In this document: piece after piece, positions 1 to 40,755 of the stretch | How the letters are laid out: every line of letters starts with the position of its first letter | Position numbering within the stretch: the first letter of the stretch is position 1 | Assembly (NCBI GenBank): GCA_013140565.1 | Contig: JABFSP010000224.1 | Location: forward strand, 1-40,755 | Direction of reading: 5' to 3' | From: Ignavibacteria bacterium | GTDB lineage: Bacteria; Bacteroidota; Ignavibacteria; Tepidaquicellales; OLB5 | Length of the DNA stretch: 40,755 nt | The notes under the pieces: model-generated | Told to the model about the DNA's origin: nothing | What the model saw: the letters and a program-made list of their open reading frames with translations, nothing else | Database searches by the model: none | Translations under genes and position numbers: made by a program

Positions 1-66
1 ATGTGAATTTTGAATCAAAGAAAAATGCTGTTAATCACTTAAATTATAGCCAGTATTTATGAAAAA

Positions 67-85
67 AGTATCATGGAATGATACT
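67..85. repeat. 8-bp perfect hairpin upstream of a small gene
   Basis: The arms AGTATCAT (67-74) and ATGATACT (78-85) are perfectly complementary around a 3-base loop. The hairpin lies 56 bases before the start of the first rightward gene. It could be an operator or an RNA hairpin. No U-tract follows on either strand, so it is not a convincing terminator. Confidence 0.4.
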
Positions 86-141
86 CTTACACAAAATAGA
101 ATTATTATATTTACATCAGTTAATAAGCAAAAATAAAAATT

Positions 142-414
142 ATGACATTTTATAAAGGTTTTACAATTGAGGGTATGAATCATATTTTATGCGGATTTGA
201 TTTCGAGGCAAGGAAATCATACAGGGATTCAAACAGAAGTATTACAATTAGAGCAGGCTTCAAAAACATTGAAAATGTTAATGATACCTTCAAAGAAATG
301 CTTAAAATAGTTGACACAATAGAACCTAAGCTTCCAAAAGAGATTAATGTTACAAAATTGCTGAAAAATGAATCAATAGCCAAATTTAGGATCGAAACTG
401 ATATACTGGATTAA
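142..414 (+). CDS. Small hypothetical protein (90 aa)
   Basis: I do not recognise a family. The protein has no signal peptide or membrane segment and reads as a mixed alpha/beta cytosolic protein. Its middle (about residues 35-60) is rich in N, E and K and may form a helix. It ends directly at a strong bidirectional terminator hairpin shared with the leftward gene that follows, which supports it being a real transcription unit. No clear Shine-Dalgarno precedes the ATG. It lies on the far side of the tRNA-like gene from the late phage operon, so it could be host or prophage cargo. Confidence 0.55.
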   Translation: MTFYKGFTIEGMNHILCGFDFEARKSYRDSNRSITIRAGFKNIENVNDTFKEMLKIVDTIEPKLPKEINVTKLLKNESIAKFRIETDILD

Positions 415-438
415 AAAAGCCGGGTTTAACCGGCTTTT
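415..438. terminator. Bidirectional intrinsic terminator
   Basis: AAAAGCCGG (415-423) and CCGGCTTTT (430-438) form a 9-bp stem with a 6-base loop. A- and T-runs on both sides give a U-tract on either strand. It sits between two convergent genes and would end both. Confidence 0.85.
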
Positions 439-440
439 AT

Positions 441-800
441 TTAATACTTTTTCTTAGATTTCCGCAAGTAGTAACCGGCTTCACGCAGATCAGCTGTTGC
501 TGAAAAGTAATTCCAAACACTACCAATAAATCCAATTATTCCAGGGATGAACACCACAGGATTTATGTTTCCATCTTCTGTCTTGTCTACTGTCGCAATT
601 AATACACCAGTTGTAAGTGAGCCAACAAAACCAAAGAACCAGGCTTGACTAAAACCACCTGCAGCATCTTGCATTAATCTGCCAGCCATATCAATATTGT
701 ATTCCGCATCATTAAATCGTTTTTCAATCTTGGATGTATCCGTCTGAGCTATTGTGTTTGTTGTAAGAGTTAATGCTAAAACTAATAATAAAGTTTTCAT
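441..800 (-). CDS. Exported or membrane hypothetical protein with signal peptide (119 aa)
   Basis: The ATG at 800 is chosen over upstream starts because GGAGG sits six bases before it and a clean signal peptide follows (MKTLLLVLALTLTTNTIAQ, cleavage after A-Q). The mature part begins with a helical region (about residues 22-50). Two hydrophobic stretches rich in glycine follow (about residues 52-70 and 80-97), and the tail is basic. It is probably a periplasmic or membrane-associated protein of unknown function. A -7 element CAAATATA (minus: TATATTTG, 830-837) precedes it, giving a leader of roughly 25 bases. It converges on the shared terminator at 415-438. Confidence 0.65.
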   Translation of the reverse strand: MKTLLLVLALTLTTNTIAQTDTSKIEKRFNDAEYNIDMAGRLMQDAAGGFSQAWFFGFVGSLTTGVLIATVDKTEDGNINPVVFIPGIIGFIGSVWNYFSATADLREAGYYLRKSKKKY

Positions 801-829
801 TTTGCCTCCATTTAAGTTATTGGGATATA

Positions 830-837
830 CAAATATA
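830..837 (-). promoter_or_regulatory. Bacteroidota-type -7 element
   Basis: On the minus strand this reads TATATTTG, a match to the TAnnTTTG -7 consensus of Bacteroidota. It lies about 30 bases upstream of the GGAGG-led start at 800. No good -33 TTTG is visible at the usual distance, so strength is uncertain. Confidence 0.45.
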
Positions 838-1039
838 AGCATCTGAATGTATATTAAACACGGTATATAACCCTTGAGAGGCTTCAGGCAAATCAAGTAG
901 GATTTTATCACGGACAATAATTCAAAAACCGATGGTAAACAAGTTAGCTGAAATTGTGATTTTTTCTCGGAAAAATGCTTAAAACAGTTCGGAATAAACG
1001 TGTTTAATTAAAATTAAACAAAATTCGCTAAAAACGGGT

Positions 1040-1072
1040 ATTGTGGATACGGGATCCTATAGCGTATCTTTG
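1040..1072 (+). promoter_or_regulatory. Candidate promoter of a small RNA
   Basis: ATTG (1040-1043) and TATCTTTG (1065-1072, TAnnTTTG) are separated by 21 bases, close to the Bacteroidota -33/-7 layout. Transcription would begin near 1078, at the segment complementary to the downstream tRNA anticodon arm. The same interval holds a GATACG/CGTATC inverted repeat. Confidence 0.4.
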
Positions 1073-1077
1073 TGCTC

Positions 1078-1175
1078 TACCAAACTCGCATACCATCCTC
1101 AAAAGTGGTATGAGCATGCTCAGGGTTTCGAAATTATCAAAAAAAGGGGAAAGGGTGAAGAAATTCACCCTTTTT
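1078..1175 (+). ncRNA. Candidate small RNA with 5' complementarity to the adjacent tRNA anticodon arm
   Basis: No convincing protein is encoded here. The segment contains a 7-bp hairpin (CATACCA 1088-1094 / TGGTATG 1105-1111), a 10-bp palindrome GAGCATGCTC at about 1112-1121, and a textbook intrinsic terminator at the end. The 14 bases TCTACCAAACTCGC (1076-1089) are the exact reverse complement of 1217-1230, which covers the anticodon stem-loop of the tRNA-like gene just downstream. With a promoter at 1040-1072 this would give a transcript of about 100 bases with the antisense segment at its 5' end. The existence of the transcript is inference. The inverted repeat, hairpins and terminator are seen directly. 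Confidence 0.45.
1150..1175 (+). terminator. Intrinsic terminator
   Basis: AAAGGGTGAA (1150-1159) and TTCACCCTTT (1164-1173) form a perfect 10-bp stem with a GAAA loop, followed by a T-run (1171-1175). It is too far from any rightward protein gene to serve one, which supports an RNA gene just upstream. Confidence 0.8.
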
Positions 1176-1189
1176 CTGTTAAAAGAAGT

Positions 1190-1264
1190 GCCCTCGTAGG
1201 AAAACAGGATCAAACCGCGAGTTTGGTAGACTTGAGCATGTGGGTTCGAATCCCACCGAGGGTA
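1190..1264 (+). tRNA. tRNA-Thr(GGU)-like gene, weak D-stem
   Basis: A 75-base cloverleaf can be drawn. The acceptor is GCCCTCG (1190-1196) with CGAGGGT (1257-1263), including one G-T pair, and the discriminator is A. The anticodon stem is CGAGT/ACTTG with loop TTGGTAG, giving anticodon GGT (threonine). The variable loop is 5 bases. The T-arm is GTGGG-TTCGAAT-CCCAC. U8, A14, A15, G18-G19 and A21 are all in place. The D-stem, however, has only two good pairs, and CTA rather than CCA follows the discriminator. It could be a phage-borne tRNA, a decaying host tRNA, or an integration-site remnant. A covariance-model search would settle this. Confidence 0.6.
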
Positions 1265-1317
1265 CTACTTATATATTAAAAACAACATATCCTATTTGAA
1301 AGTTTTCGTAGAGTTGT

Positions 1318-1350
1318 TTGCCACGAATTATCCACGGATTTACCACAGAC
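1318..1350. repeat. Three tandem 11-bp iteron-like repeats
   Basis: TTGCCACGAAT, TATCCACGGAT and TTACCACAGAC follow each other without gaps. They share a T-[TA]-n-CCAC-[GA] core at one-helical-turn spacing. The middle unit resembles a DnaA box (TTATCCACG at 1328-1336, one mismatch). They could bind a protein or be a degenerate dispersed genomic repeat. Nothing else is visible between 1265 and 1382. Confidence 0.4.
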
Positions 1351-1382
1351 GTTAATACAAGTGTTTTCATAAGATAAATAAT

Positions 1383-1411
1383 AAAATAGCCAGTTGGAAA
1401 CTGGCTATTTT
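1383..1411 (-). terminator. Intrinsic terminator of the two-gene unit
   Basis: AAAATAGCCAGTT (1383-1395) and AACTGGCTATTTT (1399-1411) form a perfect 13-bp stem with a 3-base loop. A/T runs on both sides let it work on either strand. The stop codon of the leftward 163-aa gene lies inside the stem. Confidence 0.8.
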
Positions 1412-1896
1412 AAAACATCTATATACTTAATTTCCTTTTGCACTAGCCCCGGACATCTCATTTTTATTCTGCTTTTTATGAGCTTTCCTGGATATTTTTG
1501 ATTCAGAAAATGAATTAGATTATCCAAGTTCTTGATTGCTTTCAGCAAATGTTTATCATAGGTGAAGAATGCTCTTGTTTCGGTTGTTTTAATTTTGTCA
1601 TTACATAGATACCTCGATCTCTTTGATAACATTAAGAGTTTTTTATAAGAAAGATAAACCTCCTCAGATAATTTGCATTTACTGTTACCATTAAAAGGAT
1701 TTAAACAATTATCGACATCAACATGAGACCTGTAGTGGTGATTTATCTGGGAGGCAATGTGCGCGTTGACAAAGTGAACTGCTATATAAAATGCAGTAGT
1801 AACTTGCCAATCATAACAGTTATCGAAACCATTAATTTTTTCTAAAAATAATAAATTATGATTGGATTGATTAACATGTTCGGTAAAGTCTGCCAT
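1405..1896 (-). CDS. Hypothetical protein, HEPN-like helical fold possible (163 aa)
   Basis: The sequence is mostly helical, with conserved-looking blocks: an N-terminal NHNLLFL stretch, DWQVTTAFYIAVHFVNAHIA near residues 29-48, HYRSHVDVD at about 54-62, and LSKRSRYLC near 90-98. This block order resembles uncharacterised bacterial proteins that I would place near HEPN-type helical proteins. The classical R-x4-6-H motif is not clearly present, so nuclease activity is not claimed. The gene follows the 168-aa gene by 17 bases and shares its transcript, ending in a strong terminator. A two-gene toxin-antitoxin or defence role is possible from context only. Confidence 0.6.
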   Translation of the reverse strand: MADFTEHVNQSNHNLLFLEKINGFDNCYDWQVTTAFYIAVHFVNAHIASQINHHYRSHVDVDNCLNPFNGNSKCKLSEEVYLSYKKLLMLSKRSRYLCNDKIKTTETRAFFTYDKHLLKAIKNLDNLIHFLNQKYPGKLIKSRIKMRCPGLVQKEIKYIDVLK

Positions 1897-1913
1897 TTAT
1901 TTGAAAGGGTTAT

Positions 1914-2420
1914 TTAGCTATTAATTACTGGTAAAATATCACTGTAATGTGGTGGCAAACTCAGCTCGTCGCTTTGTTCAACAATAGTAGAAGAGATATG
2001 AAACCCTTTACTGCAAAATTTAGCATTCACTTTTGCTTCTGCTAATAACAATGCATTTTCGCTGATTTCGTCATCATCTTTAATTTCAGCCCAAACTAAT
2101 ATTTTAGAGTTTGACAATCTAAATGCTAGTTTTAAAGCTGAATTAGTCAAAATCAAATTTAATACTTCTACAATATATGCTTTTGTAATTTCAGAAATAT
2201 AATATTTGAAAATAAACTCTCTATTGTAATTAATGAGCTTGGCTGCATCACCGGCCATAAGAGAGTCATAATAACTAATCTTATCTGGATCTGCTGTATT
2301 AGTTTTCAGGGCCAATTCGTCTACACGAATTCCATGAACGGTTTCTGCAATAAAGCTATTGAACCAGGCTTCTTTTGTAGTAAAGGCTGTTTTTGTAGTA
2401 TTTGTTTTTGTTTCGCTCAT
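1914..2420 (-). CDS. Hypothetical partner protein (168 aa)
   Basis: I do not recognise the family. The first 16 residues are polar and T/K-rich, then a helical region runs to about residue 95. Next comes a strand-rich part with ILVWAEIKDDDE and a helix LLLAEAKVNAKF, and the protein ends in an acidic, proline-containing tail. No signal peptide or membrane segment is present. It is the first gene of a two-gene unit with the 163-aa gene 17 bases downstream. Two candidate -7 elements precede it (TAAATTTG close to the gene and TATATTTG at 2596-2603). The pairing of two small cytosolic genes in a phage-end position suggests cargo, but function is unknown. Confidence 0.6.
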   Translation of the reverse strand: MSETKTNTTKTAFTTKEAWFNSFIAETVHGIRVDELALKTNTADPDKISYYDSLMAGDAAKLINYNREFIFKYYISEITKAYIVEVLNLILTNSALKLAFRLSNSKILVWAEIKDDDEISENALLLAEAKVNAKFCSKGFHISSTIVEQSDELSLPPHYSDILPVINS

Positions 2421-2595
2421 TTTTGTAATAAATTATTCATTCCAAAAAAATGAATGTATTACTAAAGTTAATAAACAAATTTAAATCAAAATTTGTTCTT
2501 GTGAAATAACGATTCTATAGTAATTTTTGAGAATTGTATGGAAAAGGTAGATAATAGACATATTATCTTAATGTTTGGTACCCCTCTCCGTGATA

Positions 2596-2626
2596 CAAAT
2601 ATAGGTAATTTTTTAAATATGTCAAA
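2596..2626 (-). promoter_or_regulatory. Bacteroidota-type promoter, TTTG-N19-TATATTTG
   Basis: On the minus strand a -33 TTTG (2623-2626) and a -7 TATATTTG (2596-2603) are separated by 19 bases. It would drive the two-gene unit through a leader of roughly 170 bases that contains a 7-bp hairpin (AGATAAT/ATTATCT near 2554-2573). A second -7-like TAAATTTG lies nearer the gene. Confidence 0.55.
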
Positions 2627-2722
2627 TGAAATTACAACTTGTTACACCAAAAAGGCTAAAATTGTAAAATTTAGAGCTTTTTTATATCAATTTTTCAATA
2701 AAAATCCTTACAAAATAAAGTA

Positions 2723-2760
2723 TGAGAAATCAATACCTAACTCTTTGTCTTGATTTCTCA
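2723..2760. repeat. 10-bp inverted repeat in the gap between late operon and cargo
   Basis: TGAGAAATCA (2723-2732) and TGATTTCTCA (2751-2760) are perfect reverse complements with an 18-base loop. The gap from 2421 to 2866 otherwise holds only promoter elements and the late terminator. The rightward open frame at 2538-2753 lacks coding features and overlaps the promoter. Confidence 0.5.
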
Positions 2761-2795
2761 TTTATGCACTTCAAATTAAGCAATTTTGGGGCCAT

Positions 2796-2825
2796 AAAAA
2801 AAGCCGGTGGTTCTAATTCCGGCTT
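2796..2825 (-). terminator. Late-operon terminator
   Basis: On the minus strand AAGCCGG and CCGGCTT form a 7-bp G+C-rich stem with an 11-base loop, followed by a run of seven Ts. It lies 42 bases past the endolysin stop and is the first strong terminator after the lysis genes, so it marks the end of the late operon. Confidence 0.85.
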
Positions 2826-2866
2826 TTCTGTACTACTGGAGGCGATGCGACATGTCAGGAAGGATC

Positions 2867-3748
2867 TTATTTATACAACTGATGCCATTTACCTACAGCC
2901 CAAACCTGTGAAACAGGCCTGATACGTTTGAACACACCAAAACCCTCAGCACTTCCATCATTATTTGTATTACCCTCAATAGTGGTTACTATACCTTTAA
3001 CCAGATCAATACCTATTATAATAAATACATGCCTTGCATTGTTTCGGCTTGGGGAATAAATATATCCGAAATCACCAATTTCAATCTGACCTTTTTTAAC
3101 CGATTTAAACCCTGCATTTTTCTTTACTGCAAAGTTTACATTATCGGGTGTATATCCACTACAGGTCCATTTATAATCATGTTTGAGCTGCTTTAAGAGC
3201 CAATTCATAAAGAACTGGCACCACGGAGCACCTGTAGATATTGCACCGCAACTTCCGATCCTTTGATATTCATTTACTCTTTTACCGCCATTGTTATGTG
3301 GTTTCTCTTCAACAGTACCGATTTCAGCCTTTGCGAACTTAATGACTTGAGTAATGAAATCAACTTCACCTGCAGCAACAGGTTCCGGATCCTGAATAGG
3401 AAATGTATCCGGTTTAATATTTACTTTGTACCATTCAACAAGCTCTTCATAATGATTAAGAACATACCAATCAGAATAATTGAATACGCCATCAATGGCA
3501 AAAGGATAATTGTTTTTGATATCATCCGGTATCGGCAGCTGATACAAAGTTACTGCATCCTGCACTTTGGTTTGAAATGATTCCAAACATTCCTGCGTGA
3601 CTTCACCGAAATAATCTGAATCATCCAATTCACGGACCTTTCCATCTAGGAAACAGGTACCATAACCAAGTTGAATTAACCTGGCTTTCATAGAACCAAC
3701 TTCGGGCATTGTATCACCCAGTTTTAAATCATATTTAAAAGGTAACAT
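2867..3748 (-). CDS. Endolysin: peptidoglycan-binding domain plus CHAP domain
   Basis: The enzyme cuts host peptidoglycan at lysis. The ATG at 3748 is preferred because the stop of the preceding gene is at 3753. Residues 8-95 form a PG_binding_1-like domain (LGDTMPEVGSMKARLIQLGYG and DGVFNYSDW). A linker rich in P, E and A follows. Residues 130-293 look like a CHAP amidase/peptidase: catalytic Cys177 in GAPWCQFF, His240 in ARHVFIIIG, and Glu258/Asn260 in TIEGNTN. At 293 aa with no signal peptide, it needs a holin for release. It is the last gene of the late operon, directly after the membrane and spanin-like genes, the usual lysis-cassette order. The domain assignment is strong. Amidase versus endopeptidase cannot be told from sequence. 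Confidence 0.9.
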   Translation of the reverse strand: MLPFKYDLKLGDTMPEVGSMKARLIQLGYGTCFLDGKVRELDDSDYFGEVTQECLESFQTKVQDAVTLYQLPIPDDIKNNYPFAIDGVFNYSDWYVLNHYEELVEWYKVNIKPDTFPIQDPEPVAAGEVDFITQVIKFAKAEIGTVEEKPHNNGGKRVNEYQRIGSCGAISTGAPWCQFFMNWLLKQLKHDYKWTCSGYTPDNVNFAVKKNAGFKSVKKGQIEIGDFGYIYSPSRNNARHVFIIIGIDLVKGIVTTIEGNTNNDGSAEGFGVFKRIRPVSQVWAVGKWHQLYK

Positions 3749-3752
3749 AGTC

Positions 3753-4160
3753 TTATTTTTTAATGAATAGTTTATAAATGAAGTATGAAATAACTGTAAT
3801 TGCTGAACCACCTGCAGCGAACCAATACCAATCCGGATTAGCTTTAATTATCACCTTTGGCATCGCCTGTTCAAGCTTTAGAGCCTCCTGAATCTCAAGG
3901 ATCGATTTTTCAAGCCGGGTAATTGTGTAATTATAATTTGATTTATCCTGCAGACGTGTTTCTTTTTCCTTGTAATAAGCAGCCTTGAATGCATTTAACT
4001 CCACGCGTGCAATTTCAAAACCCTGAATTTGCTGGTCAGTGATGCAATGACAAGTATCACCAGCCTGTGTTAGGCTGTTTGTTTGCTCCTGCGATTGAAT
4101 CAGCCCAGGAAAGGATAGAAACAATACGCTTATTATCAGGCTTAGTTTTAATGATTTCAT
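3753..4160 (-). CDS. Membrane-anchored lysis-cassette protein, spanin candidate (135 aa)
   Basis: The inner ATG at 4160 gives a clean signal peptide (KSLKLSLIISVLFLSF, cleavage near Q-S-Q). A Cys-containing stretch (DTCHC) and a charged coiled-coil (about residues 45-95) follow, and the protein ends in a transmembrane helix (WYWFAAGGSAITVISYFIYKLF) and a basic tail. A coiled-coil held between two membrane-directed ends, next to the endolysin, is the layout of a spanin. The start overlaps the 3' part of the preceding gene out of frame by 104 bases, like Rz/Rz1. There is no lipobox in this protein. Spanin function is inferred from layout. Confidence 0.6.
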   Translation of the reverse strand: MKSLKLSLIISVLFLSFPGLIQSQEQTNSLTQAGDTCHCITDQQIQGFEIARVELNAFKAAYYKEKETRLQDKSNYNYTITRLEKSILEIQEALKLEQAMPKVIIKANPDWYWFAAGGSAITVISYFIYKLFIKK

Positions 4161-4419
4161 TTTTGCTTTTGGTTGAATTGTTAAAAATGTTTTGAATTGT
4201 GACATTATGCACTGAGTCCCGTTGAGAAATTGCCAGCATAGAATCCAATGCGACCTTTTGAAGTGAATCGCTTTTATTCAAATGCTGAATAACAAGTTCC
4301 TTCAGCTTTGATGTTTCCTGTTCCTGCGGATCCTTATTGCAGGAATTTACAGTGAAAGCCGTTGCAATTATGGCAATTACAACGACCCCCAACAAAATAT
4401 AAAATTGAGTGTTATTCAT
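4057..4419 (-). CDS. Single-TM or lipoprotein coiled-coil protein, spanin partner candidate (120 aa)
   Basis: Residues 6-26 are strongly hydrophobic and followed by NSCNKD. This resembles the S-C-N-K-D lipidation ends common in Bacteroidota, but there is no basic residue before the hydrophobic stretch. It is therefore either a lipoprotein or an N-terminal membrane anchor. Residues 30-80 are charged and heptad-like, with few hydrophobic domains after them. The start overlaps the stop of the preceding gene as ATGA, and the last 104 bases overlap the next gene in another frame. It sits between holin-like proteins and the endolysin, so a role in outer-membrane disruption with its overlapping partner is plausible. 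Confidence 0.6.
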   Translation of the reverse strand: MNNTQFYILLGVVVIAIIATAFTVNSCNKDPQEQETSKLKELVIQHLNKSDSLQKVALDSMLAISQRDSVHNVTIQNIFNNSTKSKNEIIKTKPDNKRIVSILSWADSIAGANKQPNTGW

Positions 4420-4811
4420 GGTTTTGGCTCCGGCTCTTTTACAGTTGTTGTTTTCGTTACTTCATTGGTAACTTCTACACCATCTTCTTTTTTTGTGGTT
4501 TTGAAGTATGTACCAATCTCACTGATAACTTTTCCGGTACCTGCTGACATCAGTTTTTGGAATATCTTATATGCCCCATAACCCAAAACCATAAATACAA
4601 TGAACTGAATAGAATCACCAACCCATGATTTAGCCGGTTCGATATGGATGAATAATTCAGTAGCAAACCAGAATATCGAAACTAAAATTAGATTAAAAGC
4701 AGCGAATTTCTTATCGATAGCAACTTTTTTAACTAACCAAGCTTCTAGAATTCCCAGTAACCACCCGGCAAAAATGAACTCATTTAAACTCCAAGCCATG
4801 TGTTCAATCAT
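4416..4811 (-). CDS. Holin-like membrane protein (131 aa)
   Basis: Three hydrophobic segments are visible at about residues 12-27, 38-55 and 66-85. A charged, T/E/K/P-rich C-terminal tail of about 35 residues follows. The start at 4811 has GGGGG six bases upstream. The number of segments, small size and position two genes before the endolysin fit a class I holin that permeabilises the inner membrane. No family motif was recognised, and the neighbouring 79-aa and 152-aa membrane proteins are alternative holin candidates. Confidence 0.6.
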   Translation of the reverse strand: MIEHMAWSLNEFIFAGWLLGILEAWLVKKVAIDKKFAAFNLILVSIFWFATELFIHIEPAKSWVGDSIQFIVFMVLGYGAYKIFQKLMSAGTGKVISEIGTYFKTTKKEDGVEVTNEVTKTTTVKEPEPKP

Positions 4812-4822
4812 TTTAACCCCCT

Positions 4823-5062
4823 TTATTTTTTATGTAAAAACTTATCTTCATTTAAGAGCTCTTTCAATTTAGTATCACGGTACCTTGCATACCCGTTCTG
4901 AAAACTCTTTTCAAGTGCGTAATCTGTAGATTCCCATTTAAATTCAAGCAATTTCAAACGCCTCAAAATTTTATTTATTTGAGCAAGTATCAAAGTTGCT
5001 AAAACAATAAATAACCATTTTGCAATTTCAGTAACAACCGGACTTTTAAAAAATTCTTCCAT
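4823..5062 (-). CDS. Small membrane protein (79 aa)
   Basis: One hydrophobic segment (about residues 13-28, KWLFIVLATLILAQ) is followed by a basic amphipathic helix (INKILRRLKLLEFK) and a charged tail ending in two lysines. The topology resembles small phage holins or antiholins and holin-like hemolysin XhlA-type proteins, though no motif is decisive. The start overlaps the stop of the preceding gene (TAATG), implying coupled translation. Confidence 0.6.
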   Translation of the reverse strand: MEEFFKSPVVTEIAKWLFIVLATLILAQINKILRRLKLLEFKWESTDYALEKSFQNGYARYRDTKLKELLNEDKFLHKK

Positions 5063-5520
5063 TAAAATATTATCGTTATTATTATTGAAATAAGTATTCC
5101 TAGCAATGCACTTACATTAAACTTAGCAACTGTAAAACCATTTTTAAAAACGAAATGACCACTGAACCAAATAGGGGTTAACCAAAAAGGATCCTCATTG
5201 TTGGTTTCCAGCCGCTTTATGTTTTGCTCCTGACCATTGAATATGTAATACAGCCTATCCAACAGCATGAAGTAATGACAGATCAGGCAAGCTACAACAC
5301 ACCAGAAACCACCGAAAATGAATACTGCCGTTAATCCACCCAGCTCTACAGCTTTCTGAAATATCCTGTAGCGAATTGGAACGTCTCTATCGAACCATTT
5401 ATATGATTTGAACAGCCAATTGAAATATCCCTTTTCACCCCGGCCATAGAAATAGCTGTCAAAGCCTGAAGTAAAAAGCACGTATACTGCGATTGAAATT
5501 ATTTGTTTTAGATTTTCCAT
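5062..5520 (-). CDS. Membrane protein of the lysis region, unknown (152 aa)
   Basis: Hydrophobic segments occur near residues 5-18, 60-88 and 132-152. Between them lies an aromatic, charged loop (YFYGRGEKGYFNWLFKSYKWFDRD). I do not recognise the family. It lies between the last fibre-like gene and the small membrane proteins and overlaps the next gene by one base, so it is probably expressed with the lysis genes. It could be an envelope-modifying or exclusion protein, but nothing in the sequence decides this. Confidence 0.55.
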   Translation of the reverse strand: MENLKQIISIAVYVLFTSGFDSYFYGRGEKGYFNWLFKSYKWFDRDVPIRYRIFQKAVELGGLTAVFIFGGFWCVVACLICHYFMLLDRLYYIFNGQEQNIKRLETNNEDPFWLTPIWFSGHFVFKNGFTVAKFNVSALLGILISIIITIIF

Positions 5521-5540
5521 TTTGGATTCAATAGTTAATT

Positions 5541-6446
5541 TTATGGTGTATATCCCGGAACTAAATATTCAGTACCGTTTTCATCTTTTATTAAGAACCA
5601 TTTATTAGGTATAGAAAGATAAGTGGCTTCTGTTGTACCTATATAGCTTGATACTCCCAAACTTGCAGATGGAGTATTTACATATGAGGCTGAATTAATC
5701 CAAATGTTATCTGTTTTTATACCTCCATCACCACGCAGAGCAGTTAAATAACTTCCTTCTATTAGATTAATTTCTTCGCCTACTACATCACTGTTTATTC
5801 TAAGTCTTTGCGTTCCGTCTGAAGTAAATACAATCTGACCTGAATTGGGAGCGGTTATATGAGTATTTTCATCATCCTGCCAAGAATAACCGTTTCCAAT
5901 TGTACCGTTATTGTTATAGCCCATAACCAGCCCGGTCCCATCCCCAAGATACATTGCAGTTTGCTGAATCTTAATAGCATCTGCACTATCAGCTTGAATT
6001 AATAGAGTACCAGAAATGCTGTTAATTGTATCAACTGCGGCTTGCCTTAAAACTGTTATTCCTGTAAATGTATTTGAACTATCCTTATACGCATAACCAC
6101 TCAGATTTGGAGAGTAATAAACTGTATCAGCTGATACATCGTAGCTTATAAGCAATCTTACGGTGGCTGTATCTTTGCCATAAAATACATTTCTATTTAC
6201 GGCATATGAATAAAAACCATTTTCACCAACAGTGATTTGCCACAAAGATGTATCAATGGATGTGTAGTCGTATGTTAATGGTATCCTTAAGCTTCCTGCA
6301 GCAACACCGTTATACACGGTCCTGTTTACAAGTTCCTCATAAAATCCGCTTTTACTCTTAACAAGAGAAAAATTGACCGTATCAAGTGTTTGCCCAAATG
6401 CTTCTAAGCTAATGATTGAAAGAATTAAAATGATTATTTTTTTCAT
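5541..6446 (-). CDS. Secreted tail-fibre/appendage-like protein (301 aa)
   Basis: The ATG at 6446 is chosen because the previous gene stops at 6455 and a Sec signal peptide follows at once (KKIIILILSIISLEAFGQ). The mature protein is low in charge and rich in N, S, T, G and Y. It has repeated beta-strand patterns (YEELVNRTVYNGVAAGSLRI and YSYAVNRNVFYGKDTATVRL, residues 35-95, look like a tandem repeat) and an FTSDGTQRLRI block typical of phage fibre shafts. It ends in a W-F-L-I-K-D-x-N-G-T-x-Y motif of the kind seen at fibre tips. It is therefore likely a receptor-binding or shaft protein. A signal peptide on a virion protein is odd. Confidence 0.65.
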   Translation of the reverse strand: MKKIIILILSIISLEAFGQTLDTVNFSLVKSKSGFYEELVNRTVYNGVAAGSLRIPLTYDYTSIDTSLWQITVGENGFYSYAVNRNVFYGKDTATVRLLISYDVSADTVYYSPNLSGYAYKDSSNTFTGITVLRQAAVDTINSISGTLLIQADSADAIKIQQTAMYLGDGTGLVMGYNNNGTIGNGYSWQDDENTHITAPNSGQIVFTSDGTQRLRINSDVVGEEINLIEGSYLTALRGDGGIKTDNIWINSASYVNTPSASLGVSSYIGTTEATYLSIPNKWFLIKDENGTEYLVPGYTP

Positions 6447-6454
6447 AATGTTAT

Positions 6455-7747
6455 TTAATAAATATTTATAGCGGTGGTTTGGGTTTTCCAAACCTCGTGA
6501 ATTAGTGAACTGCCTGTCTGGTGATTATGTGCCATTAAGTAAACCGGGTTATTAGTTCCTTGCCTGTAGAATAAACAAGTAACCGTGACCGTCATAGCTC
6601 CACCTGAAGTGACCAGTGATTCATAGCGGTGTGTTACGGTTTGAGTTGCTAGTCTTGATGAACCAGGCAAGGATCCATCATCAAGTTCAACTGTTATGCT
6701 ATCTGTAGATGCACCATTGAAGTCAACAAAATTCACAGTGAATACACTTGTAATCATGTACAAGCCCGGCCTTGGAAGTGTTAGAGTATCCATAATTGCA
6801 GGTGAGGTTGTCAAAGCTCTCAGATCTTCAAGCTCTTTGAAATAGCCATTATTCACGTTGTAATATTCCAATTCTGAAACGACCGTTCCATTAGTTATTC
6901 TCTGATATTTCCCCTTTGAACCTAAACTATCCCAAATAGGATTTTTATAATTTGGAATTACGTCAGTAAAAGTCTTTCTGTAATTATTTTCACTTGCATC
7001 TGTGGAATCATAATAAACTGTAACTGCCTCATGAAAAGCGGTACTATCCTGAGTTGAACCAACCCCAAGTCCGATGGTTTCATCGTAAGTAATTTCATTT
7101 ATATTAACAGGAATTGGAGGAGTTGTATTATTATAGCCTACCCACTTATAACCGGGTAATAATCTCATTTTGAATCCGTTAATCCACCATTTTTTTTCAC
7201 CATAAATACTATCTCCAAAAGCGCGGGATATTAAACCATTATTACTCCATGCTGAATAATCCGTAACCCATGGGGAGCCTGAAAATATATATGGTTTATT
7301 CCATGTTTCAGTACCATCAAGTTTCAACCAGTCACCTGATGAAATTGTTTTGTTTCCGCTAATTCCCGTTACTGAACCTACTTTTAAAATATAATTTCCA
7401 AGCTGAGTTGTAAGCAAACTGGTTATCCACGGAACAATATCACCTACATATAAACCGTTTGTTCCACCCCACCATGTCTGTTCAACCCCTGAAAAAAAGA
7501 ACTTTGCTTTTTCAAATGTTGTAAAACCATTTACAATATAATTTCCAGCCGTTCCCGTTTCAGTTACAGTTAATCCACTGATAACATCACCGCCGCCAAA
7601 AGGTGAACGTCTGAATGTTATGTTTGCAGCCTGACCTGTATGTGGCAAACCTTCAGCTGTTACAAGTCTTAAAGGAACACTTTCATACTGCGAATAAGCA
7701 GTTGAACAAAGTAAAAATAAAGCAAATGCAAAAAATAATTTTTTCAT
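6455..7747 (-). CDS. Secreted tail-fibre/receptor-binding-like protein (430 aa)
   Basis: The start has a standard signal peptide (KKLFFAFALFLLCSTAYSQ). The remainder is strand-rich, with many G, S, T, N and W residues. The N-terminal part (residues 20-75) resembles a prealbumin/carboxypeptidase-regulatory-like beta fold (VPLRLVTAEGLPHTGQ), which is common in virion baseplate or fibre proteins. The C-terminal 110 residues look like a beta-sandwich (PGLYMITSVFTVNFVDF), reminiscent of C1q/TNF-like fibre heads. It follows the tail gene at 7760 by 12 bases. Function as adhesin or fibre is inferred from position and composition. Confidence 0.6.
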   Translation of the reverse strand: MKKLFFAFALFLLCSTAYSQYESVPLRLVTAEGLPHTGQAANITFRRSPFGGGDVISGLTVTETGTAGNYIVNGFTTFEKAKFFFSGVEQTWWGGTNGLYVGDIVPWITSLLTTQLGNYILKVGSVTGISGNKTISSGDWLKLDGTETWNKPYIFSGSPWVTDYSAWSNNGLISRAFGDSIYGEKKWWINGFKMRLLPGYKWVGYNNTTPPIPVNINEITYDETIGLGVGSTQDSTAFHEAVTVYYDSTDASENNYRKTFTDVIPNYKNPIWDSLGSKGKYQRITNGTVVSELEYYNVNNGYFKELEDLRALTTSPAIMDTLTLPRPGLYMITSVFTVNFVDFNGASTDSITVELDDGSLPGSSRLATQTVTHRYESLVTSGGAMTVTVTCLFYRQGTNNPVYLMAHNHQTGSSLIHEVWKTQTTAINIY

Positions 7748-7759
7748 ATTGATTATAAT

Positions 7760-8290
7760 TTAAGTTTGAACTTGACCTTCAAATGGCGTGCCTGTACCAC
7801 CACCCGGCAATGTAACACCGGGTGCAAGTGGCTTAATGAAATTTAAAAGCTTATAGGTTCTATTGGATTTGTAAAATAGCTTAAGCCCCTCATACGCATC
7901 ATCACCAAATAATAATTTCAGAGTTATTTCATCAGTCACTGGCAATACATCAAGTACGAATGAACTATCATCATTCCTTGCCTGCAATCTTAACTTCATA
8001 TCAACATTAGTCATTTTATCTTCTATATCACCGGCATCAAATATCGTATCCACATCCCCGTAAGATGAATAATCCAATGCAAAGAATATTTGCCATCCTA
8101 TATGTTCCCGTTCCCAAAGGATCATCTTATCATCCAGATCATAAGTTTGAAATTGCTGTTCAATAAATGCCCGTTTCCAGGTAATCATAAAGGTATCAGG
8201 AAACTTAGTATAGTCTAGTAATTTGACTTCCTGACCACTCTCATCGCTATACAATGTGAATTTATGCTTACCTTTAGATAGTAAAATCAT
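7760..8290 (-). CDS. Putative tail/baseplate protein (176 aa)
   Basis: A soluble alpha/beta protein with no signal or membrane segment. Its N-terminus (KGKHKFTLYSDESGQEVKLL) is strand-like, and the C-terminus is glycine- and proline-rich (VTLPGGGTGTPFEGQ). It is separated from the tail-hub gene upstream by the rightward cargo cassette at 8.3-9.3 kb, so late transcription must run through that cassette antisense. I do not recognise the family. Position between hub and fibre genes suggests a baseplate or fibre-connecting role. Confidence 0.5.
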   Translation of the reverse strand: MILLSKGKHKFTLYSDESGQEVKLLDYTKFPDTFMITWKRAFIEQQFQTYDLDDKMILWEREHIGWQIFFALDYSSYGDVDTIFDAGDIEDKMTNVDMKLRLQARNDDSSFVLDVLPVTDEITLKLLFGDDAYEGLKLFYKSNRTYKLLNFIKPLAPGVTLPGGGTGTPFEGQVQT

Positions 8291-8328
8291 TTGATTTTGT
8301 GCGATTTTTGAACATTATTGAAAAATTG

Positions 8329-8360
8329 TTTGACAAACCCAAATAAAACACTTATTTTTG
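8329..8360 (+). promoter_or_regulatory. Bacteroidota-type promoter of the rightward cargo cassette
   Basis: A -33 TTTG (8329-8332) and a -7 TATTTTTG (8353-8360) are separated by exactly 20 bases. The same positions also give a sigma70-like TTGACA-17-TATTTT. It faces right, against the surrounding late operon. Confidence 0.75.
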
Positions 8361-8365
8361 ATATG

Positions 8366-8466
8366 TATGATACCGAACTTCCAAAGAATATTGAAACTTG
8401 AGCCTCAAAGTTTTTAGCAAGCATACCTAACGGTATCATACAAACTTGCTGCTAATTGCGAGGCTC
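8366..8466 (+). promoter_or_regulatory. Structured leader with competing helices
   Basis: TATGATACCG (8366-8375) is an exact reverse complement of CGGTATCATA (8431-8440). Inside and beyond it, GAGCCTC (8400-8406) pairs with GAGGCTC (8460-8466), AGCAAG (8416-8421) with CTTGCT (8445-8450), and ATACC/GGTAT form a local hairpin that excludes the long helix. The expected transcription start is near 8366, so the first helix closes the very 5' end of the RNA. A conditional leader is possible. Confidence 0.45.
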
Positions 8467-8483
8467 TGTTTAATTTTATATTT

Positions 8484-8771
8484 ATGTCAAAGAAAAAAGT
8501 AATAACAGAAAATTTAACCCCATTAGACATCCGTGTAACTGAACTGCATAATGAATCAACAAGCTGGTTTAGAAAATACTGGAATGTATTCATTGAATTG
8601 TTTCCTTTAACCCGAAATGATGAAAAAACTCCTTTATCTGTTAAAGAATACAAGCTCTGTGAAAACAAAGTTGATACCTCAAATCCGGCTATTAATCCAT
8701 CCATGAGCCGCGTAATTGTACCCAAAAGCTTAAGGAAAATAACATCCCATTTAAACATTTTATCTTTATAA
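8484..8771 (+). CDS. Cargo (moron) protein, unknown (95 aa)
   Basis: Rightward gene inside the leftward late operon, behind its own promoter and a structured leader. The protein is soluble and charged, with an aromatic central part (SWFRKYWNVFIELFPL) and a basic, serine-rich C-terminus. It is followed after three bases by the lipoprotein gene, so the two form one transcript. The long leftward open frame over the same DNA has composition typical of an antisense shadow. Expression from a prophage suggests a lysogen-fitness or superinfection role, but no family was recognised. Confidence 0.6.
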   Translation: MSKKKVITENLTPLDIRVTELHNESTSWFRKYWNVFIELFPLTRNDEKTPLSVKEYKLCENKVDTSNPAINPSMSRVIVPKSLRKITSHLNILSL

Positions 8772-8774
8772 GTC

Positions 8775-9272
8775 ATGAGAAAACCACTTGGTTTAAATCC
8801 TACAGGGATTAGTAAAAAATTTGTTATATCCGTTTTGATTTTATTCACTATATTTTTTATTATAGGAATAATCGCTGGCTGTGGTGATGATAATATCACA
8901 AACAACAATAACAATAATGGCAATACTGAAAACTTGATATTCAGCAAAGACTCCATAGCTGTTAACGGAAGTGGGCACCAGTTTGTATTGTTTATTGATA
9001 CTCTGGCAATTGATACCGGAATATTAAAAACAACATTTGATGTTGAAACAAACTGTGATAGTTTGTTGGATAATCCATGGATATACGTCACCGCTTTTGT
9101 ACCTAACGATACAATTACATACTTGCAGAAGAGCTTACCTATAAGAAACGGGTCATATACATTCTCATCGAATGTTACGATATCGCAACCTGTTGAGTTT
9201 GATTTCCGTTTGGAATACAATTCTACAACTCCGAAATTTATGAGATTTAAGAACATTAAAATTTATAATTAA
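8775..9272 (+). CDS. Predicted lipoprotein, prophage cargo (165 aa)
   Basis: A basic N-terminus leads into a hydrophobic helix (KFVISVLILFTIFFIIGIIAG) ending at a lipobox-like I-A-G-C-G-D-D. An asparagine-rich linker (DNITNNNNNNGN) follows, which is the usual architecture of Bacteroidota surface lipoproteins. The mature 125 residues are strand-rich with two cysteines removed, perhaps an immunoglobulin-like beta-sandwich. Its stop overlaps tail-to-tail with the stop of the leftward tail-hub gene, so the insertion is tight. A surface lipoprotein made from a prophage is a typical lysogenic-conversion or superinfection-exclusion gene. That role is inferred. Confidence 0.75.
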   Translation: MRKPLGLNPTGISKKFVISVLILFTIFFIIGIIAGCGDDNITNNNNNNGNTENLIFSKDSIAVNGSGHQFVLFIDTLAIDTGILKTTFDVETNCDSLLDNPWIYVTAFVPNDTITYLQKSLPIRNGSYTFSSNVTISQPVEFDFRLEYNSTTPKFMRFKNIKIYN

Positions 9273-10801
9273 GCTATTCTTACAGTTTGATATTGCGCTT
9301 TCTTACCGTTTGAACTATTACCCGCATCTCCACCACCATCTGCGAAATTATAATCCAGATCAAGTGATATTATGGAATGCACTTCATTTACCCCTTTATA
9401 AGGTACTGTAAAGGTATCAAACAGATCAGGTTCACTATTTAGTATTCCTGTTACACCCTGAACTGAACCTCTGTTTTTTAAAAGCACTTTTAACTCTTTT
9501 GCAGGTAATACAGCATTCACATTAACACAATTATCATATATTCCATAATCATTTGGTTCAGGTATGTACTGGTTACAGAATAATCTATGAGGTGCAATGC
9601 GGCTGTTACTTCTGTTTGTTACACTCCAATCCTTGTAAATCCGGCTATTCATAAACTTCAAAGAATATTCCTGACCTGCTGAATTAGTTAAATTTAGTTT
9701 GAACATATCCTTTTCAACTATCAAAACATCATCAAGCTCAATCTGCCTAACAATTCCACCATCCTGAAAAACTGTTAGTTTCTTCTGATAAGCAGTCTCA
9801 CTTGAATCCAGAATGAAACAAGGATTAGGAGGACCGCCTTGTGCTGGTGGCAAAAAATTATAGTTATCGAAATTATATGTCAGGTTTTCATTAATTAATA
9901 CTCCATGTACAATATCATAGGTCCGTTCATTGGTGAAATATGTATCCGATAAATTATACCTATGATTTACCAGCAGTACCCAGTTCTTATCAATTTTGGG
10001 CAGCTGAGTTCTGTAATAATCCTGCGGTTTCATTACAGCAGCATTGCCATTTAAACGGCGCATTAATCTGAAAGTTAATGGTACCCGATCTCCACCTAAT
10101 GCCAGTCCCTCATAACTTTCAGGAACCTCAAACCTATAAACTAATCCCCAAAAGGCTAAGCCCCGAATAATGTTATATATTGTAAAATTATCATTACCTC
10201 CGGCACGTGACCACACAAGCAAGGACTTATTCAATATTATCGGCTGAACTCCAATATCCGTAGGAATATCATTCTGGAAATACATAAAAAACCTATTCAT
10301 CAATTGATTCTTTAAGTAATCCCAAAATGAAGTGTTATCCTGGAAGTAATAAGCTGGAACAAGTTTTTCTGCATACTTTTTCCATTCTATCATTGCATCA
10401 TATGCGATTACCGTAAGTTTAAAACCATCAGTTTTATTCGCATAACTTAGATCCATATTAATTGGTAGACTCACAAAGCCTGCCCATCTCTTCTTGCCGG
10501 AGTCTACAATGCAAAGCATTTTGATATCAGGAAAACTGGGATTGAAATTCAAAAAATCATCAAAGAAATCTGATATAGATTTGTTATCTGCGCTAACTTC
10601 GCGGCTTAATAATCCTAAAACAATTTCCATATCACCATATTGAATTTGTGAAAAATCTTCAGGTGATGTTAATTGCTTTTTAGCTCTTGGAAAACTGATA
10701 TGTTTAGTTACAACAAGGACATCATCCGGCGTTGGGTCAACAATATCAAAGTAATTTGTATGATTTGGAGCCATCCGAAATTTAGCAAATAGTACTTTCA
10801 T
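9269..10801 (-). CDS. Putative tail hub / distal tail protein (510 aa)
   Basis: The gene directly follows the tape measure with an ATGA overlap, the position of distal-tail or hub proteins in siphoviruses. The N-terminal 150 residues are strand-rich (VLVVTKHISFPRAKKQ, YGDMEIVLGLL, RWAGFVSLPINMDLSY) and resemble the first domain of baseplate hub proteins. The middle is alpha/beta with aromatic residues, and the C-terminus ends in a short G/N/S tail. There is no signal peptide or enzymatic motif. Assignment rests mainly on synteny. It could equally be a Tal-type tail-associated protein. Confidence 0.6.
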   Translation of the reverse strand: MKVLFAKFRMAPNHTNYFDIVDPTPDDVLVVTKHISFPRAKKQLTSPEDFSQIQYGDMEIVLGLLSREVSADNKSISDFFDDFLNFNPSFPDIKMLCIVDSGKKRWAGFVSLPINMDLSYANKTDGFKLTVIAYDAMIEWKKYAEKLVPAYYFQDNTSFWDYLKNQLMNRFFMYFQNDIPTDIGVQPIILNKSLLVWSRAGGNDNFTIYNIIRGLAFWGLVYRFEVPESYEGLALGGDRVPLTFRLMRRLNGNAAVMKPQDYYRTQLPKIDKNWVLLVNHRYNLSDTYFTNERTYDIVHGVLINENLTYNFDNYNFLPPAQGGPPNPCFILDSSETAYQKKLTVFQDGGIVRQIELDDVLIVEKDMFKLNLTNSAGQEYSLKFMNSRIYKDWSVTNRSNSRIAPHRLFCNQYIPEPNDYGIYDNCVNVNAVLPAKELKVLLKNRGSVQGVTGILNSEPDLFDTFTVPYKGVNEVHSIISLDLDYNFADGGGDAGNSSNGKKAQYQTVRIA

Positions 10802-13332
10802 CCCATTGTTGCATTATTTCTCAAAGCCGCTTCAATTGCAGATGTTTCAAAAGCTTTTCTAAAGTCTATTGGATTTTTTATCTGGATTTGAACAATAGGT
10901 CTATTGCTTACAGATGCTGCAAAGCCTGAACCAACAGTATCACGATCACGAGCCATAAATGATGACATTTCACTGATAGAAGATGAAAATGCTCCAAACT
11001 TTTTAGCATCAAGAACATAACCGCTGGCAGTTGGAATAAATAGTTCTTTGCCATTTTCATTCCATTCATACATAGCTCCTGCAATTGTTCTGCCACCACC
11101 AGCAAGTCCGGGAATGGCTTTTAAAGCACCTGCGCCCGGAATAAAGTCTAATAATCCTGTTATAGTATCGATGGTGTTTATTAACTCAACAATAGCCTGT
11201 GTGATACTGTAGGCTGTTTGAAATGCCTGTATGACCTCCGCAGCGCCGCCACCCAGCACTTGGTCAATTTGTTGAACCAAGCTTAATGATTGTGTGAAAG
11301 CATTGAGGGACTCTTTTCCGATATTGTCCTGAATCTCCTGAAGTTTCCTGAAATAATTATCTTCAGAACCCTGCTCATTCGCATTGGCAGTTGATTTTCC
11401 CCTTGGGTTTTGCCTTTCTGAACGTGCATCAGGGCTTTCAGCATTTAGACCCTTGGCAATAAAGCTTGATAACTTATCTCTTAATTCAACTTCTTTTTCA
11501 AGTAATCTGACCAGCTGTTCTTGTTTGAGGTTTGTTCTATCAACAGCCTCTAATCTGAGAAGCTCTTTTTTAATTGTATCCGATATAAGACCGGGTTTTT
11601 TGCCCTCAAGCTTAAGTTGTAATTCCTGTTGTTTGATATTCAGATCAATCGATTTTAGTAATTCATCGATTGCATCCTTTTCCTCTTTATGCTGCTTTGA
11701 ACCGGGTGATTTGGTTTTTACTGAAAAATCCTTTGTACCCTGATTTGCAGGGTCATTCATAGGATCCTTTGTATTGATTTTCTTAAAGTCCGGTAATGCT
11801 GTAAAAGCAGTTATCAATCCATATAGACTATTCGTTGAACCGTCTATCTCACCACTCAAACCAGTGAATTCAAGAGCCAGAAATTGCACAGCATGTCCAA
11901 ATACAGGAACTCTATTCTTAAACTCCTCAAGGTTTGCTTTTAGATTTTTGTTTTCATGCCCTGTCTCACGGACCTTATTTATTAACTGGGTTAATCCTGG
12001 CAATACTGAGGTAACACCTGTAAAAACTGACTGACCTATTATCTTACCAGCCTGAGAAGAACTTATTCCTAAAGCATTAAAGGCATCTACACCCGGTATA
12101 ATCGACTGAACAATTGCCTCACCAAGTCCCTCTTTAAACTCACTGACATTGGTTTCAGCTATTTTCATCTTAGTACTTGCTGAATTCTCTACAGCATTAC
12201 CAAGATCCTGATACTTGCTTAAAATCAAATCAACCGCAGCGCCATTTTCAAGCTGTTCTTTTGTTAAATGCTTGAAATCCTGTTCCATCTTGCCATACTG
12301 CTTAACATTCCCCTCAAGTGTTTTATCAACATCTTTGAAAGATTGAGCGAAATCAGTCTTGTTGACAATAGACATAATGCGCGCAGCCTTAATCATCTTT
12401 TGCATCATTTCCTCACCGCGACCCTGAGCAACGGCGTATGCAAGCAGTGATTCTATTTGTTCATCAGGAATACCGAATTTTTTCTGTGATTCTTCACTAA
12501 GTTTTACAAGTCTGTTATACTGTTCAGTGTTACCATGAGTTACAGCCTGAAGCTGCAATAATGCATCTTCCTGTTCACCATATGCGGTCACACTCTGACG
12601 TGCTAATGAAATAGCCTGTGTGATTGCCATTGTCACACCGTAGTAACCTAAAGCCTGTTTGGATAAGCTGCTAATTTGATTTGTAATGGAAGATGAAGAT
12701 GAATCCAGAGCAGTCTTGAATTCACCACCGATTTTTTGAGATAAACTTCTGACATCAACACCTGAGGCTGTTAATTGAGCACGGTATCTATTTAAAAGAG
12801 AACCAGTCTGGATAAACTGTTCTGAACCAGGTAACATCCCAGCCTGTTTATTAGCAACCTGCTTATAATAAGCCTCAGAACCGATATCACCAGCTAATTT
12901 TGTTCGTGGTGCATTCTTAATCTCACGATCATACTGTTTTTGTGCCCGTTCTTTTTCCTTGAGATTTGATTTGAACTCAGCTAAATCTTTACTGCGCAGC
13001 AATCGCATATCAGCTTCCATAACACGAAGCTGTGATTCCATCAGCCTACGGAAAGCAATCATTTCTTTTATTTTTTCACGATTGCCCTGACGTTCAGCCT
13101 CAAGCTCCATCTGCTTAGCATGGTCAAGTAAACTCTGTTGACGTTTGATATCTGAATCAAGTAAGGATTGTTTTTGTTTTAATGATGACTTAAGATTTTC
13201 TAATTTTTCTTTATTAGCCTGTTTTTCCCGTTCAGCTGATACCTTTGGATCATCCTCATCCCTGACCTTACCAGTTGAACCAGTGGTTTTTTTCTTAACC
13301 TCTACATCTATGACTAATTTCTTTTCAGGCAT
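10798..13332 (-). CDS. Tail tape measure protein (844 aa)
   Basis: The longest protein of the window. Residues 1-140 are highly charged coiled-coil (K, E, Q, R). Residues 170-270 hold the typical tape-measure core (SSSSITNQISSLSKQALGYYG, AYGEQEDALLQLQAVTHG). Hydrophobic glycine/alanine segments lie near residues 400-450 and 700-770, followed by the recurrent GGGRTIAGAMYEWNENGKELFIP end module. It sets tail length and is ejected with the DNA. At about 0.15 nm per residue, as known for siphoviruses, the tail would be roughly 125 nm. Starts and stops overlap both neighbours (TAATG upstream, ATGA downstream). Confidence 0.9.
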   Translation of the reverse strand: MPEKKLVIDVEVKKKTTGSTGKVRDEDDPKVSAEREKQANKEKLENLKSSLKQKQSLLDSDIKRQQSLLDHAKQMELEAERQGNREKIKEMIAFRRLMESQLRVMEADMRLLRSKDLAEFKSNLKEKERAQKQYDREIKNAPRTKLAGDIGSEAYYKQVANKQAGMLPGSEQFIQTGSLLNRYRAQLTASGVDVRSLSQKIGGEFKTALDSSSSSITNQISSLSKQALGYYGVTMAITQAISLARQSVTAYGEQEDALLQLQAVTHGNTEQYNRLVKLSEESQKKFGIPDEQIESLLAYAVAQGRGEEMMQKMIKAARIMSIVNKTDFAQSFKDVDKTLEGNVKQYGKMEQDFKHLTKEQLENGAAVDLILSKYQDLGNAVENSASTKMKIAETNVSEFKEGLGEAIVQSIIPGVDAFNALGISSSQAGKIIGQSVFTGVTSVLPGLTQLINKVRETGHENKNLKANLEEFKNRVPVFGHAVQFLALEFTGLSGEIDGSTNSLYGLITAFTALPDFKKINTKDPMNDPANQGTKDFSVKTKSPGSKQHKEEKDAIDELLKSIDLNIKQQELQLKLEGKKPGLISDTIKKELLRLEAVDRTNLKQEQLVRLLEKEVELRDKLSSFIAKGLNAESPDARSERQNPRGKSTANANEQGSEDNYFRKLQEIQDNIGKESLNAFTQSLSLVQQIDQVLGGGAAEVIQAFQTAYSITQAIVELINTIDTITGLLDFIPGAGALKAIPGLAGGGRTIAGAMYEWNENGKELFIPTASGYVLDAKKFGAFSSSISEMSSFMARDRDTVGSGFAASVSNRPIVQIQIKNPIDFRKAFETSAIEAALRNNATMG

Positions 13333-13778
13333 TATAAATCTTCAAGCAATATTTTATCAATATCTGATAATACTTTTTCAGAAAAATCAAAAAACGGTCT
13401 AGCAGGCATTTTATGAGTACCCTCTTGTAAATAATAAGCTATCTCATCCCTTTCATTTTCATTACCTATAAATACAATTCCATGTGTTTCTGATAGAATT
13501 TCATCCTTAAACTGGCTTAAAAGTATTCCGGTATCTAAAAAGGGTTTACTATGACCTTTTTTTCTTATTGTTACTGGAGATAATGGCGCTACTGGTGATT
13601 TTAAATAGGTAACTCCGGTTAATACATTTTCAAAAACATCTAAATGGATCGCTTTAAGAATTCTATCAAGTTTGATTTGACTTATACCGGGATTAATCTC
13701 ATTGATGTAATCATTGATTGCATCATCTATGTTTTCATATAATTTACCACGGCATCTGACTTGAAAATCTATATCCAT
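13332..13778 (-). CDS. Tail completion / virion morphogenesis protein (148 aa)
   Basis: The sequence carries hallmarks of the phage virion-morphogenesis or HK97-gp10-like families: SPVTIRKKGHSKPFLDTGILLSQF, then YYLQEGTHKMPARPFFDFS near residue 120. Such proteins cap the tail tube or join it to the head. It lies between the tail-chaperone pair and the tape measure, with TAATG overlaps on both sides. In many phages this gene is before the tail tube gene, so its position after the chaperones is slightly unusual. Confidence 0.7.
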   Translation of the reverse strand: MDIDFQVRCRGKLYENIDDAINDYINEINPGISQIKLDRILKAIHLDVFENVLTGVTYLKSPVAPLSPVTIRKKGHSKPFLDTGILLSQFKDEILSETHGIVFIGNENERDEIAYYLQEGTHKMPARPFFDFSEKVLSDIDKILLEDL

Positions 13779-14511
13779 TATTTAAAGTAAGTTAATTGAA
13801 CGTACATACTTGAAACATATTCCTGAGCATTCCAAATTTTAACCAGGTAATAATCAAATTGTGTTTTTGTATCTGTGATTGTATCAGTATCCTGTGAATA
13901 TCTCTTTGCAATGTCATCTACCATTTTTTCAATGGTTAGGTTTTCGGGAATTCTATACTTGGGAGGCAGTTCTACTTTTATTCTTTTACCTTTGATTATT
14001 ATGTACTGACATTCTTTAAGAAAGTGACCACATTGCTGAAGCAAGAGGTCTACATTTTTCTCAATGTCAAAATTTCGGTAAAAAAATCTTTATAAATTGC
14101 CATACCTGCCGTTCTAATTTCATTATAGATTTCAAGCTGTTTATCGGGTGTTTTCCCTTTCAACTTATCTTTAATGAATTTATACCAGTCAATGTCCTCA
14201 CTGGCACATGCAGTTAATATTTCTACAAGATTATCTACACCGCTTGGTTCGTTTTTGGGTTTATGGCTCAGGCTGAAAAACAGATTTTCATACACCTGCA
14301 GCAAACCTGTATAAGCCGTGTCATTTGACTCTTCCTGTGTTAAGCCGGCTTCCTGAATTGTGAACCTGCGAACACGTTCTGTGATATTTGCAGTAAGAAG
14401 TTTCCACCTCAGCTTTAATGGCTTGGGTGTAATTGATAAGCCTAAGACTTTAAATGTCTTAGGCTTATTCAAATACTTTTCAATACCTGAATTATTTCTT
14501 ATCTTTTTCAT
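13778..14511 (-). CDS. Predicted frameshifted long tail-assembly chaperone (gpGT-like, 244 aa)
   Basis: Reading from 14511, a -1 slip on the T_TTT_TTT heptamer at 14080-14086 leaves the short frame nine codons before its TAG. The ribosome then reads an open frame without interruption (Y-R-N-F-D-I-E-K-N-V-D-L) into the next 88-codon frame, ending at 13778. The product would be 144 residues shared with the short form plus 100 unique residues. This is the gpG/gpGT arrangement of lambda-like phages, located as expected just before the tape-measure region. Without slippage, the downstream frame would have only a TTG start at 14044 with no ribosome site. The frameshift is a prediction from sequence. 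Confidence 0.7.
14050..14511 (-). CDS. Short tail-assembly chaperone (gpG-like, 153 aa)
   Basis: The ATG at 14511 is preferred over the upstream in-frame start because the latter lies deep inside the preceding gene. The remaining overlap is 20 bases. The protein is helical and basic at the N-terminus (KKIRNNSGIEKYLNKPKTFKVLG), with acidic helices after residue 70. It lies between tail-tube and tape-measure genes, the standard place for chaperones that coat the tape measure during tail assembly. The slippery heptamer lies within its last ten codons, exactly where these genes carry their frameshift. Confidence 0.7.
   Translation of the reverse strand: MKKIRNNSGIEKYLNKPKTFKVLGLSITPKPLKLRWKLLTANITERVRRFTIQEAGLTQEESNDTAYTGLLQVYENLFFSLSHKPKNEPSGVDNLVEILTACASEDIDWYKFIKDKLKGKTPDKQLEIYNEIRTAGMAIYKDFFTEILTLRKM
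14080..14086 (-). other. Programmed -1 ribosomal frameshift site, T_TTT_TTT
   Basis: In the zero frame the minus strand reads GAT TTT TTT ACC. Slipping back one base keeps both T-RNAs on TTT and continues with TAC CGA AAT. The -1 frame is open from here through to 13778. The zero frame stops at 14050-14052. Confidence 0.7.
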
Positions 14512-14743
14512 CGGTACCTGAATTGATTTTATTTTCTGTTTTTTTTGTATCAATTGTAGCTTTGACATCAATCTTATTATCAACAACTTCATAAGCCTCA
14601 TTGAGTTGTTTTAGATTTGCCAAAGTATCTTCAGATACCGTTACCTCATCACCCGGCAAAACCTGTTTGTTAACAGGCTTTCCGTCAGTGATTACATCCA
14701 TGACTATGGATGAAAGAAGTTTTTTTATTTTGATGTTTGCCAT
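14492..14743 (-). CDS. Small tail-region protein (83 aa)
   Basis: A short protein with a strand-like N-terminal half (MANIKIKKLLSSIVMDVITDGKPVNKQVLPGDEVTV, possibly a small beta-barrel) and a lysine/aspartate-rich disordered tail. It follows the tail-tube candidate by 22 bases and overlaps the chaperone gene by 20 bases. No family is recognised. Context suggests a minor tail or assembly factor. Confidence 0.6.
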   Translation of the reverse strand: MANIKIKKLLSSIVMDVITDGKPVNKQVLPGDEVTVSEDTLANLKQLNEAYEVVDNKIDVKATIDTKKTENKINSGTDEKDKK

Positions 14744-14765
14744 TTATAATAAAATTTAATTGTTA

Positions 14766-15701
14766 TTAAATGCTTGGAACTACAACTTCCTCATCCTCAG
14801 CATACAGCTCACTTGCAGCTATATTATAATTACCTACAAGATCTGCTACAGGAAGTGTGTTATTTGTTGTGCTAATTGCTGATTTATTTTCAAGTATAGT
14901 ACCTTCAACTGTGATAGTACCACCCTGACGCTTCTCTTCCAGTAAATTAGGAAAGCGCATAACCCCGATTAAACGGTATGCCTGAAATTCAGAACCTCTT
15001 GAGGGACCAACATGCTGGAAACATTCCCAGTCATACAGATGCGCCTCTTTTGCAAAGAAGTTCTTTGTCCAGGTGTCATTCTGGTTTAATTCAGCTTTGA
15101 ACATTCCTTCAGCTGTTTCCTTTTTTGTTGTGAAAATCTTTTTGTTTTCACCGATGACATTAGTCTGTTTTTGACCTGCACTGACATCAACAGATAGCCT
15201 TGCAGGCATTAAATGCCACCCGTCACTGTAGAAAGCTGTAGCTGCAGCGCCAGTACCGGGGTCAAGAGCAGCAGGTGTAATAGTCACGGTTGGTGCACTT
15301 GTATAACCAGTACCGTTATTTGTCATTACTATCTTGACCACTTTACCATTTGATATCAACGCAGTAGCAGCCGCACCTGTGCCACCACCGCCTGTAAAGC
15401 CAATAGTGGGAGCAGCAGCATATCCTGAACCACCGCTGGTAACTTTTACACCGGAAACCTGACCAAAATTGAGATAAGCCTGAGTTGTTTTATCTTTGCG
15501 TTTTAACCACCAGATGTTAGAACCCTCTTCATTGAATGCAGCTGTATCATAGAAGTTGGCTACCGGTGCAAAAGCTAAAGAAAACATTCCTAAACCGATC
15601 CATTCAGGCTCAAACAAAACAGCCAGCGTCAAACAAAACAAGAGAAATCCTACCATGGATAGAATAATTCTCATTGGATTACCGAAAAATTTTCTTAACA
15701 T
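14766..15701 (-). CDS. Major tail tube protein candidate with inserted beta domain and membrane-like N-terminus (311 aa)
   Basis: The start at 15701 has AAGGAG six bases upstream, so the unusual N-terminus is genuine. Residues 11-31 and 35-48 are hydrophobic and resemble a membrane anchor or uncleaved signal. Residues 49-80 and 158-311 look like a tail-tube protein (VANFYDTAAFNEEGSNIWWLK, LSVDVSAGQKQTNVIGENKKIF). Between them (residues 83-157) lies a two-unit glycine-rich insert, each with SGGSGY- or NNGTGY-(A/T)SAPT-like strands. This insert is a decoration module known from several phage structural proteins. It is followed by the chaperone pair and tape measure, which fits the tail tube. 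Confidence 0.65.
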   Translation of the reverse strand: MLRKFFGNPMRIILSMVGFLLFCLTLAVLFEPEWIGLGMFSLAFAPVANFYDTAAFNEEGSNIWWLKRKDKTTQAYLNFGQVSGVKVTSGGSGYAAAPTIGFTGGGGTGAAATALISNGKVVKIVMTNNGTGYTSAPTVTITPAALDPGTGAAATAFYSDGWHLMPARLSVDVSAGQKQTNVIGENKKIFTTKKETAEGMFKAELNQNDTWTKNFFAKEAHLYDWECFQHVGPSRGSEFQAYRLIGVMRFPNLLEEKRQGGTITVEGTILENKSAISTTNNTLPVADLVGNYNIAASELYAEDEEVVVPSI

Positions 15702-15711
15702 TTTAAGCTCC

Positions 15712-16158
15712 TTAAATGTTTATAGTTGTTATTAATTCAAATTCTGCATAATGACATAAAACTTTACAAGTCATTACATACCCTTTGTTTATTTGTGCCA
15801 TCGGAAATAATTTTTTTGCTTTGCCGTTCAGTTTACCGCTCTTATCAAAGGCAGCACAAATGCTTTCACATAAATTATCAAATGTTTTATCCGATTCATT
15901 CTCAGCATTTGAGCTGTAAATATATTTACATATCCATTTATGCTCTTTATCCCAGGATTGATAACTTTCAGTGATTGCTTTTGGAGTTCTTGTTAATTTT
16001 GTGAAAAAGAATACTTTTAGAACATTATCTGTTACTAAATTTTGAAATACCTCATCCCACATTTTGACATGTGGCATTTGGTCATACACTTCACCAATGT
16101 TAGGCACTGTTTCAGCAATAGACTTTATTGCGGTTCGTATTTCATCAATTGATGGCAA
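15712..16158 (-). CDS. Putative tail terminator / completion protein (148 aa)
   Basis: The N-terminus (MPSIDEIRTAIKSIAETVPNIGEVYD) and the following alpha/beta pattern resemble Mu gp37-like and other tail-terminator proteins: the FFFTKLTRTP strand, a W-containing middle and a C-terminal pair of strands (YVMTCKVLCHYAEFELITTINI). It precedes the tail tube gene by ten bases, the normal order for a terminator followed by the tube. The assignment is by fold pattern and position rather than a diagnostic motif. Confidence 0.55.
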   Translation of the reverse strand: MPSIDEIRTAIKSIAETVPNIGEVYDQMPHVKMWDEVFQNLVTDNVLKVFFFTKLTRTPKAITESYQSWDKEHKWICKYIYSSNAENESDKTFDNLCESICAAFDKSGKLNGKAKKLFPMAQINKGYVMTCKVLCHYAEFELITTINI

Positions 16159-16686
16159 TTACTGCGGTCTGTAGAATACTTTACCATACAATTTCAACAG
16201 ATTAGGATCGCCAGCATCATTTCCTGATGACGCAGCGTCAACCTGGCAATAGACCGCATTAGCTCCTGTTAGCTTCGAACCTGCCCATGTTACCGCATAA
16301 GTAACCACTGTAACCGCTGAATCCAGATTAGTTGTCAAAGTGGTTGTATCACCTGCAGCTGTCGAATAGTTTTTCTTTAAGTAATTTCCCGGTGTATATT
16401 CAAAAGTGAATGCTTTGGTCAGGATAAGCCTGTCAACATCAAGCTCACCATAACCATAAAGTATGAATTGAACTGAGTCAACAATTTTACCCGGCTCAAA
16501 TATCAAATACCCTGTTTCATTCATGCTGTTGGAAACGGTATCATCGATAATTTCTACAAGATCACCGGATGGATTAACTTCTATTGGCTCAAATCTATAA
16601 TCAGATTTGTCTTCACCATCAAAAGCGAGAAATGCTCCAGATATCAGGAACAGGATTAATACCGTTAAAAGACTTTTAAGTTTCAT
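16159..16686 (-). CDS. Secreted structural-module protein, unknown (175 aa)
   Basis: A cleavable signal peptide is evident (KLKSLLTVLILFLISGAFLA, then FDGEDKSD). GGAG lies upstream of the ATG at 16686. The mature part is a low-charge beta-rich protein (GYLIFEPGKIVDSVQFILYGYGELDVDRLILTKAFTF and repeated T/V/A strands) and may form a jelly-roll or decoration protein. It sits between head-tail connector and tail terminator genes, where a secreted protein is unexpected. Its end abuts the next start directly. Function unknown. Confidence 0.55.
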   Translation of the reverse strand: MKLKSLLTVLILFLISGAFLAFDGEDKSDYRFEPIEVNPSGDLVEIIDDTVSNSMNETGYLIFEPGKIVDSVQFILYGYGELDVDRLILTKAFTFEYTPGNYLKKNYSTAAGDTTTLTTNLDSAVTVVTYAVTWAGSKLTGANAVYCQVDAASSGNDAGDPNLLKLYGKVFYRPQ

Positions 16687-16725
16687 TTTATTTTATCTCC
16701 TTAATTTATGAATTGAATAGATTTT

Positions 16726-17346
16726 TTACCTTATGATACCTTTTGCGCGGTATTCTTTGACAACTTCCGGCCTTAAATCATCGTAATAACTGCATTCAAC
16801 TGTGCCTGCAGCATCTTCACACCACTTGCCGTTAACATAGTAGCTGGGAAGCTCCTCATAGTGCTTGTTTCCATCATGTGTGATTTCATTTACCCTTTTA
16901 GGTATTACGTAATACCTGTTAGGCAAAGCCTGATTTTCCTGTTTCCAAGGCTCCTGAGTGTTTGTTTCAGGTACCAATAACTTGTTTAAGGCTTCAATGA
17001 TAAGTTTGAACTCTTCTTTACTTGAATGTGCCTTAATGAATTTATCAGTATCATGCACAGTGCATTTGAGACCTTCGATTTCCATTCCATCATCTTCATT
17101 GTGCAAAGAATCATCTGTAACCTGACCAATTTCAGTATCTTTATAATGGATCTTGTATACAGGTTTATTATCGCCAGTGCCAGCAACAGGAGTATCCGGT
17201 AATGCCTCAAGCATTGCCTTAGCCTCTTCTCGTGTTGGCTTTACCATTTTGTTGCCATCACGTACGATATCTTCAGGCTTTACAAGATTATTTTTTATTA
17301 ATTCAGCTACCAAAGTTTCATTAGAAATATTTACTGGAAGTTTCAT
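16726..17346 (-). CDS. Hypothetical head/connector-region protein (206 aa)
   Basis: A helical N-terminus (NISNETLVAELIKNNLVKPEDIV and TREEAKAMLEAL) is followed by a central strand-rich acidic region. The C-terminal half contains many aromatic residues (RYYVIPKRVNEITHDG, YYVNGKWC, CSYYDDL). There is no membrane segment. I do not recognise the family. It lies four bases before the start of the connector gene in the order of transcription (connector, this gene, secreted protein), so a neck or head-decoration role is possible. Confidence 0.55.
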   Translation of the reverse strand: MKLPVNISNETLVAELIKNNLVKPEDIVRDGNKMVKPTREEAKAMLEALPDTPVAGTGDNKPVYKIHYKDTEIGQVTDDSLHNEDDGMEIEGLKCTVHDTDKFIKAHSSKEEFKLIIEALNKLLVPETNTQEPWKQENQALPNRYYVIPKRVNEITHDGNKHYEELPSYYVNGKWCEDAAGTVECSYYDDLRPEVVKEYRAKGIIR

Positions 17347-17350
17347 TTTA

Positions 17351-18310
17351 TTAATTATTAATTATTGGATTCAAATTACTGTGCAATAGAGTGGGCTTGC
17401 CATCAGAGTTCGAAATATCCAATATCTGTGAACTTGCCACTGATGACTGTTCGAGGTCCGTACCATCGAGGTCACTTACACTTATACCTAACCAATTAGC
17501 AGCCTGCCCGAAATAAACTTTTGCTAATCTGCGGTACTGGTCGGTTTTGTTATCATAGTTCACTGAATCAGCATTTATCAGAGCTGATGAACTCTGACCA
17601 TATCGTGATGCCATTGCAAGCAGATACTTTGCAGATGCTAAATTACATATGCAGTGGAAATCACTATCAGGGGCTGATATTACATTCTGAACATTGAAAC
17701 TGTGCCTTATTGTGTACAGCATCCTGAAAGTTGATGCCAAAGATGACTTAAACCTTAATTTATAAGCATTGGAATCATTCAGATATATTTCGTAATCTCT
17801 TTTATCGATATACACTGCAGGGACACTGTCAATAGGATGTTCAATACTTATTATTCCGCTGAAATCAATCTCCCAGTTCGATGGCAGGTCAAATGAATAA
17901 CCTGCAGCAAATGTTTCCGGCTTAAAGTTACGTTCTAATGGCCTGTACTTGCTGTAAATGTTGATAGCCTCATCAAGATGTTCAATAGCCTCATTCTTCT
18001 TAATCGATGCTCCGGTAAGTATTGCAGAATGGTCACCATTTAACTTTAACTGTTTTGATGGTGTACTTATAACTGCATTCACTGTAGTAAATGCTGAATT
18101 TGAGGTCCCGTCATAAATATATATTTCATCACCTGCGGTAAATCCTTTTATAGAATCAACTGCAAATGTTGTAATACCTGCGGCATGAGTACCTGCACCG
18201 GTTGTCAAAGCTGTTTTAACCAGCTCACCAGCAAGATCCTTGACCTTTAAGTCAATAGCGTTAAGAAATTGTATTTTAGTTTTTGAACCCAAGAGTTTTA
18301 TTAATTCCAA
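17351..18310 (-). CDS. Head-tail connector-like protein with inserted beta-barrel (319 aa)
   Basis: First gene after the capsid protein, as expected for an HK97-gp6-type connector. Residues 23-108 hold a small barrel with the TTFAVDSIKGFTAGDEIYIYD ... KLNGDHSAILTGASI pattern used as a decoration in phage structural proteins. Helices with IEHLDEAINIYSKYRP and the C-terminal LASAKYLLAMASRYGQSSSAL region look like connector helices. The only start in this frame is TTG at 18310, inside a terminator-like hairpin. A second TTG at 18292 is an alternative. The exact start is therefore uncertain. Confidence 0.55.
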   Translation of the reverse strand: MELIKLLGSKTKIQFLNAIDLKVKDLAGELVKTALTTGAGTHAAGITTFAVDSIKGFTAGDEIYIYDGTSNSAFTTVNAVISTPSKQLKLNGDHSAILTGASIKKNEAIEHLDEAINIYSKYRPLERNFKPETFAAGYSFDLPSNWEIDFSGIISIEHPIDSVPAVYIDKRDYEIYLNDSNAYKLRFKSSLASTFRMLYTIRHSFNVQNVISAPDSDFHCICNLASAKYLLAMASRYGQSSSALINADSVNYDNKTDQYRRLAKVYFGQAANWLGISVSDLDGTDLEQSSVASSQILDISNSDGKPTLLHSNLNPIINN

Positions 18311-18339
18311 AAGCCCCGTTTTGTTTCAAACGGGGCTTT
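18310..18339 (-). terminator. Hairpin terminator/attenuator after the capsid gene
   Basis: AAAGCCCCGTTT (18310-18321) and AAACGGGGCTTT (18328-18339) form a perfect 12-bp stem with a 6-base loop, followed on the minus strand by TTTT. It lies 18 bases past the capsid stop and would reduce expression of downstream tail genes relative to capsid, or protect the capsid mRNA end. Confidence 0.75.
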
Positions 18340-18356
18340 GATTAAGTTTTTATATT

Positions 18357-20621
18357 TTATGGATTAGAACCAACAAATCCACGGAAGTCTAAAATATTAC
18401 CGCCATAAATATGTCTTATCTTAAATGTTATCTTGTCATTTGAGAATAATGAACCAACATTAGGCATATCCTGAGTGAATATTTCAGGCTCCTGCTGATT
18501 ATCCAGGAAGCCAATTTCAATTGTTGGAGTATATGATGGATCTGCAACAAGTCTCCAATTGTTAGAATTTGACTGATGAACAACCACAATAGGCTCTACA
18601 CCAAATGTCTGATGGAAATCACTCTTTTCATTTGCTTTATTCCATGCCTGAGTTGTTAATTCATAAGCAGTTTTTTCGTTATCGGATCCATTTGCCACGA
18701 GCAGATATTTAGGAGGAATACCAAGCTTCTTGGCTGAATCCTTTTCAGTCTGATTTTTCATAACATTGCGTGCAGCAAGATATGAAGTTGAGTTCAATGC
18801 AGTGTTTAAAAGATTACCACCATGTGTTGCATGATATAATGCTACAGAATCATATATGGTCGGATTGCCAATGATCATATCCATTACAAATTCATACAGT
18901 GTAATCTTAGCGGCACGACCTAAACGGATTGGAATAGATGCAATTAAACCAACATCATCATTCTTTATAGACTCAAGGGTTACATCTTCTGTACCTCCCT
19001 TTTTGGTTACTGCGAATGTTGCTTTTTCATCGGTTGGTGTGGTGAGCGCTGTATATGAACCTGCCTGATTTACAGTTGGCAAATTACCATAACCGCCCCA
19101 TCTTACTCTCTCGTTATTTCTGAAATCAGTTGTACCTCCGATTGTTGAACACAATTTTTTCCAATCTTCAAATGGAAGCATTTTATACTCAGCAACAGCG
19201 AGTCTGTGTAATGTGCTGGCCAGTGCATTTGTAAAGCCAGTAGTAACTACGCTTTCAGATAAAATACCATTATCGCCGTTTGTCCTTCCGGTTACATAAG
19301 TATCACCTGTAAAAGTCCTGTACCATTCCTTTATGGAAAACATCCTTTTATCAACATCTTTGAATTCCTGCATTTCGGCTTCTGTTAACCTTGCTTTCAT
19401 ATTATGGCTCATAAGCATATAGGTTAACTGTGCAATAGATCTATCCACTGCATCTCTTCCCACTCTCATATCAAGACCCCTGTTGTTAATTGGATTAGGA
19501 TTTATTTCAGCAAGTATTCTCTGCTGCCCTGCAATAGCAGTATCAAGATCGGCTTCGGCAAATTTCTTTTTATCGAATTGAGTCAATAAATAATTTTTTG
19601 CAGGCTGGGGAAGATTGCATTCAGCAAGTTTGTTTCTTAAAATGGTTCCGCATGCTAATATCTCAGCTCTTTCAAGAATAGCATTGGTACCGTTCTGACC
19701 TTCAGTTAATGGTGTTGCCGGTGCAGGTGCCGGAGTTCCTACAGGCTTAACTTCTTTCTTGAGAAGTTCAGCAAGGATAGGATTCTTAGTTGGTTTATCC
19801 TTATCCAGCATTGGCTGTATTTCCGTTAATGATTTCTTTGTGGACTCTGTTAATGTTGGTGAATTCATTAATGTTATTGCATACTCCCAGAAGCTTTGCA
19901 GCAGATCATCATCATTGATTGATTCGGCTGTGGCACCTTCAGAAATAAGCATTGCACTTGATAAAAGTGCAAAGATCTTGAGTTTCAATTCGGGATTCAC
20001 GTTGTTATCTCCGTTTAAGTTTATAGTTAAGTTAGAATTTAAAGACTCTACAAGTTTGATTATTTTACCGCCTGCATTTCCTGCAGCAACAGGATCAACA
20101 CTCTGTGCGCTGGTTATTTTAGTTACAGTAGCCACACACTTATCAGCTATGTTCTCAATTATCCAGTCACCCCATGCAACAATGCTTAAACCTAATTCTT
20201 TGCCTGCGCTGGATATTTCAGCAAGAGATTGTTTGAATGATTCAGCAAGTCCCTCACCATTCTTTACATTAAATATTCCTGTTATACATTTTTTTACACT
20301 ATCCCAGGTTACATTACTGTACCATCCGACCTGTGAATTCACACCTGTATTTTCTGCGGATAAGTGGTCACCCTCTGACCTCAAGAGCGCAGGAACACCC
20401 TCAAATATTTTATTATTCACAGCTTCGATGCATGCTTTTTCAGTGTAGTTTTTAAACACAGGAATCTTAGCGCCATTTACCTCAGCAAATGTATTTGCAG
20501 TAGCTGTAATACCTGCATAAAGGATATCGCATTTGTATTTACTTCCCGGAACTAATGCTTCGGTTAGCTTTACAGATGGGCTGAAGACATCATTAATTTT
20601 TTTGCTTTTTCTGAATTTCAT
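18357..20621 (-). CDS. Fused prohead protease - scaffold - major capsid protein (754 aa)
   Basis: One frame carries functions that are usually separate. Residues 30-190 match the prohead protease pattern: GDHLSAENTGVNSQVGW with candidate His86, a GLSIVAWG strand with candidate Ser146, then the linker VTKITSAQSVDPVAAGNAGG. Residues 190-390 are helical and charged, like a scaffold/delta domain. Residues 395-754 resemble an HK97-fold or Mu-gpT-like coat protein (IKEWYRTFTGDTYV, KKLCSTIGGTTDFRNNERVRWGGYGNLP, FFHATHGGN-like YHATHGGNLL, FGVEPIVVV). Maturation would need cleavage after the scaffold. It follows the portal and a conserved leader hairpin element. Confidence 0.85.
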   Translation of the reverse strand: MKFRKSKKINDVFSPSVKLTEALVPGSKYKCDILYAGITATANTFAEVNGAKIPVFKNYTEKACIEAVNNKIFEGVPALLRSEGDHLSAENTGVNSQVGWYSNVTWDSVKKCITGIFNVKNGEGLAESFKQSLAEISSAGKELGLSIVAWGDWIIENIADKCVATVTKITSAQSVDPVAAGNAGGKIIKLVESLNSNLTINLNGDNNVNPELKLKIFALLSSAMLISEGATAESINDDDLLQSFWEYAITLMNSPTLTESTKKSLTEIQPMLDKDKPTKNPILAELLKKEVKPVGTPAPAPATPLTEGQNGTNAILERAEILACGTILRNKLAECNLPQPAKNYLLTQFDKKKFAEADLDTAIAGQQRILAEINPNPINNRGLDMRVGRDAVDRSIAQLTYMLMSHNMKARLTEAEMQEFKDVDKRMFSIKEWYRTFTGDTYVTGRTNGDNGILSESVVTTGFTNALASTLHRLAVAEYKMLPFEDWKKLCSTIGGTTDFRNNERVRWGGYGNLPTVNQAGSYTALTTPTDEKATFAVTKKGGTEDVTLESIKNDDVGLIASIPIRLGRAAKITLYEFVMDMIIGNPTIYDSVALYHATHGGNLLNTALNSTSYLAARNVMKNQTEKDSAKKLGIPPKYLLVANGSDNEKTAYELTTQAWNKANEKSDFHQTFGVEPIVVVHQSNSNNWRLVADPSYTPTIEIGFLDNQQEPEIFTQDMPNVGSLFSNDKITFKIRHIYGGNILDFRGFVGSNP

Positions 20622-20641
20622 GATTTGAGGTAAATAAAAAA

Positions 20642-20705
20642 GGGCTGCAATCCCTATTGGAATTACAGCCCTCAGTACTGTTCCGGCTATACCGGAAGAT
20701 CCTTA
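20642..20705 (-). promoter_or_regulatory. Conserved leader RNA element, copy A (upstream of capsid gene)
   Basis: Read on the minus strand: TAAGGA (20705-20700), a 17-base hairpin TTCCGG/CCGGAA (20697-20681), then TACTGA (20677-20672). A 13-bp stem follows, GGGCTGTAATTCC with GGGATTGCAGCCC, around loop AATA (20671-20642), then a T-run. The capsid start codon follows 20 bases later. The same layout occurs upstream of the ParB-methyltransferase. It may be an attenuator, protein-binding site or terminator. Confidence 0.65.
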
Positions 20706-20800
20706 TCGACGTGTTACATGGCGATTTAATTAGTTAATGTGGAGAACATTGAATCAATGAAACTAATTTAAAACCGAATTTTCCAAAAGTCAAGTGTTAA

Positions 20801-20956
20801 TTAACTTTTTTTATTTATTTTTTTCATTTCAGCAAGATGAAAACCAAGCTTATTATTAGCTTTTCTCATTCCATCATTGCCCGCTGCAGGTGGTGTATAA
20901 GTCTTTTTAATCTCATGCAGCTTCTGATTTTGTTGTTTTATCTTCTTTTTTTCCAT
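20801..20956 (-). CDS. Small basic protein overlapping the portal end (51 aa)
   Basis: A 52-codon frame starts at ATG 20956, inside the last part of the portal gene in another frame, preceded by GAGGG. It ends with TAA at 20801. The protein is highly basic and mostly helical (MEKKKIKQQNQKLHEIKK ... LGFHLAEMKKINKKS) with a T-P-P-A-A-G-N-D-G turn in the middle. It fills much of the space between portal and capsid genes. A nucleic-acid- or scaffold-binding role is possible, but no family was recognised. Confidence 0.5.
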   Translation of the reverse strand: MEKKKIKQQNQKLHEIKKTYTPPAAGNDGMRKANNKLGFHLAEMKKINKKS

Positions 20957-22376
20957 TGCCCTCTGGGTTATTGTTATTTGGTTCAGGTGGATTCTCTAGA
21001 ACTTCTTTTTCAATCTGAGATACTTCTGTATCAACATCAATATCATGCCCAAGCATATCACAAATAGAAATAAATATTTTCTGTGCGGTTTGCTGTGATA
21101 ATAACTTAGCTGTTACAGCTTTTGTTAATACTGCCTGAACCTTATCTAATCCCTCACCGATTTTGCTAAAGTCCCTGCGTTCAAGTTCCGGACGTTTTAT
21201 ATCGTAATTGATATGCTCCAACTCTTCAGGCGTTATATTAATACCTGCGCGTTTGTAAATGATGGCCTGATGAACGCAGAACTTAAACATTGTCTCAAGC
21301 ATGAAAACAACCTGCTGTTGTATTTTCCTGAATTTTCGCATTGTGGGTTCATCCTGTTCTTTGGCTGTAGCAAGGTTAGTATTGCCGCCATCACCCATCC
21401 AGTATTCAGGAATCCTTTGTGAACCCAAAGCAAGATTTTTGAGAAGCCTGATAATATCTGTAATATCCAGTGTTTTTAAATCCGGATTGAAAATATCAAC
21501 CTCAGTTTCCTTATCAGTTACCAGTCGTTGAATATCTGTTGTAAATGGATTATTTTTCTTGAAATCTTTAACCGCATTTTCACCACCTTTAACTTTCACA
21601 TGCTGAACATATGACAGGTGAACATCAATAACTTTGATAACTTTAAATAACACTTTTTTCATAACATCGATAGTATCAAGGAGTGCAATAAGGTCCGAAA
21701 CGCCCTCCGGCTGGTTAGATACATTGTTTATAGCAAAATAGAATGTTTCACCTACAAGCATACCATATGTGATATTACCCGGCACATCATCTTCACGGAC
21801 TACATTCAGTATTTTAGGTGAGTTACCATTCAAACCTTTTAACTTCACCTGCTTAATATCTTCAACATTCAGCTCGTTGGTGATTATCTTATCAAGGTTT
21901 TTAGGATCTATAAATCCCATTTTTACGGAGCCGTCTACAGTATTAATGAAAACAGGAAGTATAAGCATTCCGTTAATTCGCTGGTCAAGTACCTTTTTCT
22001 CAAACCGTAAGTTCATATTATTCTTTTTCCAGAAGTCATCGATTATCATTTTCACCTGTTTTGTAATCTCTTCACCACGTACAGCAGTAATCCCGGACTC
22101 CTTATCAACTGAGAATGAATAAGAAAATCCATCACCACAAACATAATCGATTATTACATCGATAATGAACTTTGCAATAGGATCTGTTGTATAAGCTGTG
22201 AAAGCAAGTTCAAGCTGCCTATCCCTGCTGATTGGGTTTAATCCTTTAACATTATTAGCTCCATACTTCCGGTATAACTCCTCATCGTTATCAATAGCAG
22301 CCTCAGTTAATATTTTGAGTTCATCTTCTTTCAAACCCAAAAACACTTTACCTATGAATTTTTGTATTTTGTTCAT
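20913..22376 (-). CDS. Portal protein (487 aa)
   Basis: The portal forms the dodecameric DNA gate of the procapsid. The sequence shows the usual order: an N-terminal arm, the DPIAKFIIDVIIDYVCGDGFSY block near residues 65-86, and a wing domain with strands (LILPVFINTVDGSVKMGFIDPKNLDKI). A stem/crown region follows (FKKNNPFTTDIQRLVTDKETEVDIFNPDLKTLDI; RIPEYWMGDGGNTNLATAKEQDEPTMRKFRKIQQQVVFMLETMF), typical of SPP1/DUF935-like portals. The C-terminus is acidic and disordered (EVLENPPEPNNNNPEGNG). It lies between terminase and capsid genes, which confirms the assignment. Confidence 0.85.
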   Translation of the reverse strand: MNKIQKFIGKVFLGLKEDELKILTEAAIDNDEELYRKYGANNVKGLNPISRDRQLELAFTAYTTDPIAKFIIDVIIDYVCGDGFSYSFSVDKESGITAVRGEEITKQVKMIIDDFWKKNNMNLRFEKKVLDQRINGMLILPVFINTVDGSVKMGFIDPKNLDKIITNELNVEDIKQVKLKGLNGNSPKILNVVREDDVPGNITYGMLVGETFYFAINNVSNQPEGVSDLIALLDTIDVMKKVLFKVIKVIDVHLSYVQHVKVKGGENAVKDFKKNNPFTTDIQRLVTDKETEVDIFNPDLKTLDITDIIRLLKNLALGSQRIPEYWMGDGGNTNLATAKEQDEPTMRKFRKIQQQVVFMLETMFKFCVHQAIIYKRAGINITPEELEHINYDIKRPELERRDFSKIGEGLDKVQAVLTKAVTAKLLSQQTAQKIFISICDMLGHDIDVDTEVSQIEKEVLENPPEPNNNNPEGNGKKEDKTTKSEAA

Positions 22377-22388
22377 TTTGGTTATTGT

Positions 22389-22607
22389 TTATTTCTTTAA
22401 AAATTCCCTGCGCTGTTTTTCAGTCTTGGGTTTAAATATCTGAAGTACTGCAAGCTTCAATGCTTTTTCAAGTGCCACCCTGTTATGCTGCGGCATGTTC
22501 GACCTGTCAATCCATTTAGGAAGTTTTTCAAGACGGTTAACAAATCTTCTTATACGTAATCTGTTTACGTATGTTTCAAAGAATGAGAATAACGATTCTA
22601 ATTTCAT
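22389..22607 (-). CDS. Small basic helical protein between terminase and portal (72 aa)
   Basis: The start overlaps the large-terminase stop as TAATG. The protein is basic and helical (FFETYVNRLRIRRFVNRLEKLPKWIDRSNMPQHNRVALEKALKLAVLQIF), with a C-terminal KPKTEKQRREFLKK. It may interact with DNA or with the portal, but no family is recognised. Tight coupling on both sides makes it a real gene. Confidence 0.6.
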   Translation of the reverse strand: MKLESLFSFFETYVNRLRIRRFVNRLEKLPKWIDRSNMPQHNRVALEKALKLAVLQIFKPKTEKQRREFLKK

Positions 22608-24256
22608 TATGTTGTTAGTTTAAATTGATTGGATATTAAATTTTGTTGTATTGTATCTGTTTCAGTTTCACCATAACCAGGTGGTGTACTATGCTTTTTC
22701 CAATTCCACATGACATATGCGTCACCGTGGTTTGTTGACCTGCCTAATGTTTTTTTTATTTCTATTTTTGATTGAACTTTTATTTTCTTGTCAGATTTTA
22801 TTTCATATTTCGGTGCTAATAAATCAGCTTTTAATTCATCGATATCAGGGATAGCAGGTTTACCCAGCCTAAAATCCTCTCTGGCTTTCCACCACATTTG
22901 AGACCTTAGATTCAGATATATTTCCTCATCATTGGGAATAGAGATAGGTGTTGAACCTGCTATAATATTTATTTCACTTTCATTGTGTCCCAGCTTTTTC
23001 ATTTCATTAACAGTACCAGCGCCAACACCAATACCGTCAATACCGATATCATGGTCATTGACATTCTTATCTTTAGCTCTGATATGAACTACATCACCAA
23101 GCTGATTACTATCAGGACATGCAAAGCTTTCAAGGCTCAAGCATACATATCCTTTGCCCTCACAGATTGCCGCTTCATCACCAGCCTCACTATTTGCAAC
23201 ATCCACACCAAGCCCGTTAACATTATCAGCACCCATCAATATGTTGTATGCTGTTACTTTATCTATATCAAGATTGCCGTTTTCATCGCACAATTCATTA
23301 TAACGCTTTATTGCATCATCAACCCATTCAGCCTTAATTAGCGCATCTACTGCACTATCAGGGGTTATACCGCGCGCACGTGATAAGTACATAGGATGAT
23401 TCTCTCCATATTTATCTTTAAGTCTTTGCAAACCCTGCCTTGTCTGAGCACCCGGAATAACTTCTTTATCAAGAACTATGTTCGGATGGTCATAAGATGA
23501 AATTCTTATTTGTTTTAAGTTCTGTATTTTGTTGAACTCCTTAAAATTATCAAGCCTGCTGTTGGGATTACCCAGTGCAAGTATCAGATTATGACCGCCA
23601 GTTGATGTATTAATTAAAGCATTAAGTGTTGGAATAGGTACACCCGGAGTTTCCTCAATGATAATAAGCATATGCTCAGCATGAAAACCCTGTGCCTTTG
23701 TAGTAGAATCCTCGCTAGCCTTGGTACCCGCTACAAACGCCTCAGCTTTCCACTTTGTATCCATTTCAGTACCCATTCTTAACTCACCGGTCAAAAGCTT
23801 ACCTTTACCGAAATTAGAATACAATCTGCTGATTTCTGACCATATCTGTGAATGTAGCTGGTCACGTTTTGGAGCTGTAGTTATTACATATGCACCGGTG
23901 GTTTCGGGATCGGTATTCTTATTTTCCTGCCAGCAATCCAAAAACCACAAAACTACTATTGCCGCAGTAAAAGTCTTTTGAACACCTACAGATGAACGTA
24001 TTACAACCCAGTATCCAGCTGCAAGTGATTCCAATGTTTGCATAACAGGATTAAATGAACCATCCCACTTATGTCCTTTGTATTCAGGAAATAAAGTCCA
24101 ATCAAGTGATTCAGGCCTGACTCCTAATCTTTCAACTGCATATCGATAAGGGTTTTGTTTATAAAATTCCAACTGAGATGCATAATTTTTCATACGCTCA
24201 CTATGCCGTCTGTTTAACTCTAACTGTGCCTCAGCCCTAATTTGTAATGTTGACAT
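22607..24256 (-). CDS. Terminase large subunit (549 aa)
   Basis: The packaging motor and headful/cos nuclease. An ATPase domain spans about residues 75-260: P-loop region RSSVGVQKT (87-95), Walker B-like LIIIEE (197-202) and a coupling motif near GNPNSRLDNF. A RuvC-like nuclease domain follows with candidate metal ligands Asp352 (GLGVDVANSEAGDEAA), Asp407 (IGIDGIGVGAG) and Asp512 (NHGDAYVMWNW). The P-loop has Q where G normally precedes K-T, and Walker B has E instead of D, so both motifs are off consensus. It overlaps the small subunit by 20 bases. Identity is firm. Confidence 0.9.
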   Translation of the reverse strand: MSTLQIRAEAQLELNRRHSERMKNYASQLEFYKQNPYRYAVERLGVRPESLDWTLFPEYKGHKWDGSFNPVMQTLESLAAGYWVVIRSSVGVQKTFTAAIVVLWFLDCWQENKNTDPETTGAYVITTAPKRDQLHSQIWSEISRLYSNFGKGKLLTGELRMGTEMDTKWKAEAFVAGTKASEDSTTKAQGFHAEHMLIIIEETPGVPIPTLNALINTSTGGHNLILALGNPNSRLDNFKEFNKIQNLKQIRISSYDHPNIVLDKEVIPGAQTRQGLQRLKDKYGENHPMYLSRARGITPDSAVDALIKAEWVDDAIKRYNELCDENGNLDIDKVTAYNILMGADNVNGLGVDVANSEAGDEAAICEGKGYVCLSLESFACPDSNQLGDVVHIRAKDKNVNDHDIGIDGIGVGAGTVNEMKKLGHNESEINIIAGSTPISIPNDEEIYLNLRSQMWWKAREDFRLGKPAIPDIDELKADLLAPKYEIKSDKKIKVQSKIEIKKTLGRSTNHGDAYVMWNWKKHSTPPGYGETETDTIQQNLISNQFKLTT

Positions 24257-24749
24257 TTCTTTCAGCTAATATTTTTTGTGGCTCTTCACCCTGAGCTATC
24301 CTGTGTAATTCTGCATCTGTGAATGATGAAAGATCATAGTTTTGTTTATCTGATTTCTCAATTACAATTTTATCCAAACCAAACAACTTAAATATTAATG
24401 ATGAAATCTTTGTTCTTGCATCAATTTCTTTTAATACCTTTTCCTGTTTTTCAGCATCTGTACCAACTGCATTGAATGCCATTGCAGCTTTATTATCTAA
24501 CCTTTGAAGTTTTAAATATTCCCTGATTTTTATCTTGTTGGCTTCTTTCCTCTGTTCAGCCATCCACTCCTCAAGCTCATCTTCGACATCCCTCTGAACC
24601 TGGCTTTTACTGTAATTCAGTTTTTGAGCTATATCCCTGTATGTAAATCCCTCCTGATATAAAGTCCATGCCTGATGCATTCTTTCAATCTGTTTTACTG
24701 ACCTTTTTTTTGTTCTTGTCTTAACAACTGACTTTTCCTTTTGTCCCAC
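24237..24749 (-). CDS. Terminase small subunit (170 aa)
   Basis: A helix-turn-helix is clear at about residues 25-58 (AWTLYQEGFTYRDIAQKLNYSKSQVQRDVEDEL), the DNA-recognition part of small terminases. Residues 65-135 are helical and charged and would mediate oligomerisation. The C-terminus contains SSFTDAELHRIAQGEEPQKIL, a segment often contacting the large subunit. It precedes the large subunit with overlap and follows the ParB-methyltransferase by 11 bases. Confidence 0.85.
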   Translation of the reverse strand: MGQKEKSVVKTRTKKRSVKQIERMHQAWTLYQEGFTYRDIAQKLNYSKSQVQRDVEDELEEWMAEQRKEANKIKIREYLKLQRLDNKAAMAFNAVGTDAEKQEKVLKEIDARTKISSLIFKLFGLDKIVIEKSDKQNYDLSSFTDAELHRIAQGEEPQKILAERNVNITN

Positions 24750-24760
24750 GATGTCCCATG

Positions 24761-26083
24761 TTAAGATTTGAGGAAAGCATTGTTATTTAATAGCTTTCCA
24801 TTTTTGGTAACTTTGCATATTATCTTGTTATCATTACAGAATTTTATATATCTTTTAATAATGACATCTGCATACTTTGGGTCAAGTTCAATCAGGTAAC
24901 AAAACCTTTGCATTTGTTCACACCCGATTAAGGTTGATCCACTCCCACCAAAAGCATCTACCACTATGTCACCACGCTGCGAACTCTTCCTTAAAGCCCT
25001 CTCCGAAAGCCTCACTGGCTTTTGTGTTGGATGAACATAGTCATTCGTGTTATCACGATTAATAAACCATAAGTCCAAAACCTCAATAAAGCTATCGAAA
25101 TCAAGAGAATGTACATCTTTCAGATTTGCAAGTTTCTTATTTGTAAAATGTTTTTTCCCTTGCTTCCATCCAACAATGCACGGTTCAAAGCATCTGTGAT
25201 AATCCTGTCCATAAGAAAATACAAACCTTTCTTTAACCCAAATAACAGTCTGGCTTTTATGCCAAAGAGCAGATTCAAATGCCTGTAGGTTAATAACTAC
25301 ATTTCTATCAGCAAACCACCAATACAGAACACAATCATCAGTTGTGAATTTATAAAGGTTTTCCAGAGTTTTAGTATAAAGTTCTAAAGCCTCTTCCGGT
25401 TTTTTATTATCATTGAATATTTTACCGTCATTTCCATACTTACCTTTTGAATATGAATTACCGGACGGCGATTTATAATCAACGTTATAGGGAGGATCCG
25501 TATGAATTAATCTGGCTTTTTTGTTTTTAAACAATATTTTAAAATATTTCTCATCCTTTGAATCACCGCAAATAAGCCTGTGACCGTTCAGCTGATAAAT
25601 ATCACCAAGTTTGGTTTGAGGCTTTTTGATTTTTGCATATTCAGCCTCAGCATCAAAACCATCTTCCTTAACTGCCTCCGAATCAAAGAAGTGAAGTTCT
25701 TCTTTACCAAATCCCCAGCTTTTCAGGTCACCAAAGGAAAAAGAGGAAGCTAACTTTTCAAAATCCCATTCACCTGTATTCTTATTTGACCGGATGAGAT
25801 ATTCTTCAAATTCCTTTTTATTCAGTTTCCTGTTCGGGACCCGGGCTTCAATCATCTCATCACCACGGCCAAGATCAATTAAAGCCTTAACTCGCATATG
25901 ACCTGCAACAAGAGTATTATCTGTGTTTACTGCAACAATCTCAACATAATTGAATTTAATGATTGATTGTTTTAACTCTTCGAATTGAGACTCTGATATC
26001 TTTCTTGGATTATTTTCATATCCTTTAAGCTCAGATACTTTCCTCTTTTCGGTACTCCAAACTATTTTTTTATCTTTTTTCAT
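24761..26083 (-). CDS. ParB-domain DNA methyltransferase (440 aa)
   Basis: Residues 8-125 form a ParB/Spo0J-like N-terminal domain with NPRK (25-28) and G-H-M-R (61-64). Residues 160-430 are a beta-class N4-cytosine/N6-adenine methyltransferase with catalytic DPPY (196-199), followed by the S-adenosylmethionine loop DAFGGSGST (376-384). This fusion is widespread in phages next to terminase genes and probably protects phage DNA at specific sites. It is the first large gene of the late operon and is preceded at 19 bases by the second copy of the leader element. Target sequence and base (N4 or N6) cannot be deduced. Confidence 0.9.
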   Translation of the reverse strand: MKKDKKIVWSTEKRKVSELKGYENNPRKISESQFEELKQSIIKFNYVEIVAVNTDNTLVAGHMRVKALIDLGRGDEMIEARVPNRKLNKKEFEEYLIRSNKNTGEWDFEKLASSFSFGDLKSWGFGKEELHFFDSEAVKEDGFDAEAEYAKIKKPQTKLGDIYQLNGHRLICGDSKDEKYFKILFKNKKARLIHTDPPYNVDYKSPSGNSYSKGKYGNDGKIFNDNKKPEEALELYTKTLENLYKFTTDDCVLYWWFADRNVVINLQAFESALWHKSQTVIWVKERFVFSYGQDYHRCFEPCIVGWKQGKKHFTNKKLANLKDVHSLDFDSFIEVLDLWFINRDNTNDYVHPTQKPVRLSERALRKSSQRGDIVVDAFGGSGSTLIGCEQMQRFCYLIELDPKYADVIIKRYIKFCNDNKIICKVTKNGKLLNNNAFLKS

Positions 26084-26102
26084 ATTCTAATAAATAAAAA
26101 TA

Positions 26103-26163
26103 GGGCTGCAACTCACCAATTTGAGCTACAGCCCTCAGTATTAACAATTTTATGTTTTCCTTA
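26103..26163 (-). promoter_or_regulatory. Conserved leader RNA element, copy B (upstream of ParB-methyltransferase)
   Basis: Read on the minus strand: TAAGGA (26163-26158), a small AACA/TGTT hairpin, then TACTGA (26140-26135). A 13-bp stem follows, GGGCTGTAGCTCA with TGAGTTGCAGCCC, around loop AATTGG (26134-26103), then TATTTTTATTT. The start codon is 19 bases on. The stem keeps pairing with copy A through changed base pairs (AATTCC/GGGATT versus AGCTCA/TGAGTT). Confidence 0.65.
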
Positions 26164-26196
26164 CCGGCTTGAAATAATTGTACGGTGAAACACTTT

Positions 26197-26382
26197 TTAA
26201 ACCTGCAGGTGAATTTTATTCTTCTTTGATGCTATGATTTCCTTTGAATCCACCTGTTTACCACCCACCCTAAGCTTTAAGAAAAGCTTATTGGTATATT
26301 CTGAATGAAATATCACCTTGACCTTATCGCCATCAACAACAAACTTTGCGCTTTTTGGTACTTCAATGATAATCTCTTTCAT
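26197..26382 (-). CDS. Small beta-rich protein, first late gene (61 aa)
   Basis: A compact strand-rich protein (KEIIIEVPKSAKFVVDGDKVKVIFHSEY ... KEIIASKKNKIHLQV) with no membrane or signal segment. It starts only two bases past a near-perfect Bacteroidota promoter, so its mRNA would be leaderless or nearly so. It precedes the copy B leader element. Function unknown. Possible roles are a small transcription or translation regulator of the late operon, from position only. Confidence 0.6.
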   Translation of the reverse strand: MKEIIIEVPKSAKFVVDGDKVKVIFHSEYTNKLFLKLRVGGKQVDSKEIIASKKNKIHLQV

Positions 26383-26383
26383 A

Positions 26384-26415
26384 CAAAAATAACCTTATAA
26401 TTAATTTTTAACAAA
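26384..26415 (-). promoter_or_regulatory. Late promoter, TTTG-N20-TATTTTTG
   Basis: On the minus strand the -33 TTTG (26412-26415) and -7 TATTTTTG (26384-26391) are separated by exactly 20 bases. This is the same spacing and -7 sequence as the cargo promoter at 8329-8360. It sits at the head of the packaging and structural genes. The expected start of RNA almost coincides with the ATG at 26382. Confidence 0.75.
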
Positions 26416-26484
26416 CTTCAAGGGATTTATATCCCAAAACAGGTGATTTCCTTATAATTTCATTCCAATTAGATTTAATGAAAA

Positions 26485-26904
26485 ATGGGAATTTTAAACA
26501 AGAAGTATTTAGGCTCAGCTTCAATGATGTTGCAAGAACTCTTTGATGGTGTATCATCCGATGAAAAACAACAGATGAAATCAATCTTTGATAATTTAAG
26601 CCAGGAGTTATACCACCAGTACCTGTTGGAAGTTCAACAGGATATATTAACATATATTTCATCAACTCCCGAAGAGCGCAATACAAACTGGATTGATTTA
26701 TCTTACAAATTAAAACTGCATTATTTTTCATTTATTTATCTTCAGCATGGTTATTTACTGATGCGGCGCCTTGCTGCTATGCCTAATAAAAATGGAATCA
26801 GACGTGTACCGGCATTTTTTTCTGTTATGTCTGTTGATATAAAGAACAAAATATTTAAAGATTCCATTTTTAATGATGAGTTAAGTTATGAAGATTTTGC
26901 TTAG
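26485..26904 (+). CDS. Rightward cargo protein between early and late operons (139 aa)
   Basis: A soluble, mainly helical protein (SASMMLQELFDGVSSDEKQQMKSIFDNLSQELYHQYLLEVQQDIL) with an aromatic middle (LKLHYFSFIYLQHGYLLMRRL) and an acidic end. It runs against the phage operons and its stop overlaps that of the leftward 148-aa gene tail-to-tail. A TATAAT-like -10 lies at 26453-26458, but its -35 is poor. The leftward frame across the same DNA looks like a shadow. No family was recognised. Placement at an operon boundary is typical of cargo genes. Confidence 0.6.
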   Translation: MGILNKKYLGSASMMLQELFDGVSSDEKQQMKSIFDNLSQELYHQYLLEVQQDILTYISSTPEERNTNWIDLSYKLKLHYFSFIYLQHGYLLMRRLAAMPNKNGIRRVPAFFSVMSVDIKNKIFKDSIFNDELSYEDFA

Positions 26905-27347
26905 TTCTTTACTTCAACTGGATATTCAATATTGAATTTACCCTCTTTAATCGTGCCAATCTGATAATATATATTATTATCTACATCTCTGTATGATATT
27001 TGAAACTGCACAAAAATATCATTCGGATGACCGGTAGAATTATCACTTTGTAAAAAGAAATGCGTTATAGAGCTTTGTGACTTAACCAAATCCCCACTCT
27101 TAATCCCATGATTTACTACAGGCAAACCTACCGGAGTTAACAGTTCAAAATGCTCAAAGAATAAATCAGAGCCAACATTTAACATATGAAACGATATGCC
27201 ATCATGAGCTCTTTTCCAATTTTGCTGATGTAGTCTGGGAAGTATGTTTTTCTTTCTTAAAGTCAAATCATCGTTCCTGTTTTTTGAGTATTGATATATA
27301 TTAAAAAATAAACTTATTGCAGCTATTATGTATCCGAGATATTCCAT
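26901..27347 (-). CDS. Single-TM hypothetical protein (148 aa)
   Basis: The ATG at 27347 is chosen because GGAG lies nine bases upstream and a membrane helix follows directly (EYLGYIIAAISLFFNIYQYSK). After the anchor comes a basic stretch and a beta-rich soluble domain (residues 50-148; HMLNVGSDLFFEHFELL, FVQFQISYRDVDNNIYYQIGTI) that probably faces the cytoplasm. Proteins with this build occur in hosts and prophages without assigned function. It is the last gene of the early operon. Confidence 0.6.
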   Translation of the reverse strand: MEYLGYIIAAISLFFNIYQYSKNRNDDLTLRKKNILPRLHQQNWKRAHDGISFHMLNVGSDLFFEHFELLTPVGLPVVNHGIKSGDLVKSQSSITHFFLQSDNSTGHPNDIFVQFQISYRDVDNNIYYQIGTIKEGKFNIEYPVEVKN

Positions 27348-27401
27348 TTTGTACATCTCCTTTCTATTACAAATATACCCTGCAAACATTGGTTAATTCA
27401 A

Positions 27402-27890
27402 TTAATTAATATTGCGGGCTCTTGGTGAAAGATAAGGTATACCGATTAAATTAAACAAATCGATTTCCTCTCTTACCGGGATAATTTCACCCTTACGGGT
27501 TAGGAATCCATTAACACCGTTAAATCCCTTTTTTACCCAGCCAGATGCTAAAACATTATGCGAATACTCAACACTGCCAGTTCTGATTGCAAAGATATAT
27601 CCCCAGTTATCGAGATGAGCAACAAACAGATCAACTTTAATACCTTGATAATAAAATTGTTTATATTTTTCGCCATTCTTGATGTACTGAAAATCTCGGT
27701 TTAATTTAAGTAAATGTAAACCCAGTACATTGAACAGCTTATTAGCTTGCTTTGGGATCAGAACTATTTCAATATCTTTTACAATTTCTTTTTCCCTGCG
27801 GATAGAACCTGCTATCTCAATCCGTTCACAGTAAGGCTCAAGGAGTACCTTTAAACTCTCCGCTATTGGTTTGGCTTCTGTTAGTAACAT
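27402..27890 (-). CDS. PolX-type nucleotidyltransferase domain protein (162 aa)
   Basis: The palm of a DNA polymerase beta family enzyme is visible: G-S-I-R-R at about 27-31, the metal-binding D-I-E (38-40, where D-x-D is more usual) and a third acidic residue in GIKVDLF near 87. The end carries RKGEIIPVREEIDLFNLIGIPYLSPRARN, the thumb-end motif of the family. The 8-kDa lyase and fingers domains are absent, so this is a stand-alone catalytic domain as found in several phages. It could transfer nucleotides in repair or modification. It lies four bases from a deoxyribosyltransferase-like gene. Confidence 0.8.
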   Translation of the reverse strand: MLLTEAKPIAESLKVLLEPYCERIEIAGSIRREKEIVKDIEIVLIPKQANKLFNVLGLHLLKLNRDFQYIKNGEKYKQFYYQGIKVDLFVAHLDNWGYIFAIRTGSVEYSHNVLASGWVKKGFNGVNGFLTRKGEIIPVREEIDLFNLIGIPYLSPRARNIN

Positions 27891-27893
27891 TGG

Positions 27894-28328
27894 TTATTTA
27901 GGTACAACAGGAAAATTAATTTTAATATTTTTTATTAATTCAGTGTATTCATAAAAGGATGATTCAAAACATCGTCTCATTAAACCTATATTTTCACCTT
28001 TAGCATGTAATACAAAAATTGGTACTTTTGACGCATATGCAATTCCTATCTCTACACAAGAATCCATGCCTAGGTTACTAATTGCAATTACCAAATCAGA
28101 ATGACCTGCCCAGTAAGAATCGTAATCAAATGATTTTTGCCCTTTTTCACTCCATATCCAAGTTGATAAATCCTCGGGTTTACCATCTCTTAAATTTTCC
28201 TCATTAGCATTCCTTACAAATGATTTTACTTCAACATTTGTAAATCTTGTCTCAAGAAGATCCGTCAATAGTTCAACTGCATGTTGATTTTTCCAGCTTG
28301 TAGCTATGTAAATTTTGAAAACTTCCAT
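27894..28328 (-). CDS. Nucleoside 2-deoxyribosyltransferase-like protein (144 aa)
   Basis: The fold signature is an N-terminal strand KIYIATSWKNQ, then DYDSYWAGHSDLVIAISNLGMDSCVEIGIAYA with the candidate catalytic glutamate, then PIFVLHA. These match nucleoside 2-deoxyribosyltransferase-like Rossmann proteins, which exchange bases on deoxynucleosides or hydrolyse nucleotides. In a phage early operon it may change nucleotide pools or remove a signalling nucleotide. The exact substrate is not predictable. It is directly upstream of the PolX-type gene, suggesting a joint role in nucleotide metabolism. Confidence 0.75.
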   Translation of the reverse strand: MEVFKIYIATSWKNQHAVELLTDLLETRFTNVEVKSFVRNANEENLRDGKPEDLSTWIWSEKGQKSFDYDSYWAGHSDLVIAISNLGMDSCVEIGIAYASKVPIFVLHAKGENIGLMRRCFESSFYEYTELIKNIKINFPVVPK

Positions 28329-28343
28329 GCTTATTCCTTTCTA

Positions 28344-28733
28344 TTATATTATTTTAGTTACTTCAAATCTTACAACCCATGCTGTTTTCCATTTTTCATC
28401 TTTTGTTGTACGCCACCAACGCCAATAAGCTCTATCCGGCAAACAATCTGTTTTACCAACTTTGTATAAAGGAATGTTATTATCACACATATACTGAAAG
28501 CCTTCTTTTTCATAATCACTTTCCGGTGCATCTTTCATATCCTCCTGATACACTGCAAGGATCTTGATTTCAGCTACTTTTTTACCGCCAAACCTGGGTG
28601 ACTTATCCCATGCCTGTACAGTTTCGCCCGGCTTAAAACTTGCAGCATGTCTTGGATTCCAGTACCTGCGGGTTACTGATTTGTGACCTGCAAGAAGTGC
28701 AGCAGTTGTTTTAGCAAATGATATTATTTTCAT
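28344..28733 (-). CDS. ASCH/PUA-like domain protein (129 aa)
   Basis: The N-terminus KIISFAKTTAALLAGHKSVTRRYWNPRHA, the strand VAEIKILAVYQEDM, the conserved DYEKEGFQYM and the terminal strand AWVVRFEV form the ASCH pattern. These are small RNA- or nucleotide-binding proteins related to PUA, common in phage early regions. Some members hydrolyse modified nucleosides, but activity here is not certain. It overlaps the gene before it by four bases (ATGA). Confidence 0.8.
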   Translation of the reverse strand: MKIISFAKTTAALLAGHKSVTRRYWNPRHAASFKPGETVQAWDKSPRFGGKKVAEIKILAVYQEDMKDAPESDYEKEGFQYMCDNNIPLYKVGKTDCLPDRAYWRWWRTTKDEKWKTAWVVRFEVTKII

Positions 28734-29164
28734 GCCGGTAATAACCCTTTATAATTTTTCTCTTTCAATACTTCAAAAAATGTTTGTTTACCGTCAAATG
28801 CATATGGCAAAAAAACCTCCATAAACTCAACCTGATTTAAAAGTATCATTGATACTTGAATCTGAACCCAGTCAAACAATAACTTCCAAGCTGTTCGCTG
28901 TGCCTGTTTTTTGCATGTTTCCTCAGCTGATTCATTCCATCTTTTATAACCCTTTTTAAGTTCCTTGAATACAAGCTCAGATTTTGCAGGAAGCTTAAAG
29001 CTAATGGGTTTTCCGTTAACTTCAACCTGGAATGCCATACCTGATATTTCCCCATCAACATACCATTTACTAATATTCATTGCCCCGGCATCGACAAGTA
29101 GTTTTTCAATGAGCATTATTGATTTTTCAGGTAAAACTGTGGATGTGTAGTTTTTTAAATTCAT
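28730..29164 (-). CDS. Conserved phage early protein, unknown function (144 aa)
   Basis: The ATG at 29164 is used because it matches the start of a widespread phage protein that I recognise by pattern (MNLKNYTSTVLPEKSIMLIEKLLVDAGA ... FKLPAK ... EQAQRTAWKLLFDWVQIQVSMI-like ... VEFMEVFLPYAFDGKQTFFE). The family has no assigned function that I know of. The protein is cytosolic, alpha/beta at first and helical later. It usually lies among recombination and replication genes, as here. Confidence 0.7.
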   Translation of the reverse strand: MNLKNYTSTVLPEKSIMLIEKLLVDAGAMNISKWYVDGEISGMAFQVEVNGKPISFKLPAKSELVFKELKKGYKRWNESAEETCKKQAQRTAWKLLFDWVQIQVSMILLNQVEFMEVFLPYAFDGKQTFFEVLKEKNYKGLLPA

Positions 29165-29219
29165 TTTTTTATCCTCTAATTTATATATATTTGTATGTTT
29201 AAAACATAAATTAATTGCC

Positions 29220-29426
29220 ATGCTATCCAAAACGTTCGATGTAGAGGGTTATTTCATAGTTGTCGATATTGATGAATCTGGAAAATTCTATCATGCTTAT
29301 TGTCCTGATGAATCCAAATTAGACCCATTCTTAAAAAACCTGTTTGTTATCACCGACCAAGAACATATTGTTCATTATAATTTAAAAGAAGCAGTTATAG
29401 ATTTTAATCACAGACCAGAAAAGTAG
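29220..29426 (+). CDS. Small rightward cargo protein (68 aa)
   Basis: A small acidic, aromatic protein (EGYFIVVDIDESGKFYHAYCPDESKLDPFL) of probable alpha/beta fold on the strand opposite to its neighbours. A TATATTTG -7 element (29186-29193) lies 26 bases upstream, though without a good -33. Its stop is four bases from the stop of the leftward fusion gene. No family recognised. It may be a small regulator or cargo gene. Confidence 0.55.
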   Translation: MLSKTFDVEGYFIVVDIDESGKFYHAYCPDESKLDPFLKNLFVITDQEHIVHYNLKEAVIDFNHRPEK

Positions 29427-29430
29427 ATTA

Positions 29431-31953
29431 TCATTTTACTTTAAGCATATCGAATAATGTAATCACATCTTTTTTTTTAGTGGCATCACTGCAGTACTGA
29501 GCGCCATCGGTGTATGATAACTCATTCAGTTCAATTCCTACACCATACCTATCCAGCTTTATACTTCTATACGGGACTGTCATTAATCCACCAAATGGAT
29601 CTAAAACTATCTCACCCTTGGAAGAGTACCTTTCAATGAGCCGGTCAACAATATCAAACTGCAGGGGACATAGATGCTTTTCAAGACCTTTAACAGCTTG
29701 GTTTGTATTGAGTGTGTGCATTCTTGTGACATCATCCCACACAAATGGACTGTTAGACACCACAGGAACCGCCATAAACGTCCGTGGCAGCTTTTTTAAC
29801 GCCTCCAGCGAGTGACAAATCCCTACATGTTCCTCAAAATCATAGATGTTTGATGTGCTGTACTCTTTCCAGCCTTTGCTTATTTGTGAAAGCGTTAACT
29901 TCATTATTTCATCCTGTGATAGCAGCCTGTTACCCCCTGAGCGCCAATACGAATGCGCATCAAGCTGCCATCTTTCCACAGGATAGTCCTCTTTTTTTTT
30001 AGTCACAGGTTCATCTGCATACCCGTTTGTCATATCTGTTGGCGGTTTCCTGAATATCAAAACATACTCCGGTAAACCACACCCCATTTTAGTGCCGTCT
30101 TTACACTGTTCAGTCCATCCAAGCCTGTGGGTTTGATTATTTTCCTGAACCACATCTGTAGTCACCGTGATTTTACCCATCAAGTGAAAACCATGCTTTT
30201 CAAAATGAGCTACCGTTTTACCTGAAAAATCAGATAGGGAAGTGAATCCTACACCGTTCTGATATGAATAACGGATCCTGTCCTTAACATGAACAGCGCA
30301 AATTCTACCCGGCTTTAAAACTCTTAACATCTGTGGTGTAGTAAAATCCATTTGTTTAAAGAATTCAGCATCACCATCATTATGCCCGAAATCGTGATAT
30401 GATTCACAATACTCATACTGGTCACTGAACGGAATCGAAGTGACCTCGAGGTGAACACTATCATCCGGCCATGAGGAAAGCTCTATGACATTATCATTAT
30501 TTATGCAGTGATAATAATCCGTTTTAATTTCTTGCCGCTTTACACCCATGGAGCGTTTTAAATCAGCTTTAATGTTTATAGAACTTAATCCGAACTTTTT
30601 AACAATCGATGTCATTTGCCTTTGCTGTTCTTCATAATCATTCCACTTACGCAGAATAACCCTTTTAATCTGACGTTCAGCATCAGTGTGAATGATATCA
30701 ATCCTGATTTTTTTACTTGCTGAATAAATTCTGACTACACGGTGAATCGCCTGAATAAATTCTTCAAATTTATATGTTATACCTGCAAAGATTTCCCAGT
30801 CACAATGATACTGCCAGTTAGAACCATACCCTGCAATTTCAGGCTTGGTAGATATATACTGATATTTACCTGCCGCAAAATCCATTAAATACTGTTCGCG
30901 CTCTTCCATCTTTTGTGTGCCAAAAACAGATTTAACAGCAGGTATCGCTTTCTGAATGGCTTTGCGTTCCTCTTCTAGGTGATGCCATATAGCGCAATGT
31001 TTATCCGGATGCTGGTTTAATAATTCAAGTACCTTATCAATACGGACCTGAATGCTCTCACGTTTTTCTTTGGCAGCTTCCTGTAGGCTTGATGAACCGT
31101 CTCTTATCAGTTTGGTTTGACCGTCCCTATCAGATAAGATTTCACGTTCTTTTAAAATCACTTCATGCCAGTTTACCTCTAATTCAGGTACTTCATAGCC
31201 TTTATCGGAATAACCCAGATCACTGGGTTTTGTGATGAACACTGCCCAGCTTGAAACCCACAGCCAGAATTCCTGAACCTTATGCGGATACAAAGTGAGG
31301 TCACCAGCCTTTTGTGAATTACGCTGAAAGAAACGGGTTAAAGCCTGACCACGGTCCATGATACCCAGGAAGTGAGCATAATTTAAAAGCTCTGTAAAGT
31401 CATTTGGTGATGGTGTGGCTGTGAATATATGCCTGTAAGGAATTACAGTGAATTCATTCATCATGTAATTTGTTACAACCGTATCAAGATTACGAATGCA
31501 ACTGAACTCATCACCACCGAAATAACCTATTTCCTTTGGATTGAACTTTGAACTTTTGATTTGTTCATAGTTACTGATAAACAGGTTTCTTTTATCCTTG
31601 AGGTAGAGTTTCATCATTTCATCATGACTTTTTACATAATGAACATTTAACCCAAGCATAGCAGCATCCTTAAAAAATTCAAGCCTTGCACCCAAAGGTA
31701 AACCCATCAGCGAGGGCATTTCTGTATGCTTTGCAATTAACCGAGCTATTTCAAGATTAATAACAGTTTTACCCAAAGAGAACTTTAAGAATGCACCCCT
31801 GCGACCACCTGCAATACACCACTGAATAACATCCTTTTGATGTGGTTTGCATATCGGGTTGATATCATCCTGTGATATTTCAAAGCCTGAGCTATCCGCA
31901 ATCTTTATTTTGCTCTCAAGGAAGCTGTAGTATGTGTTTAAATCTAAGTTCAA
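29431..31953 (-). CDS. Helicase - DNA methyltransferase fusion (840 aa)
   Basis: Residues 20-450 form an SNF2/DEAD-type helicase: Walker A-like FLKFSLGKT near 55, G-G-D-E-F-S as Walker B, TATP (motif III), and QAIHRVVRIYS (motif VI). Residues 490-830 form a beta-class N4/N6 methyltransferase with SIPFSDQYEY in place of the catalytic (S/D)PP(Y/F) motif and DPFGG as S-adenosylmethionine loop. The SIPF variant is shared by a recognisable group of phage enzymes, so it is probably active. Joining a translocase to a methyltransferase recalls type I/III restriction logic without a nuclease. It overlaps the C5 methyltransferase by four bases. Confidence 0.85.
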   Translation of the reverse strand: MNLDLNTYYSFLESKIKIADSSGFEISQDDINPICKPHQKDVIQWCIAGGRRGAFLKFSLGKTVINLEIARLIAKHTEMPSLMGLPLGARLEFFKDAAMLGLNVHYVKSHDEMMKLYLKDKRNLFISNYEQIKSSKFNPKEIGYFGGDEFSCIRNLDTVVTNYMMNEFTVIPYRHIFTATPSPNDFTELLNYAHFLGIMDRGQALTRFFQRNSQKAGDLTLYPHKVQEFWLWVSSWAVFITKPSDLGYSDKGYEVPELEVNWHEVILKEREILSDRDGQTKLIRDGSSSLQEAAKEKRESIQVRIDKVLELLNQHPDKHCAIWHHLEEERKAIQKAIPAVKSVFGTQKMEEREQYLMDFAAGKYQYISTKPEIAGYGSNWQYHCDWEIFAGITYKFEEFIQAIHRVVRIYSASKKIRIDIIHTDAERQIKRVILRKWNDYEEQQRQMTSIVKKFGLSSINIKADLKRSMGVKRQEIKTDYYHCINNDNVIELSSWPDDSVHLEVTSIPFSDQYEYCESYHDFGHNDGDAEFFKQMDFTTPQMLRVLKPGRICAVHVKDRIRYSYQNGVGFTSLSDFSGKTVAHFEKHGFHLMGKITVTTDVVQENNQTHRLGWTEQCKDGTKMGCGLPEYVLIFRKPPTDMTNGYADEPVTKKKEDYPVERWQLDAHSYWRSGGNRLLSQDEIMKLTLSQISKGWKEYSTSNIYDFEEHVGICHSLEALKKLPRTFMAVPVVSNSPFVWDDVTRMHTLNTNQAVKGLEKHLCPLQFDIVDRLIERYSSKGEIVLDPFGGLMTVPYRSIKLDRYGVGIELNELSYTDGAQYCSDATKKKDVITLFDMLKVK

Positions 31954-33320
31954 TTAAATGTTTGAATTCCTCTCTCCAAAAGCCAAGTCATAACTTGGGG
32001 ATTCACTGCATTTCCATATTGACGAACCTGTTCTTCGGGTGAACCTAATACGATATAATCATCATCGAAATTCATTCCTTTGTGAATTTCCTTAACCCCA
32101 AGCATCCTGTAATAACACTCTCCAATTTTAGGCTTTTGAAATGTTACAATTCCCGTGCGATCCTTAGTTGTAATAGTTCTGATTGCATCGCTCAAAGAAG
32201 TAAACTGTGGAGTCTTATAATAATAATTCAGGAAGCAATGCCAGGAGTCAGTTGTTACTATTCCGTGATATGGTACAGTCGTAACTGTACTTAATGCTTC
32301 CTGAACATCTCTCACGGTGCTCTTACCTTTATTTTCAACTATAAATGGAGTAACAATACCATGATGCCTGCCACCTGCAGCAATAGTATAAAGTGGTTCA
32401 AATATGCTGTAATCCTTTAAGGATCTATTTACTTTCAGCATAAAAGGCTCATCGTTGTATCTATCAATTCCCATTTGAATCCTGTTTCTTGTAGCAGGTG
32501 CTAACCTATCTCCAATTAATTTACCCGGATTAGTCCAGTCAATTATATTAAAGGCAGCGTACCGATAAGGTTCAACAACAGAATTACAAACAGAACAGTT
32601 ATAAGTATATTGGCGCCTTTGACCGTATGCACCCCAATGAAAATCATCTTTTTTCCAAGTTTGAATCGATTCATTATCATGTTCACATTTATGGCAATAA
32701 GCATTTGGAGTGAATTCAAGGTCAGGGATTCTATTACCTTTTTTCCAGAAAACAATATACATTCTATCCCTGCTTTGAGGTGTTGGATGAAAAAACATGC
32801 TGTTCAGATAATTGATTTTATAATCATATCCCTGCCTTGTCATCGCATTTAACCAATCAGGAAAATTAATCCACTTATAAGCTCCGGGCACATTTTCAAC
32901 TATTATCAATCCATAGTTATGGAATTCAGCAAACCGGGGAACATCCCACATTGTAGCTCTTGACCTTTCCTCAGCATCATCATTAAATAACTCAGACTGC
33001 GCTGCCTTAATTTTATCAAGTGATTTGTTCCGTGCGTAACCCTGCCAGGTACATTCAGGTGAAGTTAATAATATATCTGTTGTAGGGAATCTTTCCGGCT
33101 TTGATGTAGCCATGTTGGTTTGCACATGTAAAGTGTTAGGAAAATTACGTGCATGTGTTTGTAGTGCTATTTTCCAATGATTAACAGCAACCGTAATTTC
33201 AAGTCCACCGCCTAATTTAACGATTAAACGCTTTGCACCCTGTGATGTACCGCCAGCACCGCAGAATTGGTCTTTTATCTTTAATACAGAACCAGTCCTT
33301 TTATATATGAAATTTGCCAA
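31950..33320 (-). CDS. DNA (cytosine-5-)-methyltransferase with zinc ribbon (456 aa)
   Basis: The C5 motifs appear in order: D-Q-F-C-G-A-G-G-T (17-25, SAM binding), catalytic Cys90 in TSPECTWQG (PCQ-loop variant), ENV at 142-144, QSRDR (182-186), and the closing GNAV near 436. Between motif VIII and the target-recognition region, Cys209, Cys212, Cys242 and Cys245 make a C-x2-C...C-x2-C zinc ribbon inserted in the target-recognition part. The S-P-E-C-T form of the active loop is typical of a phage-borne subgroup. No cognate restriction enzyme is adjacent, so it is probably protective or epigenetic. Confidence 0.9.
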   Translation of the reverse strand: MANFIYKRTGSVLKIKDQFCGAGGTSQGAKRLIVKLGGGLEITVAVNHWKIALQTHARNFPNTLHVQTNMATSKPERFPTTDILLTSPECTWQGYARNKSLDKIKAAQSELFNDDAEERSRATMWDVPRFAEFHNYGLIIVENVPGAYKWINFPDWLNAMTRQGYDYKINYLNSMFFHPTPQSRDRMYIVFWKKGNRIPDLEFTPNAYCHKCEHDNESIQTWKKDDFHWGAYGQRRQYTYNCSVCNSVVEPYRYAAFNIIDWTNPGKLIGDRLAPATRNRIQMGIDRYNDEPFMLKVNRSLKDYSIFEPLYTIAAGGRHHGIVTPFIVENKGKSTVRDVQEALSTVTTVPYHGIVTTDSWHCFLNYYYKTPQFTSLSDAIRTITTKDRTGIVTFQKPKIGECYYRMLGVKEIHKGMNFDDDYIVLGSPEEQVRQYGNAVNPQVMTWLLERGIQTFN

Positions 33321-33947
33321 TTAAGATTTATCTCCAATATCGATTATATTTCCCTGACCATTAACCGCTTTCTTGCTTGATTTATGTTTCTCAAGCTTAT
33401 CAGCCTTATCCTTAATTTCCTGTTCAGCAAAATCTATCTCAATTTTCTCACGCTCACCTTTGATGTATCTTTCCGATTCATGGAAGAGAGTTTCAATTAC
33501 TTCAAAACACTCATCACCCAGTAGCTTGCTTTCATCACCACCGGAATCAGATAGGAATTCTGATTGCTTAAATGGAGTGTTAATCGGTAATACACCATGA
33601 GATTTTTTATACTGCATTACACCTGAGATAATTACACCGGGTATTTTACGGCCATCTTCATGTTCACCATAGGAAACACTGATACCCCTGACTTTTATCT
33701 TGGAAGCATAATCCTTTGGTAGTTCACAGAACCCCGTTAGATACGGACATAGTCCCTGCAGTGCATCTTTGAATGTTTGAACCGGCTCATCATAGGATTT
33801 GAAAGTGAAGCTTTCCTTTATTTCCTGACCGTTTTCATTGTGACCTTTTATCAAATCATATGTGAATTCAAATGAGTTTTTATCATCTTCCTTTTTTGCA
33901 GGTTTGTATTTGATTTTTAAAAATCTATAGATCGGTTTGAATGACAT
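33321..33947 (-). CDS. Conserved phage early protein near recombination genes (208 aa)
   Basis: The central block (KIKVRGISVSYGEHEDGRKIPGVIISGVMQYKKSHGVLPINTPFKQSEF) recurs in phage proteins found beside recombinases and YqaJ nucleases. Its function is unknown to me. The N-terminal 90 residues are strand-rich, and the C-terminal 70 are charged helices with an E/K-rich, probably disordered end. It abuts the C5 methyltransferase start by one base. Confidence 0.65.
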   Translation of the reverse strand: MSFKPIYRFLKIKYKPAKKEDDKNSFEFTYDLIKGHNENGQEIKESFTFKSYDEPVQTFKDALQGLCPYLTGFCELPKDYASKIKVRGISVSYGEHEDGRKIPGVIISGVMQYKKSHGVLPINTPFKQSEFLSDSGGDESKLLGDECFEVIETLFHESERYIKGEREKIEIDFAEQEIKDKADKLEKHKSSKKAVNGQGNIIDIGDKS

Positions 33948-33990
33948 GACTTTAAATGTTTAAGTTTATTAAATAACCTTTGTTAAACGC

Positions 33991-34578
33991 TTAACCGCAG
34001 TACTTCTCTCTAAATGCCTTTAAATGCTTAATGTTTGTTTGATAGTAGTAAATCTTGGTTCTTTTATCCCTAACTCTCTTAAGCGGCGCATCATCATCAT
34101 CACAGGACATAATGGCTACATATCTTTTAATTGTAGCCTCAGATGCAAAACCTGCTTTCAATGCTCCCACTGTAAACATTCTGGATTCCTTTACCTGACG
34201 TCTGATTGAAAATTCCTCTTCCAGCCAATCAATAAAATCTAACAGGTAACGCTTCTTGAGATATACAGTATCGCTTTTAGGTTCCGGCATAGCATAATCA
34301 CTCACACCCACACTCACATTCAACTTCTTTTTCCAGCCTTTGGGATGTTCATTGCAATTACATTCATGACACCACAATTCAAGGTTTTCGTGAAAAATAT
34401 GGGTTTTATCGCCATCAAGGTGATGTATATCCAGTGAAACTTCAGGTGGTTGTTTACCGCATTTTCTACATCTTTCACCATCTCTTAATACCAGATAATC
34501 GTAAACCTTTGCACGTTCAACACCGCTGAACCTGCTTTTTCTTTTACGGTCAACCGAAATGCAATCAGGGATTCTCAT
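33991..34578 (-). CDS. HNH endonuclease-like protein (195 aa)
   Basis: The treble-clef HNH core is visible: Cys37-x2-Cys40, the HH pair at 52-53 in LDIHHLDGDK, Asn65 in HENLELWC and Cys70-x2-Cys73. The C-terminal 100 residues contain a winged-helix-like pattern (FTVGALKAGFASEATIKRYV). The motif is complete, so nuclease activity is plausible. It might be a homing-type, recombination or defence nuclease. It overlaps a 52-aa membrane peptide gene by 14 bases. Confidence 0.8.
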   Translation of the reverse strand: MRIPDCISVDRKRKSRFSGVERAKVYDYLVLRDGERCRKCGKQPPEVSLDIHHLDGDKTHIFHENLELWCHECNCNEHPKGWKKKLNVSVGVSDYAMPEPKSDTVYLKKRYLLDFIDWLEEEFSIRRQVKESRMFTVGALKAGFASEATIKRYVAIMSCDDDDAPLKRVRDKRTKIYYYQTNIKHLKAFREKYCG

Positions 34579-34723
34579 TTTCAGATAATCCCTTTTGATT
34601 TAATATGATATCAGATAAGGTATCATTATTATTTTTTACCAATTTGAATACAAATATTTGTACGATATTTCCCCCTAATGATAAAGCTAATGCAAGAATC
34701 AAAATGTATATAATAGCTTCCAA
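34565..34723 (-). CDS. Small membrane peptide with TTG start (52 aa)
   Basis: A 53-codon frame starts with TTG at 34723, preceded by GGGGG eight bases upstream and an in-frame stop just before it. A transmembrane helix follows at once (EAIIYILILALALSLGGNIVQIFVF), then a short polar tail (KNNNDTLSDIILNQKGLSENENP). It overlaps the HNH gene start by 14 bases. The membrane helix with charged tail is coherent, so I take it as a gene. Function is unknown. Confidence 0.55.
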   Translation of the reverse strand: MEAIIYILILALALSLGGNIVQIFVFKLVKNNNDTLSDIILNQKGLSENENP

Positions 34724-34758
34724 ATATTATCCCCCGCAGTATGAACCTTTTTAAATTT

Positions 34759-34804
34759 GCTATGCCGTTTTCTCTTTTTCACAGTTAGCGAGTGACGGCA
34801 TAGC
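34759..34804. repeat. 10-bp inverted repeat in a non-coding stretch of the early operon
   Basis: GCTATGCCGT (34759-34768) and ACGGCATAGC (34795-34804) are perfect reverse complements around a 26-base loop. The stretch 34724-34931 has no convincing gene. An RNA hairpin or replication/recombination site is possible. Confidence 0.5.
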
Positions 34805-34931
34805 TGTATTATAAATTTCTGAATTAAATTAGAAAGCTAAACAAACCCCGTAGGGAAATACAGGAGCATATCAAAGCCTTTATGGATGAGTATTATGCAG
34901 GCAATATTTACCTGGCATATTATACCAAGCT

Positions 34932-35051
34932 TTAACCTAATAGAATTGTGATTATTGAAGCAATTAATAATAGTATTAAGCATAATTTTATAAACCTTTT
35001 CTGTGGCTTTTGAAATTGGTTTGAATAATCATTTTCATTAAGCCTTTTCAT
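34932..35051 (-). CDS. Small membrane peptide (39 aa)
   Basis: A 40-codon frame begins at ATG 35051, overlapping the end of the preceding gene by 14 bases. The encoded peptide has a polar, basic N-terminus (MKRLNENDYSNQFQKPQKR) and a single hydrophobic helix to the end (FIKLCLILLLIASIITILLG). Topology suggests an inner-membrane peptide. Too short for family recognition. Confidence 0.5.
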   Translation of the reverse strand: MKRLNENDYSNQFQKPQKRFIKLCLILLLIASIITILLG

Positions 35052-35274
35052 TTTCTGTAGTTTTGATTTGATAAGTTCTTGCATGTAAGTCAACAAGTTC
35101 TATCATTCCTGCTTGTTTTAGCTTTGTTATGGATTTATGAAGCTGGTCGTTTGTATATGATGTTGCACTTTCAATAAATGAAAACCTGACCGGGAAAGGG
35201 TACATCTCAATGATACCATAGATATCATTATCCGCATGGGTGAGCTTTACATCATTTTTGTTTTGATTTTTCAT
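35038..35274 (-). CDS. Small winged-helix-like protein (78 aa)
   Basis: The pattern ADNDIYGIIEMYPFPVRFSFIESATSYTNDQLHKSITKLKQAGMIELVDLHARTYQI fits a small winged-helix DNA-binding domain: helix, helix, recognition helix, then a hairpin wing. It starts with an ATGA overlap with the preceding 51-aa gene. It may regulate early genes. The assignment is from secondary-structure pattern only. Confidence 0.6.
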   Translation of the reverse strand: MKNQNKNDVKLTHADNDIYGIIEMYPFPVRFSFIESATSYTNDQLHKSITKLKQAGMIELVDLHARTYQIKTTENEKA

Positions 35275-35426
35275 TTCTTGATTCTTGATAGTTTGTAATT
35301 GTAGGACCGTAAACAGGCATTGATTACCTTAACTTCCTTTGAAGTGATATTGTGGTCATTAAGCTTGCTTTCAAGCCGCTCAATTGCCCATTTAATATTC
35401 TGTTTATTTTCTTTGAATTTTTTCAT
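35271..35426 (-). CDS. Small basic helical protein (51 aa)
   Basis: A 52-codon frame that overlaps both neighbours by ATGA junctions, strong evidence for translational coupling. The protein is basic and helical (KKFKENKQNIKWAIERLESKLNDHNITSKEVKVINACLRSYNYKL). No known family. Confidence 0.65.
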   Translation of the reverse strand: MKKFKENKQNIKWAIERLESKLNDHNITSKEVKVINACLRSYNYKLSRIKK

Positions 35427-35959
35427 AATGTTAATTTGTTAATTTCTGACCTGCGCTGTTTAATGGCAGTGACAAGTAAATCTTCAGGATCCTCGACAAC
35501 TGCAAGTGATTTGAAAATATTCCATACATCAACAAGATCGGATTCAGTACCGGAATCCTTTATCACGGTGTTTTTTGCATGAGAAATAACATCTTTTCTG
35601 AAACCCGGATTAAACTGCAGTTCACTGTATTTGTGAAGTAAATGGGTATAATCGGCTGGTATTCTACATTTAGCTATATCAGCCCTGACCTTATCCGCAA
35701 ATTCAGTTTCCTTGCTGATGAGCTCTTCCTGAATAACGGTTTCTTTTTGCTCGTGTTCAGCAATGTATATTTCCAGATCATGGTTTGTGTATTTATCAAG
35801 CTCAGACAAGGGAATAGGTTTATTCATTAGATCTGATTTAGCAATTTTTTCGAGTGATTGACGGTAGACTGTTTTTGTGTTATCGCTGGTTTTACGGCCA
35901 TATTGATTAACAAGCCTGTTGTCACCTGCAGCATTACCCGGTAAATGTGCTGTTCTCAT
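35423..35959 (-). CDS. Hypothetical early protein (178 aa)
   Basis: The inner ATG at 35959 is chosen because it forms an ATGA junction with the preceding gene's stop. The longer frame would overlap by 49 bases. The protein is charged and helical, with a central coiled-coil (EIYIAEHEQKETVIQEELISKETEFADKVRADI). There is no membrane segment. Function unknown. Confidence 0.6.
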   Translation of the reverse strand: MRTAHLPGNAAGDNRLVNQYGRKTSDNTKTVYRQSLEKIAKSDLMNKPIPLSELDKYTNHDLEIYIAEHEQKETVIQEELISKETEFADKVRADIAKCRIPADYTHLLHKYSELQFNPGFRKDVISHAKNTVIKDSGTESDLVDVWNIFKSLAVVEDPEDLLVTAIKQRRSEINKLTL

Positions 35960-36276
35960 TTTGAGTTCAAATGAATTAATTTCTTTTTCCGCGCTGTTAG
36001 ACAATCTAAAAATGGTTTATGTTTCTGAAGCTTTGGATGCTGGTTGTAAATTTTCATCAATTCCGCTGTGGTACCTGAATTCTGTATCTCTTCTTTAATC
36101 TTACGCCACGGCTTGCCATCATTCAAAATGTTATCCTTGTAATAATTTGCGTAACAATCTGTAGTCTTGAATATCATTTGCCATAACTCATCTGTGGATT
36201 TTGCAACTACATCGGTAAAACCAACTTCTATCTCAAGTATACTTATTGCCGCTGAACGTTCAGGGTTTAACATCAT
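35956..36276 (-). CDS. Hypothetical early protein (106 aa)
   Basis: A helical protein with a Trp-containing central part (DELWQMIFKTTDCYANYYKDNI, GKPWRKIKEEI) and a basic C-terminus (FLDCLTARKKKLIHLNSK). It overlaps a hidden 41-aa gene upstream by 17 bases and the next gene by ATGA. Either of two adjacent ATGs may be the start. No family recognised. Confidence 0.6.
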   Translation of the reverse strand: MMLNPERSAAISILEIEVGFTDVVAKSTDELWQMIFKTTDCYANYYKDNILNDGKPWRKIKEEIQNSGTTAELMKIYNQHPKLQKHKPFLDCLTARKKKLIHLNSK

Positions 36277-36385
36277 TTATTCTTTTGGCAATAATACGCT
36301 CAATTGATTCCTGTTCTTTCCAAGCCATATAAGCGTCTTCGTATGTTGGAAATAAAATTTTACTGTGGAGATATATTGCGTACAT
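36260..36385 (-). CDS. Small early protein (41 aa)
   Basis: A 42-codon frame from ATG 36385 to TGA 36260. The peptide (MYAIYLHSKILFPTYEDAY, then MAWKEQESIERIIAKRINDV) has an aromatic N-terminal half and a charged amphipathic helix at its end. It overlaps the next gene by 17 bases. It is too short for recognition, but composition and coupling look genuine. Confidence 0.45.
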   Translation of the reverse strand: MYAIYLHSKILFPTYEDAYMAWKEQESIERIIAKRINDVKP

Positions 36386-36402
36386 TATGTGTTTTTAATT
36401 AA

Positions 36403-36472
36403 CCCCTGCCTTAGCGTTTCTATTTGCTTCAATTGAATGAAACCCCCCATGTCAACCACGCACCGGCAGGGG
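36403..36472. repeat. 8-bp G+C-rich inverted repeat between early genes
   Basis: CCCCTGCC (36403-36410) and GGCAGGGG (36465-36472) are perfect reverse complements 54 bases apart, just past the stop of the 64-aa gene. It could form an mRNA end structure. No U-tract is present. Confidence 0.4.
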
Positions 36473-36482
36473 AAATGATTAA

Positions 36483-36677
36483 TTAGTGGATGTACTCGTG
36501 AACCTGTTCGTGAACAAATTGTGAATCCTGATTTATTTCATCGAGTTCATTGTCTGATAATTCTCTTCCGTTCACATCTGTTGCACTGGCAATAAAAGCA
36601 TTGCAGAAATCAGGGTAATCTTTGTAATCAATATCCTCAATTGAGGTAACTTTTATTTTGTTTTTGTCTACTACCAT
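36483..36677 (-). CDS. Small acidic phage protein next to YqaJ (64 aa)
   Basis: An acidic protein with the pattern IEDIDYKDYPDFCNAFIASATDVNGRELSDNELDEINQDSQFVHEQVHEYI. This recurs in small phage proteins beside recombination nucleases. Its start overlaps the YqaJ stop (TAATG). Possible roles are inhibitor or DNA mimic by acidity, but this is inference. Confidence 0.6.
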   Translation of the reverse strand: MVVDKNKIKVTSIEDIDYKDYPDFCNAFIASATDVNGRELSDNELDEINQDSQFVHEQVHEYIH

Positions 36678-37657
36678 TAAGCAGCCTCAGCTTTCTTTGT
36701 TTCCTTTAACTTCACAAGCATTGTTCTTTTACCTGTTTTATCTTCATTCCATGTTATTTTTCCACCTGCACCGTAATCAATCAGTGATGCATTACCCATG
36801 TGCGCTTTAATGATGTTTGTGAGCCTTGTCTTTTCAGTCTTGATTGCCTTTTCATCTTCATTACATTTGAGATATTCCATTCCGGTAAAGTAAATGTCAT
36901 CTGTAGCCTCAGCTTTTTGTGCTGTTGCTGTAAATTTCTCATTCAGGTAATCTTTGTAAGCCTCGATATTATCGATTTCAGGCTCAAGATGTTCAAAGGG
37001 TAGATCCAGTTTCAACAATTTGCGAGCCTCAAGAACATTATTCCAGAAATGAGTGGATTGTTCAATAATATTTTTTATGATTTCCTCATTACGGCTGAAT
37101 GAATACACTTCCATATACCTGCCATCTTTGAGAATGCAAAGCTCACCCTCTTCAAGACCGGATACAAGCAGCTGCTGCTGAAGCTGAACTATATACTGCG
37201 GTGGAATTCCTGCAATCCACTGGTCAGATGAAAACGCTGATATGGTTTTTAATTCAAGTGCCTGTTCTTTATCAGTACCATTCTTATTTATGACACGGTC
37301 AAGTGATGCAAACAGGTGGGGAAAATCAGGATTGATAAGGTATGCATTTATTTTCCTGCATTTTCTTACAATCCTTTTTTCATTGTAATTTTTTATCATT
37401 GCAAGCTGGTCAGTTTCCCAGTATTGCCATAGATCCGCTATTGATTCCTCGTTGTAACGACCCATGAACATTGGAATTGAATCTTCCTGTTCGGGAGTAC
37501 CTTCAACTTTTTCATAGAATAACTGATGCGCTGATTTGTACTGATTCAAACCCATAACAGTGGCAATTTCAGATGCTCCGATCCCGTTTTCTCTGAACTT
37601 AAGCCATTCAGATTTAGGCATATCAACTGTTGATACTCTTATTAATTTACTATCCAC
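36677..37657 (-). CDS. YqaJ-like viral recombination exonuclease (326 aa)
   Basis: The enzyme resects DNA ends to feed a single-strand annealing protein. The family start motif W-L-K-F-R-E-N-G-I-G-A-S-E (YqaJ-type) is followed by FMGRYNEESIADLW. A catalytic acidic/lysine pair comes next in ALELKTISAF, then PPQYIVQLQQQLLVSG with conserved glutamines. Charged helices end the protein. I choose GTG at 37657, which overlaps the RecT-position gene by eight bases. ATGs at 37699 and 37711 would give longer overlaps. Function by family is firm, the exact start is not. Confidence 0.85.
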   Translation of the reverse strand: MDSKLIRVSTVDMPKSEWLKFRENGIGASEIATVMGLNQYKSAHQLFYEKVEGTPEQEDSIPMFMGRYNEESIADLWQYWETDQLAMIKNYNEKRIVRKCRKINAYLINPDFPHLFASLDRVINKNGTDKEQALELKTISAFSSDQWIAGIPPQYIVQLQQQLLVSGLEEGELCILKDGRYMEVYSFSRNEEIIKNIIEQSTHFWNNVLEARKLLKLDLPFEHLEPEIDNIEAYKDYLNEKFTATAQKAEATDDIYFTGMEYLKCNEDEKAIKTEKTRLTNIIKAHMGNASLIDYGAGGKITWNEDKTGKRTMLVKLKETKKAEAA

Positions 37658-38522
37658 GGTTATACCTGTATGCCTTTCCGGTGGTACCTGAACCGCCATT
37701 TTTAGCTTCATTGATTTTATTCATAGTATCTTTTAATGCTGTTTCACTTTTTGCCTGTGTTTCGGTTTTTTCAACTATCTTTGGAAACGCATCATCAATA
37801 GTTGTATCGCCGTCTTTTATCGCATTGGCAATACCCAAAAGAGTTAAGAATTTTTCCTGGTCTATATCCTCATCAGATTTCACACCAAGAACAGCGTATA
37901 TGCGGTCATAGGTAACACCCATAGATTTGAAATGTTTCAAAGCATCCATCCTGCGCTGACCTAATGTTGCAGCATCACCTGCAGCAACAAGTCTTGTTTT
38001 ATCATATATATCTTTAGAATAAGCCATAGGGATAACCGAAAATACAGCGTTCCTCAATGCAATTTTACATGCTGCGTTGCCAGTGACAACCTGCATATCT
38101 TCGCTGTATGTTTTGCCATTTTTATCAGTGATGCGCCTTTTAACTTCAATTGCAATAGCAGTATTGGATTCGAGATCGTGACATATAGCACGTGCAGTAA
38201 TAGTTTTGCGGTCATTTGCAATCACGTTAGCAGATGCCCTTAAATTACCCCAGGCTGAGATAACTATTTCAGCAAGTCTTATCGAGGGTCCCTCAATGAT
38301 TTTTCCGGCTCTTGAAAGTGCATAGAAACATGAAGCCGCAGTTTCGACATCAAGAGTTGCCATTGATAAAGCTTTCTGTTTGAAGTGTGCTATTGAACGG
38401 GGATATTGCTTGGCTGTTGATATCTGTATATCTATTTCAGCCTTAATAATGTCATTCAGCATATTTGGCGACTGAATGATTTGTGTGTCCTGATCCTGTA
38501 AAACAGGTGTGAATTCTGACAT
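37650..38522 (-). CDS. RecT-position phage recombination protein (290 aa)
   Basis: I recognise a widespread phage protein by the blocks STAKQYPRSIAHFKQKALSM, ETAASCFYALSRAGKIIEGPSIRLAEI, ITDKNGKTYSEDMQVVTGNAACKIALRNAVFSVIP and KALSMATL. It is usually encoded directly before a YqaJ nuclease. By this coupling it is probably the single-strand annealing partner of the exonuclease, although it is not a classical RecT or ERF sequence. The C-terminal 45 residues are polar and disordered. AAAGGA lies upstream of the start at 38522. Confidence 0.75.
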   Translation of the reverse strand: MSEFTPVLQDQDTQIIQSPNMLNDIIKAEIDIQISTAKQYPRSIAHFKQKALSMATLDVETAASCFYALSRAGKIIEGPSIRLAEIVISAWGNLRASANVIANDRKTITARAICHDLESNTAIAIEVKRRITDKNGKTYSEDMQVVTGNAACKIALRNAVFSVIPMAYSKDIYDKTRLVAAGDAATLGQRRMDALKHFKSMGVTYDRIYAVLGVKSDEDIDQEKFLTLLGIANAIKDGDTTIDDAFPKIVEKTETQAKSETALKDTMNKINEAKNGGSGTTGKAYRYNRG

Positions 38523-38537
38523 GGGATTTGTCCTTTC

Positions 38538-38660
38538 TTAGTTTATATAAATATGAAACGTGTCTTTATTTCCGAAACGAATTACATAAGAGCTTTTAAC
38601 CTGTCTATATTTTGGACTGAATTTGATTCTGAATGCAGGTGGTATAAATGAAATAATCAT
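38538..38660 (-). CDS. Small basic early protein (40 aa)
   Basis: A 41-codon frame with an ATGA junction to the preceding gene. The peptide (MIISFIPPAFRIKFSPKYRQ, then VKSSYVIRFGNKDTFHIYIN) is basic and strand-rich, probably a small beta structure. No family recognised. The coupling supports translation. Confidence 0.55.
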   Translation of the reverse strand: MIISFIPPAFRIKFSPKYRQVKSSYVIRFGNKDTFHIYIN

Positions 38661-39073
38661 TCTACATCCTCCACCCATTGTTTCTTAATAGAATCGATGT
38701 TCAAATACTTCAAATAATCTTCATTGGTTAAATTATACAGCGTATCATCATCCTGAATACAATCCGGATACAACTCACAGAAAACATTCCATGCTAATGA
38801 ATTATATATACTGCCGTTTGTTTGGTTGTGAGGTTTAACTTCGAAATAATATTCCTTGCCATCATTAGCTTTGAACCTGATATCAGATGATACCAGAGCA
38901 AATTTGTTTGTATGCTCTATTAATTCAGTTGCTGAAAGTATCGGACGTTCTAAGATCTTATCGACTTCACGTCTTAACTCAGCAGTTTTTATTGCGGCAA
39001 TTGCCCTCACCCTTTCAATCTCTATATTACTGAGACCATTTACCCGGACTGATAATGTTGCTGTTCTACCCAT
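38657..39073 (-). CDS. Hypothetical early protein (138 aa)
   Basis: A helical N-terminal half (GLSNIEIERVRAIAAIKTAELRREVDKILERP) is followed by a strand-rich middle (KFALVSSDIRFKANDGKEYYFEVKPHNQTNG) and an acidic helical C-terminus. There is no membrane segment. It overlaps the preceding gene by eight bases and the next by ATGA. Function unknown. It belongs to the early set before the recombination genes. Confidence 0.6.
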   Translation of the reverse strand: MGRTATLSVRVNGLSNIEIERVRAIAAIKTAELRREVDKILERPILSATELIEHTNKFALVSSDIRFKANDGKEYYFEVKPHNQTNGSIYNSLAWNVFCELYPDCIQDDDTLYNLTNEDYLKYLNIDSIKKQWVEDVE

Positions 39074-39308
39074 TTGTTTTATTTAATAGTTCTCTGATGT
39101 GAGCTACTTTGTTTGTTGTTTCAGGTGAGAAAAATTCATTGATGTTTTTTAATGAATCAGCTACATGAACCAGATCACCGACATGACCATAATGAATTTT
39201 ACCCTTTGATACTTTTTCATGATGTTTCAAAGATTCAGTTAATTGCTTCAACTGTTCTTTAATAAGATTGCTGTAAATTTTGTATTTCTTTTCTGCAACT
39301 ATACTCAT
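39066..39308 (-). CDS. Small helical early protein (80 aa)
   Basis: A basic helical protein, probably a coiled-coil (NLIKEQLKQLTESLKHHEKVSKG) with a histidine-containing middle (KIHYGHVGDLVHVADSL). Its start forms an ATGA junction with the hidden 56-aa gene before it. No family recognised. Confidence 0.6.
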   Translation of the reverse strand: MSIVAEKKYKIYSNLIKEQLKQLTESLKHHEKVSKGKIHYGHVGDLVHVADSLKNINEFFSPETTNKVAHIRELLNKTNG

Positions 39309-39475
39309 GATGTTTTGATAATGATTAATCTTTGATTGGAATTATTTTTTAAGAACCTTTGAACCGAACCTGAACTGTTTAGAACCGTTACTACCCTGCA
39401 AACTTTATAAATATTCTTTACAGGTTTTTTTGAGGGCTTGAGTGATGCTTCCCAGTCTGAAAAAGATTTTTTCAT
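39305..39475 (-). CDS. Small early protein (56 aa)
   Basis: A 57-codon frame from ATG 39475 to TGA 39305, with AAAGGG upstream and an ATGA junction to the next gene. It is basic, with a polar start (MKKSFSDWEASLKPSKKPVK) and a strand-like continuation (NIYKVCRVVTVLNSSGSVQ). No family recognised. Confidence 0.6.
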   Translation of the reverse strand: MKKSFSDWEASLKPSKKPVKNIYKVCRVVTVLNSSGSVQRFLKNNSNQRLIIIKTS

Positions 39476-39526
39476 TTTTATATCCCTTTATTTTCATCGT
39501 TACCCCCTATGGTTTATGAATTAATG

Positions 39527-39715
39527 TTAATTATTTGCGTATTGATTTAATGCGAACCTGATAACTTCACTCTCATTTTTAAGTCCGCTTTTCTTTTTTG
39601 CAGCATCAAGCATTTTCTCAAATTCATCATCAGTTCTCATCCTGAAAAAATCACGTGTCTTTATCTGCATTGTTTTCTTATCACTTACAGCTTCCGTGTT
39701 CTTGCCTTTTTTCAT
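39527..39715 (-). CDS. Ribbon-helix-helix-like early regulator (62 aa)
   Basis: First gene leftward of the switch region. A basic start is followed by TRDFFRMRTDDEFEKMLDAAKKKSGLKNESEVIRFALNQYANN, a good ribbon-helix-helix pattern: a short strand with R-x-R, a first helix, then S-E-V-I-R at the start of the second helix. Such small dimeric repressors commonly occupy the Cro or early-regulator place. It is transcribed from the TTGACA promoter controlled by the operators in front of it. Confidence 0.7.
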   Translation of the reverse strand: MKKGKNTEAVSDKKTMQIKTRDFFRMRTDDEFEKMLDAAKKKSGLKNESEVIRFALNQYANN

Positions 39716-39729
39716 ACTTGTTTAATTAA

Positions 39730-39746
39730 TACCTAATTGTTAGTTT
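39730..39746. promoter_or_regulatory. Operator-like repeat 1
   Basis: TACCTAATTGTTAGTTT, an imperfect palindrome with the shared core CTAAT-n2-TTAG. It lies 15 bases upstream of the ribbon-helix-helix gene. It is the weakest of the three copies. Confidence 0.6.
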
Positions 39747-39764
39747 GTAGCTCATTTGTTACCA

Positions 39765-39795
39765 CAAATATACTATCTAATAATTAGTATGTCAA
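39765..39795 (-). promoter_or_regulatory. Early leftward promoter (TTGACA-17-TATATT)
   Basis: On the minus strand -35 TTGACA (39795-39790) and -10 TATATT (39772-39767) have a 17-base spacer. The -10 extends to TATATTTG (39772-39765), matching the Bacteroidota -7 as well. Operator repeat 2 occupies the spacer, so repressor binding would block it. Confidence 0.8.
39774..39790. promoter_or_regulatory. Operator-like repeat 2
   Basis: TATCTAATAATTAGTAT, a nearly perfect 17-bp palindrome located between the -35 and -10 elements of the early leftward promoter. Confidence 0.7.
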
Positions 39796-39801
39796 TAGAA
39801 A

Positions 39802-39818
39802 GTACTAATAATTGGTAA
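39802..39818. promoter_or_regulatory. Operator-like repeat 3
   Basis: GTACTAATAATTGGTAA. Its reverse complement TTACCAATTATTAGTAC aligns with repeats 1 and 2 over the CTAAT/TTAG core. It lies near the expected repressor promoter and may mediate autoregulation. Confidence 0.65.
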
Positions 39819-39857
39819 GTATATTTTCATAAGTATTTGTAATTATATGAGTTAAAT

Positions 39858-40499
39858 TTGAACGAAATATCTAAAAAAATAGGATTAAAAGTCGACCTTT
39901 TGTTACACGAGGGGAGAAATACTAAATATTGGTTAGCAAAAAAGACTGGTATTTCAGAACCAACCCTTGGTAGAAATATCAAAGGCAATGGGAATTGGCT
40001 TCCTGAACAGCTGGAGGCTATAGCAAAAGTTTACAATAAATCATTGGATTGGTTTTTCGATAGGGAACCACTTTCAATAGTTGATGTCAAAAAAAATAAT
40101 GTTGAGGTCCCTATATATGGTATGGCTATATGCGGCATGCCGGTGAGTGATTGGATTGAACCAAAAGATTATATTTCAGTTGGATTTTTAAAAGGACATA
40201 ACCAAGCATTTGCTGTCAAGGCAGCAGGTTTAAGTATGTCTCAAACTATAATACCGGGTGATATTGTTTTTGCTTTTAAAGCTACAGAAAAACCTAAGAA
40301 CGGTTCAATAGTTTTAGTTTCAATGAAAACCGTTCCGGATGCAAAAGAGGGATTGATAAAACGCATTAAATGGCTTCCAAAGAAACAAATCCTTTTATAC
40401 AGTGATAACTCCAGAAATCATGACCCTATGATTGTTGATGAAAATGATGTATATGAAATCTTTACAGTGCATTCACAAATAATAAGGCAGCTTAAGTAA
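39858..40499 (+). CDS. CI/LexA-type phage repressor (213 aa)
   Basis: This protein maintains lysogeny. An N-terminal helix-turn-helix (residues 22-45, TKYWLAKKTGISEPTLGRNI) is linked to a S24/LexA self-cleaving domain. The predicted cleavage site is Cys92-Gly93 in GMAICGMP, as in P22 C2 rather than Ala-Gly. The catalytic Ser126 lies in GLSMSQTIIPGD, and Lys168 in GLIKRIK. It starts with TTG at 39858, since no ATG is available in frame. It runs opposite to the early operon, with operators between, so induction would follow RecA-stimulated cleavage. The stop overlaps the next gene (TAATG). Confidence 0.92.
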   Translation: MNEISKKIGLKVDLLLHEGRNTKYWLAKKTGISEPTLGRNIKGNGNWLPEQLEAIAKVYNKSLDWFFDREPLSIVDVKKNNVEVPIYGMAICGMPVSDWIEPKDYISVGFLKGHNQAFAVKAAGLSMSQTIIPGDIVFAFKATEKPKNGSIVLVSMKTVPDAKEGLIKRIKWLPKKQILLYSDNSRNHDPMIVDENDVYEIFTVHSQIIRQLK

Positions 40500-40755
40500 T
40501 GGGTGAGATAGTAAAATATAATTCTAATGACCCTTTATTTGATGAAACTCATTTGGAAAATCTTTACAAAGATAATTACAAAGAATTTCATAATTTGTCA
40601 AATTACTTTAAGGACTTAGATATCAATATTTATAATGATAAGTTTTTACCAATTATTGTTAAGAAAAGTGTTTTTATCAAACTATCAGATAGATTTGATA
40701 AGTTTGAAAAATCGTTTACAGCAGAATTAAGAGATAATAAAATTGAATTTTCAAG
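40499..40755 (+). CDS. Partial hypothetical protein downstream of repressor
   Basis: The frame opens at ATG 40499 overlapping the repressor stop and runs off the window after 85 codons. It is charged and helical (LYKDNYKEFHNLSNYFKDL, SVFIKLSDRFDKFEKSFTAELRDN), with no signal or membrane segment. No integrase motif is visible in this part. Genes co-transcribed with a repressor are often lysogeny or immunity functions, but nothing further can be said. Confidence 0.6.
   Translation, partial: MGEIVKYNSNDPLFDETHLENLYKDNYKEFHNLSNYFKDLDINIYNDKFLPIIVKKSVFIKLSDRFDKFEKSFTAELRDNKIEFS

Follow-up and report, generated by a model that had tools for sequence, protein, structure and literature searches.

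Two related copies of a probable intrinsic terminator at gene-block boundaries of a putative temperate phage

The window, that is the whole stretch of DNA analysed, is a complete contig (C281, 40,755 bp) from a draft genome of 3.73 Mb. By its gene content this contig appears to be a temperate phage, with an S24/HTH repressor gene on the plus strand (39858-40499) that is followed on the minus strand by recombination genes, DNA methyltransferases, a methyltransferase-HTH-terminase-like-portal block, the capsid gene, tail genes and an endolysin. The two elements considered here are both on the minus strand, copy A separating the portal block from the capsid gene, and copy B the early genes from a methyltransferase gene. 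The gene 3' of copy A (18357..20621, minus strand) encodes a capsid protein of 754 aa, with matches to PF25209 (Phage_capsid_4, E 4.4e-38) and to the head protease/capsid families phrog_133 and phrog_4523; the gene 3' of copy B (24761..26083, minus strand) encodes a ParB-like/DNA methyltransferase of 440 aa (PF01555, E 1.5e-30; phrog_498, E 2.7e-105). Three DNA methyltransferase genes are carried by the phage (24761-26083, 29431-31953, 31950-33320), two of the N6/N4 type, one of them fused to a helicase-like region, and one of the C5 type. Near one contig end, a tRNA-Thr (GGT) gene (1190-1265, plus strand) is flanked by inverted-repeat hairpins at 1149-1173 and 1384-1409; it may belong to the phage or mark an integration site.

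Letter-by-letter reading of the minus strand confirmed both copies and their order of TAAGGA, stem, loop, T-tract and ATG, as given in the preliminary description. Copy A consists of the TAAGGA box (20705-20700), which shares a 9-base CGRTAAGGA-like context with copy B, TACTGAGGGCTGTA (20677-20664), the loop AATA, TTGCAGCCC (20650-20642) and the T-rich tract TTTTTTATTTA (20631..20641), with the capsid ATG at 20621. Copy B consists of TAAGGA (26163-26158), TACTGAGGGCTGTA (26140-26127), the loop AATTGG, TTGCAGCCC (26111-26103) and the T-rich tract TATTTTTATTTA (26091..26102), with the methyltransferase ATG at 26083. TAAGGA, TACTGAGGGCTGTA, TTGCAGCCCT and TTTTTATTTA are common to the two copies; the spacers between TAAGGA and TACTGAGGGCTGTA (22 vs 17 nt) have nothing in common. 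The small hairpin that had been described as a variable part of both copies was found in copy A (TTCCGGTATAGCCGGAA, 20681..20697, minus strand), where it folds with -9.1 kcal/mol and 3% of shuffles are as low, but not in copy B, where the corresponding value is -1.5 kcal/mol and 21% of shuffles are as low. A speculative candidate promoter, chosen by eye as an imperfect form of TTTG/TAnnTTTG, may lie 5' of copy A (CTTTTGG ... TTAGTTTC, 20759..20789, minus strand), and no counterpart to it was found for copy B.

The main stem has 13 bp in both copies, or 14-15 with flanking pairs, of which 7 are G-C, and is followed by TTTTTTATTT and TATTTTTATTT, respectively. As minus-strand RNA, the hairpin of copy A (GAGGGCTGTAATTCC / AATA / GGGATTGCAGCCCTT, 20640..20673) folds with -25.1 kcal/mol and that of copy B (AGGGCTGTAGCTCA / AATTGG / TGAGTTGCAGCCCT, 26102..26135) with -25.0 kcal/mol, both with a terminator-like appearance. 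The plus-strand RNAs reach -15.9 and -15.7 kcal/mol, about 9 kcal/mol weaker, because U-G and G-U pairs of the stem become A-C mismatches there. The T-tract is likewise on the minus side only in both copies, and this strand bias fits a signal in the minus-strand RNA, in particular an intrinsic terminator. Both copies lie outside genes, after same-strand stops at 20801 (A) and 26197 (B), and their stems and T-tracts are the strongest terminator-like signals on either strand of positions 20001-40000. A G+C-based hairpin with a short loop and an immediate T-tract on one strand, placed between genes after a co-directional one, is what they share with intrinsic terminators; they differ in being a related pair within one genome with additional common boxes, and in having a start codon about 20 nt further on, although the latter is common in the host genus. 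A point against the terminator reading is that copy A lies 127 nt past its nearest upstream stop (20801), as compared to 11-95 nt, with one outlier, in the host examples listed. On balance, we read copies A and B, with a probability of about 0.68, as one rho-independent terminator present twice in a temperate phage of a Bacteroidota-type host. Among the options named in the preliminary description, this corresponds to the duplicated terminator cassette, which draws support from the terminator anatomy, the strand bias and the ordinary-terminator look of similar sequences elsewhere.

For the host genus, about 0.7 Mb of same-genus DNA was surveyed, with genes defined by a simple ORF rule and 146 terminators called outside genes. 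Among the 92 of these that have a co-directional stop within 150 nt upstream, the ATG of the next gene follows within 45 nt in 15, in several cases as hairpin, TTTTTAT, about 20 nt and ATG. The layout of hairpin, T-tract and ATG in copies A and B is thus not unusual but common in the host genus. Together with the missing upstream hairpin in copy B and the results on antiterminators and leader peptides given below, this weakens the idea of a dedicated leader RNA.

To quantify the similarity of the two copies, local alignment scores were used. The A-B alignment scores 59 and reaches from TACTGAGGG through TTTTTATTTA, about 50 nt in all. In 1000 dinucleotide shuffles of the copies the scores average 14 and do not exceed 26; no more than 32 is reached with any of 133 real phage terminators of similar stem, and no more than 26 elsewhere in the window. 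With a score so far above shuffles, other terminators and the rest of the window, the copies are either related or kept alike by selection, and we infer that they arose by duplication. Of 235 viral loci, 3 have a related terminator pair within one phage contig when a score of at least 42 is required.

Of the six inner pairs of the stem, two are the same in both copies, two differ on one side (A-U to G-U and U-G to U-A) and two on both sides (U-A to C-G and C-G to A-U); in a gapped alignment of 12 pairs, 9 are invariant, 2 changed on one side and 1 on both, the second two-sided pair adjoining the gap. The covariation claimed in the preliminary description holds insofar as the inner pairs change while all still pair, but carries no statistical weight with two sequences (255 of 500 shuffles reach the observed value); the changes show that pairing is kept, as it must be in any terminator. 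They also bear on the view that the copies are direct repeats with no role in transcription, such as a recombination scar or the cassette boundaries of a moved block of 5.4 kb. The copies do flank the methyltransferase-to-portal block in the same orientation, yet full pairing despite changes of the inner stem argues that the hairpin is maintained, and no relatives that could show an exchange of the block were found; we regard this view as the most improbable of those considered. Hardly more credible is a protein-binding hairpin in the 5' leader, serving as an operator for a coat protein or regulator in the repression or protection of the mRNA. The location about 20 nt before both start codons would suit such a site, which had been among the options proposed, but the loops (AATA vs AATTGG) offer no common sequence to recognise, the inner stem differs between the copies, and the T-tract is left unexplained, so that the binding-site option is not the one supported.

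An attenuator of the leader-peptide or riboswitch type, the former reading having also been proposed initially in general form, would resemble copies A and B in having a terminator-like hairpin that follows a possible promoter and precedes the first gene. The copies lack the alternative antiterminator pairing and the leader peptide of such systems: folding of the leaders with the 3' arm kept unpaired revealed no competing antiterminator fold, with gaps of 18.6 (A) and 20.1 (B) kcal/mol, and no leader peptide is common to both copies, A having no ORF after TAAGGA and B a 25-codon TTG ORF that overlaps the gene start. Rfam gave no match to either copy (see below), and the attenuator option is not the one supported. 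A different comparison is offered by the put RNA of phage HK022, which occurs as two related copies, putL and putR, and has an antitermination activity that needs two long bulged stem-loops (PMC9378689). Copies A and B resemble it in their length of about 65-70 nt and in being two related copies ahead of gene blocks in one temperate phage. They are unlike it in that the stem ends in a T-tract and copy B has one stem only; two stem-loops per copy were not found, the upstream segment of copy B (-1.5 kcal/mol) being no different from shuffles.

The main rival to a plain terminator is a regulated one, at which a factor of the phage or host, the same for both copies, or the RNA itself would allow timed read-through into the methyltransferase and capsid blocks via the TAAGGA and ACTG boxes. 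In lambdoid phages, read-through into late genes is allowed by antitermination. In its favour, the phage is temperate and has an S24 repressor, the copies occupy its early-to-late and portal-to-capsid junctions, and the conserved boxes, which are not part of the stem, are separated by an unrelated spacer; having more in common than a terminator needs (TAAGGA, TACTG and TTTTTATTTA) while the spacer is wholly different, they could be under an additional constraint. Against regulation stand the lack of a competing antiterminator fold, an upstream hairpin that is not common to both copies, the failure to recognise any scanned ORF as an antiterminator gene, and the lack of further copies in the genomes searched, which makes it an unlikely alternative. 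Its more specific form, a phage-specific cis element (TAAGGA, spacer and ACTGAG-terminator) heading two late blocks, with read-through controlled by an unrecognised phage factor as the late-gene switch of an uncharacterised Bacteroidota phage lineage, seems improbable to us. Should read-through prove to be regulated, the copies would reveal a point of late-gene control in a phage group of which little is known.

Further copies were searched for at several levels. The host genome holds A and B only. With a covariance model (R1) built from both copies, no third copy was found in either of two genome sets, 44 from the order and 248 from the phylum; the best other matches scored 33-37 bits, compared to 95-99 for A and B, and mostly look like gene-end terminators. 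Two of them, after the genes for an S20-like ribosomal protein (L347) and a sorting-domain protein (L344), have the look of ordinary terminators, and one (L345) belongs to the leader of a radical-SAM-like gene, where it comes directly 3' of a TATATTTG promoter-like box and has an unrelated stem sequence. A protein of the same order was found to end in an NYPNPFNPTT-type sorting domain, which together with TAnnTTTG-like boxes suggests that the phage host is probably of a Bacteroidota/Ignavibacteria type. Among 85,462 species genomes the exact pattern had 5 scattered matches, against about 10 chance matches estimated from base counts; none is a third copy, all five being unrelated hairpins and several clearly gene-end terminators. 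IMG/VR likewise yielded no third copy. The search of the window against Rfam 15 returned no match at the gathering score or with a plausible E-value except a tRNA, and around copy A only a chance snoRNA match (E 3.6) on the opposite strand. Mu-gpT-DE, the Rfam name of a capsid-associated RNA, was considered as a lead to the identity of the element, but is not among the Rfam families matched in the window. The host-genome, covariance-model and exact-pattern searches found, within their scope, no homologs with compensatory changes, and look-alikes that are mostly ordinary terminators; the lack of such homologs is an outcome that the preliminary description itself had named as refuting its leader element.

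A possible cross-phage leader motif, ACTGAGGGC...GCCCTNTTTT, was found in 57 viral stretches of IMG/VR, most of them with good hairpins, and was dropped when an anagram of its prefix (GTCA in place of ACTG before AGGGC...GCCCTNTTTT) gave 43, both counts including near-identical or clonal contigs. ACTG is absent from 83 sampled terminators chosen regardless of prefix. With the ACTG prefix about as common as its anagram, the 57 stretches were taken as ordinary terminators.

Scans for close relatives of the phage capsid, terminase and methyltransferase found none. The only phage record with relatives of both capsid and portal is that of the Microcystis phage Mae-JY22 (PP438414.1), with distant similarity (33% over 88% for the capsid, 25% over 89% for the portal) to window positions 18357-22376. 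Its capsid gene overlaps the preceding gene and so leaves no room for a leader. That this record is of a cyanobacterial phage suggests a little-sampled phage lineage that crosses distant hosts. As the element of copies A and B is known from this phage alone, every evolutionary argument about it is limited.

The best reading of the two copies is an ordinary terminator that marks the borders of gene blocks, rather than a regulatory RNA of a new class. In the minus-strand RNA, the hairpin of 13-15 bp with its G+C-rich base, followed by the U-tract, would cause the RNA polymerase to pause and be released. Transcription of the early block (ORFs between about 39.3 and 26.2 kb) would stop at copy B, and that of the methyltransferase-HTH-terminase-portal block at copy A. 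Because intergenic spaces are short, the start codon of the following gene is about 20 nt away, and with the terminator so near we propose that this gene is expressed by partial read-through or from its own promoter; from these features we infer termination in vivo at both copies as well as the mode of transcription downstream. Copies A and B would accordingly show where the transcription units of a divergent temperate phage probably border on each other, with one terminator sequence used twice. They also advise caution, as a hairpin with compensatory changes a short way upstream of a start codon is often the terminator of the previous gene in the compact genomes of this host group.

Three further observations concern other terminators. 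A third strong hairpin, AAAGCCCCGTTTGAAACAAAACGGGGCTTT, is located 3' of the capsid gene at 18310-18339, so that this gene may be a transcription unit of its own between copy A and that terminator. In two different species of the host genus (L383 and L390), a near-identical hairpin, AGGCATCTTAAAAATAAGATGCCTTTT, is followed by a TATCTTTG box directly before the ATG, apparently a terminator merged with the promoter of the following gene. Finally, the viral contig IMGVR_UViG_3300042112_000092 contains two related terminators (L156 and L170) whose stem changes keep the pairing (GTCCC/GGGGGC vs GTTCC/GGGGAC). They turn up again in many contigs of marine type.
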